Assembly (NCBI RefSeq): GCF_001006305.1
Contig: NZ_LBHJ01000003.1
Coordinates: forward strand, 310,001-374,000
Length of the DNA: 64,000 bases
Origin: Silvibacterium bohemicum
Lineage (GTDB): Bacteria; Acidobacteriota; Terriglobia; Terriglobales; Acidobacteriaceae
Direction of reading: 5' to 3'
Of this stretch, positions 1 through 64,000 are shown in pieces. The notes beneath the pieces were generated by a model, which was not told where the DNA came from, made no database searches, and worked only from the letters and a program-made list of their open reading frames with translations. Each line of letters starts with the position of its first letter. The first letter of the stretch is position 1. Made by a program: the position numbers and the translations under genes.

Positions 1-49
1 GAGACCCTAAACAATTAGGGTGTCACATAGAACTTGATTTCGGGACTGG

Positions 50-262
50 CTAGCGGCCAATCAGTTCTTTTAGAGATATTTCAAGAGCGTCGGCGATTCG
101 CTCCAGAGCCCGAAGTCCTGGCTCTGCCCGCCCGGTTTCTATAGCTGAAATGTGTTCCCGGGCAAGTTCGGCGTGATCGGCGAGGATCTGCTGAGTCCAA
201 CCGCGCTTCAGGCGCAGTTTACGGATCCGTCCTCCCACCCATACGCAGATGTCGGTTGCCAT
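50..262 (-). CDS. Small XRE-family transcriptional regulator
   Basis: A 70-residue protein that is almost entirely one helix-turn-helix of the XRE/Cro type: residues about 10-65 carry the typical pattern RKLRLKRGWTQ, then IETGRAEP and LERIADAL. Such proteins bind DNA as dimers and usually repress their own promoter. No sensor or partner domain is present, so the ligand, if any, is unknown. The start at 262 gives the usual single-domain length. A perfect palindrome lies 32 bases upstream (294-315) and is the obvious candidate operator. The gene stands alone, divergent from the Crp/Fnr regulator at 576. Family assignment is secure; target genes are inferred to include itself. Confidence 0.85.
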   Translation of the reverse strand: MATDICVWVGGRIRKLRLKRGWTQQILADHAELAREHISAIETGRAEPGLRALERIADALEISLKELIGR

Positions 263-293
263 ACCATCAAGGATGGCCGTAGGATGAGACTGT

Positions 294-315
294 GATGTGA
301 AGCATACTTCACATC
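294..315. promoter_or_regulatory. Palindromic operator upstream of the XRE gene
   Basis: Perfect inverted repeat with 9-bp arms GATGTGAAG and CTTCACATC around a 4-base spacer (CATA). It lies 32 bases 5' of the XRE start codon, the position expected of an autoregulatory operator. The same geometry (9-4-9, about 30 bases from the start) recurs at two other XRE genes in this window. The inner part also resembles a CRP box, but with an 8-base spacer rather than 6. Confidence 0.55.
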
Positions 316-480
316 GAAATCACTAAAGCGAGGTTTTGCTGGAGGTCTGTTCCCAAGCCTTCATTTGAGAATCACGATCTACAAAGAAAGAAACAGACCA
401 CAGAAGATGTGCGCCTGCGATCTACACATGCAGATTGACTCTGTTTCTCAAGCAGGTGCTTAAAGCAGAGACTTCCGCTA

Positions 481-533
481 TCAAAAGGATTCCTCTTTTT
501 CTTAGATTCGGATGCCGTCTCGTATCCTTTTGA
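481..533. repeat. Long-spaced inverted repeat ahead of the Crp/Fnr gene
   Basis: Perfect 10-bp inverted repeat: TCAAAAGGAT at 481-490 and ATCCTTTTGA at 524-533, separated by 33 bases and ending about 42 bases before the Crp/Fnr start at 576. It could be a paired operator or a leader-RNA stem. The rest of the 263-575 gap shows no gene. Confidence 0.4.
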
Positions 534-575
534 GCTTCTCCTGGACGAGGCCGCCTTCGGGGAAGCTACCTCCAA

Positions 576-1232
576 ATGGTTGAACTGAAGAAGACCACAT
601 TTGATGCCACCACGTTTCTGACGAGCGCAGGCCTCGGGCGAAGGATCGTCCGATTGAAGCCGAAGGAGGCCTTCTTTTCGCAGGGAAGTTTGGCAGACTC
701 CGTCTTCTATCTGCAAAAGGGCCGCGCAAAACTGACTGTGGTTTCGCAAGGCGGGAAAGAGGCCACGATCGCGCTCCTCTTTGCCGGCGACTTCGTTGGA
801 GAGGAGTCGGTTGCGGGAGTGGTCGGGTTGCGATTAGCAACGGCCACCGCGATTACCGCGTGTGTGGCGCTCAAGATCACCAGGCAGGAAGTGCTGCGCG
901 TGCTGCACGAGGAGCATACCTTCTCCGATCTGTTTCTGAAGTTTCTGTTGGCCCGCAGCATGCGAACCCAGGCCGATCTTGTCGATCAGCTTTTCAACTC
1001 CAGCGAAAAGCGCTTGGCGCGAGTGCTCCTGTTGATGGCGGAGTTTGGCAGGCCCGGAGAATCGGAAAGATTGATTCCGAAGATCACACAGGAAGCGCTG
1101 GCGGAAATCATCGGAACCACTCGGTCCCGAGTCAGCTTCTTCATGAACCGCTTCCGCAGCCTCGGCTTCATTGAATATAACGGCGGTATCCGGGTGCATA
1201 AATCGCTGCTCAATGTGATTCTGCATGACTGA
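576..1232 (+). CDS. Crp/Fnr family transcriptional regulator
   Basis: A 218-residue cyclic-nucleotide-binding-fold regulator. Residues about 20-130 form the effector beta-roll (pattern FFSQGSLADSVFYLQKGRAKLTV, then GDFVGEES), and residues about 145-210 a winged HTH with the Crp-type recognition stretch ALAEIIGTTRSRVSFFMNRF. The N-terminus lacks the clustered cysteines of Fnr, so an oxygen-sensing iron-sulfur cluster is not supported; the ligand is unknown. This subtype is common in Acidobacteriota and acts as a global or stress regulator. CRP-like TGTGA-N6-TCAC sites occur in this window ahead of the lasso ABC exporter (32965-33024) and could be targets of this protein or of a homologue elsewhere. 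The ribosome-binding site is weak; alternative starts would remove only the extreme N-terminus. Confidence 0.88.
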   Translation: MVELKKTTFDATTFLTSAGLGRRIVRLKPKEAFFSQGSLADSVFYLQKGRAKLTVVSQGGKEATIALLFAGDFVGEESVAGVVGLRLATATAITACVALKITRQEVLRVLHEEHTFSDLFLKFLLARSMRTQADLVDQLFNSSEKRLARVLLLMAEFGRPGESERLIPKITQEALAEIIGTTRSRVSFFMNRFRSLGFIEYNGGIRVHKSLLNVILHD

Positions 1233-1670
1233 GCGCAACTCGTCCCTGTTCCACGGTCTGTCTACTCAGATCCGACACGAACACGGAAGTAGCCCCCCAA
1301 TGGTACGACCAACTGCTGAAGAGCAGCCCCAGCTCATAACCTGGCGGCGGAACCGACAATTCCGAACAAATGGAAGAGCTTCTCACTGTCTAGAAGCGTA
1401 GCCTTAGAGATGCAATGGCCTGCCTGCGAACGGCTGTTTTGGAGAGGCAACGGAATCTGCTGCTGAAGCGGTTCTAGAGACGCAACGTGCGCCCGTACCA
1501 CGATCTGAAATCTTTCCCGGTCCCACAGAGCTTCGACACTATGAGCCATCCTGTCGATGACGAAGGGACAGAGTATTCCGTGAATCGGATGACGGCCGCG
1601 TAGACGCCCGCCTACCAGGATCCTTTCGCTTCGCCGTATCTACCTTGTTGCGTCTTAAGTAAGAGGGATC
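1233..1670. other. Non-coding gap
   Basis: I see no supportable gene in these 438 bases. Short open frames have no family-like pattern. It should hold the promoter of the stress-protein gene; a GAGGG ribosome-binding site lies just before 1671. Confidence 0.5.
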
Positions 1671-2111
1671 ATGAGAATCTTAGTGGGAGTTGACGAGTCA
1701 AAGGTCGCCGGAGATATATTGCGGGCTATTGTCGCCCAGTTTCGGACGGAGAACACGGAGATCCTGGTCTTGCATGTGTTGGAGCCAGTTGGGCCGACTC
1801 CCCTTCAGATGGACCCAGGCTACGCGCCCGAGTTGGAGGGCCAGAGAAAGCCAGCTCACGCGTTGGTCGAGCGAATTGCGAAAGGGTTGCAGAGCGCCGG
1901 ATTTAAGGCCGACACTGCGGTCGAGCTAGGTGACATCAGAGAGGGCATCATCAATTACGCGGAGCGATGGCGCGCCGATCTGATCGTCATTGGTTCGCAT
2001 GGGCAGAGAGGCGTCCTGCGTTTTCTGCTCGGAAGTGTGGCAGAATCCGTCGCTCGCCATGCGAAGTGTTCCGTAGAGATCGTTCGCACGTTACAGACTC
2101 GGCTCACTTGA
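1671..2111 (+). CDS. Universal stress protein, UspA family
   Basis: A 146-residue single-domain Usp. It begins with the strand MRILVGVDES, and the C-terminal half carries the nucleotide-binding signature G-x2-G-x9-G-S (GSHGQRG followed by GSVAESV), so it is predicted to belong to the ATP-binding subclass. Usp proteins are cytosolic dimers that improve survival under starvation or oxidative and membrane stress, usually without a defined reaction. Length is normal and the start has a GAGGG ribosome-binding site. It is monocistronic here, next to a broken DUF3303 gene. Confidence 0.9.
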   Translation: MRILVGVDESKVAGDILRAIVAQFRTENTEILVLHVLEPVGPTPLQMDPGYAPELEGQRKPAHALVERIAKGLQSAGFKADTAVELGDIREGIINYAERWRADLIVIGSHGQRGVLRFLLGSVAESVARHAKCSVEIVRTLQTRLT

Positions 2112-2254
2112 ATACAACAGCGGTATCCAGGCGTAGAAAGTGGGTAATGGGTCAGTTTGAATCCAAAGAACATCTGCTATCGCGAACGTATGATAAAGGA
2201 CGTTATCATGCGTGAAAAGCGAGAGACCAACTGTTATAGATCCTTACGCTCTTC

Positions 2255-2502
2255 ATGATTGTTGAACACTTCAAGGATGGCGACCCCGAGCCGATTCGTG
2301 AGCGTTTCGTCCGTGATGGCTGAATGATGCCCGAAGATATCGTCTACCACGGATCGACGCACAAAATGCACGTTGCTTTCACATCATGGAACCTGTTGAT
2401 GCAGAAAGGCTCAATGCGTGGACAAGCTGTTGGGACGATTTGATCGATTTTGAAATCACTCCAATCCTGTCCTCTCAGGAATACTGGTTTCAGTTTGAAT
2501 GA
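2255..2502 (+). pseudogene. Broken DUF3303-like gene
   Basis: Translation from the ATG at 2255 gives MIVEHFKDGDPEPIRERF, which matches the start of DUF3303 proteins (a small dimeric ferredoxin-like-fold family). A TGA at 2321 then interrupts the frame just before the MMPE segment. From about 2374 the family continues one frame over: CFHIMEPVDAERLNAW, then WDDLIDFEITPIL, stopping at 2500. So there is one in-frame stop and one frameshift within an otherwise recognisable ~80-residue protein. Family assignment is from memory of the pattern and is fairly confident; loss of function is what the sequence shows. Confidence 0.6.
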
Positions 2503-2600
2503 GTTATGTCCCGCGTGCTAATCGGGTTCATAACCTAAAGGGCGTCTGAGAGGTAAACTCCTGCTCATGTTGTTCATGGTCATAGGGGTAGACCCAGCAA

Positions 2601-3407
2601 ATGGCACCTGAAAATCAGCAATCGACACAGCCTTCCCCTCGAGACAATGCAATGATGCTTGGCGCGTTGGGGATCCTCGCCTATGCCGCTTCAATGATGA
2701 CGCATGAAGCGCTGGGACACGGCGGATATTGTCTCGCCCTGGGTGGCCATAACGTCATGCTCACCGGCTGGGCTGATGGGTGCAGCGTTCATCCGCCTGG
2801 AATTGAGGCGGCGGGTCCGGCGGTGCAATTTGGTGCCGGCCTACTGGTGTGGTTGGTGTTGCACCGGCTGTCCCCGGGCGCCGCCAGGCTACGCTACTTT
2901 TTCTGGCTGTATATGGTTTTCAATCTGCTCGTCTCCTCCGGCTATGTCGCATTCAGTGGTGTGACCGATTTCGGAGATGCCGCCGTAATCATCTCTGGCC
3001 TCCATGCACACATCGTGTGGCGCGGCGTGCTAATTTTGTTCGGTGTAGTGGTCTACTTCCTGTCAATGCGAGCAACGGCGTTAGAATTTAAGCGATTTGC
3101 TGGACTCGATGACGGAAGCAGGCGCCTGTTCCGCCTCGTCTGGATTCCGTATGTCACGGCCGGCGCTTTTGCGTGCTGCGCTGGCGCCTTGAACCGAACT
3201 ATGGGGCATGGCACCGCGATTGGGCTGGCAGCGGCATCATCCTTCGGCGGCGGTCTGGGTATGTTGTGGCTGCCCGATATGCAGCGCGGGATGGCGGTGA
3301 GCGCACCGGCACCGAGTGTCTATCTCAGCTGGAGCGCTGCGTGGGCTGTCGCGGCGGCCGTCGTCGTTGTGGCTTTTCTATTTTTTATCGGCCCTGGACT
3401 GAAGTGA
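2601..3407 (+). CDS. Polytopic membrane protein with HExxxH-type metal motif
   Basis: A 268-residue integral membrane protein with about six to seven hydrophobic spans. Near residues 33-42 it carries THEALGHGG, a histidine-glutamate motif reminiscent of the HExxH zinc site of intramembrane site-2 proteases (M50), but with one extra residue between the metal ligands, and I cannot see the usual second aspartate motif. It may be a divergent membrane metallopeptidase or a protein that only resembles one. Start at 2601 follows a purine-rich stretch. It is flanked by the DUF3303 remnant and a long gap, so context is uninformative. Membrane location is certain; activity is unproven. Confidence 0.6.
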   Translation: MAPENQQSTQPSPRDNAMMLGALGILAYAASMMTHEALGHGGYCLALGGHNVMLTGWADGCSVHPPGIEAAGPAVQFGAGLLVWLVLHRLSPGAARLRYFFWLYMVFNLLVSSGYVAFSGVTDFGDAAVIISGLHAHIVWRGVLILFGVVVYFLSMRATALEFKRFAGLDDGSRRLFRLVWIPYVTAGAFACCAGALNRTMGHGTAIGLAAASSFGGGLGMLWLPDMQRGMAVSAPAPSVYLSWSAAWAVAAAVVVVAFLFFIGPGLK

Positions 3408-3833
3408 TCGCGTCTACCGCCGCAAGTACCCAGAGGGTCACGGAACCAAATGGCGCCTGGTGACAAGACTGTTTGGGTTAGGCGGAGGAGCGAGCAGGTC
3501 TGCGCGACGAAGTGCCTGAAAAACGGATTCAACTTCACGAATGCGAACGCGGTCTTTGGGCTCGTAACCCAATATTTCCGACCATAAGCACGGCCCTCAT
3601 ATCTCTTAGAAACAGGTATTTACAGTCTATCCCCCGAAAACACGAGGGAACGAATCGGGGAACACTAACAACCGCCCTACCGATCCTCAGAAGTCATCCC
3701 ATTCCATCAGAGTCCTTATTGGTTGCTCAAGATCACAAAGTGACATTTTTCGTGACCCAAAGTCTGTTCCGCTGTACCCATCCCTTTGCGACGGCCAAGC
3801 CCACGATGGATCTGGAAAGTAGACTTATCTTGC
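3408..3833. other. Non-coding gap
   Basis: About 425 bases without a recognisable gene. An open frame runs across it into the next gene, but the similarity to luciferase-like enzymes begins only at 3834. Confidence 0.45.
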
Positions 3834-4856
3834 ATGAAGAAAATTGGTTTCCTCTCCTTCGGCCATTGGACCCCATCGCCGCAATCCCAAACGCAGTCGG
3901 CGGCTGACGCACTCCTGCAGTCCATTGACCTCGCCGTGGAGGCCGAGCGCCTGGGAATGGACGGAGCCTACTTCCGTGTCCATCACTTCGCCCGGCAGCT
4001 GGCATCCCCGTTCCCGCTGCTCGCCGCAGTCGGTGCCAGGACAAAAAAGATTGAGATTGGGACCGCAGTGATCGACATGCGGTATGAGAACCCTCACTAT
4101 ATGGCGGAAGACGTTGGTGCTGCGGATCTCATCGCTGGCGGACGGCTGCAGTTGGGAATCAGCCGCGGTTCTCCCGAGCAGGTCATCGATGGTTGGCGCT
4201 ACTTTGGCCATCGTCCGGCGAAAGACGAGGACGATGCAGGCATGGGCCGGCGGCACGCAGAAGAGTTTCTCGAACTGCTTCGCGGCAAGGGCTTCGCTCG
4301 GCCGAATCCACGCCCGATGTTTCCCAATCCGCCAGGACTGCTTCGTCTTGAGCCATTTTCCGAAGGACTGCGTGATCGAATCTGGTGGGGAGCGGCCTCC
4401 AATGAGACGGCTGTCTGGGCCGCCAGGCGCGGAATGAATCTGCAAAGCTCAACTCTCAAATTCGACGAGACCGGTGAGCCGTTCCACATCCAACAAGCGG
4501 CCCAGATTAGCGCCTTTCGCGCGGCCTGGAAGGAGTCTGGCCACGCTCGCACACCCCGCGTTTCCGTCAGCCGTAGTATCTTCGCGCTGATCGACGAACG
4601 TGACCGTGCTTATTTCGGACGAGGGAGGCAGGAAGACGACAAGGTCGGCTACATTGACGGATCCACACGGGCGATCTTTGGCCGTAGTTACGCTGCTGAA
4701 CCCTATGTCTTGATCGAGCAGCTCCGGAAGGACGAGGCGATTGCCGAGGCGGATACGCTATTGTTAACCGTCCCGAACCAACTAGGCGTTGCCTACAATG
4801 CACATGTCATGGAGGCAATTCTGACGACTGTCGCTCCGGCTCTGGGCTGGCGCTAA
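3834..4856 (+). CDS. LLM-class flavin-dependent oxidoreductase
   Basis: A 340-residue protein of the bacterial-luciferase-like superfamily, TIM-barrel enzymes that use reduced FMN or F420 to oxidise small substrates. The family pattern starts at MKKIGFLSFGHW and continues with LAVEAERLGMDGAYFRVHH, then GTAVIDMRYENPHYMAEDV and the glycine-rich GRLQLGISRG segment. I chose the ATG at 3834 because the 16 upstream residues do not resemble the family. Substrate cannot be predicted. It is convergent with the efflux operon and appears to be transcribed alone. Confidence 0.85.
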   Translation: MKKIGFLSFGHWTPSPQSQTQSAADALLQSIDLAVEAERLGMDGAYFRVHHFARQLASPFPLLAAVGARTKKIEIGTAVIDMRYENPHYMAEDVGAADLIAGGRLQLGISRGSPEQVIDGWRYFGHRPAKDEDDAGMGRRHAEEFLELLRGKGFARPNPRPMFPNPPGLLRLEPFSEGLRDRIWWGAASNETAVWAARRGMNLQSSTLKFDETGEPFHIQQAAQISAFRAAWKESGHARTPRVSVSRSIFALIDERDRAYFGRGRQEDDKVGYIDGSTRAIFGRSYAAEPYVLIEQLRKDEAIAEADTLLLTVPNQLGVAYNAHVMEAILTTVAPALGWR

Positions 4857-4926
4857 ATCACCGATGTATTCATTCAGACAATGATTATCGAGATACAGCC
4901 GATTTATGCTGAGTAAAACCGGTGGG

Positions 4927-6489
4927 TTATTCAAATGACGAGCCAGAAGAGTGCGAGGGTGACATGGCTGGAGATTTGGCGGCTGGTTTCGCGACCGGCG
5001 TTACTGTGTAGGGCTGATTCCACCAGCCACCTCCGAGTGCCTGGAGCAGCGTCGCTGAATCCGCATAGCGACTGGCGGCTGAGTTCGTGCGATCCAGGGC
5101 AGTCTGCAACTGCTGGCGCTGCGCATCGAGCAGGTTCAGGTGACTGATGCCTCCAGCCGCGTAGCGCTGGGACGCGATGTGATACGCCGCCTGAGCCTCG
5201 CTGGCGGCTTCGGCTCGCGCTTGTAATGTCTCAGCATCGTGCTGAACGGCATAGAGGGCGTCCGCTACTTGCCGGAAAGCCTCCACCACGGTCTGCCGGT
5301 ATTCGGCATCCGCTTCGTCGTAGGCTGCCTGAGCCTTGCGCTTTTCCGCCCGCAAGGACCCGCCGTTGAAGATGGGTTGTGTCAGGGCCGAGCCGACATT
5401 CCAGATATCGCCTCCGGCGGTGAAGTTGGTTCCGATAGCGCCCCCGCTTCCTGACAAGACGATTTGAGGATACTGATTCGCCGTCGCAACCCCGACGTTC
5501 GCGCTGGCCTGATGAAGGAGTGCCTCGGTGGCACGAATGTCCGGACGTTGCCTGACCAGCGAGGAGGGAAGGCTGACCGGCAGTTGCTCAGGAAGGTGCA
5601 GGCTTGCCAGCGAAATACTCGGGATGTGAGCCTCGGCAGGAGACTTCCCCATGAGCAGCGCGAGCTGATCATGAACGGCGTCCCTTTGCTGTTCGAGCGG
5701 TGGGAGGGTGGCCTCGATCTGCGCCACAGATGTTCTCTGACTGCGAAGGTCATAATCTGAGACTCCGCCTGCGTGATACCGCTGCTGGGTAATTCTCAGT
5801 TCCTGTTGCTGCGCCGCGAGCATCTGCCGAGTGATCTCTATCTGCTCTTGCAGCTCTGCCTGGCGGATGGCCGCCGATACCACGTTGCCGGCGAGCATCA
5901 GGCGTGCTCCTTCCAGTTGCCATTGCTGATACTCCCGCTCTGCGCGCAGGCCTTCGATGAGGTGGCGGTTGGCGCCGAAGAGGTCCAGCGCATAGGAGAC
6001 AGCCACCGATCCGTTCAGCAAAAGGAAGGGTGATGGATTCTGAAGAGGGATACCATAGGCTGCAAGATTGAGTTGTTCCTCCTGGGCCGAGGCGTTGCCA
6101 GTCACGGAGGGGTACTTCGTCGCGCCGGTGCGAGCGCTGAGTTCCTCCTGGGCCTGCTTGAGCCGGGCTGTAGCCTGCGCCAGCGTGGGGCTATTTTGCA
6201 ACGCCTCGTTGACCATACTGTTGAGGTCCGGCGACTGGAACAGAGACCACCATTGCGCTGGAACCTCAGCCGATGGATTCAAGTGCTGGACACTTCCTGC
6301 GGGGCCGGTGCTGCTCACTGTTTCGTTCGGTTGGGGTTGCGGTGTGTAGGAAGCAATCGTCGGCGGCGCAGGTGCATGATAGTGCGGACCGACGGTGCAT
6401 CCTGCGGTTAGTCCCAGAACGAGTGCAACCGCTGCTGCGGCGCCCCCATTCGACTTGATCGATCTCATCAATCTATGCATAGTCGGCAA
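4927..6489 (-). CDS. Outer-membrane efflux lipoprotein, NodT/OprM type
   Basis: A 520-residue TolC-like channel subunit. A signal peptide ends in a lipobox (LTAGC, Cys31), followed by the family hallmark VGPHYHAP. Two outer-membrane efflux repeats follow, with typical coiled helices (LDLFGANRH..LEGLRAEREYQ; RQRPDIRATEALLHQASANVGVA). The last ~25 residues are Pro/Ala/Ser-rich. It is the final gene of the efflux operon, four bases after the ABC permease stop, and would form the outer-membrane exit duct for the HlyD/ABC pump. Confidence 0.92.
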   Translation of the reverse strand: MPTMHRLMRSIKSNGGAAAAVALVLGLTAGCTVGPHYHAPAPPTIASYTPQPQPNETVSSTGPAGSVQHLNPSAEVPAQWWSLFQSPDLNSMVNEALQNSPTLAQATARLKQAQEELSARTGATKYPSVTGNASAQEEQLNLAAYGIPLQNPSPFLLLNGSVAVSYALDLFGANRHLIEGLRAEREYQQWQLEGARLMLAGNVVSAAIRQAELQEQIEITRQMLAAQQQELRITQQRYHAGGVSDYDLRSQRTSVAQIEATLPPLEQQRDAVHDQLALLMGKSPAEAHIPSISLASLHLPEQLPVSLPSSLVRQRPDIRATEALLHQASANVGVATANQYPQIVLSGSGGAIGTNFTAGGDIWNVGSALTQPIFNGGSLRAEKRKAQAAYDEADAEYRQTVVEAFRQVADALYAVQHDAETLQARAEAASEAQAAYHIASQRYAAGGISHLNLLDAQRQQLQTALDRTNSAASRYADSATLLQALGGGWWNQPYTVTPVAKPAAKSPAMSPSHSSGSSFE

Positions 6490-6492
6490 TCC

Positions 6493-7635
6493 TCAATCCA
6501 GCGTTCTGCGATACGTCGCCACTGCCACAGCCATCAACGCCACCGTGAAGACCATCATCGGCCACACATTCGGCCAGGAATCCGCCCACCCATTTGCCTT
6601 GAGCAGAATGCCGCGAATGAGGCGGTTGAAATAGGTGAGCGGCAATAGATTTCCGATCATCTGCGCCCAAGTCGGCATCCCTTTGAACGGAAACATGAAT
6701 CCCGAGAGCAGAATGTTGGGGAGAAAGTAAAAGATAGCGAGCTGCACTGCCTGGAGCTGATTCCGGGCCAACGACGAGAAAGTAATGCCGACCGTCAGGT
6801 TAGCTGCAATGAACAGCAGCGTCGAAAGATACACGGCTCCGATATTCCCAAGGAAGGGAATGTGGAAGATGAATCGCGCAGCCAGCAGAATGATGGATGC
6901 CTGAATCAGGCCGATGCCGATGTAGGGAATCAGTTTCCCTGTCATCACCTCCATCGGTGTAGCTGGCATGGCGAGCAGGTTTTCCATGGTGCCGCGCTCG
7001 CGTTCGCGCGTGATGGCAAGTCCCGTCATCATCACCATCGTGAGTGTGAGCACCATACCCATCACTCCCGGGACGACGTTGTACTGCGTAATACTCTCCG
7101 GGTTGTAGAGCTGGTGTACGTTCACCTCAAACGGCGCAGGGCCGCCCTGGAGCATGGCGAGTGGCCCTGCAATCTCCCTCTGCACTACCGACTGCACAAT
7201 GCCGTTCACCGCGGCCAATGCGCTTCCTGTCGCTGTGGGGTCGGTGGCATCTGCTTCTATCAACAGGGATGGACGTTCATGTCGTAACAGCTGCCGTGTG
7301 AATCCCGCCGGAATACTGACCACAAAGAGCAGTCGCCCGCGAGCCAACGCCTCGCGAGCTGCCGCTTCGTTGGGTAGCTCTCCGACAACTTTGAAGTACG
7401 AGGAATTCTGCATCGCCGCAATGATGCTTCGAGTGATATTGGTGTCGTCGGCGCTGATGATCGCAGTGTCAAGGTGTTTGGGGTTGGTGTTGATGGCGTA
7501 GCCGAACAGAGCCGTCTGGAGGATCGGTATGCCTGCAATCATCGCGAAGGTAAGGCGGTCGCGCCTGAGCTGCGTGAACTCCTTCAGAACAAGGCTCCAC
7601 CAGCGCGCTATCGAAAAGCCGTGACGCTGCTTCAT
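6493..7635 (-). CDS. ABC-2 type transporter permease
   Basis: A 380-residue permease of the YhhJ/YbhR type: one N-terminal span (residues about 25-45), a large soluble loop to about 190, then five spans including the typical segment EVMTGKLIPYIGIGLIQ and a C-terminal span. It forms the membrane channel that the upstream ATPase drives. Its start overlaps the ATPase stop by four bases. Only one permease is present, whereas YbhFSR has two, so a homodimer is likely. Confidence 0.92.
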   Translation of the reverse strand: MKQRHGFSIARWWSLVLKEFTQLRRDRLTFAMIAGIPILQTALFGYAINTNPKHLDTAIISADDTNITRSIIAAMQNSSYFKVVGELPNEAAAREALARGRLLFVVSIPAGFTRQLLRHERPSLLIEADATDPTATGSALAAVNGIVQSVVQREIAGPLAMLQGGPAPFEVNVHQLYNPESITQYNVVPGVMGMVLTLTMVMMTGLAITRERERGTMENLLAMPATPMEVMTGKLIPYIGIGLIQASIILLAARFIFHIPFLGNIGAVYLSTLLFIAANLTVGITFSSLARNQLQAVQLAIFYFLPNILLSGFMFPFKGMPTWAQMIGNLLPLTYFNRLIRGILLKANGWADSWPNVWPMMVFTVALMAVAVATYRRTLD

Positions 7636-8579
7636 GGCTGTCCTCCGGATTGCTCCTCCCTGCGACCCATCAGATAAATGAACACGTCTTCGAGGCTGGT
7701 ATCGATCGGCTCGGCACGTCTGCCGCTGGAGCCGACGGCGGACTCCACGATGCGCTGCAGTTGGTTGGCGTCTGTCCCACTCACATGCAGAACATCTCCG
7801 AAGGTGACCGTCTGCGCGACTCCGGGTTGCTGTCGCAGCGTTTGCTGCAGCTCGGAGAGACGGTTTCCGTGGATCGCCCAGGTGCTGAGGTGTTGCCCTG
7901 CAATGACCTCAGCGGCAGACCCCTGCACCAGCAGTGTTCCAGAGGCGATATAAGCCAGCTTATGGCAGCGCACCGCCTCGTCCATATAGTGCGTGCTCAC
8001 CAGGACCGAGATACCTTTCGCCGCGAGACTCTGAATCTCATCCCAGAAGTCGCGTCTGGCTCGAGGATCGACACCCGCTGTCGGCTCGTCGAGCAGCAGC
8101 AGATCTGGTTTGTGAAGCATGCAGGCCGCCAGGGCCATGCGCTGCTTCCAACCTCCGGATAGATCGCCGGCGAGTTGCGCAGCACGAGCCGTTAGTCCGA
8201 GGCCTTCCAGAGACTCCCGCACAGCTTGCCTCCGAGACGGAATCTCGTACATGCGTGCGACAAAGTCCAGGTTCTCCGTGATGGTGAGGTCCTCCCAGAA
8301 GGAGAACTTCTGCGTCATATAGCCCACGCGCCGCTTGATCTCTGCGCTGTCGCGGAGGATGTCATATCCGAGGCACGTTCCCGTTCCCGAGTCGGGCTTC
8401 AGCAGCCCGCACATCATGCGGATCGTTGTGGTCTTGCCGCTGCCGTTCGGCCCGAGAAAGCCGAAGATCTCGCCTCGCCTCACGCGCAGCGATAGGTCCC
8501 TGACCACGTGCTTGTTGCCGAAGTGCTTGTTCAGGCCCTGCACATCGACGGTGTACTCCAGGTTGGAAACATCAGTCAT
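7632..8579 (-). CDS. ABC transporter ATP-binding protein
   Basis: A 315-residue ATPase. Walker A GPNGSGKTTTIRMM, signature LSGGWKQRMALA and Walker B LLLLDEPTAGVDP are intact, with the H-loop histidine in STHYMDEA. The C-terminal ~80 residues form the accessory domain common in drug or lipid exporters of the DrrA/YbhF group. It overlaps both neighbours by four bases, indicating translational coupling in the operon. Confidence 0.94.
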   Translation of the reverse strand: MTDVSNLEYTVDVQGLNKHFGNKHVVRDLSLRVRRGEIFGFLGPNGSGKTTTIRMMCGLLKPDSGTGTCLGYDILRDSAEIKRRVGYMTQKFSFWEDLTITENLDFVARMYEIPSRRQAVRESLEGLGLTARAAQLAGDLSGGWKQRMALAACMLHKPDLLLLDEPTAGVDPRARRDFWDEIQSLAAKGISVLVSTHYMDEAVRCHKLAYIASGTLLVQGSAAEVIAGQHLSTWAIHGNRLSELQQTLRQQPGVAQTVTFGDVLHVSGTDANQLQRIVESAVGSSGRRAEPIDTSLEDVFIYLMGRREEQSGGQP

Positions 8580-9550
8580 GGAAGTGTGACCTCCACAGGC
8601 TGGCCGGGATGCAAGTCAACTGCTTCCTGGACGGATGGTCTCGCAATCACCATAAACACGAGCTTCGACCGGCTTTCGTTGCTATAGATGACGGGAGGGG
8701 TGTACTCGTTTTGAGGCGAGATGAAGTTGATTGTCGCGCGAATGTTGGCGGAACAACCGTCGCAGTTCACACGAATGCTTTGTCCCACACGCAGCTTCCC
8801 CATAACCGGTTCGGGCACAAAGAAACGAATCTCCATATCTTCGGGTGGCAGAAGTTCGACAACAGGATTTCCAGCTGCGACCCACTCGCCCTCGCGATAC
8901 AGCGTGTCGAATACCAATCCTCGCCGCGGGGAGGCGATTGATTTTTGTTGCAGCTTCCACAAGGTATCCGCCAGAGAAGCACGATCGGCTGCAACCTGGC
9001 CCTGCTGCGCTTTGATCTGCTGCGCGCGCGCAGGAAGCGCGTCCACAGCGAGAGAGGCTTCCAGTTCTCGCACCTTCGCCGCGCTCGATTTCGCTGTAGC
9101 CTGCGCATTGATGAGGTCCGTTTGCGGGATGCCTCCGGCATGATACTGAGCCTGATCGCTCGCCAGAATTTGGTCAGCCTGTCTCTTTGCAGCGATCGCC
9201 TGTGCGAGCTGCGCCCGAGTGACATCGACCTCCGCAGGTCGCTTTCCTGTTTGCAGGTCCGTCAGCCGGGCTTGAGAGGCCCGCAGCTGATGTTCAGCCT
9301 CGCGCATCTCAGCCGCTTCAGGGTTCTTATCGAGTTCAAACAGCGGATGCCCCGCTTCGACCGTCTGGCCGCGCGTGACCGAAAGATGGTCGAGCCTGCC
9401 GCCCTCGGGCGAAGCAACGTAGACGAATCTTCCCTCGATATAGCCCTGATAACTCTTCACGTGCCCGCGCGAACACCCGGCTACGACCAATGCAGCTGCA
9501 GCAACGAGGCCAAGCCTTGTGGAGCTTCCAAGTGTCCAGCGAACGTGCAT
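8576..9550 (-). CDS. HlyD-family periplasmic adaptor (predicted lipoprotein)
   Basis: A 324-residue membrane-fusion protein with a lipobox (VVAGC, Cys about 26), a split biotinyl-lipoyl domain (GRFVYVASPEGGRLDHLSV with its partner half SIASPRRGLVFDTLY), a long helical hairpin at residues about 75-185 and a C-terminal beta-barrel. It resembles YbhG and links the inner-membrane ABC unit to the outer-membrane channel. The C-terminal four bases overlap the ATPase start. Confidence 0.92.
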   Translation of the reverse strand: MHVRWTLGSSTRLGLVAAAALVVAGCSRGHVKSYQGYIEGRFVYVASPEGGRLDHLSVTRGQTVEAGHPLFELDKNPEAAEMREAEHQLRASQARLTDLQTGKRPAEVDVTRAQLAQAIAAKRQADQILASDQAQYHAGGIPQTDLINAQATAKSSAAKVRELEASLAVDALPARAQQIKAQQGQVAADRASLADTLWKLQQKSIASPRRGLVFDTLYREGEWVAAGNPVVELLPPEDMEIRFFVPEPVMGKLRVGQSIRVNCDGCSANIRATINFISPQNEYTPPVIYSNESRSKLVFMVIARPSVQEAVDLHPGQPVEVTLP

Positions 9551-9562
9551 GGTCTCCTCCGT

Positions 9563-10246
9563 CTATTTGTTTTTGTTACCGCGTGTCTTGCGTGATCGAG
9601 CGGGCGACGGCGGTCTCAGACCATCGAGCAGCAGGCCCGTAATATGGCGGCTCATTGAATCCGCAGCCGGTGCTTTGCGCGCAAAGACCTGTGCAGAGAA
9701 ACTCAAGGTGGCCATGTGCAGCATCACGAGCCCGATAACAGAAAAGCCAATCAGACCGGAGTCGAGATTCGGATTGACCGTCTTGCTGGCCTGACCACGC
9801 GCTACGGCCTCGCCGAGGATCTTTACCTTCTCAAATGGCAGATGACGTAACATCCTGGTTCGCAGAAGGCCGCCCTCGTTCAATACCTCTCTCATCCAGG
9901 TCGATGGGACCCAGGGCATCTGTTCGATGCCCGCGAGCATGCGCTCCACGACTCCGAGAATTAATTCTTTAGGATCCGCGCCGACTTCGACTGGCGTCCA
10001 CACCGAAGCAATAAGAGGAGCAAGTCGCTCCTCGACGACGACGTCCAGCAGTTGCTCGCGGTTCGTAAAATAGTAGTGCAGCATGGCAGGCGTAAGCCCA
10101 GCTCGCTTGGCGATCATGGCAAACGTTGTCGCTGCAACGCCATGCTCGGCAAACAACTCCGTCGCTGCCGCCAACAGCAGGTCACGTGCATCGCGGTCGA
10201 GACTCGCTGCCGGACGGCCAGGATTTCCGAGCGACTTTTTGGACAT
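9563..10246 (-). CDS. TetR-family repressor of the efflux operon
   Basis: A 227-residue regulator with an N-terminal TetR HTH (residues about 22-70: LLLAAATELFAEHG, then TPAMLHYYFTNREQLL) and a C-terminal ligand-binding domain rich in hydrophobic helices. It is the first gene of the tetR-hlyD-ATPase-permease-nodT operon, separated from hlyD by 12 bases, an arrangement like cecR-ybhGFSR of enteric bacteria. It most likely represses this operon and is released by a pump substrate. A near-perfect palindrome 18 bases upstream (10264-10283) is a good operator candidate. The basic C-terminal tail is probably disordered. Confidence 0.9.
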   Translation of the reverse strand: MSKKSLGNPGRPAASLDRDARDLLLAAATELFAEHGVAATTFAMIAKRAGLTPAMLHYYFTNREQLLDVVVEERLAPLIASVWTPVEVGADPKELILGVVERMLAGIEQMPWVPSTWMREVLNEGGLLRTRMLRHLPFEKVKILGEAVARGQASKTVNPNLDSGLIGFSVIGLVMLHMATLSFSAQVFARKAPAADSMSRHITGLLLDGLRPPSPARSRKTRGNKNK

Positions 10247-10263
10247 CAGTCTTCATCCTTAAA

Positions 10264-10283
10264 TTAACTAATGCAGTAATTAA
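10264..10283. promoter_or_regulatory. Probable TetR operator
   Basis: An AT-rich 20-bp imperfect palindrome beginning TTAACTAATG and ending CAGTAATTAA, pairing at 8 of 10 positions. It lies 18 bases 5' of the TetR start, where it would overlap the operon promoter or leader. Confidence 0.5.
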
Positions 10284-10391
10284 ATATAGGATGCCTCTTA
10301 CTGTCAAGGAGATGCGTGCGACGAGAGGGTGTCGCACACACGACGTGCCGCACCGATATTCTCCGCAGACGGACCTATCACGCTGACAAGA

Positions 10392-10640
10392 TCACTCGGG
10401 CCCAGATGTTGCCATCAACTTCGCGTCCGTGAAGAGTCCCTTGGCGCACAGTTGCTTGAGTCGCGGATCGCGATCCGTTCCAATATATTCGCCCAGAACA
10501 TCCAGCAGCACTTTCACTTCGGGAGTAAGCCGCGCCGAACCCGAGAAGAGTGCGCACAGCGTGATCGGCTCGGAGCTCCAGAGCGGCAATACAGGCTTCA
10601 GTCGACGGTGCAGGCCAGGTCTCGTTCGAGGTCGTCCATA
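10392..10640 (-). pseudogene. C-terminal remnant of a LysR-family regulator
   Basis: The translated minus strand reads PLWSSEPITLCALFSG, then ARLTPEVKVLLDVLGEYIGT and a short tail to a stop at 10392. This matches the last ~60 residues of LysR effector-binding domains. In the same frame the reading stays open upstream to about 10640, but no DNA-binding domain or start follows. I therefore call a truncated gene. The rest of 10284-10896 holds nothing I recognise. Confidence 0.5.
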
Positions 10641-10896
10641 AGAGTTAAGATCGGAGCATGATATCGCAGCAGCGACTTTTCCCTACAGCCCGCAATGCCG
10701 GAATCCCGAGCCTACAAGCATTATCGCGAGCGCGCTAAGCGCCAGGTGATGCCTGCCGGCAGGGATTAGGACCGACGCGCTTGTGTTGATTTGAAGACGC
10801 CAACCAGAACGGTTCATTAAGACTCTCAACGAGGGAACAAACGGGGGAGTTGATTCCGGCTACCCTTTAGAAAAATAAACAGGGAAGCAGGGAACC

Positions 10897-11089
10897 ATGC
10901 GGCAACTTACGTGCGCTGCAGAAGAGCTTGCCTGTACTGAGCAAAATGGCTCAGTTTTCTCATGCAGGCGAGCGGATACTGCTAGGAAATCGGAAGCAAC
11001 ACTTCCATTGTCACCGCGTGGGACACTCGTGCTCCGCTTGTATGCTGCGGAATCCATCCTCGAACCAGCGAACATCGGAGTGCCTGAGG
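10897..11089 (+). promoter_or_regulatory. Structured 5' leader of the magnesium ATPase gene
   Basis: Just upstream of the ATPase lies a two-tier stem. The inner stem ACTGAGC/GCTCAGT (10936-10955, loop AAAATG) is followed by TTTTCTC and looks like an intrinsic terminator. The outer arms GCTTGCCTG (10926-10934) and CAGGCGAGC (10965-10973) enclose both stem and T-run. An open frame from an ATG at 10897, preceded by GGGAACC, runs through the hairpin and ends at 11133, inside the ATPase gene. Magnesium transporters are often controlled by leader attenuation, so this may be such a leader. It does not match the M-box pattern that I know. Confidence 0.4.
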
Positions 11090-13783
11090 ATGAAACCGGC
11101 CGACATCACAGACGCTGCGTTGGCTTTGGCTAAAGACAGTAGCCCTAAGGCCGCTGGCACTCCGGCGGCTCTTCCGCCCCCGGGTAAGTCTCCGCCTGTG
11201 CCAAAAGCGAAGGACCATAACATCCGGGTGTCCTCGGCTGTCATCGATGCAGCAGGGAAGGACGGCGATGAGCTGCTTCGTTCTCTGCGCACCACCCGCG
11301 AAGGTCTGACACAGGCAGAGGCCGAGGACCGGGCGCGGAAGACGGGGCCGAATGTAGTCGCGCAGGAGCGAAGGCGCGGCTGGTTTCTCCGCCTACTGGT
11401 CATCCTCCGCAATCCTCTGGTGATCCTGCTCGCTGCACTTTCCTCGATTTCCTTTGCCACCGGCGATCCCCGCGCCGGTAGCGTCATGGCCGGAATGGTG
11501 GTTCTCAGCGCAGCGTTGCGCTTCTTCCAGGAGGCGCGCGCCGACTCAGCTGCGGCCAAGCTGAAGGCCATGATCCACGTGACAGCTACCGTGGTTCGCG
11601 ATGGAAACGCCCGCGAGCTTCCCCTATGCGACCTGGTTCCTGGAGACATCATTCATCTATCTGCCGGCGACATGATTCCGGGCGATGTGCGGGTGCTTTC
11701 CGCAAAGGACCTATTCGTTAGCCAGGGAACGCTGACGGGAGAGTCGCTTCCCGTGGAGAAATTCCACGATGCCGATCCCAAACCGGCGAACTCGCCGACG
11801 GAACTCAAAAACACCTGCTTCATGGGCACGAGCGTTGAAAGCGGGACGGCGACCGCAGTCGTGGTCGCCACGGGAGTCAACACCTACCTCGGGAGCATGG
11901 CCGACTCGATTACCGGGGACGCGCCGCCGACCAGTTTTGACAAGGGTATTAACGGCTTCACCCGGCTCATGATCCAGCTCATGGCCGTCATGGTGCCTCT
12001 TGTCTTCCTTATCAACGGATTCACCAAACACGATTGGAAGAGCGCCTTTTTCTTTTCACTGGCCGTGGCGGTAGGGCTTACTCCGGAGATGTTGCCTATG
12101 ATCGTCTCGGTTTGCCTCGCCAAGGGCGCGATTGCCATGAGCCGCAAGAAGGTGATTGTCAAGCGCCTCAATTCCATCCAGAACTTCGGTGCCATGGACT
12201 TGCTGTGCACCGATAAGACCGGCACGCTCACCGAGGACCGGGTGGTGCTGCAGCGCCACTGCAATGTCGCCGGACGCGAGACAGATGAGGTACTGCTCGA
12301 CGGATACCTTATTAGCCATTTTCAGACGGGGCTCAAGAACCTGCTCGACACGGCCATCCTGCACAGTTCGGACTTTCATGAGCAATCCCTGGTCGAGAAA
12401 TACAAGAAGCTCGATGAGATTCCTTTCGACTTTACCCGCCGCATGATGTCCGTGCTCGTCGAAAATCCCGAGGGCAAGGCGGTCCTGCTGACCAAGGGCG
12501 CGCCGGAGGAGATCTTCCGCCAGTGCTCCCAGTTCGAACTGGATGGGAAGCTGTCACCTATGGACGACGCCCTGATGAAAGGGCTAAGCGGCGAATATGC
12601 GAGTCTGAGCAACGACGGATTCCGGGTCCTGGCGGTCGCGATGAAGGAGCTGCCCGGAAAACAGGCTTGCTCCAGGGATGACGAACGCGATCTCGTGCTG
12701 AAGGGGTATGTTGCGTTTCTCGACCCGCCGAAACCTACCGCGGCAACCGCCATCCAGGCGCTGCACAGGCACGGGGTCGGCGTGAAAATTCTCACCGGCG
12801 ACAACGACCTGATCAGCCGTAAGGTGTGCAGAGACGTGGGACTGCTCGCCGACCCGATGCTGCTGGGCGACGATCTGGAGAAAATGTCCGACACCGAGCT
12901 TGCTGACGCCGCTGAGAAGACGACCCTCTTCGCACGCCTGTCTCCCGCGCATAAGCAGCGGATCATTCGCTGCCTGCGCGCTAAGGGCCATGTAGTCGGA
13001 TACATGGGTGACGGCATCAACGACGCTCCCGCATTGCACGTCGCGGACATCGGCATCTCGGTCGACACCGCGACCGACATCGCCAAAGAATCGGCCGACC
13101 TGATCCTGCTGGAAAAAGACCTGATGGTGCTGGAGGGCGGTGTCATCGAAGGCCGGAAGGTCTTCGCGAACATCCTAAAGTACATCCGGATGGGCGCCAG
13201 TTCCAACTTCGGAAATATGTTCAGCGTCCTGGGAGCGAGCGCCTTCCTCCCGTTCTTACCCATGACTCCGATCCAGATTCTGAGCAACAACATGCTCTAT
13301 GACTTCTCGCAGGTGCCAATTCCCACAGATTTAGTCGACGAGGACTTGGTGGCGCTGCCGAGGCCCTGGAATATCAAGGAAATTAAACGGTTCATTCTCT
13401 GCATAGGACCCATCAGCTCGATCTTCGACTACACGACCTTCTTCGTTATGCTCGATCTCTTCAAGTGCTGGGACCCGTCCCGCGCTCCGTTGTTTCAGAC
13501 TGGCTGGTTTGTCGAGTCGATCATGACCCAGACGCTGATCATCCACATTATCCGCACTAACAAGATTCCTTTCCTGCAGAGCCGTGCGAGCTGGCCGCTG
13601 TTGATCACAACCCTGTCCATCATGGCCTTCGGAGCATGGCTGCCTTATTCCCCCGTGGCGGCGTCGCTTGGCCTGGTCCATTTGCCACGGCTCTACTGGC
13701 CGATCCTGCTGGCAACGCTTTTTGCCTACTCTTGCCTGACGCAAGGGATGAAAGTCTGGCTGCTGCGAATGAAATGGATTTGA
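11090..13783 (+). CDS. mgtA: Magnesium-translocating P-type ATPase, MgtA type
   Basis: A type IIIB P-type ATPase of about 897 residues that imports Mg2+ across the inner membrane using ATP. It shows the actuator loop LTGES, the transport-site segment PEMLPMIV typical of MgtA/MgtB, the phosphorylation motif DKTGTLTED, the nucleotide-binding KGAPEEI segment and the hinge GDGINDAPAL. About ten transmembrane segments are visible. I chose the ATG at 11090 because it has GGAG nine bases upstream and the preceding 54 codons look unlike protein; the first ~50 residues from this start are Pro/Ala-rich. Expression is probably controlled through the leader. Confidence 0.9.
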   Translation: MKPADITDAALALAKDSSPKAAGTPAALPPPGKSPPVPKAKDHNIRVSSAVIDAAGKDGDELLRSLRTTREGLTQAEAEDRARKTGPNVVAQERRRGWFLRLLVILRNPLVILLAALSSISFATGDPRAGSVMAGMVVLSAALRFFQEARADSAAAKLKAMIHVTATVVRDGNARELPLCDLVPGDIIHLSAGDMIPGDVRVLSAKDLFVSQGTLTGESLPVEKFHDADPKPANSPTELKNTCFMGTSVESGTATAVVVATGVNTYLGSMADSITGDAPPTSFDKGINGFTRLMIQLMAVMVPLVFLINGFTKHDWKSAFFFSLAVAVGLTPEMLPMIVSVCLAKGAIAMSRKKVIVKRLNSIQNFGAMDLLCTDKTGTLTEDRVVLQRHCNVAGRETDEVLLDGYLISHFQTGLKNLLDTAILHSSDFHEQSLVEKYKKLDEIPFDFTRRMMSVLVENPEGKAVLLTKGAPEEIFRQCSQFELDGKLSPMDDALMKGLSGEYASLSNDGFRVLAVAMKELPGKQACSRDDERDLVLKGYVAFLDPPKPTAATAIQALHRHGVGVKILTGDNDLISRKVCRDVGLLADPMLLGDDLEKMSDTELADAAEKTTLFARLSPAHKQRIIRCLRAKGHVVGYMGDGINDAPALHVADIGISVDTATDIAKESADLILLEKDLMVLEGGVIEGRKVFANILKYIRMGASSNFGNMFSVLGASAFLPFLPMTPIQILSNNMLYDFSQVPIPTDLVDEDLVALPRPWNIKEIKRFILCIGPISSIFDYTTFFVMLDLFKCWDPSRAPLFQTGWFVESIMTQTLIIHIIRTNKIPFLQSRASWPLLITTLSIMAFGAWLPYSPVAASLGLVHLPRLYWPILLATLFAYSCLTQGMKVWLLRMKWI

Positions 13784-13894
13784 ACGGAGTGCTGATGCAT
13801 CCGGCAGCGAGTCACCCAAAGCCCGCAACGTTCAATACGAGCAAAGGCCATTGCCTGGCGCCGCACAGCGCCGTCAATGGGTCTTAGCTTCTCT

Positions 13895-14416
13895 TCACTG
13901 GGCTTTGGCCTTCTCCAGATCTTTCGCACCGGCAAGATGCTTCTCGAGAACGGGCAAAGCCGCCCCCGCATAGGATTTCAGAGCCGGATTCTGCGCATCT
14001 GTCGCTTCCTTCTTGTAAACAACGATCGCTTTGGTGTGTCCGGCAATCATCTCCCGGATATAACGGCGATCAAAGGCTACGCCCTTCAGCTTCTGGAAGG
14101 GGTCAATTATCGTTCGATTGTGCTCGGTGTCGATCGCGTTTGGCACGTTCAGGCTGGCATGGTGCGCCGCGTCGTACAGCTAGTGGAAGTCGTTGGTGTG
14201 ATCGGTGACCAGCGACTGAGCGTAATCTTTTACCGATTGCGAGGAAGCCGCGGTTTGCGCCAACTGTCCAAGATTGGCCTCCGCCATGTCGGTTTGTGCG
14301 GCGAAATCGACAAAGCGCTGGTCAGTCATAGCCGATCTTTCAGCGGTTGTTTTTTGAGCCAACGCAGGAATCGAACACAGAGCGATGCAGCAAACGGCGG
14401 AAAGCATAGGTTTCAT
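13895..14416 (-). pseudogene. DUF4142 secreted protein gene interrupted by an in-frame TAG
   Basis: From the ATG at 14416, preceded by GGGAGG, the frame encodes a signal peptide (MKPMLSAVCCIALCSIPALA) and the first half of a DUF4142 helical bundle (MTDQRFVDFAAQTDMAEANL.. up to VTDHTNDFH). An amber codon at 14180-14182 then occurs, after which the same frame continues with the rest of the domain (PFQKLKGVAFDRRYIREMI, then LPVLEKHLAGAKDL) to 13895. No frameshift is needed. DUF4142 proteins are periplasmic ferritin-like bundles of unknown function, common in Acidobacteriota. It is probably a recent pseudogene; suppression of the amber codon, or a sequencing error, is possible. Confidence 0.75.
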
Positions 14417-14580
14417 CTGAATTTCCTCCCCGTCAAAACCAGTGAGATTCCAAATTAGGTATGAATCGATGCAACGCGCTCGCATCGTCTACCTTCCCGC
14501 AGGAGACTGGGAAGTTCCTTCCGTTGGGACGCAATGTGCGCAGTCTGACTCTTTTCGTCAAGACTGCGCGCCCGTCCGCG

Positions 14581-15255
14581 CTAGCTGCTGTATGCGTCAA
14601 GCTCATGTATCAGGCTATGTGCCGAAGCTGGGACATGGATCGTACCGTCCACAATCTGATGCCGATCCACATTGGTTCCATACAGCGCCTGATCCCCGCT
14701 TTTGTCCGCCTGCATTACAGCGCCATCCAAACTGATTCCAGCGAACACACCTTTGCTACGCGAATAGGACAGAATCTCTGCGTTCAGCTTTAGATCCGTA
14801 GCGGCGGTGGCGTCCCGTCCTACCGGACCTGCCGCTACTGTAGCGTCGCCACCCAGTTTGAACTTGTCGCTCAGAAGGCTATGCAAGGCGTGGTCATTCA
14901 TAAAGAGCATGATGATATCCGTTGAAGAGCCGCCAATTTGGAAGCCTATGCTTCCCTCGTCGATGGCGACAAACATCGGGGCGCTCCATCCGTGCGCTGT
15001 GCGGCAGGTTGCCACTCCGCGACCATAGCTGCCACCGAAGATGAAGGCCAGCTTCTTGTCTCCTGGGATAATGGCAACGCACTTCGCCTTGTTCAGCAGA
15101 TCATGCGGAATGCCCTTATCAGGCGTATCCATAATCTCTTTGAAGACCTGTGCAGCTTTTTGGGTGCGGGCGACGTCGTCGTCACGGTCGGAGGCGACCG
15201 CGACTTGGGTTACCACCAGAACAAGTGCTGAGAAGATCAGAAGACGCTTCAACAT
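14581..15255 (-). CDS. SYLF/YSC84-domain lipid-binding protein
   Basis: A secreted protein of 224 residues: signal peptide MLKRLLIFSALVLVVTQVAVA, then the SYLF domain with its characteristic stretches CVAIIPGDKKLAFIFGG, YGRGVATCR, GFQIGGSSTDIIMLFMN and GPVGRDATAATD. SYLF domains bind phosphoinositides in eukaryotes; bacterial members are periplasmic or cell-surface proteins of unknown role. I chose the start at 15255 because of a GAGGG ribosome-binding site and the signal peptide. The gene is probably linked to envelope stress, given neighbours DUF4142, DUF3309 and AI-2E. Confidence 0.88.
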   Translation of the reverse strand: MLKRLLIFSALVLVVTQVAVASDRDDDVARTQKAAQVFKEIMDTPDKGIPHDLLNKAKCVAIIPGDKKLAFIFGGSYGRGVATCRTAHGWSAPMFVAIDEGSIGFQIGGSSTDIIMLFMNDHALHSLLSDKFKLGGDATVAAGPVGRDATAATDLKLNAEILSYSRSKGVFAGISLDGAVMQADKSGDQALYGTNVDRHQIVDGTIHVPASAHSLIHELDAYSS

Positions 15256-15694
15256 ATCGTTACCCTCTTCGCTGTAGAGCAAGATTTAGGAGACTGCCCA
15301 TTCATGGCGCTTCCCCAACCAGTGGTTGAATCAGAAATGACCTGATCCGTACGTCACGCACGTGAGCGCGACCTGGAAGGATTATCGAGAAGTAGGTCAG
15401 CCATGTTGCTATCTTCCAGAACGACGCCCATTTCAACTGAATGCTAAACGGCAACCTCGTGAGCGTACTGTACAAAATTGACCAGATTCCGCGTTCGAAT
15501 CTCATCGAAAAACCACAATCAACCTCCGAATCTCGTAACGTGACGCGAGCGAATCGTTCTGATTGCCTCCGCATTCTTCGCGATTTGGTCTTACCCTTCC
15601 AGGCCATCCACCGACCATGAGCAAAACAGAACAGATAATGAATTCTGCAGGTGCGATGCTCCTTTATGGTGTGGACACCAATCTGCCCAGCGCT
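15256..15694. other. Non-coding gap
   Basis: About 440 bases with no recognisable gene. A 100-codon open frame on the minus strand (15302-15607) has no family-like pattern, no signal peptide and no good ribosome-binding site. Confidence 0.45.
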
Positions 15695-15725
15695 GAACAG
15701 TGAAGTCGCCTTGTCTTCACTGTTC
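15695..15725 (+). promoter_or_regulatory. Hairpin abutting the DUF3309 ribosome-binding site
   Basis: Perfect 11-bp inverted repeat: GAACAGTGAAG (15695-15705) and CTTCACTGTTC (15715-15725) with a 9-base loop. The Shine-Dalgarno GGGAGG begins at the next base, so in mRNA the stem would stack directly on the ribosome-binding site. It may stabilise the transcript or tune translation, or be a palindromic protein-binding site. Confidence 0.5.
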
Positions 15726-15736
15726 GGGAGGACAAT

Positions 15737-15892
15737 ATGTTAGGAACTATCTTGATTGTCGTGGTTCTATTGCTCCTGGTAGGGGCATTTCCTAGATGGG
15801 GCTATAGCCGCGGCTGGGGCTACTATCCAAGCGGGGGATTAGGTTTGGTTCTCATCGTGCTCGTCGTGCTGCTTGTACTTGGCCGGATTTAG
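15737..15892 (+). CDS. DUF3309 small membrane protein
   Basis: A 51-residue protein with two hydrophobic segments (MLGTILIVVVLLLLVGA at 1-17 and LGLVLIVLVVLLVLGRI at the end) joined by an aromatic, glycine-rich turn (PRWGYSRGWGYYPSGG). This is the standard architecture and length of DUF3309. The protein probably sits in the inner membrane; function is unknown, and members are often stress-induced in soil bacteria. The start has an excellent GGGAGG ribosome-binding site immediately after a hairpin. The 285 bases that follow (15893-16177) hold no gene I can see. Confidence 0.85.
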   Translation: MLGTILIVVVLLLLVGAFPRWGYSRGWGYYPSGGLGLVLIVLVVLLVLGRI

Positions 15893-16177
15893 GGACAGCG
15901 ATTCGCTGCTAGAGTTACCCTCCAGGCCTCGGGCCGAGCTGACGGGACTGGTCAGAGGACAATCCAACCACGCCAGCTCAGTGAGTCGAGGAACCTGCGC
16001 GCACCAAGTTCAAACGAGACTGTAGGATCAACGCTGCCTGACACTCTCGAGTACCCGACGAATCGAATGCACCCGCAAGCTGCCCAACTCGGGATCTTGC
16101 GGTTGAGTACGAAATAGAGCTTAAGACCTGCGGTGATCCGTCTCAGCGTATATCAGATGGTTGTGGGCGGATGAAGC

Positions 16178-17254
16178 ATGCTTACAAAGTTTTGGGACCC
16201 AGCAACCGCGCGAATTCTTTGTACTACGCTGATCCTTGCTCTGGTCCTAGCCTTCCTATATGAAGCTCAGGAAACCCTTACACTCTTTCTTTTTGCGATC
16301 TTGTTTGCTTACCTTGTCGAGCCACTCGTTGCCCGCCTCGTTCCGCCTCTCCGTGGACGGATCAAAGCAATCGCGGCAGTTTACCTCATCCTCATTGCTG
16401 TGCTCGTGGGCCTGGGGTTTCTGGTAGGACCACGAATCGCCGCGGAAGGCAGATCGCTCGCCACAAGTCTGCCCACTCTACTAGACAGAATGGGCTCGGG
16501 CCAGTTGGTTTCCCAGATAGGGCGAAAGCAAGGCTGGAGCGAAGTTCGGCAGGTTCAGATTCAAAGCCTATTCGTAGCTCATCGACCAGACATCCTAAGA
16601 TACGCTCAGGCTTTGGGTGGGAAGCTCGCTGAGCCTGTGCAGCACATTTGGTGGCTGATCCTCATCCCCATACTTAGTCTGTTCTTTCTCAAGGACGGCT
16701 TATCGATCGCAAACGGGATAATCGATTTGGGCCGTACTCCTGAGGAGAAGAGAACGATTGGCGGCATCGTTGGCGATATCAACGTCATGCTTGGCAGCTA
16801 CATCCGTGCGCAATTGATCCTCGCATCCCTCACCGTCATGTCCTACACTCTCGCCTTAAGCGTGATGCGGGTACCCTACGCCTTCATCCTCGGACCGTTG
16901 GCCGGCCTCTTTGAATTTGTGCCCGTCGTTGGTCCAGCCCTGGCATCCGTCATGGTTTTTGTCATCGCAATTCTGACGAGCTATCCGCATCTGGTTTGGC
17001 TCTTTCTGTTCCTCGGCGCATGGCGGGTAGTGCAGGACTACGTGAATGCTCCCAGGATCATGGGCAGGTCTCTCGAAATCCCTCCCGTGGTTCAAATATT
17101 CGGCGTACTCTCGGGAGGCGAGATCGCGGGAGTCGTAGGAGCGCTGATCTCAGTCCCTGCTATTGCTACCTTAAGAATTCTTTGGCGAAGAATGACCAGC
17201 GATAGAAGTGTCGACGCCCCGGTGACGTCGCCTCCTCCTACGGACCATATGTAG
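16178..17254 (+). CDS. AI-2E family transporter (PerM-like)
   Basis: A 358-residue membrane protein with the family layout: two paired spans at the N-terminus (LILALVLAFLYEAQETL.. LFLFAILFAYLVEPLV), a soluble helical section (about 95-150), and five to six C-terminal spans including the signature GPLAGLFEFVPVVGPALA and a GxxxGxLISVPAIA-type end. Family members export autoinducer-2 or act as Na+/H+ antiporters; most are uncharacterised. It is followed closely by YihY/BrkB in the same direction, so they may be co-transcribed. Confidence 0.9.
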   Translation: MLTKFWDPATARILCTTLILALVLAFLYEAQETLTLFLFAILFAYLVEPLVARLVPPLRGRIKAIAAVYLILIAVLVGLGFLVGPRIAAEGRSLATSLPTLLDRMGSGQLVSQIGRKQGWSEVRQVQIQSLFVAHRPDILRYAQALGGKLAEPVQHIWWLILIPILSLFFLKDGLSIANGIIDLGRTPEEKRTIGGIVGDINVMLGSYIRAQLILASLTVMSYTLALSVMRVPYAFILGPLAGLFEFVPVVGPALASVMVFVIAILTSYPHLVWLFLFLGAWRVVQDYVNAPRIMGRSLEIPPVVQIFGVLSGGEIAGVVGALISVPAIATLRILWRRMTSDRSVDAPVTSPPPTDHM

Positions 17255-17326
17255 AAGTAGACGTGCACTTGCGAGCGTCTCTGCGGCTTCGGCTCGGAGC
17301 TGGATATCACACATCCAGTTCTGTGT

Positions 17327-18277
17327 TTGGATGCCGGGCCGCTCCCACTTATTCATTCGAAGAGAACAGGAGGGAAAGCAACACAGTTGACAGCCATTCT
17401 TAAACTAGCGAGGTTGAGTTGGCCAGAGCTGATTCGCGCTATCTGGCGGGACGCAGACAGAGCCAATGTCGCGAACCGCGCTGCCGAATTGGCGTTCTGG
17501 TTCCTGCTCGGCTTTTTCCCCATGCTCTTGTGCGTCACAAGCGTGGTTTCGATATTCGGCTCTGCCCCGGAATCGCAGCACGCCCTGATGAAGTATGTGG
17601 GAAAAGTTCTGCCTTCTGCTGCATCCAATCTCGTGCGGCAGGTGCTGGCGCAGACGGCCGGTAGTGGGAGAGCCTGGTTTTCACTGCTCTTCGCGTTATG
17701 GTCCTCCTCATCCGCGACCTCCGGACTTATCGATACTCTCAACGACATTTATGAGCTCAAAGAAAGCCGGCCCTGGTGGAAGTCTCGTCTGATCGCCCTG
17801 GTCCTGGCGATAGCCCTGGGCGTCCTGCTTACCGCCGTATCGATCATTGTCGTGTATGGACCCGAAATCCTGCGCCATACATCGACCGGTTCGGCAGCCC
17901 TCGATGTCTGGAAGATAGCGCAATGGCCGGCTGCGGCATTCCTGCTTATTCTGACACTCCTTGGTCTCTACCGCTTCGCCCCAGACATGCAGGAACAGAG
18001 ATGGAAATGGCTGCTTCCCGGGAGCATCGTCGCAGCGGTGATCTGGATGGCCGTTTCAGTCTTGTTCAAAGTGTACGTTCGCCACTTTAGCCATTTCGGG
18101 CTGCTTTACGGCTCGCTCGGCACGCTGATCATCCTGATGTTTTGGTTCTACCTGAGCGGAATCGCAATTCTGGTCGGGGGAGAAATCAACGCTATCTTGG
18201 AAGATGCAGCCGCTCAACACAAGGTTCCTGGAGCGAAAAAGCGTGGCCAGCGTTCACCTGCTCAGACGCGTGTCTGA
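17327..18277 (+). CDS. YihY/virulence factor BrkB family membrane protein
   Basis: A 300-316-residue integral membrane protein of the YihY (formerly RNase BN-like) family. It has about six spans and the hallmark segments RAAELAFWFLLGFFPMLL, LFALWSSSSATSGLIDTLN and LLYGSLGTLIILMFWFYLSG, ending with GGEINAIL. Function is unresolved; it is an inner-membrane protein often linked to envelope stress. The only ATG is at 17327 without a ribosome-binding site; a TTG at 17386 preceded by AGGAGGG fits the family N-terminus better and may be the real start. It lies 72 bases after AI-2E. Confidence 0.88.
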   Translation: MDAGPLPLIHSKRTGGKATQLTAILKLARLSWPELIRAIWRDADRANVANRAAELAFWFLLGFFPMLLCVTSVVSIFGSAPESQHALMKYVGKVLPSAASNLVRQVLAQTAGSGRAWFSLLFALWSSSSATSGLIDTLNDIYELKESRPWWKSRLIALVLAIALGVLLTAVSIIVVYGPEILRHTSTGSAALDVWKIAQWPAAAFLLILTLLGLYRFAPDMQEQRWKWLLPGSIVAAVIWMAVSVLFKVYVRHFSHFGLLYGSLGTLIILMFWFYLSGIAILVGGEINAILEDAAAQHKVPGAKKRGQRSPAQTRV

Positions 18278-18341
18278 AGCAGTGCAAAGTAATCTCGACT
18301 TTTATTTGAAGATGAGTCTCAACTGCTGGCTTCACCCCAAA

Positions 18342-18686
18342 TCAAGGTAGATATTTCCCGGCTGTATAGACAACCGCTTCCAGAGGCTCCTGCCATCGTT
18401 GATCTGGAATATCGTCGATCCTAAGGCGGCTGATGCCACTATGCTTCCAGGTCTCCTCAATTGTGGGTGAGTAGACGCTGAGCTCAAACATCGTCATTGT
18501 CTTTTGCACTCCCTCAGGCAACGTCCGCTTGTATTCCGTTTGCAGCTCTTCTTTGAGCCACCGGGCGAGGCTCTGGATTTCAGCCAGCGCGGCGTCCGTA
18601 AGAGGTTTCGACTCAAGTAATCGGAGGGCTCTGCTGCCCTTGTCCCTAATGACTTGTAACCGTTGCAGAGTTTCTTCGCGTGTCAT
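18342..18686 (-). CDS. Hypothetical protein, 114 residues
   Basis: A small, charged, soluble protein. From the ATG at 18686 it has two amphipathic helices (MTREETLQRLQVIRDKG, then LAEIQSLARWLKEELQTEY) followed by a mixed region ending near KYLP. No signal peptide, membrane span or known catalytic motif is visible. I chose 18686 because the upstream codons in the same frame look random and contain the long hairpin at 18799-18830. Coding potential looks good, function is unknown; it is probably restricted to Acidobacteriota. Confidence 0.6.
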   Translation of the reverse strand: MTREETLQRLQVIRDKGSRALRLLESKPLTDAALAEIQSLARWLKEELQTEYKRTLPEGVQKTMTMFELSVYSPTIEETWKHSGISRLRIDDIPDQRWQEPLEAVVYTAGKYLP

Positions 18687-18798
18687 CCGGGTTCTCAGCG
18701 ATCGTTTGGAGTGCCAGAGGATCCTGCAGGTGGCTCTTTGACCGAGTGACGTGGTCGATCCATGTGATCCCCTCAACTTGAAGCTATCAGATGACGGC

Positions 18799-18830
18799 AG
18801 GGCGTGCAGTGTGAAGCCACTGCACGCCCT
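18799..18830. repeat. Strong 13-bp hairpin
   Basis: Perfect inverted repeat: AGGGCGTGCAGTG (18799-18811), 6-base loop, CACTGCACGCCCT (18818-18830). No T-run follows on either strand, so a classical terminator is unlikely. It lies 110 bases upstream of the minus-strand gene starting at 18686 and may be a leader structure or part of a dispersed palindromic repeat. The remainder of 18687-18996 shows no gene. Confidence 0.5.
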
Positions 18831-18996
18831 GGAAAAACCCTTCCTTAGTGGAAGCGCGGACTGATCGTCGCACGGTTTCCGTCCCGGGCACGGTCGACTC
18901 TCCACGGGGAGAAACGTCAAAGTTGCTCGCGCGCTGGAACAAAACTTCGAGGACCAGATAGGTGCGTTACCATGCCCTGATCGTCCACACCAGGAG

Positions 18997-19281
18997 TTAA
19001 GGGTTCCATTCCTGCAGAGGCTCGTGCCAAAACAGATGATCGGTAGCGTGCTGACATTCGTTCATCAACCATTGGCTCAGGCCATACCCGAGCGGCAGGA
19101 GGATCGCGAGAAGTAAGCAGGCGCAGAAGACGTTAAGGATCATCTCCCTGATGGAAGGCTTCCGGGAGATGGCCAATCGACCGCAATAGGGACAGCCTTT
19201 ATTCGGTATCCGTTCCGATGATATCTCCGGTGTCTCCTTGGATATCGAGGTGGTACTCCCGCTCATCTTGGTCATCATCAT
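18997..19281 (-). CDS. Small membrane protein with N-terminal CxxC
   Basis: A 94-residue protein. Residues about 30-34 carry CPYCG, a single zinc-ribbon-like or redox CxxC, followed by one transmembrane span (MILNVFCACLLLAILLPLGYG, about 50-70) and a short tail. The ATG-ATG-ATG at 19281 is preceded by GAGGAGG at ideal distance, which decides the start even though it lies inside the end of the upstream gene (83-base overlap in another frame). Translation is therefore probably coupled to that gene. Function unknown. Confidence 0.6.
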   Translation of the reverse strand: MMMTKMSGSTTSISKETPEISSERIPNKGCPYCGRLAISRKPSIREMILNVFCACLLLAILLPLGYGLSQWLMNECQHATDHLFWHEPLQEWNP

Positions 19282-19978
19282 GTTCCTCCTCAGGTTCTCG
19301 GTCCTTGGTGGTCTCTCCCAGGGCTGCAAACGCCGCTCGTTCACGCTTGTCCCTGCGAACGTCGAGCAGTTGTTCCCCAACCGTGTGCTTGGGTGAGTAG
19401 CAATACTGGAAGTAGGCGTCGAAGAGCGCCTGATTGCGAAGGCCGCGGCCGAGGATCTTTGGAAGATGGTTCTTGTAGAGCAAGGTCAGGGCTTCCGGTG
19501 TGATGATGTAGGAGCGCCGTTTTCCCTCTATCGAGACCGTTGCCTGAAGCCAGCCTTGATCGATCCACACGCGAATCTCCTCTGTCCGCACGCGCAGGGC
19601 GAGAGCCAGGCTTTCCATAGAGAACCGATCACAGCGGATTTCTCTGATTCCGAGATGATTTCGAACCAGCATGCTACGGATCGCCTTGGGAGTACGATTC
19701 AGCTTCTTCCCGATCTCTTCGATCGTGAATTTCACAAGCGCTTCACGGACAAACTCGATCTCCTCCTGGGTCCAGCGACGATGATCCACTGTCGTTTTTA
19801 GGCCATGCTGGATGACAAAGCGCCAGCACTCTTGTTTAGGGCGGCCAGAATGTCTTTGGAGCCGCACGACGAGTTGCTCGAGCTTATTGCCACTTAGAAC
19901 CTTGGCCTGCGCAACGAGTGACATTGCATTGGCACTCCAACGCGGCATGGCAGGCGAAGTTGGTTTCGGGTTTCCCAT
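19199..19978 (-). CDS. Predicted DNA-binding protein with SANT/Myb-like segment
   Basis: A 259-residue protein that appears lineage-specific. Residues about 70-115 contain RRWTQEEIEFVREALVKFT followed by EEIGKKLNRTPKAIRSMLVRNHLG, a SANT/Myb or sigma-region-4-like helix-turn-helix. Residues about 120-165 hold a second helical part with a MerR-like pattern (MESLALALRVRTEEIRVWIDQGWL). The C-terminus is very acidic (EEEHDDDQDERE). It probably binds DNA, but targets are unknown. It overlaps the small membrane protein gene downstream. Confidence 0.6.
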   Translation of the reverse strand: MGNPKPTSPAMPRWSANAMSLVAQAKVLSGNKLEQLVVRLQRHSGRPKQECWRFVIQHGLKTTVDHRRWTQEEIEFVREALVKFTIEEIGKKLNRTPKAIRSMLVRNHLGIREIRCDRFSMESLALALRVRTEEIRVWIDQGWLQATVSIEGKRRSYIITPEALTLLYKNHLPKILGRGLRNQALFDAYFQYCYSPKHTVGEQLLDVRRDKRERAAFAALGETTKDREPEEEHDDDQDEREYHLDIQGDTGDIIGTDTE

Positions 19979-20100
19979 GGGGGCCCTCGTGAAGGACTAA
20001 GCGATGCAAAACTTCCTTCACCTATAGAGCCATCGAAAACGCAAAAAACGAACAACGTAGCCGCTGATTTCTCCTTGGAAGATGCCCGACGCGCAAGAAT

Positions 20101-20115
20101 GTCGCACTCTCCGAG
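20101..20115 (+). promoter_or_regulatory. GTCG-N7-CGAG motif copy D (one mismatch)
   Basis: GTCGCACTCTCCGAG matches the 15-bp motif seen at three other places except for its last base. It lies in a 679-base gene-free stretch (19979-20657) and points towards the sigma/anti-sigma pair starting at 20658, though 540 bases away. I see no gene in this gap. Confidence 0.3.
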
Positions 20116-20657
20116 TCTCTTTCTCTTGACCGTGATGGGTTGAAGCGCGAACCTATTGAAACTCTGGCGCTCGTCTTGCTGATCGCAAACACTAGCAAGG
20201 CTAGACACCCGTTGCTGTGCCTCGGACCTGTCGAGCAGAGGTCGGGTCTCGAACGTTTCCACACCTCGCCCGCCGTGGCATCACTGAGGGGTGGATATGT
20301 CACTTTGATTAACGAGGCATATAGCCAGTGCGGCCTTGCGTCGCATACCAGTTGTTCATGGCCGTTTCGAGCTACGAACTGAAGCTACACGCCCGCTGAC
20401 AGCCAACTATTCTCCATCTGCGTGTAAAGATCACTCCGTTGACGTGGGAGGTGTGCGGTCCATGAGCGCTTCCGCTGGATGGCATGCATTCCCATTGCTG
20501 CTTTAGCCGTCATAGATCGGAAAAGCAAGTAACTAACTTAATGAGGAAAATTAGCTTTAATTGTGGAGATCGCGTCTAAACTGAGATAGCTTCGTGTCGC
20601 GCGTGCCATGCCTCAGCTCGATCGGGGCAGTTCCGCGACACTGTATCGGGTCGGCTT

Positions 20658-21227
20658 ATGAGATCACCCTCGCCATCTGATCTTTGCTGGGTTATAGGGA
20701 TTACTCCTCAGGGACGGTGGATCGTGCCGGTCTTGCGAGCCGCCGTGGAAGTGGAGTGGCCAGACGCACAGCAAATAGCGGCAACCAGGCTGGGTGATTC
20801 CTCTCTCGCGCACGAGTTGATGGAACAGGCGATCGAGGAAACCAAAGAACATCTTGAAGCAATGGCGGCCGTCGACGTCGAAGAGGCGCGACAGTTGCTG
20901 TCTCATAACTATCGAAATGCTGTCAGACGTTGGCTGCGTACGGAGGGAAGGTTCGTCTTCCGTGGAACGACATCTGACATCGAAGCGCTTTCTCCACCCA
21001 CGGCCCCTGCCGTATCGGCTGTCGAGGCTGAGATCGACCTCAATTCTGTCTTTCGAGATACTCCGCCTGAACTGCGTCGAGCGCTACTCTTACGTTACGG
21101 ATCGCACAGCCGCTGGGAAGATGTAGCTCGAGAGATGTCGAAGTCCACCGATGCGATCCGAGTGAGTTGCCAGAGGGAGTTGGCTCGCATCCGAAAAAAG
21201 CTGGGCATTCGAGCTCAATCGGGATGA
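20658..21227 (+). CDS. Sigma-70-like (ECF-type) factor, divergent
   Basis: A 189-residue protein. The C-terminal part (about 130-185) matches sigma region 4: LRRALLLRYGSHSRWEDVAREMSKSTDAIRVSCQRELARIRKKLG. The N-terminal part (about 30-95) is helical and could be a degenerate region 2, with RNAVRRWLRTEGRF near the linker. It would direct RNA polymerase to a small gene set under control of the membrane protein encoded 39 bases downstream, which carries an anti-sigma zinc motif. Region 2 is weak, so it could instead be a sigma-like DNA-binding adaptor. Confidence 0.65.
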   Translation: MRSPSPSDLCWVIGITPQGRWIVPVLRAAVEVEWPDAQQIAATRLGDSSLAHELMEQAIEETKEHLEAMAAVDVEEARQLLSHNYRNAVRRWLRTEGRFVFRGTTSDIEALSPPTAPAVSAVEAEIDLNSVFRDTPPELRRALLLRYGSHSRWEDVAREMSKSTDAIRVSCQRELARIRKKLGIRAQSG

Positions 21228-21266
21228 AAATCCTGTGTAGAAAGTAAGGGAACTGGAAAGGATTTC

Positions 21267-22010
21267 GTGGGCGGGTTGGGGAACTTCGTAAACGACGATG
21301 AGAACGACACTCTCCTGTTCAATAGACTCCAGGAGCACGTGCTAGAGCACTACCCAAATCCTGACCGGGTCGGGTGCTTCGACCATGCAACACTCGTTCT
21401 ATTCGTTGAGACGCCAGGAAAGCTTGACCTTGAGGATCCGAAATATTTGCATGTCCTCCGGTGTGCGGAGTGCACTCGTGATTTGATTGAACTCCGCCGT
21501 CTTCGCGACGAACGGTTGGCAGAGGAGCTCGATTCCTCCGTCGGGCGATCGATCCACTGGTGGCGATTTGCCTGTATCGCCGCCGCGGCTTCGATCGTCG
21601 CCATCCTGATCGGTGTGAGTTGGAGGCATTACCTTAGCGGCCGTGTTGAAGACGCACAGAACGGGACGCCCTCGCCAATTTCAGTAGACCTAAGTGCGGC
21701 GGGGTTGGCTCGAGGCGGGGATCAAGGTGAGGCGGAAAAGCCGATCTCATTGCCGCAGCGACTTGTCGAAGTCCGCCTGGTGCTGCCTTTTTACAGCCCA
21801 GGCGGCAATTACCGCATTACGGTATCGAGAGACCGGAGCCAGGATCACGTCGAGGCGTCTGGCTCGGCCTCAGCGACCGCGAATGGCTCGCATACCGAAC
21901 TGAGGGTAGAACTCAACCTGCGGCGCCTGCGGCCCGGAAACTACTACCTGGGCACCGCGCGCGAAGGTGATGGCGCGCCGTACTACTATCCTGCCCTGAT
22001 CCGACAGTGA
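21267..22010 (+). CDS. Membrane anti-sigma factor-like protein with ZAS motif
   Basis: A 247-residue protein. Residues 62-69 read HVLRCAEC, the H-x3-C-x2-C motif of zinc-binding anti-sigma domains. One span follows at about 101-118 (ACIAAAASIVAILIGVSW). The ~120-residue outer part contains a beta-rich stretch (VEVRLVLPFYSPGGNYRITVSRD .. LRPGNYYLGTAREGDG), a layout used for sensing in the periplasm. GTG start at 21267 has GGAAAGG upstream. Paired with the sigma-like gene it forms a sigma/anti-sigma switch. Compare the single-chain version at 46278-49310. Confidence 0.7.
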   Translation: MGGLGNFVNDDENDTLLFNRLQEHVLEHYPNPDRVGCFDHATLVLFVETPGKLDLEDPKYLHVLRCAECTRDLIELRRLRDERLAEELDSSVGRSIHWWRFACIAAAASIVAILIGVSWRHYLSGRVEDAQNGTPSPISVDLSAAGLARGGDQGEAEKPISLPQRLVEVRLVLPFYSPGGNYRITVSRDRSQDHVEASGSASATANGSHTELRVELNLRRLRPGNYYLGTAREGDGAPYYYPALIRQ

Positions 22011-22081
22011 AAGTTGCATGATGACGCAGCCGACTTCTTCGTCGGATCCGTGCGACCCAGTGGCCCTTGTCGGTCAGACCC

Positions 22082-22381
22082 TCAAATGTCCTGATTTCTC
22101 CTAGACTTTTTGGCCGGCCGCCTCGTCTCGGTGGTAGGCATTGCCGGGGGAGTTGGAAAGTAGCGAGTTTTGCTGAAATCGAAGAGTTCTTTCAGGGGAA
22201 CGTTGAGCGCCTTGGCAATGATCTCGAGCTTCTCCGGTTTCGGAAACGAGTTTCCTCGCTCGATCTCCCCGGCCTGCTTGAGCGTCAGGCTGATCGCATC
22301 AGCGAAAGTCGCCTGTTTCATCCCCGAGAATCGTCGTAGTTCTGCAATCCGTTTGGCAAATCGGTATCTTAGGGTCGTCAC
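22082..22381 (-). CDS. XRE-family regulator
   Basis: A 99-residue protein with one XRE HTH (FAKRIAELRRFSGMKQATFADAISLTLKQAGEIERGNSFP shortened here; residues about 8-60) and a basic C-terminal tail (RRPAKKSRRNQD). It is convergent with the anti-sigma gene. Upstream I find only a weak palindrome (CCTA..TAGG around 22409-22429). Targets unknown. Confidence 0.85.
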   Translation of the reverse strand: MTTLRYRFAKRIAELRRFSGMKQATFADAISLTLKQAGEIERGNSFPKPEKLEIIAKALNVPLKELFDFSKTRYFPTPPAMPTTETRRPAKKSRRNQDI

Positions 22382-22771
22382 CCTCTAAGTCTTGCGAAGT
22401 CGGGGTTCCTAATACACCCAGTGATAGGTTATAAAAAAGGAAGTACGGATTCACATTTTCAAGATTCCCGTGATCTAATGAAACCAAAGGCACATCGAAA
22501 AGAGTCCCCTGACGCGCCTATTCCAGAGATTTCCTCGTGACGAAACGTTGCGGAAACTCGCTGGACGATGCGCCTCAGGAAAGTAACTGTACAAGTTCGC
22601 TTCTCCCAGTGTCTGTTGAAGTCTGAACCGCGTTCGGGAACACAGCCGGCCAACTCGCTCCATTGCGCGGACGCAGTTCATTCATGCATACGCTTCTAGA
22701 AGCCTTGAATTTGAATACTTGGCGGAAGAGCTTCCTCGGGAGCTCTTTGAAGATGGCTGGCCGAGGCTCCA
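22382..22771. other. Non-coding gap
   Basis: No gene recognised in 390 bases between a minus-strand XRE gene and the plus-strand histidine kinase; both promoters must lie here. Confidence 0.45.
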
Positions 22772-24193
22772 TTGGCTGTCAAGATGACCCTTTCTTCACC
22801 ATCACGTTTTGTTGGACTCGCATTGGCGGTTCTCCTTCCTCTAGCCGGTGTGGAGTGTCTCGTCTATTCCAGCTATCTAAGGCATCAACGTTCCTTACAA
22901 GTAGCCTCGGCTCTCAGCCAGCTGACTAGCGGTAGCGTCTCCGAGATCACCAGGTTGCAGGAAGATATACGGATCATCGCGCCTGGGAGCGTTGTTTACA
23001 TGGTTGATCCGAACGGTCATGTGGCGGCTGGTGAGACCGGTGTTGCGTTGCCGGAGGTCCGGCTTACCTGGGCGCAATCGTGCACGTCCCAGGGTCAGAC
23101 ACCCTGCATTCAGGGAAATTTGGTGGCGTCCGCAATCTCCCTGCGAACCTCAGGCCATGTACTCGTCATAGTTGCAATGTCGAAACCCCGGCTGGGTAGT
23201 CTTATTCTTTGGGTGTTCGGGATAGCCTTGGTAGCTTCCACGATCTTGGGAGCGAGCGTCTATTGGCTTATCGACAAGCTCTTCCGCAGACCATTGATCG
23301 CGGCTCTGGAATCGACCAACTTCTCGCCTTCGGATATGGCCCTTGCGTCCTTGGATGACGACTCTGGTTCGCACAGGCGCGTGCTCCCTCCGCTCCGAAC
23401 GTCGCAGAGGCTTCTACGGCCTGATGAGACGATCAGCTGCCTGGCCAGACAGTTGAGAGAGAGAATCCACCATGTGGACGCTGCCTGGGCGGATCTTGCG
23501 AGCCGTGAGAAGGCGCACCTCGAATGGGTTGCATATCTGAGCCATGACCTTGCCACGCCATTGGCACGCATGCTCCGCCGAGTTGAAATGATCCAATTCG
23601 ACTCAGAGTTGAAGACTGCGGAAAAAGAGTCGACCCTGGAGCAGATCCATCGCGACATTACTGAGCTAGCCGAAATAGTCGGTTCAATCAGCCAGTTTGC
23701 CATCCTAGACAGTCGTCTCGTGAGAAGCTTTGTCGAAATGCCACTCCGGCCCTTGCTTGAATTTGCGGTGGAAGGTTTCGAGTACGAGGCGTCCAGCAAA
23801 GGAGTAGAACTCGATCTCCGCGTCGGCGACGATCTCGGGACCGTCCGCATTGAGAGAAGTCTAGTCAAACGAGCCGTCGAAAACCTGATCTCCAATGCGA
23901 TTTGCTATACCCCCGAGGGCGGACTCGTCAGTGTCAGCGCGACGCAACGAGATCAAATAATTCAAATCACTGTCGAGGACACGGGAACCGGTGTCCCAGT
24001 ACAGGAGCTTGAACGGGTCTTCAACTTTGCCTTCCGTGGTGAAGGCCAGACCCGCATCTCGAGAGTGGGCTCCCTAGGGTTGGGATTGGCATTGGTTCGG
24101 AGAGTGGCGGAACTGCATTCCGGTACCGTGGCCGCCAGCAACGTAGCGCCTCACGGGGCAAGGTTTGTTTTCTCTCTGCCGGTTGTGAATTGA
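22772..24193 (+). CDS. Orphan sensor histidine kinase
   Basis: A 473-residue membrane kinase. Spans at about 12-34 and 145-168 enclose a periplasmic sensor of about 110 residues with a PAS-like strand (VVYMVDPNGHVAAGETG). The cytosolic part has an H-box YLSHDLATPLARML (His258), N-box LVKRAVENLISNAICYTPEGG, G1 VEDTGTGVP and G2 GLGLALVRRVAELHSG. It would autophosphorylate and pass phosphate to a response regulator, but no regulator gene is adjacent; the nearest is at 49741-50511. Start is either TTG at 22772 (GAGG upstream) or ATG at 22784. Confidence 0.88.
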   Translation: MAVKMTLSSPSRFVGLALAVLLPLAGVECLVYSSYLRHQRSLQVASALSQLTSGSVSEITRLQEDIRIIAPGSVVYMVDPNGHVAAGETGVALPEVRLTWAQSCTSQGQTPCIQGNLVASAISLRTSGHVLVIVAMSKPRLGSLILWVFGIALVASTILGASVYWLIDKLFRRPLIAALESTNFSPSDMALASLDDDSGSHRRVLPPLRTSQRLLRPDETISCLARQLRERIHHVDAAWADLASREKAHLEWVAYLSHDLATPLARMLRRVEMIQFDSELKTAEKESTLEQIHRDITELAEIVGSISQFAILDSRLVRSFVEMPLRPLLEFAVEGFEYEASSKGVELDLRVGDDLGTVRIERSLVKRAVENLISNAICYTPEGGLVSVSATQRDQIIQITVEDTGTGVPVQELERVFNFAFRGEGQTRISRVGSLGLGLALVRRVAELHSGTVAASNVAPHGARFVFSLPVVN

Positions 24194-24205
24194 GGTTCAG
24201 GCGCT

Positions 24206-25630
24206 CTACGCCACGGGAATCTTATCAAGCCGAGTCGCATTGACCATCTGCCGCACCAGGCTCCGAAGATAGCTCTGAGGGGCGGGGTTACCAAGATATT
24301 CCGAGATGATCCATTGCTGTCGATTCAAGAGATGCGTTGCGATCGATAGAAGGCGCACAGATCCAAGGGTAGAGTTGATCTGTTCTTCCGAAACCTCCGA
24401 AGACCACTGCTTGAAATACGAACTTACTACGCGCGGTATCCACCGGGCGAGGCGGCGGTCTTGCTCAAAATAGATCCGCAATTGATCGATTGCGACAAAG
24501 GGGTTGCCGACGCCAGCCTCAGACCAATCCGTGAAAACACAGAAACCGTTAGAACTCAGGATGTTTCCACCACTGAGGTCGTTATGGATCAACGCATCAG
24601 GGATGCTTATGTCCTCAAACAGACAACGGGCCCTCTCAAAGGCATCCGCGATCTCCCCCAGCCGCCAGATCTTTATCGGCGGAATGCTGGTCGATCTTTG
24701 TGAAAGCACGGCGTCTTCGAGGTACGGCATCATGTCGAAGACTGACTCGCGAAGCCGGGCGATACGTTGATCGATCAAGCCACATTTCAACAATTGCGCG
24801 ACGCGGGGGATGCTCGCCTGCTGCAGTTTGGCCAGCCTCACTCCAATCCGATCGATCGATTCGCCTGACGTAAAGGCGGGCTCTTCAATCGAGGGGCCTG
24901 CGTCCTCCATCAGCCATCCGCTCCATGCCCTGCGCACGGCCACGATAGTTGGAAGATATTCCGGGAACAGATTGCTCAAGAGCGTCGTGGTTTGGAACTC
25001 GGGATCTTCAGCCCTTGCAGCCGCCTTGAACCAATAAGGAGGGTTAGTCCGATTTCGGATTCTCAGAAGCGAATGGTGAGCGGATGCGTTGAGCTGTTCG
25101 ATCCCATCAGCGACATCCCGTCGATCCGCAGAGACCACGGCCGAGACCCAATGCAACAGCTCATTCGTCCACCCCAGACTTAGGAATGGGCCTTGCGAGA
25201 CCGGCCTATGCTCAAGGAGGCACTCGATAACGCCTCGGATGGAGCCTTCCGAGTCTTCAAACTCTATGTCCGGGATATCACCCAGAGACGCCCAGGTGAA
25301 TCTTTGTAGGATTGTGCCCAACTCCCCTTCATCGAGCACTTCCGCAATTGCCATACGGTCAGTTCGAGAAGGATCACCGGGGCAATCCAAAACTATGGAC
25401 GGCAGGTTCCATCGCTCTTTAATTTGCGATTGGATTTTCGCCGCAGAGCGCGACCACCGAGGAATCGAGATCCGAGGAAGGCGCAAGCTCGACTGGATTC
25501 TCGGTCTCGAAATCTCGCACGGCTCGCGCTCAACCAGGATTTGTTGCGTCGCAGGAGAAATCAAGGTCAATCGATAGTGATCGTCATGGGGACCCAATTG
25601 ATCCGTCAGAGCACACCGCCGCACCCACAC
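24206..25630 (-). CDS. APH-fold phosphotransferase (paralogue of the lasso-cluster kinase)
   Basis: About 470 residues. The C-terminal two thirds form an aminoglycoside-phosphotransferase/choline-kinase fold: hinge VRRAWSGWLMEDAG, catalytic ALIHNDLSGGNIL and metal-binding FTDWSEA. The N-terminal ~170 residues are a separate domain containing LPRISIPRW. Both domains, the order and even LPRISIPRW are shared with the 451-residue gene at 34743 in the lasso operon, so the two are paralogues. The substrate is unknown; a peptide or small molecule is plausible. The start is uncertain: GTG at 25630 or a start a dozen codons later. A conserved 15-bp motif lies upstream (25727-25741). Confidence 0.7.
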   Translation of the reverse strand: MWVRRCALTDQLGPHDDHYRLTLISPATQQILVEREPCEISRPRIQSSLRLPRISIPRWSRSAAKIQSQIKERWNLPSIVLDCPGDPSRTDRMAIAEVLDEGELGTILQRFTWASLGDIPDIEFEDSEGSIRGVIECLLEHRPVSQGPFLSLGWTNELLHWVSAVVSADRRDVADGIEQLNASAHHSLLRIRNRTNPPYWFKAAARAEDPEFQTTTLLSNLFPEYLPTIVAVRRAWSGWLMEDAGPSIEEPAFTSGESIDRIGVRLAKLQQASIPRVAQLLKCGLIDQRIARLRESVFDMMPYLEDAVLSQRSTSIPPIKIWRLGEIADAFERARCLFEDISIPDALIHNDLSGGNILSSNGFCVFTDWSEAGVGNPFVAIDQLRIYFEQDRRLARWIPRVVSSYFKQWSSEVSEEQINSTLGSVRLLSIATHLLNRQQWIISEYLGNPAPQSYLRSLVRQMVNATRLDKIPVA

Positions 25631-25726
25631 CGTGCTCGCCTAAATTCGCAACAGATCTCAACGGAACGTGCGAGCACCTTCGTATCGAGTTTCCCAGCTG
25701 CCTGTTCGTCCAGCAACAAAAACTAT

Positions 25727-25741
25727 GTCGGTGACTGCGAC
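25727..25741 (-). promoter_or_regulatory. GTCG-N7-CGAC motif copy A
   Basis: Read towards the phosphotransferase gene this is GTCGCAGTCACCGAC, an inverted repeat of GTCG/CGAC with a conserved 7-base centre. It lies about 97 bases before the assigned start. Matching copies are at 29801 and 34182, with a weaker one at 20101. Confidence 0.5.
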
Positions 25742-25755
25742 ATTGTTCCACGAAC

Positions 25756-27063
25756 CTAGAGGCTCGAAACAACTTCGATCGCTCGGTCGAGTTGGGTATC
25801 TAAGCCAGCGCGCGCTGAGTCAGGATCAAAAGGGGCCAGAACGTCAGGCCCGATAGGCTGGCCTTCGAGCGGCTCTCCCTCCTTGTTCTGATAGGAACCA
25901 ACAGGCAATGCGAGCCAGTAGCCGTGTGAAAGCGCGAACTTGTTCCCGCCGAGAACGCGGCCTGGCGTCGCCTCTCCGACAACGGTAGCCAGTTTGTGTT
26001 CACGCGCGAAGGCGACGAGCATCTCATTCGCGCTAGCTGTGTGCCTGTCTACCAGAAGTACAATCCTGCCATGGAAAGGCATAACACCCAGGCCTTCCGT
26101 GGCGATGAGAATCGGGGTCTTCAGGCCCACGGCCTTGCGGACGGACATCAAGCCCTGAAACTTCACCGCGAGCGGTATCAAGTCCAACTTCTGTGAAGGA
26201 ATCCTATCGAATACAAGGTGATAACCTTTCTCACCGTTTGCTGGTTCGATGGGGCCGCCAGCATAGCGTCCAATGGGCAGCCGCTCTGGAGTCAGAAGAC
26301 TCATTGCCCGCAGAACCCCGATGCCTCCACCAGTGTTACCCCGAAGATCAATGATCAGCCGTTCGACGTGTCCGAGATTCTCTACGGCGAGCGAAATGTC
26401 GTTTGCGACCTCTACTCCGATCCTCCCCGGATACATGGCGATCCGAATGTACCCAGTATCGTGTGCCAGCGTCTTGTGCGAGACCACCGACGCGGGGATC
26501 ACCTGCGGGAGTTGCCCGCGCATCCGCTTTGCAGCAGGAATTGCTACCGTCTTCGCTTCCTGACGCAACCCTTTCGTTAGCACGTTGAGGATGACCGTCG
26601 ATTCGACAGCGAAGAGGGGATGTTCCGGTGGCCGAAAAGGACGTCCGTCTACAGTCAACAGCACGTCTCCAGGTTGAATTCCCGCAAGCGCAGCAGGACC
26701 GCCTGCATGAACGTCCTGGAACACCCACCGTTCCCCGTCCGATGTCTCTGACGTCGTATAGGTAGCGCAAAGAACCATCTTGCTGCTTGACCGCGATAGG
26801 CCCTCGTGGAAAAAGCCCACGTGGGATCTCCTGAGCTCGGCGAGCAACGCAAGCATCGAAACTTCGAACTCCTCATCGCTAGCAGCGCTCACAATACGCT
26901 CCCGATGTTTGGCGACCGCAGTCGGCCAGTCGGCTGTTCTCAGGGGGACGTCATAAAAATGTTTGCTGACGATGGTCGACACATTCTCGAGCAGCTTCTC
27001 TCGTTCTTTGGCATTCAGCAGTGCCCCTGATCTGTGTCCATTCATTGATTGATTCGGTTTCAC
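25756..27063 (-). CDS. S41-family (C-terminal processing) protease with PDZ
   Basis: A 435-residue protease. An N-terminal helical part (about 20-95) precedes a PDZ domain (AGGPAALAGIQPGDVLLTVDGRP, about 125-150) and the S41 catalytic core with LIIDLRGNTGGGIG and the Ser-containing HTASANEMLVAF. There is no signal peptide, so it appears cytosolic, unlike most CtpA proteins. Its start directly follows the stop of the TPR-CHAT gene (27064), so the two are translationally coupled and probably form one functional unit in which one protease may process or be processed by the other. Confidence 0.85.
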   Translation of the reverse strand: MKPNQSMNGHRSGALLNAKEREKLLENVSTIVSKHFYDVPLRTADWPTAVAKHRERIVSAASDEEFEVSMLALLAELRRSHVGFFHEGLSRSSSKMVLCATYTTSETSDGERWVFQDVHAGGPAALAGIQPGDVLLTVDGRPFRPPEHPLFAVESTVILNVLTKGLRQEAKTVAIPAAKRMRGQLPQVIPASVVSHKTLAHDTGYIRIAMYPGRIGVEVANDISLAVENLGHVERLIIDLRGNTGGGIGVLRAMSLLTPERLPIGRYAGGPIEPANGEKGYHLVFDRIPSQKLDLIPLAVKFQGLMSVRKAVGLKTPILIATEGLGVMPFHGRIVLLVDRHTASANEMLVAFAREHKLATVVGEATPGRVLGGNKFALSHGYWLALPVGSYQNKEGEPLEGQPIGPDVLAPFDPDSARAGLDTQLDRAIEVVSSL

Positions 27064-29664
27064 TCAAATCACTCCCGCGGGATCTCCGACAACCTCAAAG
27101 CTTGCCCAATAGTAGGGCGGGAGGCCAGTTCGCATCATGTTGAGCTGCGCTTGTTGGAGCGCGGCCGTCTTGCTTTGATGGCCGGCCAGGTTCCTATAAA
27201 AGGATGTCATTAGCTGTGTTGTGGTTTGATCGTTCAATTCCCATAGCGCCGAAACTACCGTTTCGGCGCCGGCTTCAATAAAGGCGTGTCCCAGGTCGGC
27301 GACGTCCACGTCTCCTACTGGTCCGACTCCAGTATTGCAGGCGGATAGCGTCACCAGACTGGCTCGAAGGCGAAGAGCGCGGACCTCTCGGACCTCAAGG
27401 AGTCCGTCATCTGGGCCCTGACTCTGTGGAGCGAATACGAGTGCTGAGCGATCTGGATATTCGACGTCGGCATAGCCATGCAGAGCGAGATGGAGTACTC
27501 GGTATTGATTTAGCGGGAGAGCCTTGAAACTTGTCTCGGTCGCTGCGGGTCCGAGAAGCAGCGTGCGCGGCGTCGGAAAATCCTGGGCGATTGTTTCGAC
27601 TTCCTTCCTGGTTTGTGGCAGGGGTTGGAGCTGGCTCATCGTTGGGAGGGAAATCGCTCTCAAGATTTCGGTGACTCCCGTCTTTTGCTCGCTTGCCCCC
27701 GTCCAGGCTGCTACTCCCACGTATTGGTAATGATCAGAAAGCGTAGCTGATTCTCTTTGGCGCAACAGGCACAGGACCGTAGCGGATGGGCTTGCGCTGA
27801 AGCTGTGGTCGGCAACAAGATATGATCCTTGATCGACGAGAGCAGGGAAGGGGACGAGGTTGATCTCTCCGTCAGGAATCACAATCACCGATCTGCGCTC
27901 CCTGTATTCCTTGACTGGTCCAAGCAGACTTGTGAAAAGAGTCTGAGCGAGACGTGGGTCGCTTCTCCGATCATGGATCGTCCTTCGGTATTGCGAAACA
28001 AGCCCGGCGATTGTCTTTCTTGGTGGCAGAGCGTATCTGTGCAGCGTGCGGGACGTGATTGCGAGAACTGAAGACGATGAGTCCCCAAGAACGTATTCAA
28101 GAAGGAGTTCGTCGTGGCCAAGATTGCGCTGAACGTCATGGACGGCCAAAGGACGTTTGGCAGTCTCGCCTGCCAGGCTTGAATCGTCCAACTGCAGCTC
28201 TTCCGTATAGAGAGACTTCGCGAGCTGCTGTCTTGCCGCTGCGCTGTCAGTCTTGATCAATTCCAGATTCAAGGCCGCGATCTTCTTTTCCTCGTCGGTT
28301 GGCTCGTGTGGTGGAACAATCTCGTGATGCTCGAGCGCCTGCGCTTCGACCCTTCCGCGCTCTTCCTCTATGGTTCTGAAAGCCGCACTGAAGTCTCCTT
28401 CGCTGCACAGAACGTCGTAGTAGCTCGAATAGACCTGGCCGAGCTCATCTACCAACTCGCGTTCTGTATTGGGCGTCGGCGCAGTTGCAAGAAATGAATC
28501 TACGAGCGCCATACTTCTCTCAAAAAGTGCATGCGACTCTTTCGCGTGACCCATTTTGGCAAGGATGTCTGCTTTGATCGCCAGGTTACGCGGCGAAAAA
28601 TAAAGCTCCTGTGGCAGCTTTGTGTTGGCATCTATCGCTTCGTCGATGCTGGCGAGCGCCGCGGGCAGATTACTCTCGCGTTCGTAGGCGAGCGCAACCA
28701 GGCCGCCCGTCTGGCTGATGCCGCGCCAAAATTCGAGATGACGGGCGTATTGAAGTGCGAACTCATACTGTTTGATCGCGTCGGGCCAGTCACCGAGGTC
28801 TTCGTAGATTTCGCCTTTTGACGTCAAAAGCTCAAACAGATGGGCATCGAGATGTGTCGATGGCAGCCTGCGAATGGTGGCGTCGGCGAGCTCCAGCGCT
28901 TCGCCGTACCGGTGCAGCCCTCGCAAAGCGTCGATTTTGGAATTGATCGCAATTGTCGGGTAGGCGACATTGCCCGGCCTGAATGCCGTGTTGATCGCCT
29001 CGTTCAAAGGTTGAAGGGCTTCGTCGTATCGCTGGAGTTCCACCAGGCCGGCCCCATAAACGCTTGCGTACCGGACGTGAGCGGCATCATCGTGGAGGGC
29101 CTTCGCCGTCAGCCACGCTCGTGTGACCAGCTTCTTGGCCGAACTGAAATCCCCCAGAAGAAAATCGGCTATCCCTTGCTCTCCCATAGCTCGGGCCATC
29201 AGCCGAAACTCGCCTCGGTGCTTCGCCAGCTCTTCGACTTGTGCCCAGGTCTTGCTGGCCATAGCGGAATCGTAGTTGGTTTCGATCATGCCCCGAATGA
29301 CAAGGATCCGCAGCATGGTGTCCGGGTCTTGCGCTGCGGACAGCTTCTGATCATGAGCAAGCTCAACGAGCAGGTCGGGAATGGGCTCGGCTTCGGCTCT
29401 CGGGATGAATTGACTCACGTGAGCGTAGAGGGCTTCTGACGGGCGATTTGTTTCTTGGAACAGTTTCTCCGCTTGCGCATAGAGCGGAGCCGCTCCCATC
29501 CAGTCATTGTGCCAGGCGAGATCGTCCGCTCGGGCCAGAATGGCGTCGGGGGAGTGCTTCTTTGCGTTGTGGCGCAGAGCGAAGAAACATCCTATCGCTC
29601 CTAGCGCCAAGCCTGCCACAACCGCAAGGAACCGAGTTCTGCGGTTTCTCAGCATGAGGAGCAT
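27064..29664 (-). CDS. TPR-CHAT caspase-like protease, membrane-anchored
   Basis: An 866-residue protein. One N-terminal span (FLAVVAGLALGAIGCFFAL, about 12-30) is followed by tetratricopeptide-like repeats at about 35-430 (for example PLNEAINTAF, GDWPDAIKQYEFALQYARHL) and a C-terminal CHAT domain at about 560-866. The catalytic dyad is intact: His about 729 in HLALHGYAD and Cys about 776 in LSACNTGVG. CHAT domains are clan CD cysteine proteases found in bacterial conflict and signalling systems. The TPRs would recognise a partner. Partner candidates are the coupled S41 protease and the sigma/anti-sigma pair nearby. Copy B of the 15-bp motif lies 137 bases upstream. Confidence 0.9.
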   Translation of the reverse strand: MLLMLRNRRTRFLAVVAGLALGAIGCFFALRHNAKKHSPDAILARADDLAWHNDWMGAAPLYAQAEKLFQETNRPSEALYAHVSQFIPRAEAEPIPDLLVELAHDQKLSAAQDPDTMLRILVIRGMIETNYDSAMASKTWAQVEELAKHRGEFRLMARAMGEQGIADFLLGDFSSAKKLVTRAWLTAKALHDDAAHVRYASVYGAGLVELQRYDEALQPLNEAINTAFRPGNVAYPTIAINSKIDALRGLHRYGEALELADATIRRLPSTHLDAHLFELLTSKGEIYEDLGDWPDAIKQYEFALQYARHLEFWRGISQTGGLVALAYERESNLPAALASIDEAIDANTKLPQELYFSPRNLAIKADILAKMGHAKESHALFERSMALVDSFLATAPTPNTERELVDELGQVYSSYYDVLCSEGDFSAAFRTIEEERGRVEAQALEHHEIVPPHEPTDEEKKIAALNLELIKTDSAAARQQLAKSLYTEELQLDDSSLAGETAKRPLAVHDVQRNLGHDELLLEYVLGDSSSSVLAITSRTLHRYALPPRKTIAGLVSQYRRTIHDRRSDPRLAQTLFTSLLGPVKEYRERRSVIVIPDGEINLVPFPALVDQGSYLVADHSFSASPSATVLCLLRQRESATLSDHYQYVGVAAWTGASEQKTGVTEILRAISLPTMSQLQPLPQTRKEVETIAQDFPTPRTLLLGPAATETSFKALPLNQYRVLHLALHGYADVEYPDRSALVFAPQSQGPDDGLLEVREVRALRLRASLVTLSACNTGVGPVGDVDVADLGHAFIEAGAETVVSALWELNDQTTTQLMTSFYRNLAGHQSKTAALQQAQLNMMRTGLPPYYWASFEVVGDPAGVI

Positions 29665-29800
29665 CGGACGACGTCGATTCGCGAACTGTCCTGCTTGGAA
29701 TCGTCATCGATGGTTCGGGCACGCCAGATCCGAGCCTCCTACGCGGCGGCGACTACCGTGAATGGTAGCGTGGCCGAACTTTACGGCCAACCGAAACGTA

Positions 29801-29815
29801 GTCGGAGACTGCGAC
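29801..29815 (-). promoter_or_regulatory. GTCG-N7-CGAC motif copy B
   Basis: Towards the CHAT gene it reads GTCGCAGTCTCCGAC. It differs from copy A at one base and continues the similarity into flanking T residues. It sits 137 bases before the CHAT start. The remaining gap 29665-30296 shows no gene. Confidence 0.5.
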
Positions 29816-30296
29816 AAAATGCCGGGTCAAAGAATTATCCGCACGTTACGAAGGGAAGACTTCACGGATCGCGTTCTACGACTATAGAGGGGTGTTTCTT
29901 GTAGTATCGTGTTCGAAGATTTCTGCGACAGGAGTTTGGGTTCACACAACTCCGGCTGTCGAGACGTGCGATACACGCCATTTGGTTCGTAGGTTCGCCT
30001 GTACGCCCTCGACACGATTTCGATTTGGCTTATTGTTTTCCTACGATTCCCAGATCTGCAGGCCAAGTCGCAAAAGGGGGACTGCCATCATCCCTCCTGC
30101 TTCGGCCTTGTCAGCCGTTGCTCCATCGTTTTTTGCGGATTCGGCTCTATCTCTCGCGCTGCTGGCGGCAGGTCCGGTGAGAGTCAATCAAAGCGAAGAT
30201 GGATTCTGAGAGATTTCTGTAACGATTTAGGTTCTGCGAATCACTATACGGCCACAGCCCAAAATACGTTTGTCGCTGTACCTTCGGGAGGCACCC

Positions 30297-31025
30297 TTGG
30301 AATTTGATAACGCGCTGCTCAGAATGATTTTGGAAAAAGCGCCTGTCGGTCTCGCCTTGCTCGACCTCGATCGAACGGTACGCTATTGCAATCCGGAGTT
30401 TCGCAAGATCTATGGATGGGACGACGACGAGATCATCGGGACAAAGCTGCCTATACCCGACCATCAGAAGAAGAATTATCTCGATCTTGTGGATGACCTT
30501 CGTTCGGGCAAGCCATTTGTCGGTTTGGAAACCGTTCGCATTCGCAAAGATGGAACCGAGTTCTACGCGAGGATATCAGGCGCGCCGGTTTTCGATAGTG
30601 CCGGGAACGTCGACGGGTTTGTCGCGTCCATCGCTGTTTCGGAAGCAAACCATTCTGAGCAACTGGAGCTGCGTAACCTCGAGTACCTGATCCAGGGCGC
30701 CTCCGACTTCATGTGCGTAGCCGATCTCGACATGCGGGTACTTTTCGTTAATGATCCAGGGAGAAGAATGATTGGGCTGCGGCCCGACGATGAGATCGAC
30801 GGAACTGCTTTACGGGAGTTTTTCGCGAACGAGAGCCGGAATAGACTCACAGATATCTTCCGTTCGCTACGACCAACGGAGACAAGCGTGTCGGCGCAAA
30901 TGCATCTCAAACATCGCGAAACCGGGTTACTGATCCCCGTTTCGTCCAGCATCTATATGGTCAACGATCCTCATACGGGTGAGCCGATTTCCATCGGTTG
31001 TGTTGCGAAGAGTCTCACAGATTAG
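30297..31025 (+). CDS. Tandem PAS-domain protein
   Basis: About 242 residues consisting of two PAS domains: the first around LEKAPVGLALLDLDRTVRYCNPEF .. GFVASIAVSEA, the second around LIQGASDFMCVADLDMRVLFVNDPG to the end. No kinase, cyclase or HTH output domain follows, so it must act through a partner. The ligand or cofactor is not evident. Likely start is a TTG at 30297 with GGGAGG just upstream; the frame is open to a TTG at 30270. Downstream is the convergent lasso exporter gene. Confidence 0.75.
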   Translation: MEFDNALLRMILEKAPVGLALLDLDRTVRYCNPEFRKIYGWDDDEIIGTKLPIPDHQKKNYLDLVDDLRSGKPFVGLETVRIRKDGTEFYARISGAPVFDSAGNVDGFVASIAVSEANHSEQLELRNLEYLIQGASDFMCVADLDMRVLFVNDPGRRMIGLRPDDEIDGTALREFFANESRNRLTDIFRSLRPTETSVSAQMHLKHRETGLLIPVSSSIYMVNDPHTGEPISIGCVAKSLTD

Positions 31026-31126
31026 GATAATACCGAACGTCCCGCTTACGGCTTAGATGATCCGGGGGACGGTCTCGCTCGTCGCATCATGCGTAGTTCG
31101 CCATTTTGCAGTGATGGACTTCCCGA

Positions 31127-32917
31127 TCAGGTATTGAGTGAAACCTCGTCGCGCAAACGATCGCTCGCGGGGCTCATGCTTTGACCGGTATTGCCTATCG
31201 TATTCTCCCGGTCATAAAGGCTGCGGTAAAACTTGGAGTCACTGTGAAGGCGTGCGTGCGTCCCTTCGGCGACAACCTCTCCGGAGTCCAGGACAATGAT
31301 CCGATCGACCCAATCCAAGGAACGAAGACGATGAGAGATCAGGATCATTGCCATGTCCGGTCGATATTTGGCAACTGCTCGGAAGAGCGCCTCCTCTGTC
31401 GGGAGATCGAGCGCTGAGGTCGATTCATCAAGGATCAGTATCGATGGCCGCCGCAACAAAGCACGGGCAACGGCAAGGCGCTGCCTCTCTCCTCCAGATA
31501 TTCCGGCAGCGTCCGTACCGAGCATTGTGTCGAGCCCGAGAGGCAGGCGCCTCAGGACCGTCGTTAGTTGCGCGGCGTCGATGACGGCTCGAATTTCGCT
31601 GTTCGTCGCGCCGGCACTCGCGTAGCGAAGGTTGTCACGAACTGTGCCAGAGAAGAGTAGCGGTTGCTGCGGTACGTAACAGACGGTCTTCCGCAATGCA
31701 CGAAGGGTGTATTCAGAAAGGGGTAGATTCTCCAGCAAAATGCATCCATCTGTCGGGTCGGCTATGCGTGCGAAGAGACGCGCTAACGTCGATTTTCCCG
31801 AACCACTCTTACCTACGAGAGCCACTCGCTCGCCGCCGTTGAGACACAGTGTGACACTCCGTAAGGTCATTCGCTCAGGCTGGTAGGCGAACGATACATT
31901 GTCGCATCTGAGGCCCACGGCCAATGGATCAGCAATGATTTGACCGACGCCCTTGTCTGGAACGCTCGGTTCGGTCTCCAGTACTTCGCGAACACGCCGA
32001 GTGCTCGCCATCATCCGCTGTGTCTTCGCATAGAGTTCCATCGCCGCAGACACCGGCTCAAAGATTCGAGTCACATATGCGTAGAACGCCACCAGGCCGC
32101 CCACGGTCAGAGCACCCACAAAGTACTCGTGTGCTCCCAGGCCGAGCACGAGAACGATGCCGACCGCCAGAATGCTTGTAATCGAGATGCTGAAGGCGAC
32201 CTCAGTCCGGCGTTGTTGCCACTGCGCATCAAGAAGCTCGAGCCACGATCTGACTGTGCTAGAGACCCGCGCATCTTCGGCTCCCAATATCTGAATCTGC
32301 GGTACAGCTCCGAGGTGTTCGGCGAGGTTTCCTGCTGCGTTTCCAACTTCCGTCTGTGCGCGATCTGCTCTGGACTGAATCTGCTGCCGAAAGTGAAGGC
32401 GGACCCCGAAAAACAGAGGCAGCAGTGGTAACACTGAGATCGTCATCCGCCAGTTCAACGTTGCCATGATCGCGAGGTTGATCACGAAGAAGACGATCGT
32501 CCTAAAAATAGTATTTCCAACGTCAGCAGCATACTGGGAGATTTGCTCGACGTCCTGATCGATCCGGCTAAGCTTTTCACCCAACATCATTCGCTCATGC
32601 CAGTCTGCGGAGAGGTTCGTCATGTGCACCAGCAACTCCGTGCGCAGGTCCTGGGCAAGTCTCTGAGCGACCCGAAAGCTCAAGAGTCCAGAAAGGCCGC
32701 CGAAGGCGGATCTCCCGATGAAGCAGAGCGCAATGAGAGAAACGGTGAGGATCGTTCGACCAAGATTCTTCTGAGGTAGCGCGACATCGAGCAAATGGCG
32801 CATCAGTAATGGATCAAGAGTAGCGATACCTCCCGCACACGCCGCGATCGCGAGACCGATCGCGATTTGTCCAGAGTACGGTCGAAGCTCTCTCATTAAC
32901 CACCGTGCTGTGCTCAT
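31127..32917 (-). CDS. ABC exporter, probable lasso-peptide exporter (D protein)
   Basis: A 596-residue half-transporter with a six-span membrane domain (about 15-310) fused to an ATPase: Walker A LVGKSGSGKSTLARLF, signature ISGGERQRLAVARALL, Walker B ILILDESTSALD and H-loop ISHRLRSLD. It forms a homodimer of the MsbA type. This is the architecture of lasso-peptide D proteins, which export the mature peptide and give self-immunity. No peptidase C39 domain is present, as expected, because the leader is removed by B2. It is divergent from the AraC gene and the lasso operon. Three CRP-like palindromes lie 48-108 bases upstream. Confidence 0.85.
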   Translation of the reverse strand: MSTARWLMRELRPYSGQIAIGLAIAACAGGIATLDPLLMRHLLDVALPQKNLGRTILTVSLIALCFIGRSAFGGLSGLLSFRVAQRLAQDLRTELLVHMTNLSADWHERMMLGEKLSRIDQDVEQISQYAADVGNTIFRTIVFFVINLAIMATLNWRMTISVLPLLPLFFGVRLHFRQQIQSRADRAQTEVGNAAGNLAEHLGAVPQIQILGAEDARVSSTVRSWLELLDAQWQQRRTEVAFSISITSILAVGIVLVLGLGAHEYFVGALTVGGLVAFYAYVTRIFEPVSAAMELYAKTQRMMASTRRVREVLETEPSVPDKGVGQIIADPLAVGLRCDNVSFAYQPERMTLRSVTLCLNGGERVALVGKSGSGKSTLARLFARIADPTDGCILLENLPLSEYTLRALRKTVCYVPQQPLLFSGTVRDNLRYASAGATNSEIRAVIDAAQLTTVLRRLPLGLDTMLGTDAAGISGGERQRLAVARALLRRPSILILDESTSALDLPTEEALFRAVAKYRPDMAMILISHRLRSLDWVDRIIVLDSGEVVAEGTHARLHSDSKFYRSLYDRENTIGNTGQSMSPASDRLRDEVSLNT

Positions 32918-32964
32918 GCCAACGATTCTTCGGCCTCCTTGTATTGCCTGAGTGGCCCGATCGT

Positions 32965-33024
32965 GTGATACGCATCACGTTCCAATGTGATCCGTATCAC
33001 ATTCCATTGTGTGATCCGCATCAC
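32965..33024. promoter_or_regulatory. Array of three CRP-like palindromes
   Basis: Three 14-bp sites of the form GTGA-N6-TCAC, each preceded by T: 32965-32978 (GTGATACGCATCAC), 32987-33000 (GTGATCCGTATCAC) and 33011-33024 (GTGATCCGCATCAC). Start-to-start spacing is 22 and 24 bases, about two helical turns, so dimers would bind one face of the DNA. Each core fits the CRP consensus TGTGA-N6-TCACA at eight to ten defined bases. They sit just upstream of the ABC exporter start at 32917. Confidence 0.65.
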
Positions 33025-33642
33025 GTTACAAAACGCATTAGCTCGTGTTGGTTTGTGTCGAGCAGCACACCATAGATGCCATTGCATCGGTTTGAACCAT
33101 CGGGGCTCATCAATACACGTGGAGATGCACGACTTCGGCCGCTCACGCAAGCGTTTTCTGTAGGAAACACGCGGCTCCCGTGCCTTGACACGACGTTGAA
33201 CGCATAGTCTTCTCATGAGAGCGGCGTGCGATGGAAAAAGCATCTCCCATCCTCTCGCGTGCGTCCAATTCACGTCGCAGTTGTAAGTCCAATTGCCCGC
33301 AAAGGAAACGTGCCCATGAGAGTTACACGTGTTTCCCATCATTGTGCCGATAGGAAGCTGTTCAACCTCTTCGCCGATGGAACTCCGGTATAGCTTCATC
33401 TGGTGTGTTGAGCGAACAACTCGTCGAAGTCCTGCTTCCTGGTTTAGCGTCTGAATCAAGACGTGGCGGCGAAGAAGTTCGAAACCATTACAAGCACCAC
33501 TAAAAAGAACTGCGCCCGGTTGCCTTGCGATCTCGAGAGCGCAGGCACAACGCGAGTCGACCAAGGTCGCGGCCGCTGACAGCTTTGCAATTCTGTACGT
33601 CTCATGAAGATTTTGCTGATCTTGCGGCTTGAGGAATGACCT
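33025..33642. other. Gap without a supportable gene
   Basis: A long minus-strand frame (ending at 32914, overlapping the exporter start by four bases) is open across this stretch and beyond, but it also runs antisense through the AraC gene and through the palindrome array, and has no recognisable family. I therefore treat the ~620 bases as non-coding or degenerate. Confidence 0.4.
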
Positions 33643-34125
33643 GTGGCCAGATCCGTCCTTAGAAAACTCTCGACCGTCGAGGGAGAAGTGATCGCAAAGA
33701 TACGAACATGGAGATCGTCGGTCGACGACGAGTTCCATCAAGAACTCCTCCGGTACCCTGCGCGTGTCATGCAGCATTTCATTCTGCTCCACCATGGCCA
33801 TGTGAAAATGCACTTTCGCCCGATCGCGAGAGAGCTTGGAGTTGAGATGCGAACTCTTGAGCGCACTTTTATCGAAGAGTTCGGCAAGAGTATGTTCCAA
33901 TGCCAGGTCGATGCGCGCCTTGCATTTGCTCAAACTCTGCTTCGCTGGATGCCTCCTCCAAAGATCAGTGTGGTCGCGAATATGCTTGGCTACGATGAGC
34001 CGCGTGACTTCCATCACTTCTTCGAAAAGCACACGGGTGAGACTCCATCTGCGTGGGGACGCAAGGAGCGCGAGAAGGCTAAGCGCGACGTCCGCCTTGC
34101 TGCCGGTAGCGAAGAACTCTTCTAG
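33643..34125 (+). CDS. AraC-type HTH protein (DNA-binding domain only)
   Basis: A 160-residue protein whose second half (about 55-145) is an AraC/XylS double HTH: PIARELGVEMRTLERTFIEEFG for the first HTH, SVVANMLGYDEPRDFHHFFEKHTGETPSAWG for the second. The N-terminal ~50 residues are too short for a cupin-type sensor domain, so the ligand-binding part is missing or supplied in trans. A GTG start at 33643 has GAGG upstream. Its place between the divergent exporter and the lasso operon makes it the likely local regulator of both. Confidence 0.78.
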   Translation: MARSVLRKLSTVEGEVIAKIRTWRSSVDDEFHQELLRYPARVMQHFILLHHGHVKMHFRPIARELGVEMRTLERTFIEEFGKSMFQCQVDARLAFAQTLLRWMPPPKISVVANMLGYDEPRDFHHFFEKHTGETPSAWGRKEREKAKRDVRLAAGSEELF

Positions 34126-34181
34126 CATCTAGGTCACTCTAACGCTGCTCTCGAAAAAGCGAACAGCGAAGGCGACACTTT

Positions 34182-34196
34182 GTCGCAATGTCCGAC
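34182..34196 (+). promoter_or_regulatory. GTCG-N7-CGAC motif copy C
   Basis: GTCGCAATGTCCGAC, in the direction of the lasso operon, about 261 bases before the B1 start. Similarity to copies A and B extends to TT before and a T-run after the motif. The rest of 34126-34456 contains no gene I can support. Confidence 0.5.
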
Positions 34197-34456
34197 TCGG
34201 TTTGCATTGCATACATCGAGAGTCGGTGCAACACTCGTCGTCACAGTTGGATTGGCAGTCTTTCTCTTCGACTAGCGTCCTGTCGCCATCGCTCATCATC
34301 CCGAGCTTGACCTCAGTCCTCCAGGAGCTGCTCAAGTAACCAACTAGGATCGATTGGGCTAATTATGCCTCCCGGTTAGTTGAGCGACCGCAGGGGAGGG
34401 GCGACGCAGCACGTCAATTGGCAGAAAAGCTGGAGCCCAACGTGGAGACGAATCGA

Positions 34457-34714
34457 ATGCTTACCATTACGCCAAATTTGCGATCAGTAGTCGATCACGA
34501 CGGTGCTGTGATTCTGGATATTCCTAACAACGCCATGACAACCCTTAATTCCACGGGAGCGTATGTCTGGGAGCGGCTCGAACGAGGCATGACGCTCACT
34601 GCCATCGTTGCCGAACTGGCAAGCGAAACCGGCACTGATGAGGCCGTCGTTGCCAAAGACGTGGACGCATTTATGGAAGAACTGAAGTCCAAACAGCTCC
34701 TCGCCGCCTTTTAG
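34457..34714 (+). CDS. Lasso B1: PqqD-like leader-recognition protein (RRE)
   Basis: An 85-residue PqqD-fold protein: LTITPNLRSVVDHDGAVILDI, then MTTLNSTGAYVWERLERGMT and the winged-helix end VVAKDVDAFMEELKSKQLL. In lasso systems the free-standing B1 binds the precursor leader and delivers it to the B2 protease. I chose the ATG at 34457 (GGAG nine bases upstream), which gives the standard length; an upstream TTG at 34418 would add 13 residues. It is the first biosynthetic gene of the operon, 28 bases before the phosphotransferase gene. Confidence 0.88.
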   Translation: MLTITPNLRSVVDHDGAVILDIPNNAMTTLNSTGAYVWERLERGMTLTAIVAELASETGTDEAVVAKDVDAFMEELKSKQLLAAF

Positions 34715-34742
34715 GCCTATCTGCTGGAGTTCGGAGCCTCAT

Positions 34743-36098
34743 ATGGCCGACCACATGGAATACCGATTGGCGCTGCTTCTTCCCGAATCCCGTCAGGTGC
34801 TTGGGTTCCAGGGTTTCGGCGCGGATGAACTGCCTCGAATCAGTATCCCAAGGTGGGAACGGCCAGCAGAGCAACTGACAAAACTCGTTGAGGAGATGTG
34901 GCATGTCAAATCCGTAGTGCTCGACGTCCTCATAGACGCCTCTTCCCCGACTCCCTTCGCGATTATGGAGGTAAGAAAGCGATCCAGCGAACTTGAACGT
35001 GGAGGCCTTAGGCCGGTTCAACCTGATGATATTAGTAATGCATCACTCGGAGAGAAGGAACGCCACGCCGTCGCTTCCATTCTGTCGAACAACGCTGACG
35101 ATCGAGGTCCATTCGCCCGTATTGGATGGGTTGGAGAGGTTCAGGAGTGGATTCAGAGGGAAGTTCATTCCCGAGACATTCGTTTCAGCGAAGACATTCT
35201 CCAATTCAACGCTGGTGGTGGGTTCTCGCTCGTTCGTTTTGACACGCAGCAGGGGTCAGCATATTGGCTGAAGGCCGTGGGGAACCCAAACGAACACGAG
35301 TTTCGCGTCACGACGACACTCGCCACGTTATTCAAAAGTTATCTGCCGCCCATAGTGGCGGTACGGCCGGAGTGGAACGCCTGGGTTATGGAAGATGCGG
35401 GGCAACCGCTCTCGAATTCCTTCGACTTGCCATCGGTTGAGAAGGCGGTGACTTGCCTCGCCGAACTCCAGGGCAAGAGCGTCGACTGCATCGAAACACT
35501 TCTTGCAGCCGGCTGTCCGGACTGCAGTATTCCAGTCCTTGCAGACCATCTTAGAGCCCTCACAGAGTATCTCGGGGATGCCATGAACCGGCAGACTTCA
35601 ACCAAAGCACCCCGCCTTGAAATCCAGCGGCTGCGCGAACTCGAATCTATCGTTCGAGACGCGTGTCTTGCGATGCAGGACCTCCGTGTTCCGGACGCTT
35701 TGATCCATAACGATATCAATGGGGGGAATATTCTGCTTTGCGGTTCACGTTGCGTCTTCACCGATTGGGCTGAGGCGTGCATTGGAAATCCATTTCTCAC
35801 CTTTCAACACCTGTGCGCGCAGGTTTCGCTTGATTCAAGAGACGCAGAGGCGTGGCTTCCTTGTGTAAGGAGCGCATACAAAAGATCCTGGCGTGAGTGG
35901 CTCACCGAATCGCAAATCGACCAAGCCTTCGTGCTGATGCCGATCCTGGCCATTGCTTCCTATTTGTATGGAAGAGGAGCGTGGCTGAACTCTCCCATCC
36001 GAGAGACTCCACATTTCCAGAGCTACAGTCGTAGTCTCGCCCGGCATATGGACCGCGCGGCGCGCGCTCCCGAGCTACTGGAGGCATTATGCCGGTAG
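34743..36098 (+). CDS. APH-fold phosphotransferase in the lasso operon
   Basis: A 451-residue two-domain protein. Residues about 180-440 form an aminoglycoside-phosphotransferase-like kinase: hinge VRPEWNAWVMEDAGQ, catalytic loop ALIHNDINGGNILL (His322-Asp324) and FTDWAEA. The N-terminal ~175 residues are a separate domain with LPRISIPRW. Known lasso kinases are of the HPr-kinase type, so this would be a different enzyme class. Candidate roles are phosphorylating the peptide or inactivating a toxin. Its paralogue lies at 24206-25630. The gene overlaps the downstream prolyl oligopeptidase gene by 10 bases, so it belongs to the operon. Confidence 0.75.
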   Translation: MADHMEYRLALLLPESRQVLGFQGFGADELPRISIPRWERPAEQLTKLVEEMWHVKSVVLDVLIDASSPTPFAIMEVRKRSSELERGGLRPVQPDDISNASLGEKERHAVASILSNNADDRGPFARIGWVGEVQEWIQREVHSRDIRFSEDILQFNAGGGFSLVRFDTQQGSAYWLKAVGNPNEHEFRVTTTLATLFKSYLPPIVAVRPEWNAWVMEDAGQPLSNSFDLPSVEKAVTCLAELQGKSVDCIETLLAAGCPDCSIPVLADHLRALTEYLGDAMNRQTSTKAPRLEIQRLRELESIVRDACLAMQDLRVPDALIHNDINGGNILLCGSRCVFTDWAEACIGNPFLTFQHLCAQVSLDSRDAEAWLPCVRSAYKRSWREWLTESQIDQAFVLMPILAIASYLYGRGAWLNSPIRETPHFQSYSRSLARHMDRAARAPELLEALCR

Positions 36099-38125
36099 CC
36101 AGCTGCAGACCTGCCGCCATTACCGAGGTCCTCCACGGCGAAACAGTGATCGATCCATATCGCTGGCTAGAAGACCGCAGCCACCCTGAAACAGATCGCT
36201 GGATCCGTGAACAACAGAGGTTCTGCGATGACTATTTCGCGGCCTGTTCCGGCCTCGAGACGTTCCGGACCCGCGTACGCAACTACCTGGATGTCGAGGT
36301 GGTCGATCAGCCCTCTAGGGTAGACGGCCGCTATTTCTATCGCCGCAGGAATCGAGGCGAGGAGCAGGGCTCCATCTATGTCCGTGACATCGCCACGGGC
36401 AGGGAACGTCTCCTTGTCGATCCGTCCAATCAAGGACCGTTTACGTCTGTGTCCATTTATCGAATCTCTGCCGCCGGATCACTCCTCGCTTATGAGCTTA
36501 GGCGGGGCGGGGAAGACAAGACCGCTCTGTGCGTTGTGGACGTGAAGAGCGGGCAGACATTACACGATGAGCGTGAGGTCGGATACGAGAGAGGGTTTGC
36601 CTTTCGCCCGCATGAGGATGGGTTCTATTTCTGCCGAGAAACCCGGACAGGCGCGGAGGAACACACCATACGGTTTCACCTTTTTCGCCAACCTGGCAGC
36701 GGCCGGATTGTGTTTCGCGTACCTCGGACCGAGGAAAGCCGGCTGATTCTTATCGCGGATGCTGTCCATCTCGGCGCCATCTGGCTTCACAGGAGTGACT
36801 CGGGCATTGTCACCGACTTTTTCATTGCGCCTTTGAGCGATGAGCCCCAATGGATTAAGCTGCTTTCTGAGAAGACGCCGGAACATCATCCTTTCATACA
36901 TCAGGGGCGAATCTTCGTTTGGAAAAATGCGGAAGACGGCGGCTCCGCCGTGACCGAGCTAACCCGGAATGGGTTGGAGTTGCGGACGATCATTCCAAAG
37001 CAACGCTCTGTCATCCGTCAGCTCGCGATCGCGAAAGAAAGGATCTACGCGAATCAATTTGAGGGTGGAATCCCAAGCATTTCCTGCTGGACTTTGAGTG
37101 GAGAGCCCCTTGGAGTCATCGATGCTCCAAAAGACGGATCGATCTCACTGTTGGCGAGCTATAGCCAGCACGAGAGCAATGTCTTTTACACGTATGAATC
37201 TTTCGATCAGCCACTCACCATCTTTGAATATGCCGCAGATGTAAAGCGCTCCCAGATATGGCATCAACGGATCTCGACACCCGTCCAAACACGCGCCAAG
37301 ACTTGTCGCACATCTTTTCAATCAAGGGATAGCGCGAGGATTCCACTCACCCTTGTGTTACCTGATGATAGTTCCCAAGGCCGGCCGAGGCCCGCAATCC
37401 TGACCAGCTACGGAGGATTTGGCGCTCCGATGACTCCCCAGTTTTCTGTTCTAGCCACCATTATGAGGGAACTTGGAGCGGTACTCGCAATCGCTCACAT
37501 CAGGGGCGGCGGCGAATTCGGCAAACCCTGGCATGAGGCGGGTCGAAGACAAAACCGGCAGAACGGAATTGACGACTTCATCGCGGCGGCTGAGTGGTTA
37601 TGCGTACACGGAATCACGGCTCCAAAGCGCCTCGCGATCTTCGGTGGATCAAATGCCGGCCTCTTGGTAGCTGCTGCGATGACACAGCGTCCCGACATCT
37701 TCGGAGCGGTTCTTTGCATTGCGCCGCTCCTGGACATGGTGCGTTATGAACATTTCGATTTGGCCCGCAGATGGAAGGACGAATACGGTACGGTCGAGAA
37801 TGAGGGCGATTTCCGTGCGCTCTACGCCTATTCTCCGTACCATCGCGTGGAAAAGAATGTCGATTATCCGCCCATCATGTTTGTTTCAGGAGACAAAGAT
37901 GATCGCTGTAATCCCGCACATGTGCGGAAGATGGCAGCACGTCTGCAATCCCTTCCTTCGCAGAGATCGCCGGTTATCGTCGACTACAGCGAAGAACGGG
38001 GTCACATGCCTGAGTTGCCTCTATCCATCCGTGTCGAAGCTCTTGCGCGGAGGATCGCCTTTTTGTGTAAAGAACTCGGAGTTTCTCAGGCCGAAGGGGT
38101 CGATTATGAAGAAGTATGTAATTGA
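36089..38125 (+). CDS. Prolyl oligopeptidase-family (S9A) serine protease
   Basis: A 678-residue soluble enzyme without a signal peptide. The N-terminal region (ITEVLHGETVIDPYRWLED) and beta-propeller (to about 400) precede an alpha/beta-hydrolase domain with catalytic Ser521 in GGSNAGLL, Asp in GDKDDRCNP and His in RGHMPEL, ending soon after as usual. S9 enzymes include the lasso isopeptidases AtxE2 and SphE1, but this sequence looks like classical POP. It might trim the tail or degrade linear peptides and leader. It overlaps the kinase gene by 10 bases and the B2 gene by 20, so it is firmly embedded in the biosynthetic operon. Confidence 0.88.
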   Translation: MPVASCRPAAITEVLHGETVIDPYRWLEDRSHPETDRWIREQQRFCDDYFAACSGLETFRTRVRNYLDVEVVDQPSRVDGRYFYRRRNRGEEQGSIYVRDIATGRERLLVDPSNQGPFTSVSIYRISAAGSLLAYELRRGGEDKTALCVVDVKSGQTLHDEREVGYERGFAFRPHEDGFYFCRETRTGAEEHTIRFHLFRQPGSGRIVFRVPRTEESRLILIADAVHLGAIWLHRSDSGIVTDFFIAPLSDEPQWIKLLSEKTPEHHPFIHQGRIFVWKNAEDGGSAVTELTRNGLELRTIIPKQRSVIRQLAIAKERIYANQFEGGIPSISCWTLSGEPLGVIDAPKDGSISLLASYSQHESNVFYTYESFDQPLTIFEYAADVKRSQIWHQRISTPVQTRAKTCRTSFQSRDSARIPLTLVLPDDSSQGRPRPAILTSYGGFGAPMTPQFSVLATIMRELGAVLAIAHIRGGGEFGKPWHEAGRRQNRQNGIDDFIAAAEWLCVHGITAPKRLAIFGGSNAGLLVAAAMTQRPDIFGAVLCIAPLLDMVRYEHFDLARRWKDEYGTVENEGDFRALYAYSPYHRVEKNVDYPPIMFVSGDKDDRCNPAHVRKMAARLQSLPSQRSPVIVDYSEERGHMPELPLSIRVEALARRIAFLCKELGVSQAEGVDYEEVCN

Positions 38126-38483
38126 GAGCTGTTTGATCCTGCTCTATCTCGAATTCGTTATGCGAATTCACGGGCTCAAACGACTGCATGAAATTGTTCG
38201 GCAGCACTCGGTTATCTCCATGCAGTCGGCGACTGGTCCTTCCAGCGAATTGTTGTGCCGCGCCGCGGATTATGCGTGCGTGCTCTATTTCAAGCAGGTG
38301 TTGTGCCTCCAGCGATCCTGCGCGACCACCTTACTATTGCGTCGCTACGGTTGGGGCGCCCAGATGGTCATCGGTGCGCAAATTATTCCGTTCGAATCTC
38401 ATGCGTGGGTCGAGGTCGGCGGTATCGTCGTCAACGATAAGCCCTACATGCTCGACATTTACCAGGTCCTGGAGCGCTGCTGA
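38106..38483 (+). CDS. Lasso B2: transglutaminase-like leader peptidase
   Basis: A 125-residue lasso B2 protein. The predicted triad is Cys72 (LQRSCATTLLLRRYG), His99 (FESHAWVEVGG) and Asp111 (VVNDKPYMLDIY). B2 cleaves the precursor leader before position 1 of the core after B1 delivers it. Length is normal for split B proteins. The start at 38106 lies 20 bases inside the upstream gene, and the cyclase starts 17 bases after the stop. Confidence 0.9.
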   Translation: MKKYVIESCLILLYLEFVMRIHGLKRLHEIVRQHSVISMQSATGPSSELLCRAADYACVLYFKQVLCLQRSCATTLLLRRYGWGAQMVIGAQIIPFESHAWVEVGGIVVNDKPYMLDIYQVLERC

Positions 38484-38500
38484 ACACGTGAGGCATAGGA

Positions 38501-40339
38501 ATGAGCATTCTCTTTGGAATTCGTCAAGCTGAAGAACAGGCTGTCGAGGAGCCTCGGTTGCGCCGTATCGCATCTGCGACCGAACGCTACGCTCTCGATG
38601 GCACCTATCTCAAGGCGAGCGGTAGGATCGGGATGGGGTTCCAACCATACCACACGCATGAAAGATCGAATCTCGAGTCCCAACCCGTAGTCAGCCGGCG
38701 CGGGGACATGCTTACGTTCGACGGGCGTCTCGACAACTATATCGACCTGTGTCACTCACTCTGTCTGGACCCTGAGCGTACTCCGGATTCGCTGATTGTT
38801 ATTGAGGCGTTCTTGCAGTGGGGTGAGGACTGCTTCTCCCGATTCGTTGGCGACTGGGCATTGGCCCTGTGGGCGCATGCAGAGCGTTCTCTCTATCTGG
38901 CGCGCGACCACGCTGGAACCAGGACACTGTATTACGAAATGGCAAACGGTCGGGTGCTCTGGTCAACCTATCTCGAATCACTTGTTCCGAAGAACAGTGC
39001 GCGGGGCTTAGATGAGGCATTTGCCGCCGCTTTCCTATCGTCACTTCCGATCCGTGATCTCACTCCGTACAGAGGCGTTCGCGCCGTATCACCAGCACAC
39101 TATGTGATTATTCATGAAGGAGCCATTGCAAGAAAGTCACATTGGCAATGGATGGTGCGGGAGAAGGTCCACTATAGGTCCGACACCGAATATGACGAGC
39201 ACTTCTTCTCGTTGTTTAGGCAATCGGTGGAACGGCGAACAGGGTCGGGTGCGGCAATCTTGGCTGAACTCAGTGGCGGTATGGACTCGAGCTCCATCGT
39301 CTGTATGTCGGACCACATTCGGAAGGAGCAAGGCGCTGCGCCCGTGGACCTCCTCGACACCGTTTCCTACTACGACGATTCCGAGCCCAACTGGAACGAG
39401 ACGCCCTACTTTACCGCCGTAGAGCAGGGAAGAGGCAAATGCGGCCTGCATATCAAAGCCTCGTCTCACAGCCGCACGTTCGAGCCACCAGCGCCTGAAT
39501 ATCTTTGGCCTGGCCCAGAAGCTAGCACGTTTGACGCGGAGAGAAGACTGGAGGATCAACTTCGCTGCAGGCGTTATCGCGTAGTCCTGTCAGGCATAGG
39601 TGGTGATGAACTCTTAGGAGGACCACCCAACCCAGTACCTGAGCTTGCCGATTATCTCGTTTCAGGGGAATTCCAAAAACTCATCCACCAAGCTTTCAGG
39701 TGGTGCGTGGCAAAAAGGGTTCCTCTCATCCATCTTCTGCGTGACACGGCATCCATGGTCTTTACGCTATACCCGCGATTACCTCGATCTTCCCCAAATG
39801 TGCCACCCTGGCTCACCGCAAGCATTCGCAAGGAAGTCTTGGGCCTTCGGCTTCATGATTTTTCCCGCGTTACAATCGGTCACCTTCCTTCTTCCCTCGA
39901 CAATGGGATGACGTGGTGGTCGATCATGGAAACACTGGTTCGTCCTTCTCAGAGGATCATTGGTCGTCGCGAATATCGATATCCGTTCTTGGACCGTGAC
40001 CTAGTGGACTTTCTACTCCGCGTTCCAGCGAACCAGCTTATGTGTCCCGGCCGAAGGCGCTTGCTGATGCGCAGGGCCCTTCGCGGCATTATCCCATCTC
40101 ACGTCTTAGAACGTAAGAGAAAGGCCTATGTATCGCGGAGCCCGCTGGTTGTGCTTTACGAGAATAAGCCTCGCCTGATGACTCTCATGCACGACTCCAA
40201 ACTGAACAGGCTTCACTATATCGAAGAAGATGCCTTGAGAACTGCAGTCGCCGCGTTTGACGCTCCGCCCAATGCCGAATGGCAGTATTCGCTGATAAGA
40301 GCGATTCACCTCGAACTCTGGTTGAGGGCGATTGGGTGA
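38501..40339 (+). CDS. Lasso C: asparagine-synthetase-like macrolactam cyclase
   Basis: A 612-residue AsnB-like enzyme. The N-terminal ~200 residues resemble the glutamine amidotransferase domain (SRRGDMLTFDGRLDNY, FVGDWALALW), but residue 2 is Ser, not the catalytic Cys, as in other lasso cyclases that do not use glutamine. The synthetase domain has the pyrophosphatase loop LSGGMDSSS (from Ser258) and GIGGDELLGG. The enzyme adenylates the side-chain carboxylate of the ring residue (here predicted Asp9) and forms the amide with the Gly1 amine around the threaded tail. Good AGG-type ribosome-binding site upstream. Confidence 0.92.
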   Translation: MSILFGIRQAEEQAVEEPRLRRIASATERYALDGTYLKASGRIGMGFQPYHTHERSNLESQPVVSRRGDMLTFDGRLDNYIDLCHSLCLDPERTPDSLIVIEAFLQWGEDCFSRFVGDWALALWAHAERSLYLARDHAGTRTLYYEMANGRVLWSTYLESLVPKNSARGLDEAFAAAFLSSLPIRDLTPYRGVRAVSPAHYVIIHEGAIARKSHWQWMVREKVHYRSDTEYDEHFFSLFRQSVERRTGSGAAILAELSGGMDSSSIVCMSDHIRKEQGAAPVDLLDTVSYYDDSEPNWNETPYFTAVEQGRGKCGLHIKASSHSRTFEPPAPEYLWPGPEASTFDAERRLEDQLRCRRYRVVLSGIGGDELLGGPPNPVPELADYLVSGEFQKLIHQAFRWCVAKRVPLIHLLRDTASMVFTLYPRLPRSSPNVPPWLTASIRKEVLGLRLHDFSRVTIGHLPSSLDNGMTWWSIMETLVRPSQRIIGRREYRYPFLDRDLVDFLLRVPANQLMCPGRRRLLMRRALRGIIPSHVLERKRKAYVSRSPLVVLYENKPRLMTLMHDSKLNRLHYIEEDALRTAVAAFDAPPNAEWQYSLIRAIHLELWLRAIG

Positions 40340-40359
40340 GAAGCACATGTATAGAAGTT

Positions 40360-40382
40360 TTAGCCCTCGACATTGGGGCTAA
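40360..40382 (+). promoter_or_regulatory. Hairpin between cyclase and precursor genes
   Basis: Inverted repeat TTAGCCC (40360-40366) and GGGCTAA (40376-40382) with a 9-base loop. No T-run follows, so it is not a terminator. It may be an RNA-processing or stability element that raises precursor mRNA relative to enzyme mRNA. Confidence 0.35.
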
Positions 40383-40454
40383 CAAGGATCCGCGCGATGG
40401 CAAACCGCAAAAGGGGCGATCTGAGCGTGGAAATTCAGCAACAAAGAGGTCGAT

Positions 40455-40589
40455 ATGAAATACACTGCACCAGCAGTACTGAACACAGTCAACGCAACCG
40501 CCCTGATCCAGGGCACCAAGAACGGCATGCGCCGAGACAGCGACTTGATAGATCCGTCGCCTGTAGCCGGATACGGTGCTGACGAATAG
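40455..40589 (+). CDS. Lasso precursor peptide A (44 residues)
   Basis: A small gene with GAGG upstream of its ATG, 115 bases after the cyclase and 11 before a strong terminator. The peptide starts MKYTAPAVLNTVNATALIQ. Aligning Tyr3 and Pro6 with the canonical leader (Tyr -17, Pro -14, Thr -2) places Ile18 at -2 and Gly20 at core position 1. Counting from Gly20, residue 9 of the core is Asp28, giving a predicted Gly1-Asp9 nine-member ring and a 16-residue tail that ends GYGADE. Core length 25 is within the family range. The usual Thr at -2 is replaced by Ile, which makes the exact cleavage site inferred rather than certain. Confidence 0.8.
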   Translation: MKYTAPAVLNTVNATALIQGTKNGMRRDSDLIDPSPVAGYGADE

Positions 40590-40600
40590 TACGGCAATTT

Positions 40601-40652
40601 GGCTCGGAAGATGGAGTACTTCCGCTCCATCTCCCGAGCCGATTTTGATTTG
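40601..40652 (+). terminator. Rho-independent terminator of the lasso operon
   Basis: Long two-part stem: GGCTCGG (40601-40607) with CCGAGCC (40634-40640), and inside it AGATGGAG (40609-40616) with CTCCATCT (40625-40632), 8-base loop, followed by GATTTTGATTTG. It starts 11 bases after the precursor stop codon and ends close to the stop of the convergent isopeptidase gene. Confidence 0.85.
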
Positions 40653-40660
40653 TCTGAGTC

Positions 40661-43018
40661 TCAATCGTGCTTCCCAAGCAAACTGTCCGATGGAGCATTT
40701 GAACGAGACCACTGCTGCCAACGTCTATATTCCGCCCTCTTTGCAGGGTCGGGGTCTTCATAGCCTTGGAGCCAGAAGCGAAACCAATCGACGTTTCCTT
40801 GCTGGGACGCATATCGTTCGTTCGGTTTTTGTAATATATGCTGCCCGGTGGGGATGTAAATGAGGTCAACAGGTTTTGCTTCCTGATACAGGGAAGAATA
40901 TGTCTCCCACTCCCCCAGAATGGAGATTGGGCCAATGGCTTCGATACGGACAGGTGCTTGAATTTTATCAAGATTGAAGCCGGCGGCATTCTTGACCCAG
41001 CTCCCAAGCCCTACTCCAAAGGGTTTGCCTCCATTGGCGGCTTCCTCTTCAACAGCACCTTCGGGATCGCCTGGCGCGAAGAGCATATAGGTCATATAGC
41101 TTTGGTCAATCCCATCAATGAGGGTTGCGGCGCGAAAGCGGCGTGGCATATGGATCAGCGCTTCCTCAACGTACCAGGCTGCGCGGCTGAAACCAATGAT
41201 GCCAACACGGGATGGATCGATTAGGCCACTCTTATCGAGGTAGTCGATGGCGGATTCAAACCCATCTACGGTCAAGAGGGCTTCCTGTTGCGCTGGCCGG
41301 ATGTGTCGATCTGCTCGATCTTCCATTTGAAGTACGATGATTCCGGCGGCGGCGAACGCTCGTGCAGCGAAGCCAGTGGTGAATGACCCATCTATCAGAA
41401 ACTCGTGCTCGTTGTAGAAGCCGTGGGTTTGGATCACAAGAGGGTAGCGATGTCCCAGCACGAAATTAGGGGGCAGGACCAGCCCCGCGTGCCACTCGTA
41501 GCCGGTGCTGTCTTTCCAGCTATAGACCGACTCCTGCCCAAGCTCTAGGGACGCCAGTTGCGGGTTCGGATCCCACAATTCCTTCGATAAACTTGTCTTT
41601 GGCCCGGCTACCCAGAGCGTGGGCGGTTCGTTAATATCCTGCCGAATGAAGATCCTCAAGGTTGGTTGTGCTTCATTCGTAGTTACTTTCTGCGCCTGTA
41701 ACGTCCATGCCTGCTGAGTCTTTACATAAGACTGAGTTTCCTCCTTGCCCTCGCTGGACCACTGAAGGACGACTTCATTCGACGAGAGGCCGAAGACCGC
41801 GGAGCGCAGTGAGTCGCTTTCTTTGGGGAACCGCGCATATGCGATGCAACTGGCAGACTTGGACACGACCCTGTAGACGGCGGCGGCGCACGCCGAAATG
41901 CCTCTCACATTCGGTGTTCCCGAACCCTTCGGAAATGGGAAATAGCTGTTGGTAAACAATACAGCTCGGCTGTCTGGCGACCATACGGCCTGCAGAGCGT
42001 CAATATAACCCTCAAGAAAACCCGATGGCGCATCGACGATTGGAGTAACCGTCATTTTGTCAAGGTCGACATAAATGTATTGCCACGGCCAGTTGAAGCT
42101 TTTCCCGGACCGATCCGTGCCTGTGTGAGCCGGAGCAAAACTGGAAGTGCTGTCGGCAGTCTCGTACTTGAGCCACACTGCCGGAATATCTGGCACGGGC
42201 CGGGCGGCAATCAGTGCTCTTCCGTTGGGCGACACGGCAATTCGCAACCCGGCGGCTGAACTTGGAAAATGCCATTTGCCGCCGGCGTTCACCTCTCGAT
42301 TCACACCTCTGTAGCGAACCCAGAGATCAAGGGCGGGCCAAAAGGAGGAGGGGTCGGGAAACGTCTTAGGGAAGAAAATATGAAACAGAGATAGACCGGT
42401 CAGGTCCGAAGACGCGTCGTTGATCGGCTTACCGATCACCTTGGGTGGAGACACGTGTTCGACGACGAGGTAGGCAATGGTTCCACCACCCTCGCTGAAA
42501 TCTTTGATGTCTACGTTGTTCCCGGGGGTCAGGTCGATGGAAGCCCTTCCGGACAAGTAGGTGCGGAAGAGATGATGGTATCCATTTGCCTGCTCGACCA
42601 AGGCCAAGATGAACTGGGAATCGCTCGACCATTGTGCCTTGGTGATGAGCGAGCCGTAGGAATTGTTCTGTTGCGCTACAGGACTCCCCGCCCTCCTAAA
42701 TAGGAGTTGGGGTCTCGGAGGGTGATCGTTCTGTTCGTGGAGATACCTGTCTATGCCGGTTGCCGAATACACCCACAAAGTCGATTCCAAGTGATTCGTG
42801 CGAAGCACTCCTCTTGTCGTGATCACAAAGAAGTGCTTGCCGTCAGGCGATCTCTTGCACTCGGCATCAGGGAGGCGGGTGTACGGATCGCTGAATGTGG
42901 TCATTTCGACGGAATCTTTCACTGTGAACGGTCGCCGCCCATCAGCAAACAGCCCTGAGCTACAGCAGACAACGATCAACATAAAGAGGACGACAATACG
43001 TCCCATGCAGTTCATCAT
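40661..43018 (-). CDS. AtxE2-like lasso-peptide isopeptidase (S9)
   Basis: A 785-residue S9-family protein. N-terminal hydrophobic signal (IVVLFMLIVVCCSSGLF) suggests export to the periplasm. A beta-propeller region follows, and the hydrolase domain has the nucleophile motif IIGFSRAAW, a His in TGQHIL and the end FWLQGYEDPDPAKRAEYRRW, the tail typical of lasso isopeptidases. Known family members open the ring-closing amide of the cognate lasso peptide, giving a linear product. It is the last gene of the sigma-fusion/TonB-receptor/isopeptidase operon and converges with the biosynthetic operon, whose terminator separates them. Confidence 0.85.
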   Translation of the reverse strand: MMNCMGRIVVLFMLIVVCCSSGLFADGRRPFTVKDSVEMTTFSDPYTRLPDAECKRSPDGKHFFVITTRGVLRTNHLESTLWVYSATGIDRYLHEQNDHPPRPQLLFRRAGSPVAQQNNSYGSLITKAQWSSDSQFILALVEQANGYHHLFRTYLSGRASIDLTPGNNVDIKDFSEGGGTIAYLVVEHVSPPKVIGKPINDASSDLTGLSLFHIFFPKTFPDPSSFWPALDLWVRYRGVNREVNAGGKWHFPSSAAGLRIAVSPNGRALIAARPVPDIPAVWLKYETADSTSSFAPAHTGTDRSGKSFNWPWQYIYVDLDKMTVTPIVDAPSGFLEGYIDALQAVWSPDSRAVLFTNSYFPFPKGSGTPNVRGISACAAAVYRVVSKSASCIAYARFPKESDSLRSAVFGLSSNEVVLQWSSEGKEETQSYVKTQQAWTLQAQKVTTNEAQPTLRIFIRQDINEPPTLWVAGPKTSLSKELWDPNPQLASLELGQESVYSWKDSTGYEWHAGLVLPPNFVLGHRYPLVIQTHGFYNEHEFLIDGSFTTGFAARAFAAAGIIVLQMEDRADRHIRPAQQEALLTVDGFESAIDYLDKSGLIDPSRVGIIGFSRAAWYVEEALIHMPRRFRAATLIDGIDQSYMTYMLFAPGDPEGAVEEEAANGGKPFGVGLGSWVKNAAGFNLDKIQAPVRIEAIGPISILGEWETYSSLYQEAKPVDLIYIPTGQHILQKPNERYASQQGNVDWFRFWLQGYEDPDPAKRAEYRRWQQWSRSNAPSDSLLGKHD

Positions 43019-43077
43019 TGAAAACTCCGAAACGCATGAAGAAAAAAAGTTGTGGAAGCGAGGCCGTTCCCACTCAA

Positions 43078-46000
43078 TCAGAATTGAAGTCTTAATGACA
43101 TCTGCATCGATCGCGGCCCGCCTTGCTGATAAAGCGGACTTAGGGTGCCGAGGCTTTCATTCAGTGTTTGGGTCGCCTGGCCGAATTGAACCCCGCCGTA
43201 ATAAGGATAGATATATCCAAAATCTGGATGATTCAGGATGTTGAACATCTCAGCTCGGAATTGGAGATTCAACCGATCGACTATGGGAAACGACCGCCGA
43301 ACCGCCAGGTCCAATTGATTCATCCCGAACCCACGCACAAAGTTTCGCGGCGCGTTTCCATAGGCGTTGCTTGGTGGCACTGCAAAGGCCGCAGGATTGA
43401 TTTGCCGATTTCCTGGGATCCCTTGGACATGAAGATACACAGGAACATTGGGAACCAAATTCAGACCCTGATAGGCTGACTGTCCATTGGGAAGCGTAAT
43501 CTGGTTCCCGTCAAGGATAACCGGGAATGCACCTCTCGCCGTGAGGCGAGTATCGAGTGACCAATGGTGTGTAAGCGTGCCGATCAGCGCGCCAGAATGA
43601 GTCGTAGGGAAGTCGTAGGTCGCTGCCAGATTGAAATTGTTGCGCAGATCATAATCCGAGTTGCCACGGATCTGCGCAAAATCCGTGTCCTGTGAACCAA
43701 AGTCTATGGAGTGTGCCCAGTTATACGACCCGAGCACTTGCAGCCCCCGACTGAGCGTTCGTTGAAACTTGACCTGTAAGGCGTTGTAGCTGGAGGTGGT
43801 CCCAGACGTCTCTTGTACGATACCGTATGAGCTAAAGTCTCCGGTGGCCGGAGAAATATCCTGCTGTGATAATAACCGCCTGCCGTTGCTTCCAACGTAG
43901 GATATGGTGAGCGTCTGAGACCTGCCAAGCGCCTGCTCTACACTTACATTCCATTGCAATGTATACGGAAGTTGCAGTCTTGTTGGGAAGTAATATGCCT
44001 GTGCGTTGTATGGAGCAATAGGCGGGTTGGCGATAGATAGATTAACTTGCGCTGGGGCGAGTGGATAGCTGGAACCAAAGTATAGCCCTTCTGAGTTTTG
44101 TCCCACGCTATTGCCGAACGCCTGAGTTGAAGTCTGTTGTCCAGAATCGAAGAACACACCGCCGCCTGCCCTCAAGACGGTTTCTCGACCGGGCTCTTGA
44201 TGAGCTATGTAAGCGATGCCGAGGCGTGGCGCAAAGTTGTAGTAGGTGGTCTTCCAAAAACGGGTGCCCGTTGGCGCTAGGTTAAGACTTGATGGGTCTC
44301 CGAGATTCCCCTGCACGATGTAAGGCAACGCCTGAGATGTCGAAGAGGGAGGCGGATTCACCTCCCATCGCAACCCCAATGAGAGATTGAGTCGATGGCT
44401 CGCCTTCACTTCATCTTGGATGTATATCGCGAAATTGCTATATGCCGGATAACTCGTCGAAGTAACATCGACAATGCCAGCTTCAGATATGTTGGCAAGA
44501 ACACCGGTATCGCTGTCGAATATGGAGGTGACATTTGGCGACGACGGCGCAAGTCGCGATGAAATCCTCCGAAAAGTGGCACCGACTTTTAGTGTTTGAC
44601 GTCCATAGGAAATACTTGTGCTGTCGTTGACATTCGATGCGTGCTGAGGCTGAGTAGCGCGATCCTGCGTCAAAGCTTCATCATAGCCAGCAAAATATAG
44701 ACCGAATCCAGCGGATGCGTCTGGATGTGTTGCAGCATCTATACCCTGTAGCTGTAAGAAAGTTACGGGCGTGGCACCGCCAAAGCTGTCGAAGGCCGAA
44801 GAGCTACTGCCCGTGCTGGCCGTGTAATTGATGCGAAAGTCGTTGGCGATCTTCTCCGACAGCTCGGAGGTGATTCCTAAGGTGTTCGTGTAGTTGCTTT
44901 GGCGTGTGGTGTCAATTTCCGAGAGGCCATTGTCGTAGCGTGACTCTGTAGCGCTTTGGGTGTCACTGAAGCGGAAAAACAGTTTGATCTTTGACGTGAG
45001 TTGTTGATCAAATCTAATGCTCGTGGAATTGAGACTGCTTGGTAGCGAATATGCCTCAGCAAATGGCGCTAATCCGTTAGGAAGTGCGGTTCCAGTCGGC
45101 ACCGGGAAGGCGTTAAGCAGCGGCTGGAGTATGGCTGGGGCGGCTTGCCGGAGTGACATCGACGGAACATAGGTCGTTAGTGCCGCCTGGGGCTCTGTGA
45201 GGCGAAGCCCTTCATAAGAGAAGAAAATGAAGGACTTATTTTTCCCATCGTAGAGCTTGGGAATCCGAACCGGTCCACCAAGGGTTCCCCCAAAATCATT
45301 CTGCCGTTCCGCGGTCTTTCGAGTGATCGGTGTTGTGGTGTCATTGAACCAATTGTTGGCATCGAGTGCGTCATTACGCAGGTAATCGAATAATGTTCCA
45401 TGCACATCATTTGTGCCAGAGCGGGTCTCGAAGGCAAGTTGACCTCCCGGAGACAGTCCGTATTCTGCGGAATAACTTGAACTTTGAACACGAAACTCTT
45501 GAAGATCATCGACGGATACAAGGCTTTGGGTTGTGCCCAGCGCGGTCGCCGCAGCAACCGATCCGCTCGTACCGGCTGATGCCCGGCCATCGATGTACCC
45601 GCTCGTATTGGCATTCACCCCGTCGACCGTGTACGCGTTTGATTCTGTACGCTGCCCATTAACGCTGAATTCTCCTGCGACTCCTACGCTGCTAGACGTC
45701 TGCGGACTGGTGGTAGTCACTCCCGGTGTGAGCTGGATCAGGTCCTGGAAGCTACGGCCATTTAGCGGCATGTTCGCGACGAAGTTGCGATCAACCACCG
45801 TGCTCACTGAGCCATCTGTAGTGTTGATGGTCAGGCCGCTGCCGTCGACAGTAATGCTTTGTTGAGCGGAACCCACCTTCAGGATGAGTTGCAGGTGCTT
45901 ATCATCGCCGACATTGAGGGTGATGTTGTCGATGGCGATGTCCGCGAAGGATTGCTTCGAGACAAAAAGAGCGTAGTGGCTTGGTTTAAGAAAAGAGAAA

Positions 46001-46227
46001 CTTGTGCTTCCAGATTTCCCGCTCGTAGAGCGCTGTTCCTGGTTTGTGTCGGTATTCCGGATAACTACCGATGCATCGGGGATGACGGCTCCTGTGGTAT
46101 CCGTGATACTGACCGTGAGACTTGCAGAACTAGCTTGAGCTAAGACGGTCGGTTGCTGTCCGAGAGAAAACAGCGCAACAAACATCCAGAGAAAATACTT
46201 AGAAAGAAGCGTCTTAAATCGGGGCAT
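43078..46227 (-). CDS. Oar-like TonB-dependent receptor
   Basis: A 1049-residue outer-membrane receptor. After a signal peptide (MPRFKTLLSKYFLWMFVALF.. VLAQA) comes a carboxypeptidase-regulatory-like beta-sandwich (about 32-120: SLTVSITDTTGAVIPDASV), a plug domain (MPLNGRSFQDLIQLTPGV, NAYTVDGVNANTSGY), and a large beta-barrel ending in the outer-membrane signature MSLRLQF. I chose the ATG at 46227 because GAGGAG precedes it. In proteobacterial lasso clusters a TonB receptor next to the isopeptidase is thought to import the lasso peptide or its metal complex; the same role is inferred here. Confidence 0.92.
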   Translation of the reverse strand: MPRFKTLLSKYFLWMFVALFSLGQQPTVLAQASSASLTVSITDTTGAVIPDASVVIRNTDTNQEQRSTSGKSGSTSFSFLKPSHYALFVSKQSFADIAIDNITLNVGDDKHLQLILKVGSAQQSITVDGSGLTINTTDGSVSTVVDRNFVANMPLNGRSFQDLIQLTPGVTTTSPQTSSSVGVAGEFSVNGQRTESNAYTVDGVNANTSGYIDGRASAGTSGSVAAATALGTTQSLVSVDDLQEFRVQSSSYSAEYGLSPGGQLAFETRSGTNDVHGTLFDYLRNDALDANNWFNDTTTPITRKTAERQNDFGGTLGGPVRIPKLYDGKNKSFIFFSYEGLRLTEPQAALTTYVPSMSLRQAAPAILQPLLNAFPVPTGTALPNGLAPFAEAYSLPSSLNSTSIRFDQQLTSKIKLFFRFSDTQSATESRYDNGLSEIDTTRQSNYTNTLGITSELSEKIANDFRINYTASTGSSSSAFDSFGGATPVTFLQLQGIDAATHPDASAGFGLYFAGYDEALTQDRATQPQHASNVNDSTSISYGRQTLKVGATFRRISSRLAPSSPNVTSIFDSDTGVLANISEAGIVDVTSTSYPAYSNFAIYIQDEVKASHRLNLSLGLRWEVNPPPSSTSQALPYIVQGNLGDPSSLNLAPTGTRFWKTTYYNFAPRLGIAYIAHQEPGRETVLRAGGGVFFDSGQQTSTQAFGNSVGQNSEGLYFGSSYPLAPAQVNLSIANPPIAPYNAQAYYFPTRLQLPYTLQWNVSVEQALGRSQTLTISYVGSNGRRLLSQQDISPATGDFSSYGIVQETSGTTSSYNALQVKFQRTLSRGLQVLGSYNWAHSIDFGSQDTDFAQIRGNSDYDLRNNFNLAATYDFPTTHSGALIGTLTHHWSLDTRLTARGAFPVILDGNQITLPNGQSAYQGLNLVPNVPVYLHVQGIPGNRQINPAAFAVPPSNAYGNAPRNFVRGFGMNQLDLAVRRSFPIVDRLNLQFRAEMFNILNHPDFGYIYPYYGGVQFGQATQTLNESLGTLSPLYQQGGPRSMQMSLRLQF

Positions 46228-46277
46228 AGGTCTCCTCTGGCTCAACTGAGCCATGAAATCGATAGACATCGTGTTTC

Positions 46278-49200
46278 TTACTCGGTTCGGCCAGCCTGCC
46301 TGAAGGCCTGGAGGCGCTCGATAGTACTGTCGAGCCGGCTCTCCTGAACCCGTAGATCGGCAAGAAGCTGCTCGATTAGATCTGGGTTGTGATTTGCGGG
46401 GAGACTTGAAGGGGACAGTGTGAGATCTACCGTGAGTAGACGATCCAGCTGCTCACTGTTCAGGTTTAGAGTCTGAGTCGCGACCCGGAGGTCGGCGACC
46501 GTTTGGATGGCTGGATCGGTAGGAAGTTCTGAAGCCGGCGATCGCGCACTCTGATCCTTGAACAGGGGCGCTAGGCTGCTATCCAGAGAAGACAATTCTT
46601 GGCTGAATGCGCGAATATGTTTGCCCAACAGGGTGAGCCACAACATCCGCTCGTCAGGCTGCATCGACGTGAGTTCGCCTGTGGTGAAATCGGTCGCAAC
46701 GATTTGATGAATGCTCCATGCTTCTCTATGCAATAACGAGCAGTATCTAAGCGAGTCATTCGCGATGTCTCGAATCCGGCCGTTAAGGTCAGAGTCTGGT
46801 ACGCCGGATGAGGAAAGGGATGTGCGGAGGTCGGAATCGAGCGGAATTCGTTGATCTTCAATCGAGATTGCATGGAGTGATTCGACGACTGGTTCTTTGT
46901 GCGGTGGCCCCGGCGCGGCGGATTCATCGCCGGAATGGAGATCAACTCGGAATTCATGGTTAAAGCGTAGTGGGGCAAAGACGCTCTCAACTGCCTCCTT
47001 TTGTGCCCTCGTCTCAAAGACTCCATTGACGGAAGTGCCCCCGTCGGGCATCCGCTCTACGTTGACTACCCGCTCAACTTCCGGGCCGAGATTGTTAAGT
47101 AGCAGGAGGACCTCGAGGGTAAGATGGGCATCCGAACGCCCGTTAGCGGAATCGCGTGGGACTCTGGCCGTAAGATCCTCAGGTTCGACCGTTGGTGTGA
47201 AGTCGCGCTCCAATTGTGGACTCGCAGGCAGGAGTTCGTACGTCAGCTCTTCGAATCGATACTCCCGAGTCTGATGATGGTCTTGAATGGTGAATCTTTC
47301 TTTGACAGGTCGCCTTGTGTCCGAGGTGAGAGTCAGGTCCGCAGCGATAACCGTTGGCTGCTCCGATGTGGCAGTGTTCACGTATGAGATCTCGTAGCCG
47401 CTGGCTTCTTGGTGCGCCGTGAGCTTCGCCGCAGTGGCGGTTAGTGCTTCGAAGTCGTCCGCTTCGGGAAGGTGTATCCAAGCTGCATCAACGGTATCTT
47501 TCGGGGACTTGGTTGGGGAATGGACGCGATGTTTAGCCGAGTAGTCGGTTGCCTTACCGTCTTGGTTGACCCAATGTCCTGCGACGAGCTTCCCGGCGCG
47601 ATCGTGAAACTGCAAAGCTCGCCGCGACGGAGCCCTGCCACGCAGGCTGTCAACCGTTCCACTCTCCACTATCTGCCCTTGCCCTGAACGGACTTCAAAG
47701 GCAAACGTGCGATGCATCGCCCCATCAGAAGGGATGGCGGCGTTTTCGCGATCCAGCGAGTCATCGAGCAACGTGGTGGCCGACACCGGAGCGGCGGTCT
47801 TCCTCGTATGGGAATAATGAAGCAAGATTCCGAATCCCAGCAGCACAGCTCCTGTTGCGAGAGCAACGGGAAACGACATCGACCAATTGCGGTGGGCCAG
47901 CCAAGAGAGGAATCTCCTCCATGTAGGTAACTTCGTCCTGTCGCGCTGGATTCTCCCAATAGCGTGGAATTCGACTTCTGGGAGCGTGGGATTATCCGTC
48001 GTGAACACTTCGCCTGCTGCCTCCTCTGCTGGCAAATCCTGGTAAGAGACGTTCACCACGGGTGCGCCACCGCTCCAGGTCATTTCAGCAGTCAAGTTTC
48101 GGCCGTCGCTCAACTCCACATAGGCCCGTTGAAGGCTGGCTCCGTCGAGGTCTTCTTCAAGGAGATCGAGGTAGAGAAGCGGGATTCCTTGCTCACTGAA
48201 TACCTCCACGAACTCGGGCCGGCCAACAGAGTCAAGATTGTTGAGCTGGAATTCGTTGAACTCCCCATTCACAACAGTCGTTCCGAGTACTTGGCCGTTG
48301 ACGGCAACTTGCAGCTGCGTTGGGCGGTGCTCAAATGTCTCCCGTTCCTTCCGCCGTAGTCGTGGTCGCCTCCGCTCCGTAATGCTGCCCGTGCTGGGAG
48401 GATCGTTGTCGTCGTGCTCGCCTTCGTCGGAGGAGAAATGCATGTCGAGGCTCGGAATTCCCAGAATTTCATTCGCGGTATCGAGGCATGTCCTGCAGCT
48501 CACGAGGTGCGCCAGTTCGGTTGTGCTCAGAGGGCGCTCTGATTCGTCGTCGTATCTTATGGAGATCTCTTCCTTTGACAGGCATACGCCCTCGGCTCTG
48601 GAAAGGATGCGCTCGCGCAGTTCGGCCTTGAGCTCTGCCGGATCGTCGGGCAGATTTTCTTTCTGTGGTCGTGAGGTTTCCATTCGCTTTTCGCGCCCGC
48701 TCAAGCCTTTGGACTCCGAGCGTTGCTCTCGTTCTCCTTGGTTCAGGAAATGGAGAACTCCGGGACGAGTAACGTAGGCTTTCGCTTCTTGTCGAGCGAT
48801 ATGTGTCAGCTTATCTACCGCGGCGCGGTCCGCTCTGAGGAGCTGCGCGATCTCACTGGGGTAGTAGCCAAAGAAGAACCGCAGGATCAGGACACTTCCC
48901 GCCTTGTGTGTCATGCGTCTAGTGCACGCATACTCACAGATCTTGGTCAGCTGGCTGCGCACCAGGAGAAGCTTGCTTCCATCCACTGCCGAAAGGGCGA
49001 TTTGGACCGAATCAAAGTCGCTGATCTCAAGGTTAGAGACTGCGTCGCGCCCGTTGCGGCGAGTTTTTGAGATGAACAGGTTTTTGAGGGTTCTATATAG
49101 GTAAGCACGAATCCGGTCAGCATCGCCCATTTGCAGGGTCGATCGCGACTGCACAAACCTTACATACAGGTCCTGAACCAGATCCTCAGCCTCCTCCCTC

Positions 49201-49310
49201 GAACCGTGGTACAGATCGCGGGCGTTCTTTAGGAGCCAACCATAGTGATCGAGAAAGATCTCTTCGAGATCCTGAGACTTCTCGATCTTTGGTGTTCGCA
49301 TCGGGCCCAC
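46278..49310 (-). CDS. Single-chain sigma factor / zinc anti-sigma / membrane sensor fusion
   Basis: A 1010-residue protein with an unusual order. Residues 15-85 match sigma region 2 (HYGWLLKNARDLYHGSREEAEDLVQDLYVRF, shortened; then RIRAYLYRTLKNLFISKTRR); residues 138-180 match region 4 (VLILRFFFGYYPSEIAQLLR). Residues 268-275 are HLVSCRTC, the H-x3-C-x2-C zinc anti-sigma motif. An extra beta-rich domain (about 328-425) is followed by one span (about 477-499) and a ~510-residue outer domain ending in coiled-coil-like helices. So transcription factor, inhibitor and sensor are one chain; release would need proteolysis. GTG start has AAAGGAG upstream. It heads the operon with the TonB receptor 50 bases downstream, a FecI-FecR-like logic. 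Confidence 0.8.
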   Translation of the reverse strand: MGPMRTPKIEKSQDLEEIFLDHYGWLLKNARDLYHGSREEAEDLVQDLYVRFVQSRSTLQMGDADRIRAYLYRTLKNLFISKTRRNGRDAVSNLEISDFDSVQIALSAVDGSKLLLVRSQLTKICEYACTRRMTHKAGSVLILRFFFGYYPSEIAQLLRADRAAVDKLTHIARQEAKAYVTRPGVLHFLNQGEREQRSESKGLSGREKRMETSRPQKENLPDDPAELKAELRERILSRAEGVCLSKEEISIRYDDESERPLSTTELAHLVSCRTCLDTANEILGIPSLDMHFSSDEGEHDDNDPPSTGSITERRRPRLRRKERETFEHRPTQLQVAVNGQVLGTTVVNGEFNEFQLNNLDSVGRPEFVEVFSEQGIPLLYLDLLEEDLDGASLQRAYVELSDGRNLTAEMTWSGGAPVVNVSYQDLPAEEAAGEVFTTDNPTLPEVEFHAIGRIQRDRTKLPTWRRFLSWLAHRNWSMSFPVALATGAVLLGFGILLHYSHTRKTAAPVSATTLLDDSLDRENAAIPSDGAMHRTFAFEVRSGQGQIVESGTVDSLRGRAPSRRALQFHDRAGKLVAGHWVNQDGKATDYSAKHRVHSPTKSPKDTVDAAWIHLPEADDFEALTATAAKLTAHQEASGYEISYVNTATSEQPTVIAADLTLTSDTRRPVKERFTIQDHHQTREYRFEELTYELLPASPQLERDFTPTVEPEDLTARVPRDSANGRSDAHLTLEVLLLLNNLGPEVERVVNVERMPDGGTSVNGVFETRAQKEAVESVFAPLRFNHEFRVDLHSGDESAAPGPPHKEPVVESLHAISIEDQRIPLDSDLRTSLSSSGVPDSDLNGRIRDIANDSLRYCSLLHREAWSIHQIVATDFTTGELTSMQPDERMLWLTLLGKHIRAFSQELSSLDSSLAPLFKDQSARSPASELPTDPAIQTVADLRVATQTLNLNSEQLDRLLTVDLTLSPSSLPANHNPDLIEQLLADLRVQESRLDSTIERLQAFRQAGRTE

Positions 49311-49401
49311 GATTGTCTCCTTTACTAAGCTCTACGCACAGAGCTTCGGTTTCTTCTCTCAGTGCAGATGGTCGCTTGCAATCAAGACATGGCCACCGTT
49401 T

Positions 49402-49428
49402 AAGGTCAGATCAAGGTCAGAAATGACC
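49402..49428. promoter_or_regulatory. GGTCA direct repeats ahead of the sigma-fusion gene
   Basis: AAGGTCAGA occurs at 49402-49410 and again at 49413-49421, exactly 11 bases apart. The second copy also forms the palindrome GGTCA-GAAA-TGACC (49415-49428). Tandem repeats with an 11-base period suit OmpR-type response regulators. They lie about 95-120 bases upstream of the fusion gene start. The gap 49311-49740 has no gene that I recognise. Confidence 0.5.
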
Positions 49429-49740
49429 GCTCTTCAAAGGATGGAAGCCCCTTGAGGAGATGCAGAGAGAAGTTTTCTGAGGCGCTTTCGCCCTTTGGGC
49501 AGGCGCAACCTCAGGACGTTTTCGGAGGAGGCGGAAGCTTCGATGCGACGTACCTGACTGGTTATCGGGTTATCGCGGGGGAGGGAAGTCTTCTATTGAG
49601 GTTAGGGTTTACCGAGGCACATTGGCTCTCGGTCCCTGGGTTGAGGAGATCGTGCCAGCCTGGTTCGTGGACCCTGGTAGGCTGCGGACCGTTTCACCGG
49701 CTGAATCGGCTTCCAGCGATCGGCATCATCAGTTCGAGCA

Positions 49741-50511
49741 CTATTCTGAAAACGCCGACGCGGATTGGGGGGAGGACGGGCCGGACGGGATCAATCTGAA
49801 TCCCTGTCCTCTGACGTTCTCGATCAAGGCTTCGAAACCGCTATTGTCAAGCTTTTTGCGGAAGCGCTTAATCACACCGCGGAGCGACTCTACTGTCTTG
49901 TCCAGGTCCCGCCGTCCCCACGCACCATCCAGAAGTTCCTGCGACGGGACAATGCGAGCTGGGTTCGTTGCGAGAATCTCGAGGATGCGTGACTCTTTAG
50001 CGGTGACCGATATCGACTTTTCGTTGTTAGCAAGAACATGGCAGCTCTTGTCCAAGACAAATCTGCCCACGCCCAGGCGGTGCGTGGTGCTTTTCCGCTT
50101 ACCGGTGTCTCGCTCGTAGCGTCTGATATGGGCATGCAGGCGCGAGATGAGGAGCTGGACGGAGGTATTCTTCAGGATGTAGCCGTCAGCCCCGGCGTGT
50201 AGGGAGGCAAGTTCATACCACTCTCCCTCCAGCACCGTATAGATGAGGATTGGCAGTCCTACCTTGGCTGCCCGGAGTTCGAAGACCAGGCCGATTCCGC
50301 TGGCGTTCTCGTTGGACCCCTCTCTTGGCCCCAGATCGAAGTCGACAAGAATCAGGTCGAATTTCGACTCATCTACTAGCCTTCGTGCAGTTTCCGCGTT
50401 ATCCGCCAACTGCACTTCGAACCCAAAATTGCGAAGCGTACGTTGTAGACCGTCGGCGACAACGGCTTCGTCGTCTACCAGAAGTATTGAATGAATCGAG
50501 TTCATAACCAT
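49741..50511 (-). CDS. OmpR/PhoB-type response regulator
   Basis: A 256-residue two-domain regulator. The receiver domain (about 7-125) has acidic residues DDE, phosphoacceptor Asp57 (LILVDFDLGP) and the conserved Lys in GYILKNTS. The C-terminal winged helix (about 155-240) has SVTAKESRILEILATNPARIV and the end VENVRGQGFRLIP. I chose MVMNS at 50511 (or MNS at 50505), since upstream codons are outside the domain. No kinase is adjacent; the orphan kinase at 22772 is a candidate partner. GGTCA repeats precede both this gene and the neighbouring sigma-fusion gene. Confidence 0.9.
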   Translation of the reverse strand: MVMNSIHSILLVDDEAVVADGLQRTLRNFGFEVQLADNAETARRLVDESKFDLILVDFDLGPREGSNENASGIGLVFELRAAKVGLPILIYTVLEGEWYELASLHAGADGYILKNTSVQLLISRLHAHIRRYERDTGKRKSTTHRLGVGRFVLDKSCHVLANNEKSISVTAKESRILEILATNPARIVPSQELLDGAWGRRDLDKTVESLRGVIKRFRKKLDNSGFEALIENVRGQGFRLIPSGPSSPQSASAFSE

Positions 50512-50604
50512 CCAAACATGGGAAAGAAACGAGTTCTTGTATAGAGGGGATGTCTCGACCAACGGTCTACGCCACTTTTGGGGTCTCTTAGACCGGCCGT
50601 TAAC

Positions 50605-50651
50605 GGTCATTATAGACACTGCCTTGGTCAATGCAATCTGGAATGCGGTCA
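50605..50651. promoter_or_regulatory. Three GGTCA direct repeats with 21-base period
   Basis: GGTCAT at 50605, GGTCAA at 50626 and GGTCAA at 50647, spaced exactly 21 and 21 bases. They lie about 94-140 bases upstream of the response-regulator start, as for an autoregulated promoter, and share the core of the repeats ahead of the sigma-fusion gene. Confidence 0.55.
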
Positions 50652-50772
50652 ATATCGACTAATTTTTAGACCACCCGGTAGGAGGCGTTCATAGAGAATT
50701 CACCGCCAAGGTGCAAATAAAATGCCGTCCACGCCGGATATCAGTTTTATCTACGTCCGTGGATAGCCCAGA

Positions 50773-51063
50773 TCAGGGCTTGCGGGGGTTCTTTTTCTTC
50801 AAAGGTTTCAGCTTGGTACGTTCCACGACCGCCTTCATATACAGATCGGGTCGCGTCCCAAGGGTTTGCACGAGGTTGAAGACGACGCTGAACCGGGGGT
50901 CCTGTTTGCCGGTTTCAATGTTGCTGACGTAATTCTGGCCGTACCCTGCATTGGCTGCGAGCTGGGCTTGGGACCAACCCTTTTTCTTCCGCAGGGCCTT
51001 CAGGACAGATCGGAATGCCTGATCGAAAGTCTCCGGCTTTGGCTGTCGTTTCGATGGCGGCAT
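50773..51063 (-). CDS. XRE-family regulator
   Basis: A 96-residue protein with one XRE HTH at about 15-72 (FRSVLKALRKKKGWSQAQL, then YVSNIETGKQDP) and a basic C-terminal tail (KLKPLKKKNPRKP) that may add non-specific DNA contacts. It faces away from the response regulator. A perfect 9-4-9 palindrome 32 bases upstream is the likely self-operator. No antitoxin partner is evident. Confidence 0.87.
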   Translation of the reverse strand: MPPSKRQPKPETFDQAFRSVLKALRKKKGWSQAQLAANAGYGQNYVSNIETGKQDPRFSVVFNLVQTLGTRPDLYMKAVVERTKLKPLKKKNPRKP

Positions 51064-51094
51064 CTCTCAATCATTTCGAGGTTTTCGCCGCAGC

Positions 51095-51116
51095 TCGATG
51101 CACGTTCGTGCATCGA
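51095..51116. promoter_or_regulatory. Palindromic operator upstream of XRE gene
   Basis: Perfect palindrome with arms TCGATGCAC and GTGCATCGA and spacer GTTC. The distance to the start codon (32 bases) is the same as at the XRE gene near position 262. Confidence 0.6.
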
Positions 51117-51431
51117 CATATTGAAAGGAAAGGTGATACTCAAGGCATCCTTCAGAACGACACGCTCTCTATGCCTAGTATAGAAGGCTGTCGGTCCACA
51201 CGGGGCTAGGAGCGGACGAAGGCCGGGTGCGTTCGTCGAAAGACTCAGAGTGCGGGACGGTGAGGTCAAAAATGGGAGTTCGAGATGAGGGCGTCTCTCC
51301 CGAACCCCAGACGCCCATACGCGGCGGAGTTGCAACCGGACGATGCAGGGGACCATTTAGGAACGGTTACAGTCGAACCAATACAAGCGAGACAGACTAC
51401 ACGTTCCGTTCCCCCTCGGAGCGGAGCGTGT

Positions 51432-51477
51432 ACAGCACAAATTGTGCTGTAATTAAAATAGTCTAATATCGACTATT
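51432..51477. promoter_or_regulatory. Paired palindromes, first copy of the AATAGTC operator
   Basis: ACAGCACAA and TTGTGCTGT (51432-51450, one central base) are followed seven bases later by AATAGTC-N7-GACTATT (51457-51477). The second motif is repeated at 52270-52290 ahead of another XRE gene, with nearly identical centre and flank. Confidence 0.55.
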
Positions 51478-52269
51478 CCCAAATAAACTTTTGCAACCGC
51501 GCCTCAGTGCCAGCAACCAAAGCTGCCTGACGGAATCCCGCAATGTGAGGTCTTGGGGGCGAGGCCTACCGCGAGGAATGGCACGATCGGGGGTCTACCT
51601 CTTAACGGAAGGCGATCGCCACCTCTAGTTAGGCCGATTAACGACTTGCGAGGGTGCTACGGCCGTCATTGTCGCCCAGGGGCGCCCCATAGCCAGGTGG
51701 GTTTTCGTTCTCGCTCGCCCGCGAGCAGCCTCTTATAAGCCAAGCACAGAAAGCCGAGCCGGACTCATGCTTGACCCACATTCGAGTCGGCCTTTCGTAG
51801 GGGGAAGCAGAGGATTCGGGCGACGCAGTACCGCCATGTGGAAGAGTCAGACCAGAACCTGCAGGCATTCCTTGAAATCTACTGTGCGATTGTTCTAAGT
51901 ACACCCTACAACGACTTCGGCACGCATTCGGGAGAATGCGAAACGAGCTCGGACGACTTCTCTCTACGCTGTCGTAACTGTAAGCCTTACATTTGGTTAC
52001 GCGACATGAGAAGATGAAATTACGGATTGGCAATCGAATCCGATCCACCGGTTAACCGATACCCAGATCAAATCTAGAGAACCCCGAGATTCCTCCCGTG
52101 CCTCGGTGTCGGAATTCAAGCCGCGATCATCAACTGCAGTCCTTAATCATTGAAAGCCTGGTTACGTAGTGAAGACCTGCCTGCTCAAGCTCGTAACAAA
52201 TCCGATCCAGGAACAGGAAGGCATTTTACATTGTACGCCAGATCTCTCGATCGGATTCTCTTTTCAGGA
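51478..52269. other. Gene-free interval between two matching operators
   Basis: About 790 bases bounded by two copies of the same operator. Open frames here are short or lack any family-like pattern, so I see no protein gene. An RNA gene or decayed sequence is possible. Confidence 0.4.
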
Positions 52270-52298
52270 AATAGTCTATTTTGGACTATTCCAAAATA
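52270..52298. promoter_or_regulatory. Overlapping palindromes upstream of XRE gene
   Basis: AATAGTC-N7-GACTATT (52270-52290) overlaps a perfect palindrome with arms TATTTTGGA and TCCAAAATA around CTAT (52277-52298). The latter has the 9-4-9 geometry seen at two other XRE genes and ends 29 bases before this start codon. Confidence 0.6.
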
Positions 52299-52327
52299 GT
52301 TTTTAGCGTGGACGTCAGTGGACGTTC

Positions 52328-52612
52328 ATGGCGCAGAGCAAGTCAATCTATAGCCGCGAGTACGGTGTCTTTCTCGATCTGCTTCGAGCGGAGCGGCTGG
52401 CTGCGCGAATGACGCAGATCGATCTGGCGAAGAAGCTCAAGGAAACGCAGACATTCGTCAGTAAGTGTGAACGTGGTGAGCGCCGGCTGGACATGATTGA
52501 GACCCGACGGTTCTGCATTGCAATCGGCGCTAACTACCCTGAATTCGCCGCCAAACTCGACGCCGCAATCGAACAGAGTGCCGCGGCAAAGAGAATCGCT
52601 CCCCGCCGATAG
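52328..52612 (+). CDS. XRE-family regulator
   Basis: A 94-residue protein with one XRE HTH at about 12-70 (FLDLLRAERLAARMTQIDLAKKL, shortened; then VSKCERGERRLDMIE). It is preceded by the overlapping palindromes at 52270-52298 and followed after 39 bases by a second XRE-like gene in the same direction, so the two probably form an operon and may cross-regulate, as phage-type or island-type switches do. Confidence 0.86.
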   Translation: MAQSKSIYSREYGVFLDLLRAERLAARMTQIDLAKKLKETQTFVSKCERGERRLDMIETRRFCIAIGANYPEFAAKLDAAIEQSAAAKRIAPRR

Positions 52613-52651
52613 CGGGGGCGCGACGCATCATTTTATCGCGAGGAGGTCCCA

Positions 52652-53431
52652 GTGGCGGGCATCGGAGAAGTGCTTCGGTTAGTGCGAATTCAGTGGGGAC
52701 TGTCCCTGAGAGATGTTAAGAAGCGAAGCCTGGGCCTCGCAGATGAATGGGGCAGCCGGTCGTATGAGGTTTCAGGCAGCTGGTTGTGCAAGGCAGAGCG
52801 CGGAAACTTCGACATCACGGTCCCAAAACTCATCTCCCTGGCTACCATCTATAGTCGGCCGCCTGAGGAGTTGCTGAAGTACTGTCTCCCGGCCCCACCG
52901 AGAGCGGTCCCGCAGGATCAATTTTTCGGACCGAACTCGACAGTTTTCGTCACGGGTGGAGGCTTGCTCGACCAGGAGGAGCGGGATTTACTGCCGGACG
53001 GGTTCAGCTCAGGCCCGATCCCGGAGGATACGGTGCTGTTGCCGCTGCAGGCTGATCGAGTTTCTACTCCTTTCCGAAGAGCGGTCATAGGACGTAGAGA
53101 TCGCGCTCTGTTTCCAATGATCCGCCCAGGCTCTGTCCTCAAGGTAGATGTGCGAAAGAAGGCGATCGCTTCTCCTAAGGAGTGGACCAATGAATTCGAC
53201 CGTCCCATTTACCTCTTACAGAACCGCAAGGGCCTCGTGTCCGGCTGGTGCGAACTGGATAAAGATGGTCAATGGTTGACTCTGATCACGCACAATCTCT
53301 CGCGGGTCATCAGCGAGCGCTGGAGATACAAGCAGGATGTTGAGGTCGTCGGCCGTGCTGTTGCCGTCGCTCACAGGCTGACACCGTTTGAAAATGAATC
53401 GTCAAAACGGGCCGGACTGACGCACCAATGA
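52652..53431 (+). CDS. XRE-HTH protein with S24/LexA-like C-terminal domain
   Basis: A 259-residue protein. Residues about 3-75 form a divergent HTH (GEVLRLVRIQWGLSLRDVKKRS). Residues about 130-245 resemble the S24 peptidase fold of LexA and phage repressors (MIRPGSVLKVDVRKKAI, then DVEVVGRAVAVAHRL), but the usual catalytic Ser in SMxP is absent (the equivalent stretch reads FPMIRPG), so self-cleavage is unlikely. GTG start with AGGAGG. It may be a repressor that senses a ligand rather than RecA. Coupled to the preceding XRE gene. Confidence 0.7.
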   Translation: MAGIGEVLRLVRIQWGLSLRDVKKRSLGLADEWGSRSYEVSGSWLCKAERGNFDITVPKLISLATIYSRPPEELLKYCLPAPPRAVPQDQFFGPNSTVFVTGGGLLDQEERDLLPDGFSSGPIPEDTVLLPLQADRVSTPFRRAVIGRRDRALFPMIRPGSVLKVDVRKKAIASPKEWTNEFDRPIYLLQNRKGLVSGWCELDKDGQWLTLITHNLSRVISERWRYKQDVEVVGRAVAVAHRLTPFENESSKRAGLTHQ

Positions 53432-53509
53432 ATATTGTCATCCAGCAGCTGAGCCCGCATCGTCCCTGACGAAATCGATCCAAATGGCAGGGAAGCGATA
53501 ATGCAGTTC

Positions 53510-54070
53510 TTAAAGCACTCGCTGGAGATCAGTTAGCAATCGTTTGTCCCCGTTCTCGCAGAGAGAGAGTAGTTGACGTGTCATGAGGTAATACGTCGCG
53601 GCAGCATTCTGTGCATATGCTCTGAACCATGCCCCCAGATTCCCAGCCTTGGCGCCATCCTGCAGGCTACTCACATGCCACGCGATTTCCCTTGCGCTGA
53701 GGCGCAACTCCTCCGCTATGGCCGATGCCTCTGGATACCACGTATGTAGATACGCCGCGACATCGACGAGAACGCGACTATTGTGTTGAAGAGTCTCTAC
53801 CCCCTCAAGTCCGCCGATCAGTTGCCAGATCTCATCAGCGTCGAGCTCCCTTGCGTGCTCATCATCTCGACGATTCCCATGCACGTCGATGGTGTCCATT
53901 GCGATCTTCTTTACACCTTCGCGGTTGATGAGGATCAATCTATCCAATAGTTCCTGCCAGGAGCTTCTCGATGCTTTGTAGGCACGGCGATAGTAGACGA
54001 CTGCAAGAACAATCAGTATCGTCAGCAGAGCTACGCCAGCAGCCACGAAATAGCGCATATCCATGTTCAT
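53510..54070 (-). CDS. Membrane-anchored hypothetical protein
   Basis: A 186-residue protein with one N-terminal span (YFVAAGVALLTILIVLAVVYY, about 6-27) and a soluble helical domain in the cytoplasm or periplasm. The soluble part contains DELDADEIWQLIGGLEGVETL-like acidic helices and ends SLCENGDKRLLTDLQRVL. No catalytic motif recognised. Its start overlaps the stop of the upstream membrane-protein gene by four bases, so the two are a coupled pair. Confidence 0.6.
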   Translation of the reverse strand: MNMDMRYFVAAGVALLTILIVLAVVYYRRAYKASRSSWQELLDRLILINREGVKKIAMDTIDVHGNRRDDEHARELDADEIWQLIGGLEGVETLQHNSRVLVDVAAYLHTWYPEASAIAEELRLSAREIAWHVSSLQDGAKAGNLGAWFRAYAQNAAATYYLMTRQLLSLCENGDKRLLTDLQRVL

Positions 54071-54849
54071 TGGATATCTCGAGGCCTCAGACGGTCAGCG
54101 CCACGCTTCGCTGCGTTATTAAGAGAAGACACCTCTCGTCGCATTCGCTCCGACATATCCCTGGTCTGCGGAGCCTGACGCCATAACATTACAATCCAAT
54201 AAGCGACGCAACTCAGATAAATTGACATTCGCACCCGCGTCAGTTCGTCATACACCGTTGTGCCAGACTTCAGGCCGAAATAGGTTCGCGCAATCTCAAT
54301 TGCGACGGTCGCCAACGAATAAACCCCGAGCCCCTGCGTAATTCTTGCGACGTGAGTCTTCCACGGCAATCCAGCTTGGGTTGACAGCACGATCATTCCA
54401 ACAAGGAGCTCGCTCAACAAGGCGGCAGAAAATAGATTGCCCCTGATCATTATGACTTGCTCCCATATCTTTGTGGGAGGAGTTGGAAGCGATGCGAAGA
54501 CGGCCGCCACACCAATACTCCCGACAGCCCATACGAACATATCTCGCCGGACGTCAATTGCCCAGTGACCTTCGGGACGGAAAATGCGGGACACCATCTC
54601 GTAGATGACCCCGAGTTGCAAAGCGACATCGATGATAGCGAGCGACCAGAAAGTGTAGAAGTAAACGCTTCTCGTGCTGTATTGCTGTATGAGAAACAAC
54701 GCCACTGTTCTGGCAACATTCAGCGTGACAAACAAGGTAAACACCGGGAAGGTTCTGACACGGTGCCTTATAAACAAAACGAGGAGCAGGATGAGGTGTG
54801 CAGCAAAGCCCGCCGCCCAGAACAGGAGATCGAAACCGGTTAGATGCAT
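54067..54849 (-). CDS. Polytopic membrane protein of unknown function
   Basis: A 260-residue protein with about seven hydrophobic spans (for example LLFWAAGFAAHLILLLVLFI, LFVTLNVARTVALFLI, YLSCVAYWIVMLW near the C-terminus) and short loops, then a basic amphipathic tail (RMRREVSSLNNAAKRGAD). It resembles the seven-span hypothetical proteins frequent in Acidobacteriota. Coupled with the single-span protein downstream by a four-base overlap, suggesting a two-subunit membrane complex. Confidence 0.65.
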   Translation of the reverse strand: MHLTGFDLLFWAAGFAAHLILLLVLFIRHRVRTFPVFTLFVTLNVARTVALFLIQQYSTRSVYFYTFWSLAIIDVALQLGVIYEMVSRIFRPEGHWAIDVRRDMFVWAVGSIGVAAVFASLPTPPTKIWEQVIMIRGNLFSAALLSELLVGMIVLSTQAGLPWKTHVARITQGLGVYSLATVAIEIARTYFGLKSGTTVYDELTRVRMSIYLSCVAYWIVMLWRQAPQTRDMSERMRREVSSLNNAAKRGADRLRPRDIQ

Positions 54850-54904
54850 TTTCAGTTCTTCCCTCAGGGCGGCGGCGCTGCGGATCCAATTCGGTGATGC
54901 TATT

Positions 54905-55096
54905 TTATGCCAAATACAAGATCGTCAGGATCACATCGATCACGTTCGGCGAGGTTGGCTCCGGGTCTGTTCCGGTCACGCTGTTGGGGGTTGGAGGAGG
55001 CGGGGTAGGAGTTGAGGCTTGCGCATGACCTGCGGTTGCAGCCAGCACAGTGATTGCGGCAGCGAGTGTGAGTGTGCGAAAAGCATGCTTCGACAT
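54905..55096 (-). CDS. Small secreted Pro/Thr-rich protein
   Basis: A 63-residue protein with a signal peptide (LTLAAAITVLAATAGHAQA) and a proline-rich mature part (TPTPPPPTPNS) ending in a hydrophobic stretch (VIDVILTILYLA). The start at 55096 has AAGGAG upstream. It is too short for a domain assignment. The hydrophobic C-terminus could anchor or assemble the peptide at a membrane. Confidence 0.5.
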   Translation of the reverse strand: MSKHAFRTLTLAAAITVLAATAGHAQASTPTPPPPTPNSVTGTDPEPTSPNVIDVILTILYLA

Positions 55097-55436
55097 CGAT
55101 GAGTCTCCTTCATGGCGCAAAGGTGCGCTGCGGGGAGACTAGGAATTCTTGGGATGTAATCCGACTAACTCACAATTGTCGTTTTCTCTAGGAAACAAGC
55201 AGATATTTTGCTTGCCCGAAGTAGTGATTCTCCCAATCGGTAAATTGATTTAATTAGCGAGACATTCTGCCACTCTTTCGAGCAATGTGTTTCTCAGCGG
55301 GGACAAAAAGGATGTTTTTCTTGCATATCGATTCTGTTTATTCATGAGCGCAGGCAAAGGCCTGCCTTCTCCAGGTGGCTCTGTTCGTTCGTGGGTGCGG
55401 CCTACAGCGCGGCCGCGGAGGAACACCACAGCTGGT
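55097..55436. other. Non-coding gap
   Basis: No gene seen in 340 bases. It separates the small secreted protein from the RNase H/MoxR gene group. Confidence 0.45.
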
Positions 55437-55895
55437 TTAGGCCGCAAGTCTCAATGCGACCCATTGCCGACGCGCTTCTGTGTAGGCAAGTGCGTCGGCT
55501 TGCGTCTGTATCGGATGTCCGTTATGGCCTTGGACCCATCGCCAGTCGATCGTATGGCGAGCCCGCAAGAGCAAGAGGTCTTGCCACAACGCCGTGTCTC
55601 GCAGGAGTTGGCCACGGCTATTGCGCCAGCCTTGGCTCCGCCAATGCTCTGCCAGATGCCGCATGCCTCGAATCAGGTATTCACTGTCGGAGCAGAGGGT
55701 GACTCGCGAACCGATCTCGATGGACTTCAACGCCTCAATTGCTGCCGTTAATTCCATCTCACTGGCTGTTGTCCTCTGCACGGCCCCTGAGATGTGCCAC
55801 CGGCTCCGACCTGAGGAGAGGATTGCGGCCCAGCCGCCTGGCCCTGGATTTCCGATCGCTGAGCCGTCTGTAACAATATGGATGTGTTTTCGCAT
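55437..55895 (-). CDS. rnhA: Ribonuclease H type I
   Basis: A 152-residue RNase HI that cleaves RNA in RNA-DNA hybrids. The catalytic residues are present: Asp10 (VTDGSAIGNPGPGGW), Glu48 (ASEMELTAAIEAL) and Asp70 (CSDSEYLIRGM), with a final Asp in the QADALAY region. The handle region (WRSQGWRNSRGQLL) is typical. I start at MRKH (55895). It lies in an accessory gene group with a Gp157-like protein, so it may be an island-encoded extra copy rather than the housekeeping gene. Confidence 0.9.
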   Translation of the reverse strand: MRKHIHIVTDGSAIGNPGPGGWAAILSSGRSRWHISGAVQRTTASEMELTAAIEALKSIEIGSRVTLCSDSEYLIRGMRHLAEHWRSQGWRNSRGQLLRDTALWQDLLLLRARHTIDWRWVQGHNGHPIQTQADALAYTEARRQWVALRLAA

Positions 55896-55953
55896 TTCTG
55901 AGCCCCTCTCTCCGCTTGGTGACAAGCATTGGCTTCAGATTCATTACGCTCTA

Positions 55954-56565
55954 TCAGGCGGCGCGGAGGTGAACTCCGCGTCGAACCTGGGCCCCTGGAA
56001 CCTCCTGATGCGCCGCCGCCGCGGTCTTGATCGTGTCGGGACTTGGCTTCATCTGGCGGATGCAGGCATTGAGTTCTCTACGAATCTCGTCAGGTGCGGA
56101 TGAAAGCAGGGCTTCCCAGATTCGTCCGGGGATTTTCGCTTCAATGTCCCGAAAGACCAATGGCACCTGGGACTCGTCAAAGATGACTACCGAATCCTGA
56201 CTATTCTTCTGCATACGCAGGGTGAACTCACGCCCTTCAATCTTGCGCAAATCCCGGCTTCGCAGGTAATAAAGCACCATGTTCTTCGTGCGATCCACCT
56301 TGTTCTCCGCAGAACGTGCGCGCTCTGCGAGACGGGCGGCCTGTGTTCTGCAGTAAAGGGCGCGGGCTTCCGTAAGGCTGAGGAAATGGCCGATCCTGTC
56401 GACCTTTTCGCTGTAAGCTTCACAGAACCGCTCGAATCTCTGCATCAATTCAGGGCGGACTTTCTCGGTCTCTTCAGTCTCGGTCTGCTCCTGGATTTCA
56501 TCGAGCAGCAGATCGAGCTCTCGATCGATCTCGAAGAGTGAGTGGTCTTGGGCAACTGTGGACAT
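55954..56565 (-). CDS. Siphovirus Gp157-like protein
   Basis: A 203-residue protein with an acidic N-terminus, a central coiled helical region (LERARSAENKVDRTKNMVLYYL-like) and the segment IEGREFTLRMQKNSQDSVVIFDESQVPLVF, which matches the Gp157 family of phages and islands. That family has been linked to phage resistance in Streptococcus thermophilus, but the mechanism is unclear. Start at 56565 has AAAGGAGG. Its presence beside RNase H and the MoxR-VWA genes points to a phage- or plasmid-derived module. Confidence 0.75.
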   Translation of the reverse strand: MSTVAQDHSLFEIDRELDLLLDEIQEQTETEETEKVRPELMQRFERFCEAYSEKVDRIGHFLSLTEARALYCRTQAARLAERARSAENKVDRTKNMVLYYLRSRDLRKIEGREFTLRMQKNSQDSVVIFDESQVPLVFRDIEAKIPGRIWEALLSSAPDEIRRELNACIRQMKPSPDTIKTAAAAHQEVPGAQVRRGVHLRAA

Positions 56566-56595
56566 GTCGCCTCCTTTGGCTGGTTGGAAATAGGA

Positions 56596-56617
56596 GAGGC
56601 CGCAAGCGACCGGCCTC
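56596..56617 (-). terminator. Possible terminator after the VWA gene
   Basis: Inverted repeat with 7-bp arms GAGGCCG and CGGCCTC around an 8-base loop, just after the VWA stop codon (56640). On the minus strand the run that follows (CCTATTTCC) is only moderately T-rich, so termination would be partial. Confidence 0.35.
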
Positions 56618-56639
56618 CGTTAGGTCGTGTTTGAAGTGA

Positions 56640-57848
56640 CTATGCGGCCTGCATGGGGACGACCTGCCCAAACGGCGCACGTCGGGCTCCCGTGGACGCC
56701 CATAGGACCGGATACGGCGGCGCCGTTTTCGGCAACGTGCCATAGAGGTCCGTAAGGAACACCAGTGTTTGCGGCTGTACCTGGTTCTCTTCAAGCCACT
56801 CGAAGCACGGGCGGAAGTCGGTTCCGCCTCCGCCAACTGGCATAAGACGAATCTGTTGGCCGGCCTCATAGATGTCGACTTTGTGCACGCACGCATCGAA
56901 ATACGCCACGTACACGCGATCCGGTCTTTGCCCTTCAAGGATTGAGCGGACCTCCGCTTCGAACAGCGAAAGCTGTCTTGCGTTGATCGAGCCGGAACAG
57001 TCGACGAAGATGACGACGTCTCCAACTCCTTCACGCTGGATGCCGGGGAGGTAGAGCCCTTGCCAGATATGCCGGCGGTTCGGTCTCATCCATGAGTAGT
57101 CGGAAGGCGTGGTTTCCGACCAGGCGCGTCGCAGGAGCTCTCGCCAGTCGACGCGTGCCTCCTTCGCTCCTTCGAGGCTTCTTTCAACTCCGGCAGGTAG
57201 CTTGCCGGCGAGTTTAGAGATGGTTTGTGCCTGCTCGACTGCGATCTGCCAGTCCCGCGCCTGTTCTTCTGCACTCTGTCCAGCGGCATCATCGGGCACC
57301 GGAGCATCCAGAACCTGCCCAAATCCACCTGGAGTTTCAGGAGCATTTGCTTCACGCTCAGCTCCGCCACTTCCGTTTGAATTGCTTTGCGAAGATTCCT
57401 GCGGGTCCTCCGACTGTTGACTGTTGCCGCCGCCTTCGTCCTCTTCTTCAAGGAGGTTGTAGATGTGCTCGGCGCTCATGCCGCGGAAGCGATTGTCGAT
57501 GAGGACATCCTTCGGCAGAATGAGTCCGGCATCGAGCAAGAGGGGATTGATGGCAAAGTCGCACGCCTTGTTCCATCGGACCGGGCTACGGCCGCCTCTG
57601 CGCAGGTGATGCTGAAGCGCCGGATGCAGAACTTCGTGTGCAAGCACACCGTTCAACTCCGGTGCCGAGAGAGTTGCGACGAACTCCGGGTTGTAGAACA
57701 GGGAGACCCCATCGGTCGCCATCGTCTTGACCGAGGAGGTCTCCCGCCCTTTCAACCGGAAGAGCAGACTTCCGAAGAAAGGATGATCGAGCAATAGGGT
57801 CGTGCGGCCCTTCTGGATTCGGGTTGCTGCGGCTGTTGCGTGTCTCAT
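56640..57848 (-). CDS. DUF2201-type metallopeptidase-like / VWA-domain protein
   Basis: A 402-residue protein. The N-terminal domain has a zincin motif, HEVLH (His71, Glu72, His75) with further histidines after it, and NKACDFAIN, as in the DUF2201 putative metallopeptidase family. A Gly/Ser/Glu-rich linker (about 140-200) leads to a C-terminal von Willebrand A-like domain with the metal site VDCSGSI and later FLTDLYG. Such VWA proteins work with a MoxR AAA+ ATPase, as ViaA with RavA. Overlaps the preceding gene by four bases. Confidence 0.85.
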   Translation of the reverse strand: MRHATAAATRIQKGRTTLLLDHPFFGSLLFRLKGRETSSVKTMATDGVSLFYNPEFVATLSAPELNGVLAHEVLHPALQHHLRRGGRSPVRWNKACDFAINPLLLDAGLILPKDVLIDNRFRGMSAEHIYNLLEEEDEGGGNSQQSEDPQESSQSNSNGSGGAEREANAPETPGGFGQVLDAPVPDDAAGQSAEEQARDWQIAVEQAQTISKLAGKLPAGVERSLEGAKEARVDWRELLRRAWSETTPSDYSWMRPNRRHIWQGLYLPGIQREGVGDVVIFVDCSGSINARQLSLFEAEVRSILEGQRPDRVYVAYFDACVHKVDIYEAGQQIRLMPVGGGGTDFRPCFEWLEENQVQPQTLVFLTDLYGTLPKTAPPYPVLWASTGARRAPFGQVVPMQAA

Positions 57849-58789
57849 AGCGTTGCCGGGACCTCCATGTAGGCCGACATGTGCGCGAGAATGTCGGAGA
57901 CCTGAGGTTCGACCACAGGGATGGTGGCCGGTTGCGAACGGCGGGATTCGAGCACTTCATCGATCTCCGCGACGATTCCCGCAGCCTCCGCAGCGGTGGT
58001 CACGCGCAGAAGGTCGTGCTTCTTGAGGTCCTGGGCTGTGTAGTTGCACAAGCGATCACGGATCTGAGAGGCTAATCGCTCGAGATCCGGGTCCTGGTTC
58101 ACATTGAGCTGGGGCAGCAGCGACACAAGATCAAAGATGTTGGTCACCAGCGTTGCGTGGAACCTCGACTCGGGTTCACTCAGACGGTCGACCATGTGCT
58201 TGACCACTTCCCGCATGCGTTTCCAGAGGTCTTCTGTGCCTTTGGTGAGAGACTGCCGGACGTTCGCGTCAATCTCGCGAGCGACGCGTGCCTGCTCCTC
58301 GGCCGACATCTGAACCCGAAAATCATCTCCGGTCGGAACCGGGAGAATTTCGAGCTTGACGCTGAACTTCTCTCGCAGCTTTTCGGCGGCCGGGTAGTCT
58401 TCCTCGCGGAAGAGCCCGCCAAGCTCTGCCCTTGCCTCACGGATGTAGTCGGGATAGACCTCAAGAAACTGCTCGATCCCCGCTGAGAAGCTCGCGTCGA
58501 ATTCACGCATGCGCGCATTGAGATCGAAGTAGAAGTGCGACGGCAAGAGCCGGAACCCCTCATCCGACCAGGGAAGCGTGATCTTGTAGAAGTGCTGTCG
58601 TATCTGGCCGGCGAGCGTGCGCAGTTCTTCGAGCTTGCCCGCCCCCATCAGCAACTGTTTGTTGTAGCGTCCAGCCTGCTCGCGAGCACCGTTGCGATCG
58701 GCGACCTCGCGGCTGACTTTGCGGTCGTGTTTGGTTGCCGTCCAGATGCTGATGTGGACGGCAGCAAGCATTGCTCTTTCGGTAATCAT
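57845..58789 (-). CDS. DUF3150-like protein in the MoxR-VWA operon
   Basis: A 314-residue mainly helical protein: VHISIWTATKHDRKVSREVAD at the start, RLLPSHFYFDLNARMREFDASF centrally, and a long helix VAREIDANVRQSLTKGTEDLW. Its position between a MoxR ATPase and a VWA protein, and its length and helix pattern, fit DUF3150, found with such ATPase pairs in phages and islands; this assignment is from pattern recall and is tentative. The ATG at 58789 overlaps the ATPase stop by four bases. A longer upstream open frame overlaps the ATPase and is not coding. Confidence 0.6.
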   Translation of the reverse strand: MITERAMLAAVHISIWTATKHDRKVSREVADRNGAREQAGRYNKQLLMGAGKLEELRTLAGQIRQHFYKITLPWSDEGFRLLPSHFYFDLNARMREFDASFSAGIEQFLEVYPDYIREARAELGGLFREEDYPAAEKLREKFSVKLEILPVPTGDDFRVQMSAEEQARVAREIDANVRQSLTKGTEDLWKRMREVVKHMVDRLSEPESRFHATLVTNIFDLVSLLPQLNVNQDPDLERLASQIRDRLCNYTAQDLKKHDLLRVTTAAEAAGIVAEIDEVLESRRSQPATIPVVEPQVSDILAHMSAYMEVPATL

Positions 58790-59784
58790 TGAATGACCTC
58801 CGCGTGTTCCACCCCGAAGCGAATGAACTCCGGCGTATGGGTGATAGCCCGGTCGCGTGCCGATGCGTCGCGCATGGCGAGGACTCGCATCTCGATAGGC
58901 ATTCGGTCGAGATACCTCGCCCCCTTCGCAACGGATTGGTCCGACATTGCGCGCCCGAGCGCAGTCGCGATCGCAATCTGCGCCGAAGGCTCGTCGGGGA
59001 GCGGTGCGGTTTCGGGGTTGAGCAGGATCTCGTCGATCGAAGGCAACTGCCGAAAGAGCCGCAGGAAGCCAACGAACTCTGCGGTTGCACCAGGGCCGAT
59101 GGTGCCTTCGAGCATCTGTGCTTCGATCTCGGCACTGGCCGCGCCATTGCGCGCACTCAGGCCTTTCAGCACATTCGAGGCCATCTCCCAGGAGCGTGGC
59201 GTTGGCCACGCGTTCTGATCGGACGTGGCGTCAGCGTCGTGAAGCAACGCGGGCTTGAAGCGAAGGAAGGCGATGATTTCGGATCGCACTCCGCTTTGCA
59301 GTGCCCAACGGCACCAGTCGGTGAGATCGGGCTCGAGGTCGAGATGTACGAACCGGTTGCGAAGTGGGCGAGGCATGGAGAAATGCACGCCGCGCTCCGA
59401 GGCCGGATTGCCGGCGGCGATCACCACCCATCCGTCCGGCAGCTTGTATTCGCCGAGCCTGCGATCGAGCACAAGCTGATAGCAGCCCGCCTGGGTCATC
59501 TGCGGAGCTGCGGTCAACTCATCGAGGAACAGAATTCCTTTCCCGTTCGTGGGAAGAAACTTTGGGGGAACCCATTCGGTAGAATCAGCCGCGATGCGAG
59601 GAAGTCCTCGCAGGTCAATCGGATCGAGCTGGACTGCACGAACGTCCAGGAAGTCATAGTCGAGATCATCGGCAACCTGCGAGACGATCTGAGATTTGCC
59701 TACGCCGCATGCGCCCCAGACGTGGAGAGGCACACGCTCGCCGATAAGCGCAAGAAGCGCTTCGTAAAGCATGGATGGTTTCAT
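58786..59784 (-). CDS. MoxR-family AAA+ ATPase
   Basis: A 332-residue ATPase. Walker A GACGVGKSQ (about 25-33), Walker B GILFLDELTAAP, sensor AAGNPASERG and arginine-finger region PRPLRNRFVHLD are visible, with a helical C-terminal lid. MoxR ATPases remodel or load metal into partner proteins carrying VWA domains. It heads a three-gene operon with overlapping stops and starts, so the ATPase, DUF3150-like and VWA proteins should be made together and act as a complex. Confidence 0.9.
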   Translation of the reverse strand: MKPSMLYEALLALIGERVPLHVWGACGVGKSQIVSQVADDLDYDFLDVRAVQLDPIDLRGLPRIAADSTEWVPPKFLPTNGKGILFLDELTAAPQMTQAGCYQLVLDRRLGEYKLPDGWVVIAAGNPASERGVHFSMPRPLRNRFVHLDLEPDLTDWCRWALQSGVRSEIIAFLRFKPALLHDADATSDQNAWPTPRSWEMASNVLKGLSARNGAASAEIEAQMLEGTIGPGATAEFVGFLRLFRQLPSIDEILLNPETAPLPDEPSAQIAIATALGRAMSDQSVAKGARYLDRMPIEMRVLAMRDASARDRAITHTPEFIRFGVEHAEVIQ

Positions 59785-59840
59785 GGATTGTCCTTGACGG
59801 GAGGATTGAGGAGGGAAGCGGAGGGTGCGAACTGCCTGTC

Positions 59841-60098
59841 CTACCTTGCTCTGAACTTGGGCTTGATTCTTTGCCGGACGATGTAGTCTCCGCTCTTGTT
59901 TTCGAGCAACTTCACGGATGCGCGAAAACCAACGCGAAAGATCATCTCCAGCATGGACAGGTCTTCGAACTCAAGGTCGACGTTGAGCGACTCTTCGAGC
60001 TGGTATACGTGGATGGATTTGATGGGTTTGCCGGCTGAACGGCCAAGCGGTATCTCCGCATAGCCGTGGCCGAAGGGCACGGTGGAGTCTGACATCAT
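59841..60098 (-). CDS. Small hypothetical protein
   Basis: An 85-residue soluble protein rich in beta-type segments (KSIHVYQLEESLNVDLEFEDL, then MIFRVGFRASVKLLENKSGDYIV, both shortened here to motifs) ending in basic residues KPKFRAR. The start is at ATG-ATG 60098 after AGAGG. No family recognised. It directly precedes the MoxR operon in the same direction and may be its first gene. Confidence 0.5.
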   Translation of the reverse strand: MMSDSTVPFGHGYAEIPLGRSAGKPIKSIHVYQLEESLNVDLEFEDLSMLEMIFRVGFRASVKLLENKSGDYIVRQRIKPKFRAR

Positions 60099-60114
60099 GG
60101 ACCTCTGGAAGAGA

Positions 60115-60150
60115 GCAAACAAAGAAGAACGGCCGCCTGACGGCGGCCGT
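60115..60150 (-). terminator. Rho-independent terminator of the RES-Xre operon
   Basis: Perfect 9-bp stem ACGGCCGCC (60129-60137) and GGCGGCCGT (60142-60150) with a 4-base loop. Read on the minus strand it is followed by TCTTCTTTGTTTG. It lies 73 bases after the toxin stop and isolates the toxin-antitoxin genes from the MoxR group. Confidence 0.75.
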
Positions 60151-60222
60151 GTGAGGGGGATACAACTTGAAAACGGAGGGATGGTTCTGGCAGGAATCTA
60201 GGCCAAAGGTGGGGATTCGATC

Positions 60223-60852
60223 TCAGATAAACGCAAACTTGTATGTCTTCAGGATTCGCCGGAACAGGTCGTCGTTCGCGGGGTCGGTAAATGACCCCAA
60301 CGAGGACACGGAGAATGTCGAGGGCGGCCGGCTGTAAATCGCATACGCAACACGCTCAGGAGCATGTCGAGACCGGTACCGAATGCCGTCGGGTTTGGTC
60401 GGATGCTGCCGGAGGGCTGCGGACCACTGCTGCGAGATCGAGTAGGAGCCAGTCGTCAGCCGATTGTCCGCACCGATGCTGGTGAGGCCGCCCGGCTCAA
60501 CCAGGTCCACCAACCTCAGGTCTTCGGTGAGTTCCATCCGGGCTATCGTGCGGGCATCGAGATAGGCGCCCGATACGGAAGGCACGCCAGTCGTTGCACC
60601 GCAGGATTCAAGCAGGCAACACTCTGGGTCCTCGCCGGCGTAGAGCACACCGAAACATCCGGGGCTTCCGTTGTCCGGATCGCAATTCGGATCATCGAAG
60701 CGGTAGTTGCCCGACATACCGAAGAACACTGGATCGTGAATCTTCTGGTGATGCCGGTAGATCGCTTCGCCGGCGTGCAACGTGAAGATGATCGGCTTTT
60801 GCGTCGGCAGCTCGGGATGTGGCGGCGGGTGTTCGCCGGGGGAATCTGTCAT
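60223..60852 (-). CDS. RES-domain toxin (NAD-degrading)
   Basis: A 209-residue RES-domain protein. The conserved Arg is in AIYRHHQ, the Glu in CCLLESCG and the Ser in SISQQWSAAL, the triad that names the family. RES toxins fold like ADP-ribosyltransferases and kill or arrest cells by destroying NAD+. The antitoxin gene lies immediately upstream with a four-base overlap, the normal order for RES-Xre systems. A strong terminator follows. Confidence 0.88.
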   Translation of the reverse strand: MTDSPGEHPPPHPELPTQKPIIFTLHAGEAIYRHHQKIHDPVFFGMSGNYRFDDPNCDPDNGSPGCFGVLYAGEDPECCLLESCGATTGVPSVSGAYLDARTIARMELTEDLRLVDLVEPGGLTSIGADNRLTTGSYSISQQWSAALRQHPTKPDGIRYRSRHAPERVAYAIYSRPPSTFSVSSLGSFTDPANDDLFRRILKTYKFAFI

Positions 60853-61757
60853 TGTGCTCCCTGTTCCCCATACGTGCTGGCGATTTTGACGACCTCATCG
60901 ATCTTTCCCTTCCGCAGGGCCTCAATGGGATTCTTCCCCCCAAGCCTCTCGTTGGGGCTGGTAAAGAAGTTCAGCTGCATCCAGGGATCGACCGCACTCA
61001 GGGCCTTCAGTACGCTTTCGAGGCCATCGAGCGTCTTGCCTTCGTGGAACTGGAAGCCGGGATAGCTGTACCCGCGCTTCCCCTGTGTCAGGGCGAGCAG
61101 TTGATTCGACGAGCGACGCTTATCCACCGCCTGGCGGGACAGATTGAGTACCTCGGCTACCTGCTCCGAGGTCAGGGTTTCTCCCGCGGCCTTCAGCATC
61201 TCCTGTCGGCGCTTCAGACCTCGGAGTTTTGCAGCCGCGAGCGGATCGTCCTCTTCAAGTTCTGCAACCCATGGGGCAGAGCTCAGTGCTTCGACCATGA
61301 CCAGGTGATCAGTCGATGCCGAGGTTGCCTCATCAATCAAAGTGTTCGACAGGTCGTCCTCAAAAGACAGCACCGCTCGAAGAACGCGGGTATAGAAGGC
61401 CGGGTATTTCGTCTCGGCGAACTGCCGCAGCGTATTGACCAGGAAACGGTGTTCGGGTGCCGGATCCCGATCGATATCCAGGCAGAACTTCTTGTTTTCA
61501 AATGCCGTCCGGATATAAAACTTATCGAGGTTGAGGTTGAGCCTCTGATGCTTCACCTGAAACAGCAGGCGCCGCTCCTTCATCTCGAACTTCACATCTG
61601 GCGAAGAATGCGAGATGAAGACTCTCAGGGTCGGCTTGTGTGGGACCCGCGAGAAGGTGAACCATCTGCTGCCGCTCTTGCCATGGTCGTCCAGCCAATT
61701 CTGGATCTCCGTCTGAACTTGTTCGAGAGTGTCGGGTTGAGCCGAATATGTAAGCAT
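60849..61757 (-). CDS. Xre/MbcA/ParS antitoxin with long N-terminal extension
   Basis: A 302-residue protein. The last ~60 residues (LDGLESVLKALSAVDPWMQL, then NPIEALRKGKIDEVVK) are the toxin-binding domain of RES-Xre antitoxins. Before it, at about 195-235, is an HTH (TSEQVAEVLNLSRQAVDKRR). Typical antitoxins are ~130-170 residues; here ~190 residues of unrecognised sequence precede the HTH, including LRVFISHSSPDVKFEM. The extra domain may sense a signal or bind another partner. Start at 61757 chosen for GAGG. It should repress its own operon with the toxin. Confidence 0.8.
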   Translation of the reverse strand: MLTYSAQPDTLEQVQTEIQNWLDDHGKSGSRWFTFSRVPHKPTLRVFISHSSPDVKFEMKERRLLFQVKHQRLNLNLDKFYIRTAFENKKFCLDIDRDPAPEHRFLVNTLRQFAETKYPAFYTRVLRAVLSFEDDLSNTLIDEATSASTDHLVMVEALSSAPWVAELEEDDPLAAAKLRGLKRRQEMLKAAGETLTSEQVAEVLNLSRQAVDKRRSSNQLLALTQGKRGYSYPGFQFHEGKTLDGLESVLKALSAVDPWMQLNFFTSPNERLGGKNPIEALRKGKIDEVVKIASTYGEQGAQ

Positions 61758-62089
61758 CTTCAAGCCTCTGGTTGACAAAATTATTATCATACTATTTCTT
61801 CCACTTCGTCAATAGAGCGCAGGAGCTCCGTCAACCTCTCCGATGCATGGCCATTGATAATGAACGAGTTACCGAGGCATGAACATGCTTCAGGCGTCAA
61901 GGAACTTGGTGGGGGGTCGAGGTTGCAGTCCCTATAAGGAATGGCATCTGTCTTCAATCAAGTTCCGATTGGCATTTTCCATCCTCAAATCCATTCCAGT
62001 GTGTTTCCCTGTTATAGCGAAAGCTGGAGGCCGGTCGATTCAATGAAGGCTGGCCGCAGTTGTTCGCAGTCGATCCCCTCGACTCGGGT

Positions 62090-62311
62090 TTAAAAGTAGA
62101 CCTTTAGACCCCGGCATCGCAAGAACGTCACGTCGTAGAGGTCCTGCCCGTTCAGCTCGACGCGAACGCGGTTGATTCCATTGCGCGCGAAGTTTGAGGG
62201 AAGTTGGAATGAGAGCGCGTTGGGCTGAGCGAGCACAAACTTCGCACCCGTCATCACCACAAAGCGTTGCCCGCCTGATTGAGGACGGATAACTTCCCGG
62301 AGGACGACTCG
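62090..62311 (-). pseudogene. 3' fragment of an unidentified gene
   Basis: A minus-strand frame with protein-like composition: RFVVMTGAKFVLAQPNALSF, then GINRVRVELNGQDLYDVTF, ending LKVYF-stop at 62090. Upstream a stop at 62312 cuts it off and there is no ribosome-binding site. The beta-rich pattern suggests the C-terminal domain of a larger protein whose remainder is gone. I do not recognise the family. The rest of 61758-62471 holds no gene I can support. Confidence 0.4.
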
Positions 62312-62471
62312 TTACCAATCCGTCGTCGGTGAGTGATATGGGGATGATGCATCATTCTGGATTCATATGCGGAGACGTGGGTTTTGTTACTCATTCATTT
62401 CGGACCAAGAAATTGCGCAGTCTAGAGACTGTTGTACGTACTGTCGAAGGTACGCTGGAGTTTCCTCAGGA

Positions 62472-63410
62472 TTACGAGGAAATAGAACCGGCTGAAGCAG
62501 AAGCTCGGACATGGCAATACTGACGCGGAGAACAGCCTATCTCCCGCCTAAAGGCAAAGCTAAACGCACTGTCGGATTCGTAGCCGAGAGAAAGCGCAAT
62601 GTCTGAGACAGAATCGTGCGAGTTCATAAGCCGGTCGCCTGCCAGAAGCATTCGCCATCGAGTCAGGTACTCCATAACGGAGATTCCTACCTTCTTCTTG
62701 AAGCGTAGCGCAAAGGCTGACCGCGACATGCCAGCTCGGTTGGCGAGTTTCTGCAAGGTCCATCGATAGCCGGGTCTCTCGTGCATTGCCGTCATGGCGA
62801 CGCTCAACTGCCGATCGGAGAGCGCGAAGAGCCAACCGACTCTTTCCGTTTCTTTCTGTGTCACATGCAGCCGGAGCAACTCGATCAGCATCATCTGCGA
62901 GAGATATTCGCCGAGGAGCACGCTTCCGGGCTGCGGATTCCGCAACACCACCATCATGCGTTCCAAATACCACTGCATCACAGCACGGTCTGCATGACTC
63001 CGAATATGCACAGGCGGCGGCAACAAACCCAGCAGGATGTTTGCGTGTTCTGCGGCAAAGGTAAAGAAAGCTGTGAGCCCCAGACATGCTCCGCCGCCTT
63101 GCCACGTAACAATACCCCCATTCAGTGGCCCGGTAATCACAGATCGGACGTCAACCGGAGAGACGGCGAGATCGCTTGCGAGGCGGAACGCCGGCCCATG
63201 CGGTAGCGACACAAAATCTCCCGCTGCCAGCTCTGTCGGCTCATCGACATCCTCAATCAAAAGCCAGCAGTGGCCTGAGACCAGCGCAAAGCACATAAAG
63301 CAGTTGCTTCGCTCGAACTGAAACGACCAATCTCCTCCCGCGTCGATTCCCCCGGACATAAAGCTGCGCGGCTTGAGGAGCGAGAGGACGTCGGAGAGCG
63401 GATCAGCCAT
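62472..63410 (-). CDS. AraC-family regulator with cupin-type N-terminal domain
   Basis: A 312-residue protein. The N-terminal ~180 residues match the AraC-binding-like cupin domain of this subgroup (FERSNCFMCFALVSGHCWL, LAAGDFVSLPHGPAF). The C-terminal ~100 residues hold the AraC double HTH: WTLQKLANRAGMSRSAFALRF and SVSDIALSLGYESDSAFSFAF, ending GCSPRQY. It is divergent from an NmrA-like dehydrogenase gene, as is common for this subgroup, which usually controls the adjacent oxidoreductase. I start at MADPLSD (63410); 63446 is also possible. Confidence 0.88.
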   Translation of the reverse strand: MADPLSDVLSLLKPRSFMSGGIDAGGDWSFQFERSNCFMCFALVSGHCWLLIEDVDEPTELAAGDFVSLPHGPAFRLASDLAVSPVDVRSVITGPLNGGIVTWQGGGACLGLTAFFTFAAEHANILLGLLPPPVHIRSHADRAVMQWYLERMMVVLRNPQPGSVLLGEYLSQMMLIELLRLHVTQKETERVGWLFALSDRQLSVAMTAMHERPGYRWTLQKLANRAGMSRSAFALRFKKKVGISVMEYLTRWRMLLAGDRLMNSHDSVSDIALSLGYESDSAFSFAFRREIGCSPRQYCHVRASASAGSISS

Positions 63411-63500
63411 AATCCTGGACGATCTCGACATAATTGAAGACTTCATCGCATAGATTGTATCGGCCTGACAATCCTAATATGGGGAGAGGAGACCTGGGAT

Positions 63501-64000
63501 ATGGCAACAAGAATAGTCACGGTGGTGGGAGCTTCGGGAACCCTGGGGTCGGAGATTGTCCGGGCCCTCCTCGAAAAAGGGGCCAAAGTCAGGGCCATGG
63601 TTCGGGCGACCAGCGACCGCACGAAACTCGAATCCCTCGGGGTGACAGAATTTGTGGTGGCCGACCTCAGGGATGCCAATTCTCTGCAGCTGGCACTGAC
63701 AGCCGAACCCCGGGCCGTGGCTGTGGTTGCCAGCGCCGCGGGCTTCAGCGCCCACACTGCTCGCACGAAGGGAGATAACTCCCAGACAGACACCGAAGGG
63801 TATCGGAATCTGGTGGACGCAGCAAAGGATGCGGGCATCCCACGATTCATCCTGATTTCAATTCTCGAGTGCGACAAAGCACCCGATGTGCCCCATTTCT
63901 CTCAAAAGTTCTTGACCGAGAAATACCTGGCCGAGAAACGCCAGCCGTACCTCGCCCTGCGCGCCGGGGCCTTCCTTGACCGAGCCCAGGACGTCGTGGC
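63501..64000 (+). CDS. NmrA/SDR-like NAD(P)-binding protein (truncated by window edge)
   Basis: The first 166 residues of an atypical short-chain dehydrogenase. The Rossmann motif is VTVVGASGTLGSEIV (G-x-x-G-x-x-G), followed by ALLEKGAKVRAMVRATSD and the aspartate ADLRD. The segment FILISILECDKAPDV replaces the usual catalytic Ser/Tyr arrangement, as in NmrA-like proteins that sense or reduce with NAD(P)H. It starts after GAGGAG, divergent from the AraC gene that probably regulates it. The 3' end lies outside the window. Confidence 0.85.
   Translation, partial: MATRIVTVVGASGTLGSEIVRALLEKGAKVRAMVRATSDRTKLESLGVTEFVVADLRDANSLQLALTAEPRAVAVVASAAGFSAHTARTKGDNSQTDTEGYRNLVDAAKDAGIPRFILISILECDKAPDVPHFSQKFLTEKYLAEKRQPYLALRAGAFLDRAQDVV

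Follow-up and report, generated by a model that had tools for sequence, protein, structure and literature searches.

A lasso-peptide cluster of Silvibacterium bohemicum faces a putative recapture operon encoding a one-chain sigma regulator, an Oar-type receptor and an isopeptidase relative

In the alphaproteobacterial AtxE2/BenE clusters (astexin, benenodin), genes for a receptor and an isopeptidase of the S9 fold, with or without preceding sigma factor and FecR genes, stand opposite the cyclase gene C, and a GntR gene is usual. Among the alphaproteobacterial plasmid loci compared here, the order receptor, isopeptidase, facing C was found in 8/8, preceded by sigma and FecR genes in 6/8. What isopeptidase-type lasso peptides are for is given as an open question in the accessible text of a paper that also prints a case, rubrinodin, with exporter and isopeptidase together (PMC9266682). 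As far as their accessible text goes, the acidobacterial lasso clusters in print have Ile or Val at leader position -2, and one of them, BGC 482.1, carries a "kinase" annotated as aminoglycoside phosphotransferase between B1 and B2 and two A genes after C; a facing uptake operon is not described in those portions (PMC10368454; PMC9064862). Gene 16 of BGC 482.1, a 2118-bp hypothetical protein gene after the A genes, possibly encodes an isopeptidase, a guess made from its size and place. A literature search, with subscription papers mostly outside its scope, returned no report of acidobacterial isopeptidase loci or of a sigma/anti-sigma fusion of the type described below.

The window, which is the whole stretch of 64,000 nucleotides of S. 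bohemicum DNA analyzed here, contained two facing operons with the gene order and S9 fold of the AtxE2/BenE clusters. Three open frames occupied 40661-49310 of the minus strand, in agreement with the initial annotation, and encoded an S9-fold lasso isopeptidase relative (40661-43018; 785 aa, with an N-terminal signal-like hydrophobic stretch), an Oar-type TonB-dependent receptor of a lasso-linked subfamily (43078-46269; 1063 aa), and a membrane-tethered ECF sigma fusion with an anti-sigma motif and an extracytoplasmic sensor-like domain (46278-49310; 1010 aa). The plus-strand operon that they face was likewise confirmed as a lasso biosynthetic one, including a PqqD-type RRE protein B1 (34457-34714; PqqD match of 67 bits), an APH-fold kinase (34743-36098; profile match), a prolyl oligopeptidase of the S9A type (36089-38125), the leader peptidase B2 (38106-38483; profile match of 76 bits), the cyclase C (38501-40339), and the precursor (40455-40589). 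The best of the cyclase's profile matches was the lasso cyclase model NF033535, at 249 bits against a model cut-off of 525 and hence under it. By folding energy, a strong hairpin assigned to no strand lay between the operons (40599-40642; folded stretch -33 kcal/mol, z -5.4); it was not on the list of a formal terminator scan. An MsbA-like ABC exporter was identified by profile matches on the minus strand at 31127-32917, and of the remaining 33 evaluable clusters, 12 had exporter homologues alongside. Compared with the AtxE2/BenE clusters, the window has B1 and B2 as separate genes, additional kinase, prolyl oligopeptidase, and ABC exporter genes, and the precursor placed after C.

The combination of receptor, isopeptidase, and lasso genes was maintained across the family. 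The window's C type (score >500 with its own profile, other C types left out) was found at 38 family loci, of which 34 reached at least 6 kb beyond C and were evaluable; L088, L105, L109, and L125 extended less than 6 kb, and L107 and L146 were left out because of a broken C. A facing Oar receptor was present at 32/34 evaluable loci, an S9 gene adjoining C at 31/34, and an S9 gene that the tree places with the isopeptidases at 27/34; without L045 and L050, which entered via the isopeptidase search only, these counts became 30/32, 29/32, and 25/32. Between 3 and 11 of the same loci served as seeds for the profiles, so that seed scores are high by construction, and 72 of 73 rows of B2 matches were taken in, one weak match (G511:C252) being left out. 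The window genome held three B2 matches, and the top three of its 36 isopeptidase-model matches were the S9 genes opposite these three B2 clusters which, together with the family-wide synteny, places the facing arrangement beyond chance. The uptake module was also present in two near-complete genomes without a B2 match. Such a match was lacking only in G139, G422, and G568 (the last without stated completeness), and the enzyme gene of G422 (locus L170) was spread over two frames and may be damaged. Receiver-only status was rejected for the MAG genomes with loci L243 and L241, which had 3 and 2 B2 matches, respectively. Named acidobacteria carrying the system were Granulicella, Edaphobacter, Terriglobus, and Acidicapsa, in which the purpose of isopeptidase-type lasso peptides becomes testable.

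The relationship of the minus-strand peptidase to AtxE2, proposed in the initial annotation, was supported by trees, fold, and co-occurrence at the family loci. In quick tree searches with SH-aLRT support only, the window enzyme fell on the isopeptidase side versus generic S9 enzymes (99%) and, in a second tree, 58 isopeptidase rows were set apart from 12 generic rows (100%). Its predicted fold had AtxE2 and SpI-IsoP as top matches (Z 31.3-31.6; next S9 enzyme Z 26.3), and its PDB sequence matches were led by AtxE2 (4.5e-30) and SpI-IsoP (3.5e-15), the next being at 0.0016. Identity as a general acylaminoacyl peptidase was rejected on the basis of tree, fold, and residues, and the gene neither grouped with generic enzymes nor stood apart from lasso genes. 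It groups with isopeptidases but is not a standard AtxE2: by sequence comparison, it is assigned to a second branch of isopeptidases, other than the AtxE2 branch. The model NF033523 ("Atxe2 family lasso peptide isopeptidase") scored it at 165 bits versus a curated cut-off of 400, compared to 753 bits for the annotated alphaproteobacterial member L151 used as control; second-branch enzymes scored 165-175 bits in 5/5 scanned, and none of the 396 genomes of the phylum had a match over the cut-off. Since this cut-off is not reached, second-branch enzymes may be left without a name or mistaken for general peptidases.

The AtxE2 triad, which we take to be Ser527, His638, and Glu610 (the first two numbers fit the PDB chain numbering), corresponded in the window enzyme to Ser611, His727, and, at the Glu610 position, Ser699. 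The Ser and His were kept in 40/40 second-branch and 15/15 AtxE2-branch rows, and the Glu610 column held Glu or Asp in 15/15 AtxE2-branch rows compared to 6/40 of the second branch. Six residues past the Glu610 position, the column of the window enzyme's Glu705 was acidic in 38/40 second-branch and 10/15 AtxE2-branch rows. The triad is given as "Ser-His-Glu/Asp" in the accessible text of PMC9266682. The sphingopyxin I isopeptidase SpI-IsoP (5jrk/5jrl) has a like fold (Z 31.5) and carries Glu in the column of Glu705, and its C-terminal fragment, the only part compared, scored nearly equally with the two branch profiles (130 vs. 140 bits). By plain hydropathy, the N-terminus was signal-like in 22/29 isopeptidase-side rows including the window enzyme, in contrast to that of the prolyl oligopeptidase of the biosynthetic operon. 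The facing S9 genes were not all alike, as those of L095, L096, L108, and L139 grouped with generic S9 enzymes, those of L112 (a long branch) and L276 fell in the AtxE2 branch, and L087 had a BNR-repeat protein where other loci have the S9 gene. The generic enzymes at four loci and the BNR-repeat protein suggest that the opening step can perhaps be replaced or directed at a different substrate.

The assignment of the receptor as Oar-type was borne out by Pfam matches to CarboxypepD_reg, Plug, and OMP_b-brl_4 (435 bits), an architecture to which we presume the name Oar applies. A quick tree search under a plain model, including 30 of the 32 lasso-linked receptors (L045 and L127 left out) and the best-scoring 30 of the genome's other Oar receptors, placed the 30 lasso-linked receptors within one 40-row clade with 100% SH-aLRT support that contained none of the latter 30. 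Receptors of this clade also occur without lasso genes, and the clade is therefore not exclusive to lasso loci. Unlike the receptors of AtxE2/BenE clusters, the window receptor is Oar-type and had no STN domain (E 0.001), nor was one found on the L042 receptor (E 0.01); STN was detected on 3/3 alphaproteobacterial receptors scanned, two of them over the Pfam cut-off.

The regulator combined several domains in one chain on the minus strand. Matches to Sigma70_r2 and TIGR02937 identified the sigma factor, with a sigma2-sigma4 part at about residues 12-184 (48759-49277; profile match and model), followed by an HxxSCxxC zinc anti-sigma (ZAS-like) motif at residues 268-275 (48486-48509; alignment) whose H, S, and both C were invariant across 23 aligned fusion proteins, a predicted membrane helix at residues 480-503 (47802-47873; model and hydrophobic sequence), and a LolA/LolB/RseB-like domain at residues 507-711 (47178-47792; fold match). 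The fold search with this last domain returned LolA proteins at Z up to 14.4 and RseB/MucB at Z 11.8-12.1, and its model had pLDDT mostly of 78-93 except for residues 591-610 (about 43). Weak matches in single members only hinted at a BON-like domain at residues 727-793. The initial annotation had compared the regulator to FecI/FecR; this was overturned by the LolA/RseB-like outer part, by the absence of FecR from the 22 families to which the 23 fusion proteins gave matches (E 0.5) with FecR being detected in an alphaproteobacterial control, and by the lack of STN on the two family receptors scanned, which together led to the rejection of a fused FecI/FecR and set the regulator apart from that of AtxE2/BenE clusters.

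In the RpoE-RseA-RseB and AlgU-MucA-MucB systems the sigma factor, membrane anti-sigma, and LolA-like periplasmic sensor are three proteins, whereas the window has all parts in one chain linked to a receptor gene. In the accessible text of PMC5411451, IutY of Pseudomonas putida has sigma and membrane anti-sigma in one polypeptide and is connected with an iron-carrier receptor; the one-chain form is shared, and for the window protein a proteolytic mode of activation is proposed, but the latter has the HxxSCxxC motif and the LolA/RseB-like domain and no FecR domain was found in it. The actinobacterial ECF48, ECF52, and ECF53 (SCO4117) groups have a fused zinc anti-sigma and membrane helices, sharing a sigma part, a ZAS-like part, and a membrane helix with the window protein, and a LolA/RseB-like domain such as that of the window protein is not mentioned in the accessible text (PMC8999054).

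The sigma/anti-sigma fusion called in the initial annotation thus stands as one chain with ECF sigma and HxxSCxxC motif, but fusion as the rule was rejected: the regulator was fused at 7 of 32 loci, encoded by separate ECF and RskA/zf-HC2-type genes at 24 (counting L120, where the anti-sigma gene alone is visible before the contig end), and not found at L046. Of 28 regulator copies found, 26 were examined (G313:C1 and G488:C192 left out), comprising 24 fused and two in which the sigma part has a gene to itself; some of the seven copies at lasso loci run across the end of a contig or region. An Oar receptor came directly after the regulator in 26/26 copies examined, 19 of these away from lasso genes, which makes the fused sigma protein a simple handle on the receptor it should serve. 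Autoregulation of the sigma operon may be proposed, with no clear promoter word in front of the operons with a fused or a split sigma gene (top 6-mers 8 where shuffles reached at most 9, and 10 where they reached 9; gapped word pairs 4-5 vs. 3 in shuffles). The excess over shuffles was clearer for words in front of B1, which were not in common with the sigma operons in the word lists.

A producer operon and a facing operon of regulator, receptor, and isopeptidase relative were hence kept together across the family. The plan is like that of other bacteria and differs in the receptor, the regulator, and the branch of the cutting enzyme; the same gene order in another phylum with other receptor and regulator families speaks for a single working unit of receptor, regulator, and opening enzyme. 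Most likely, the facing genes sense the peptide outside, take it back, and cut its knot open. The minus-strand operon would probably be the recapture half of the lasso-peptide system, with a recyclable signal or carrier as its likeliest purpose. We infer recapture, sensing, and cleavage of the lasso peptide from the sequence, and the same conditional sense would apply to the initial annotation's "closed life cycle" and to its "metal carrier or signal". The lasso peptide would be matured in the cytosol by B1, B2, and C, with the kinase and prolyl oligopeptidase, and exported, after which its own dedicated Oar-type TonB receptor would bind it outside and pass it to the periplasm. There, the secreted isopeptidase would cut the ring bond, freeing a linear peptide and any cargo, and the membrane-tethered sigma protein may sense the periplasmic peptide or product through its LolA/RseB-like domain, such that regulated proteolysis would free the sigma part and switch on receptor and isopeptidase.

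The same genes could instead serve self-protection or turnover, the isopeptidase destroying re-entering peptide and the receptor being an entry route or acting in nutrient scavenging. Control of peptide concentration is among the hypotheses in the accessible text of PMC9266682, and the enzyme's signal-like N-terminus and the numerous Oar-type barrels of the window genome (70 match stretches) are consistent with it. A receptor subfamily distinct from the other Oar receptors tested, with its own sigma regulator, would be costly for mere disposal, and the near-complete genomes with the uptake module and without a B2 match suggest that the module may be useful without own production, making self-protection unlikely. 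Still less probable is that the isopeptidase-like fold has taken on another function, such as removal of the conserved acidic tail or a modified end with the ring left closed. The acid at the Glu610 position is mostly lost and the precursors share a conserved C-terminal tail, in keeping with such a function, but Ser, His, and overall fold are kept, and SpI-IsoP, described in the accessible text of PMC9266682 as opening its lasso peptide, likewise has no Glu at the Glu610 position and has Glu in the Glu705 column (fragment aligned). A general peptidase beside the cluster by accident is very improbable for the window, whose gene the tree places, with those of 26 other loci, among the isopeptidases and which agrees with an isopeptidase in fold and residues; it holds for the four loci with generic S9 enzymes, and the missed NF033523 cut-off would also fit.

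The precursor has the YxxPx leader motif as YTAPAV and is presumably cut between MKYTAPAVLNTVNATALIQ and GTKNGMRRDSDLIDPSPVAGYGADE, a site placed by analogy with PMC10368454, giving Ile at -2 and a ring from Gly1 to Asp9; the acidic ring residue lies within core position 7-9, at Asp9 if the core begins at Gly20. Similar precursors were found at L100 and L110, which have no facing operon. The precursors are variable, yet an AYEADE-type C-terminal tail is common to them. Its tyrosine tracked the presence of the kinase (Fisher p 0.0007, uncorrected) in a table that leaves out L054, for which no precursor was found, and L093, whose contig starts inside the operon, counts L125 as having the tyrosine (sixth from the end), and counts L048 as without kinase although an APH-match gene lies further upstream. 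From the tail follows a precise prediction for the chemistry of the peptide, namely that its tyrosine is modified. It is possible, though rather unlikely, that within the recapture system the APH-fold kinase phosphorylates the tyrosine of this tail, which would serve as an address for the Oar receptor, that the LolA/RseB-like sensor in the sigma chain reads the peptide directly in the periplasm, and that some receiver-only relatives eavesdrop on, or rob, the peptides of neighbouring producers. A protein of about 525-590 aa sits before B1 in several loci, with no Pfam match in the five scanned and no NCBIfam match in the two scanned, and an AraC-type gene precedes B1 in the window cluster.

The source genome (6.46 Mb in 25 contigs) carried in the window a plus-strand lasso-peptide operon (34457-40589) in the order PqqD-type B1, APH-fold kinase, prolyl oligopeptidase, leader peptidase B2, cyclase C, and a 44-aa precursor. 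A hairpin separated it from an opposed minus-strand operon (49310 to 40661) encoding a regulator (46278-49310), a TonB receptor (43078-46269), and an S9 peptidase (40661-43018). Two further pairs of lasso and opposed operons were identified in the genome at C12:782k (L041) and C13:175k (L042).

The S9 peptidase is a relative of the lasso isopeptidases, as the initial annotation had claimed in naming it AtxE2-like. The PDB sequence matches rising over noise were AtxE2 (4.5e-30) and SpI-IsoP (3.5e-15), with the next at 0.0016, and all 20 matched plasmid records bore alphaproteobacterial genus names, 12 of them annotating the gene as an Atxe2 family lasso peptide isopeptidase. With a mean pLDDT of 83, the AlphaFold model gave Z scores of 31.3-31.6 against AtxE2 and SpI-IsoP and 26.3 against the next S9 enzyme. 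In a 72-row tree, 27 enzymes linked to lasso loci grouped with the AtxE2 proteins of alphaproteobacteria, and a branch at 99% divided them from generic S9 enzymes taken from this genome and from the phylum. With named proteobacteria added in a 70-row tree, the isopeptidase side comprised 58 rows (100%), divided into an AtxE2 branch of 15 rows (100%), a second branch of 40 rows (100%) that contains the window enzyme, and three further rows as a group. Proteobacterial enzymes also fell in the second branch, from Roseateles, Pelomonas, Piscinibacter, Woeseiaceae, Emcibacter, Novosphingobium, and others, mostly adjoining FecI/FecR-type regulators and receptors of alphaproteobacterial profile. For one of these, the Novosphingobium naphthalenivorans enzyme (L245), horizontal transfer of the gene is likely: it nests within the acidobacterial enzymes, yet its neighbors are FecI/FecR-type genes and an alphaproteobacterial-profile receptor, and neither C nor B2 matched within 9 kb (B2 matches lay elsewhere in that genome). 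In L051 and L052 (genomes G233 and G329), the isopeptidase-branch gene was broken into two frames and neither a receptor nor C matched nearby, making these genes decayed orphans.

The active-site Ser and His were conserved in all second-branch (40/40) and AtxE2-branch (15/15) rows, and generic S9 rows carried the usual Asp. The column of the AtxE2 catalytic acid Glu610 held Glu in 14 and Asp in one of the 15 AtxE2-branch rows; in the second branch 6/40 rows had Glu or Asp there, the remaining rows having Ser (17), Asn (5), Gly (4), or further residues, and the window enzyme has Ser699. Six residues further, the column of window residue Glu705 was acidic in 38/40 second-branch and 10/15 AtxE2-branch rows, and the SpI-IsoP fragment showed a gap at the Glu610 column and Glu at the Glu705 column. 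Glu705 is the putative catalytic acid of the window enzyme. By plain hydropathy (2.0 or more, with uncorrected starts), a signal-like N-terminal stretch was present in 22 of 29 isopeptidase-side family enzymes, and none was found in the prolyl oligopeptidase of the biosynthetic operon (36089-38125). The best PDB relative of the latter was prolyl endopeptidase 2bkl (2.7e-102); present in 21/34 loci evaluable in the family survey, it possibly has a trimming role or serves as a second leader peptidase.

A B2 search over 200 Acidobacteriaceae genomes yielded matches in 58 (73 match rows, surroundings of 72 retrieved). A C protein of the window type was identified in 38 loci, including two from the isopeptidase search (L045 and L050), and 34 extended at least 6 kb beyond C. 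The proposed synteny was borne out in these 34 evaluable loci by a facing Oar receptor in 32, an S9 gene adjoining C in 31, and an S9 gene from the isopeptidase side of the tree in 27; leaving out L045 and L050, found only via the isopeptidase, the counts were 30/32, 29/32, and 25/32, respectively. L100 and L110 had neither facing receptor nor S9 gene, a BNR-repeat protein (L087:4867-6669) replaced the peptidase between receptor and C, and generic-type S9 genes took its place in L095, L096, L108, and L139. The C frames of lasso clusters L107 and L146 were shortened or split.

Receptor, isopeptidase, and facing C occurred in this order in 8/8 alphaproteobacterial plasmid loci, with sigma and FecR upstream of the receptor in 6/8. 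A review (PMC9266682) describes this order as nearly constant and its function as an open question. The acidobacterial loci share the gene order, whereas their receptor and regulator come from different families; order kept despite this difference is the strongest argument that regulator, receptor, and peptidase would act jointly on the peptide. They are a variant form of isopeptidase-type lasso systems; a literature search mostly limited to papers outside subscription found no description of them, and at least one cluster of similar look was sequenced earlier, the gene after its precursors being left hypothetical (PMC9064862).

The window receptor carries CarboxypepD_reg, with no STN match. 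Oar-type barrels matched 70 stretches in the genome, some sharing one gene. In a 78-receptor tree, 30 lasso-linked receptors fell within one 40-row clade (100%), its other 10 rows being receptors that follow a fusion-type regulator, and the 30 best-scoring of the genome's other Oar receptors all fell outside it.

The model of the 1010-aa regulator (mean pLDDT 74, pTM 0.46) comprised the sigma2-sigma4 part, a helical stretch carrying HxxSCxxC, and a beta domain, with a long helix spanning 480-503; further parts were a domain rich in beta structure, a small one of mixed structure, and a coiled coil. The stretch from 507 to 711 gave Z scores of up to 14.4 against LolA and of 11.8-12.1 against RseB/MucB, and across 23 aligned fusion proteins HxxSCxxC was invariant and no FecR domain was found. 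The fusion is closer to a one-chain version of RpoE-RseA-RseB than to FecI/FecR. A precedent is IutY, which unites sigma and anti-sigma in one polypeptide, works for a siderophore system, and is activated by Prc and RseP (PMC5411451). The single-protein regulator of the initial annotation stood for the window but was not general: among 32 receptor-bearing lasso loci, seven had the fusion (spanning a contig end in L106), 24 had separate ECF and RskA/zf-HC2-type anti-sigma genes, and only in L046 was no regulator found. Since each of 19 copies away from lasso genes lay directly upstream of an Oar receptor (only a fragment at a contig end in L171), the fusion looks like a general receptor regulator. 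Two of these copies (L183 and L184) encoded the sigma part separately, giving, with those at the lasso loci, 24 fused and 2 split copies, with two further, unretrieved search matches outside the tally.

Beyond the observed genes and their conservation, the predicted fold, and the family relationships, a cycle may be proposed in which the lasso peptide would be exported, recaptured via the Oar receptor, and opened at its ring in the periplasm, while the LolA/RseB-like domain would sense the peptide and proteolysis would release the sigma part. Fusion-receptor-isopeptidase operons also occurred in genomes with no B2 match, namely L043 (G139, same genus, 99% complete) and L170 (G422, 97%), the L170 enzyme gene lying in two frames. 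Two other supposed receiver-only genomes were rejected on B2 matches elsewhere in both.

A motif search or visual inspection revealed precursors in 37/38 loci (45 copies), mostly directly 3' of C and about 1.5 kb further in L050 and L094. YxxP was conserved in 35/37 loci (absent from L041 and L139), and position -2 of the presumed cut was, by eye, mostly Ile or Val, as predicted earlier for Acidobacteriaceae (PMC10368454). The cores were highly variable and the ends conserved, with an AYEADE terminus in 19/45 and close variants in many others; in the window precursor (40455-40589) and its sisters the C-terminal tail is conserved, acidic, and tyrosine-bearing. Tyrosine occurred within the last six residues in 29/29 loci with this APH-fold type of kinase gene versus 2/7 without (Fisher p 5.6e-5 after hand correction of the table, 0.0007 uncorrected, both overstating the significance as the loci are related). 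HPr-type lasso kinases phosphorylate a conserved C-terminal Ser, according to the same review (PMC9266682), and by analogy the tail tyrosine is the likely predicted target of the APH-fold kinase.

Upstream of B1, an AraC-type HTH gene was identified in the window (33643-34125, plus strand), overlapped by a long minus-strand ORF (32914-34128) that is probably spurious. A block containing TTTGTCGCA upstream of B1 was kept in 4/12 aligned loci (window, L041, L047, and L127), with a variant in L106. This block and the AraC-type gene suggest that making and recapturing of the peptide may be under separate control. Elsewhere, a protein of about 525-590 aa without Pfam match was encoded upstream of B1 (L044:1460-3040, L049:14538-16319, L086:11396-12967, L107:6033-7604, and L054:3112-4737), and on visual inspection it resembles an HTH protein that includes S24/LexA-like parts.
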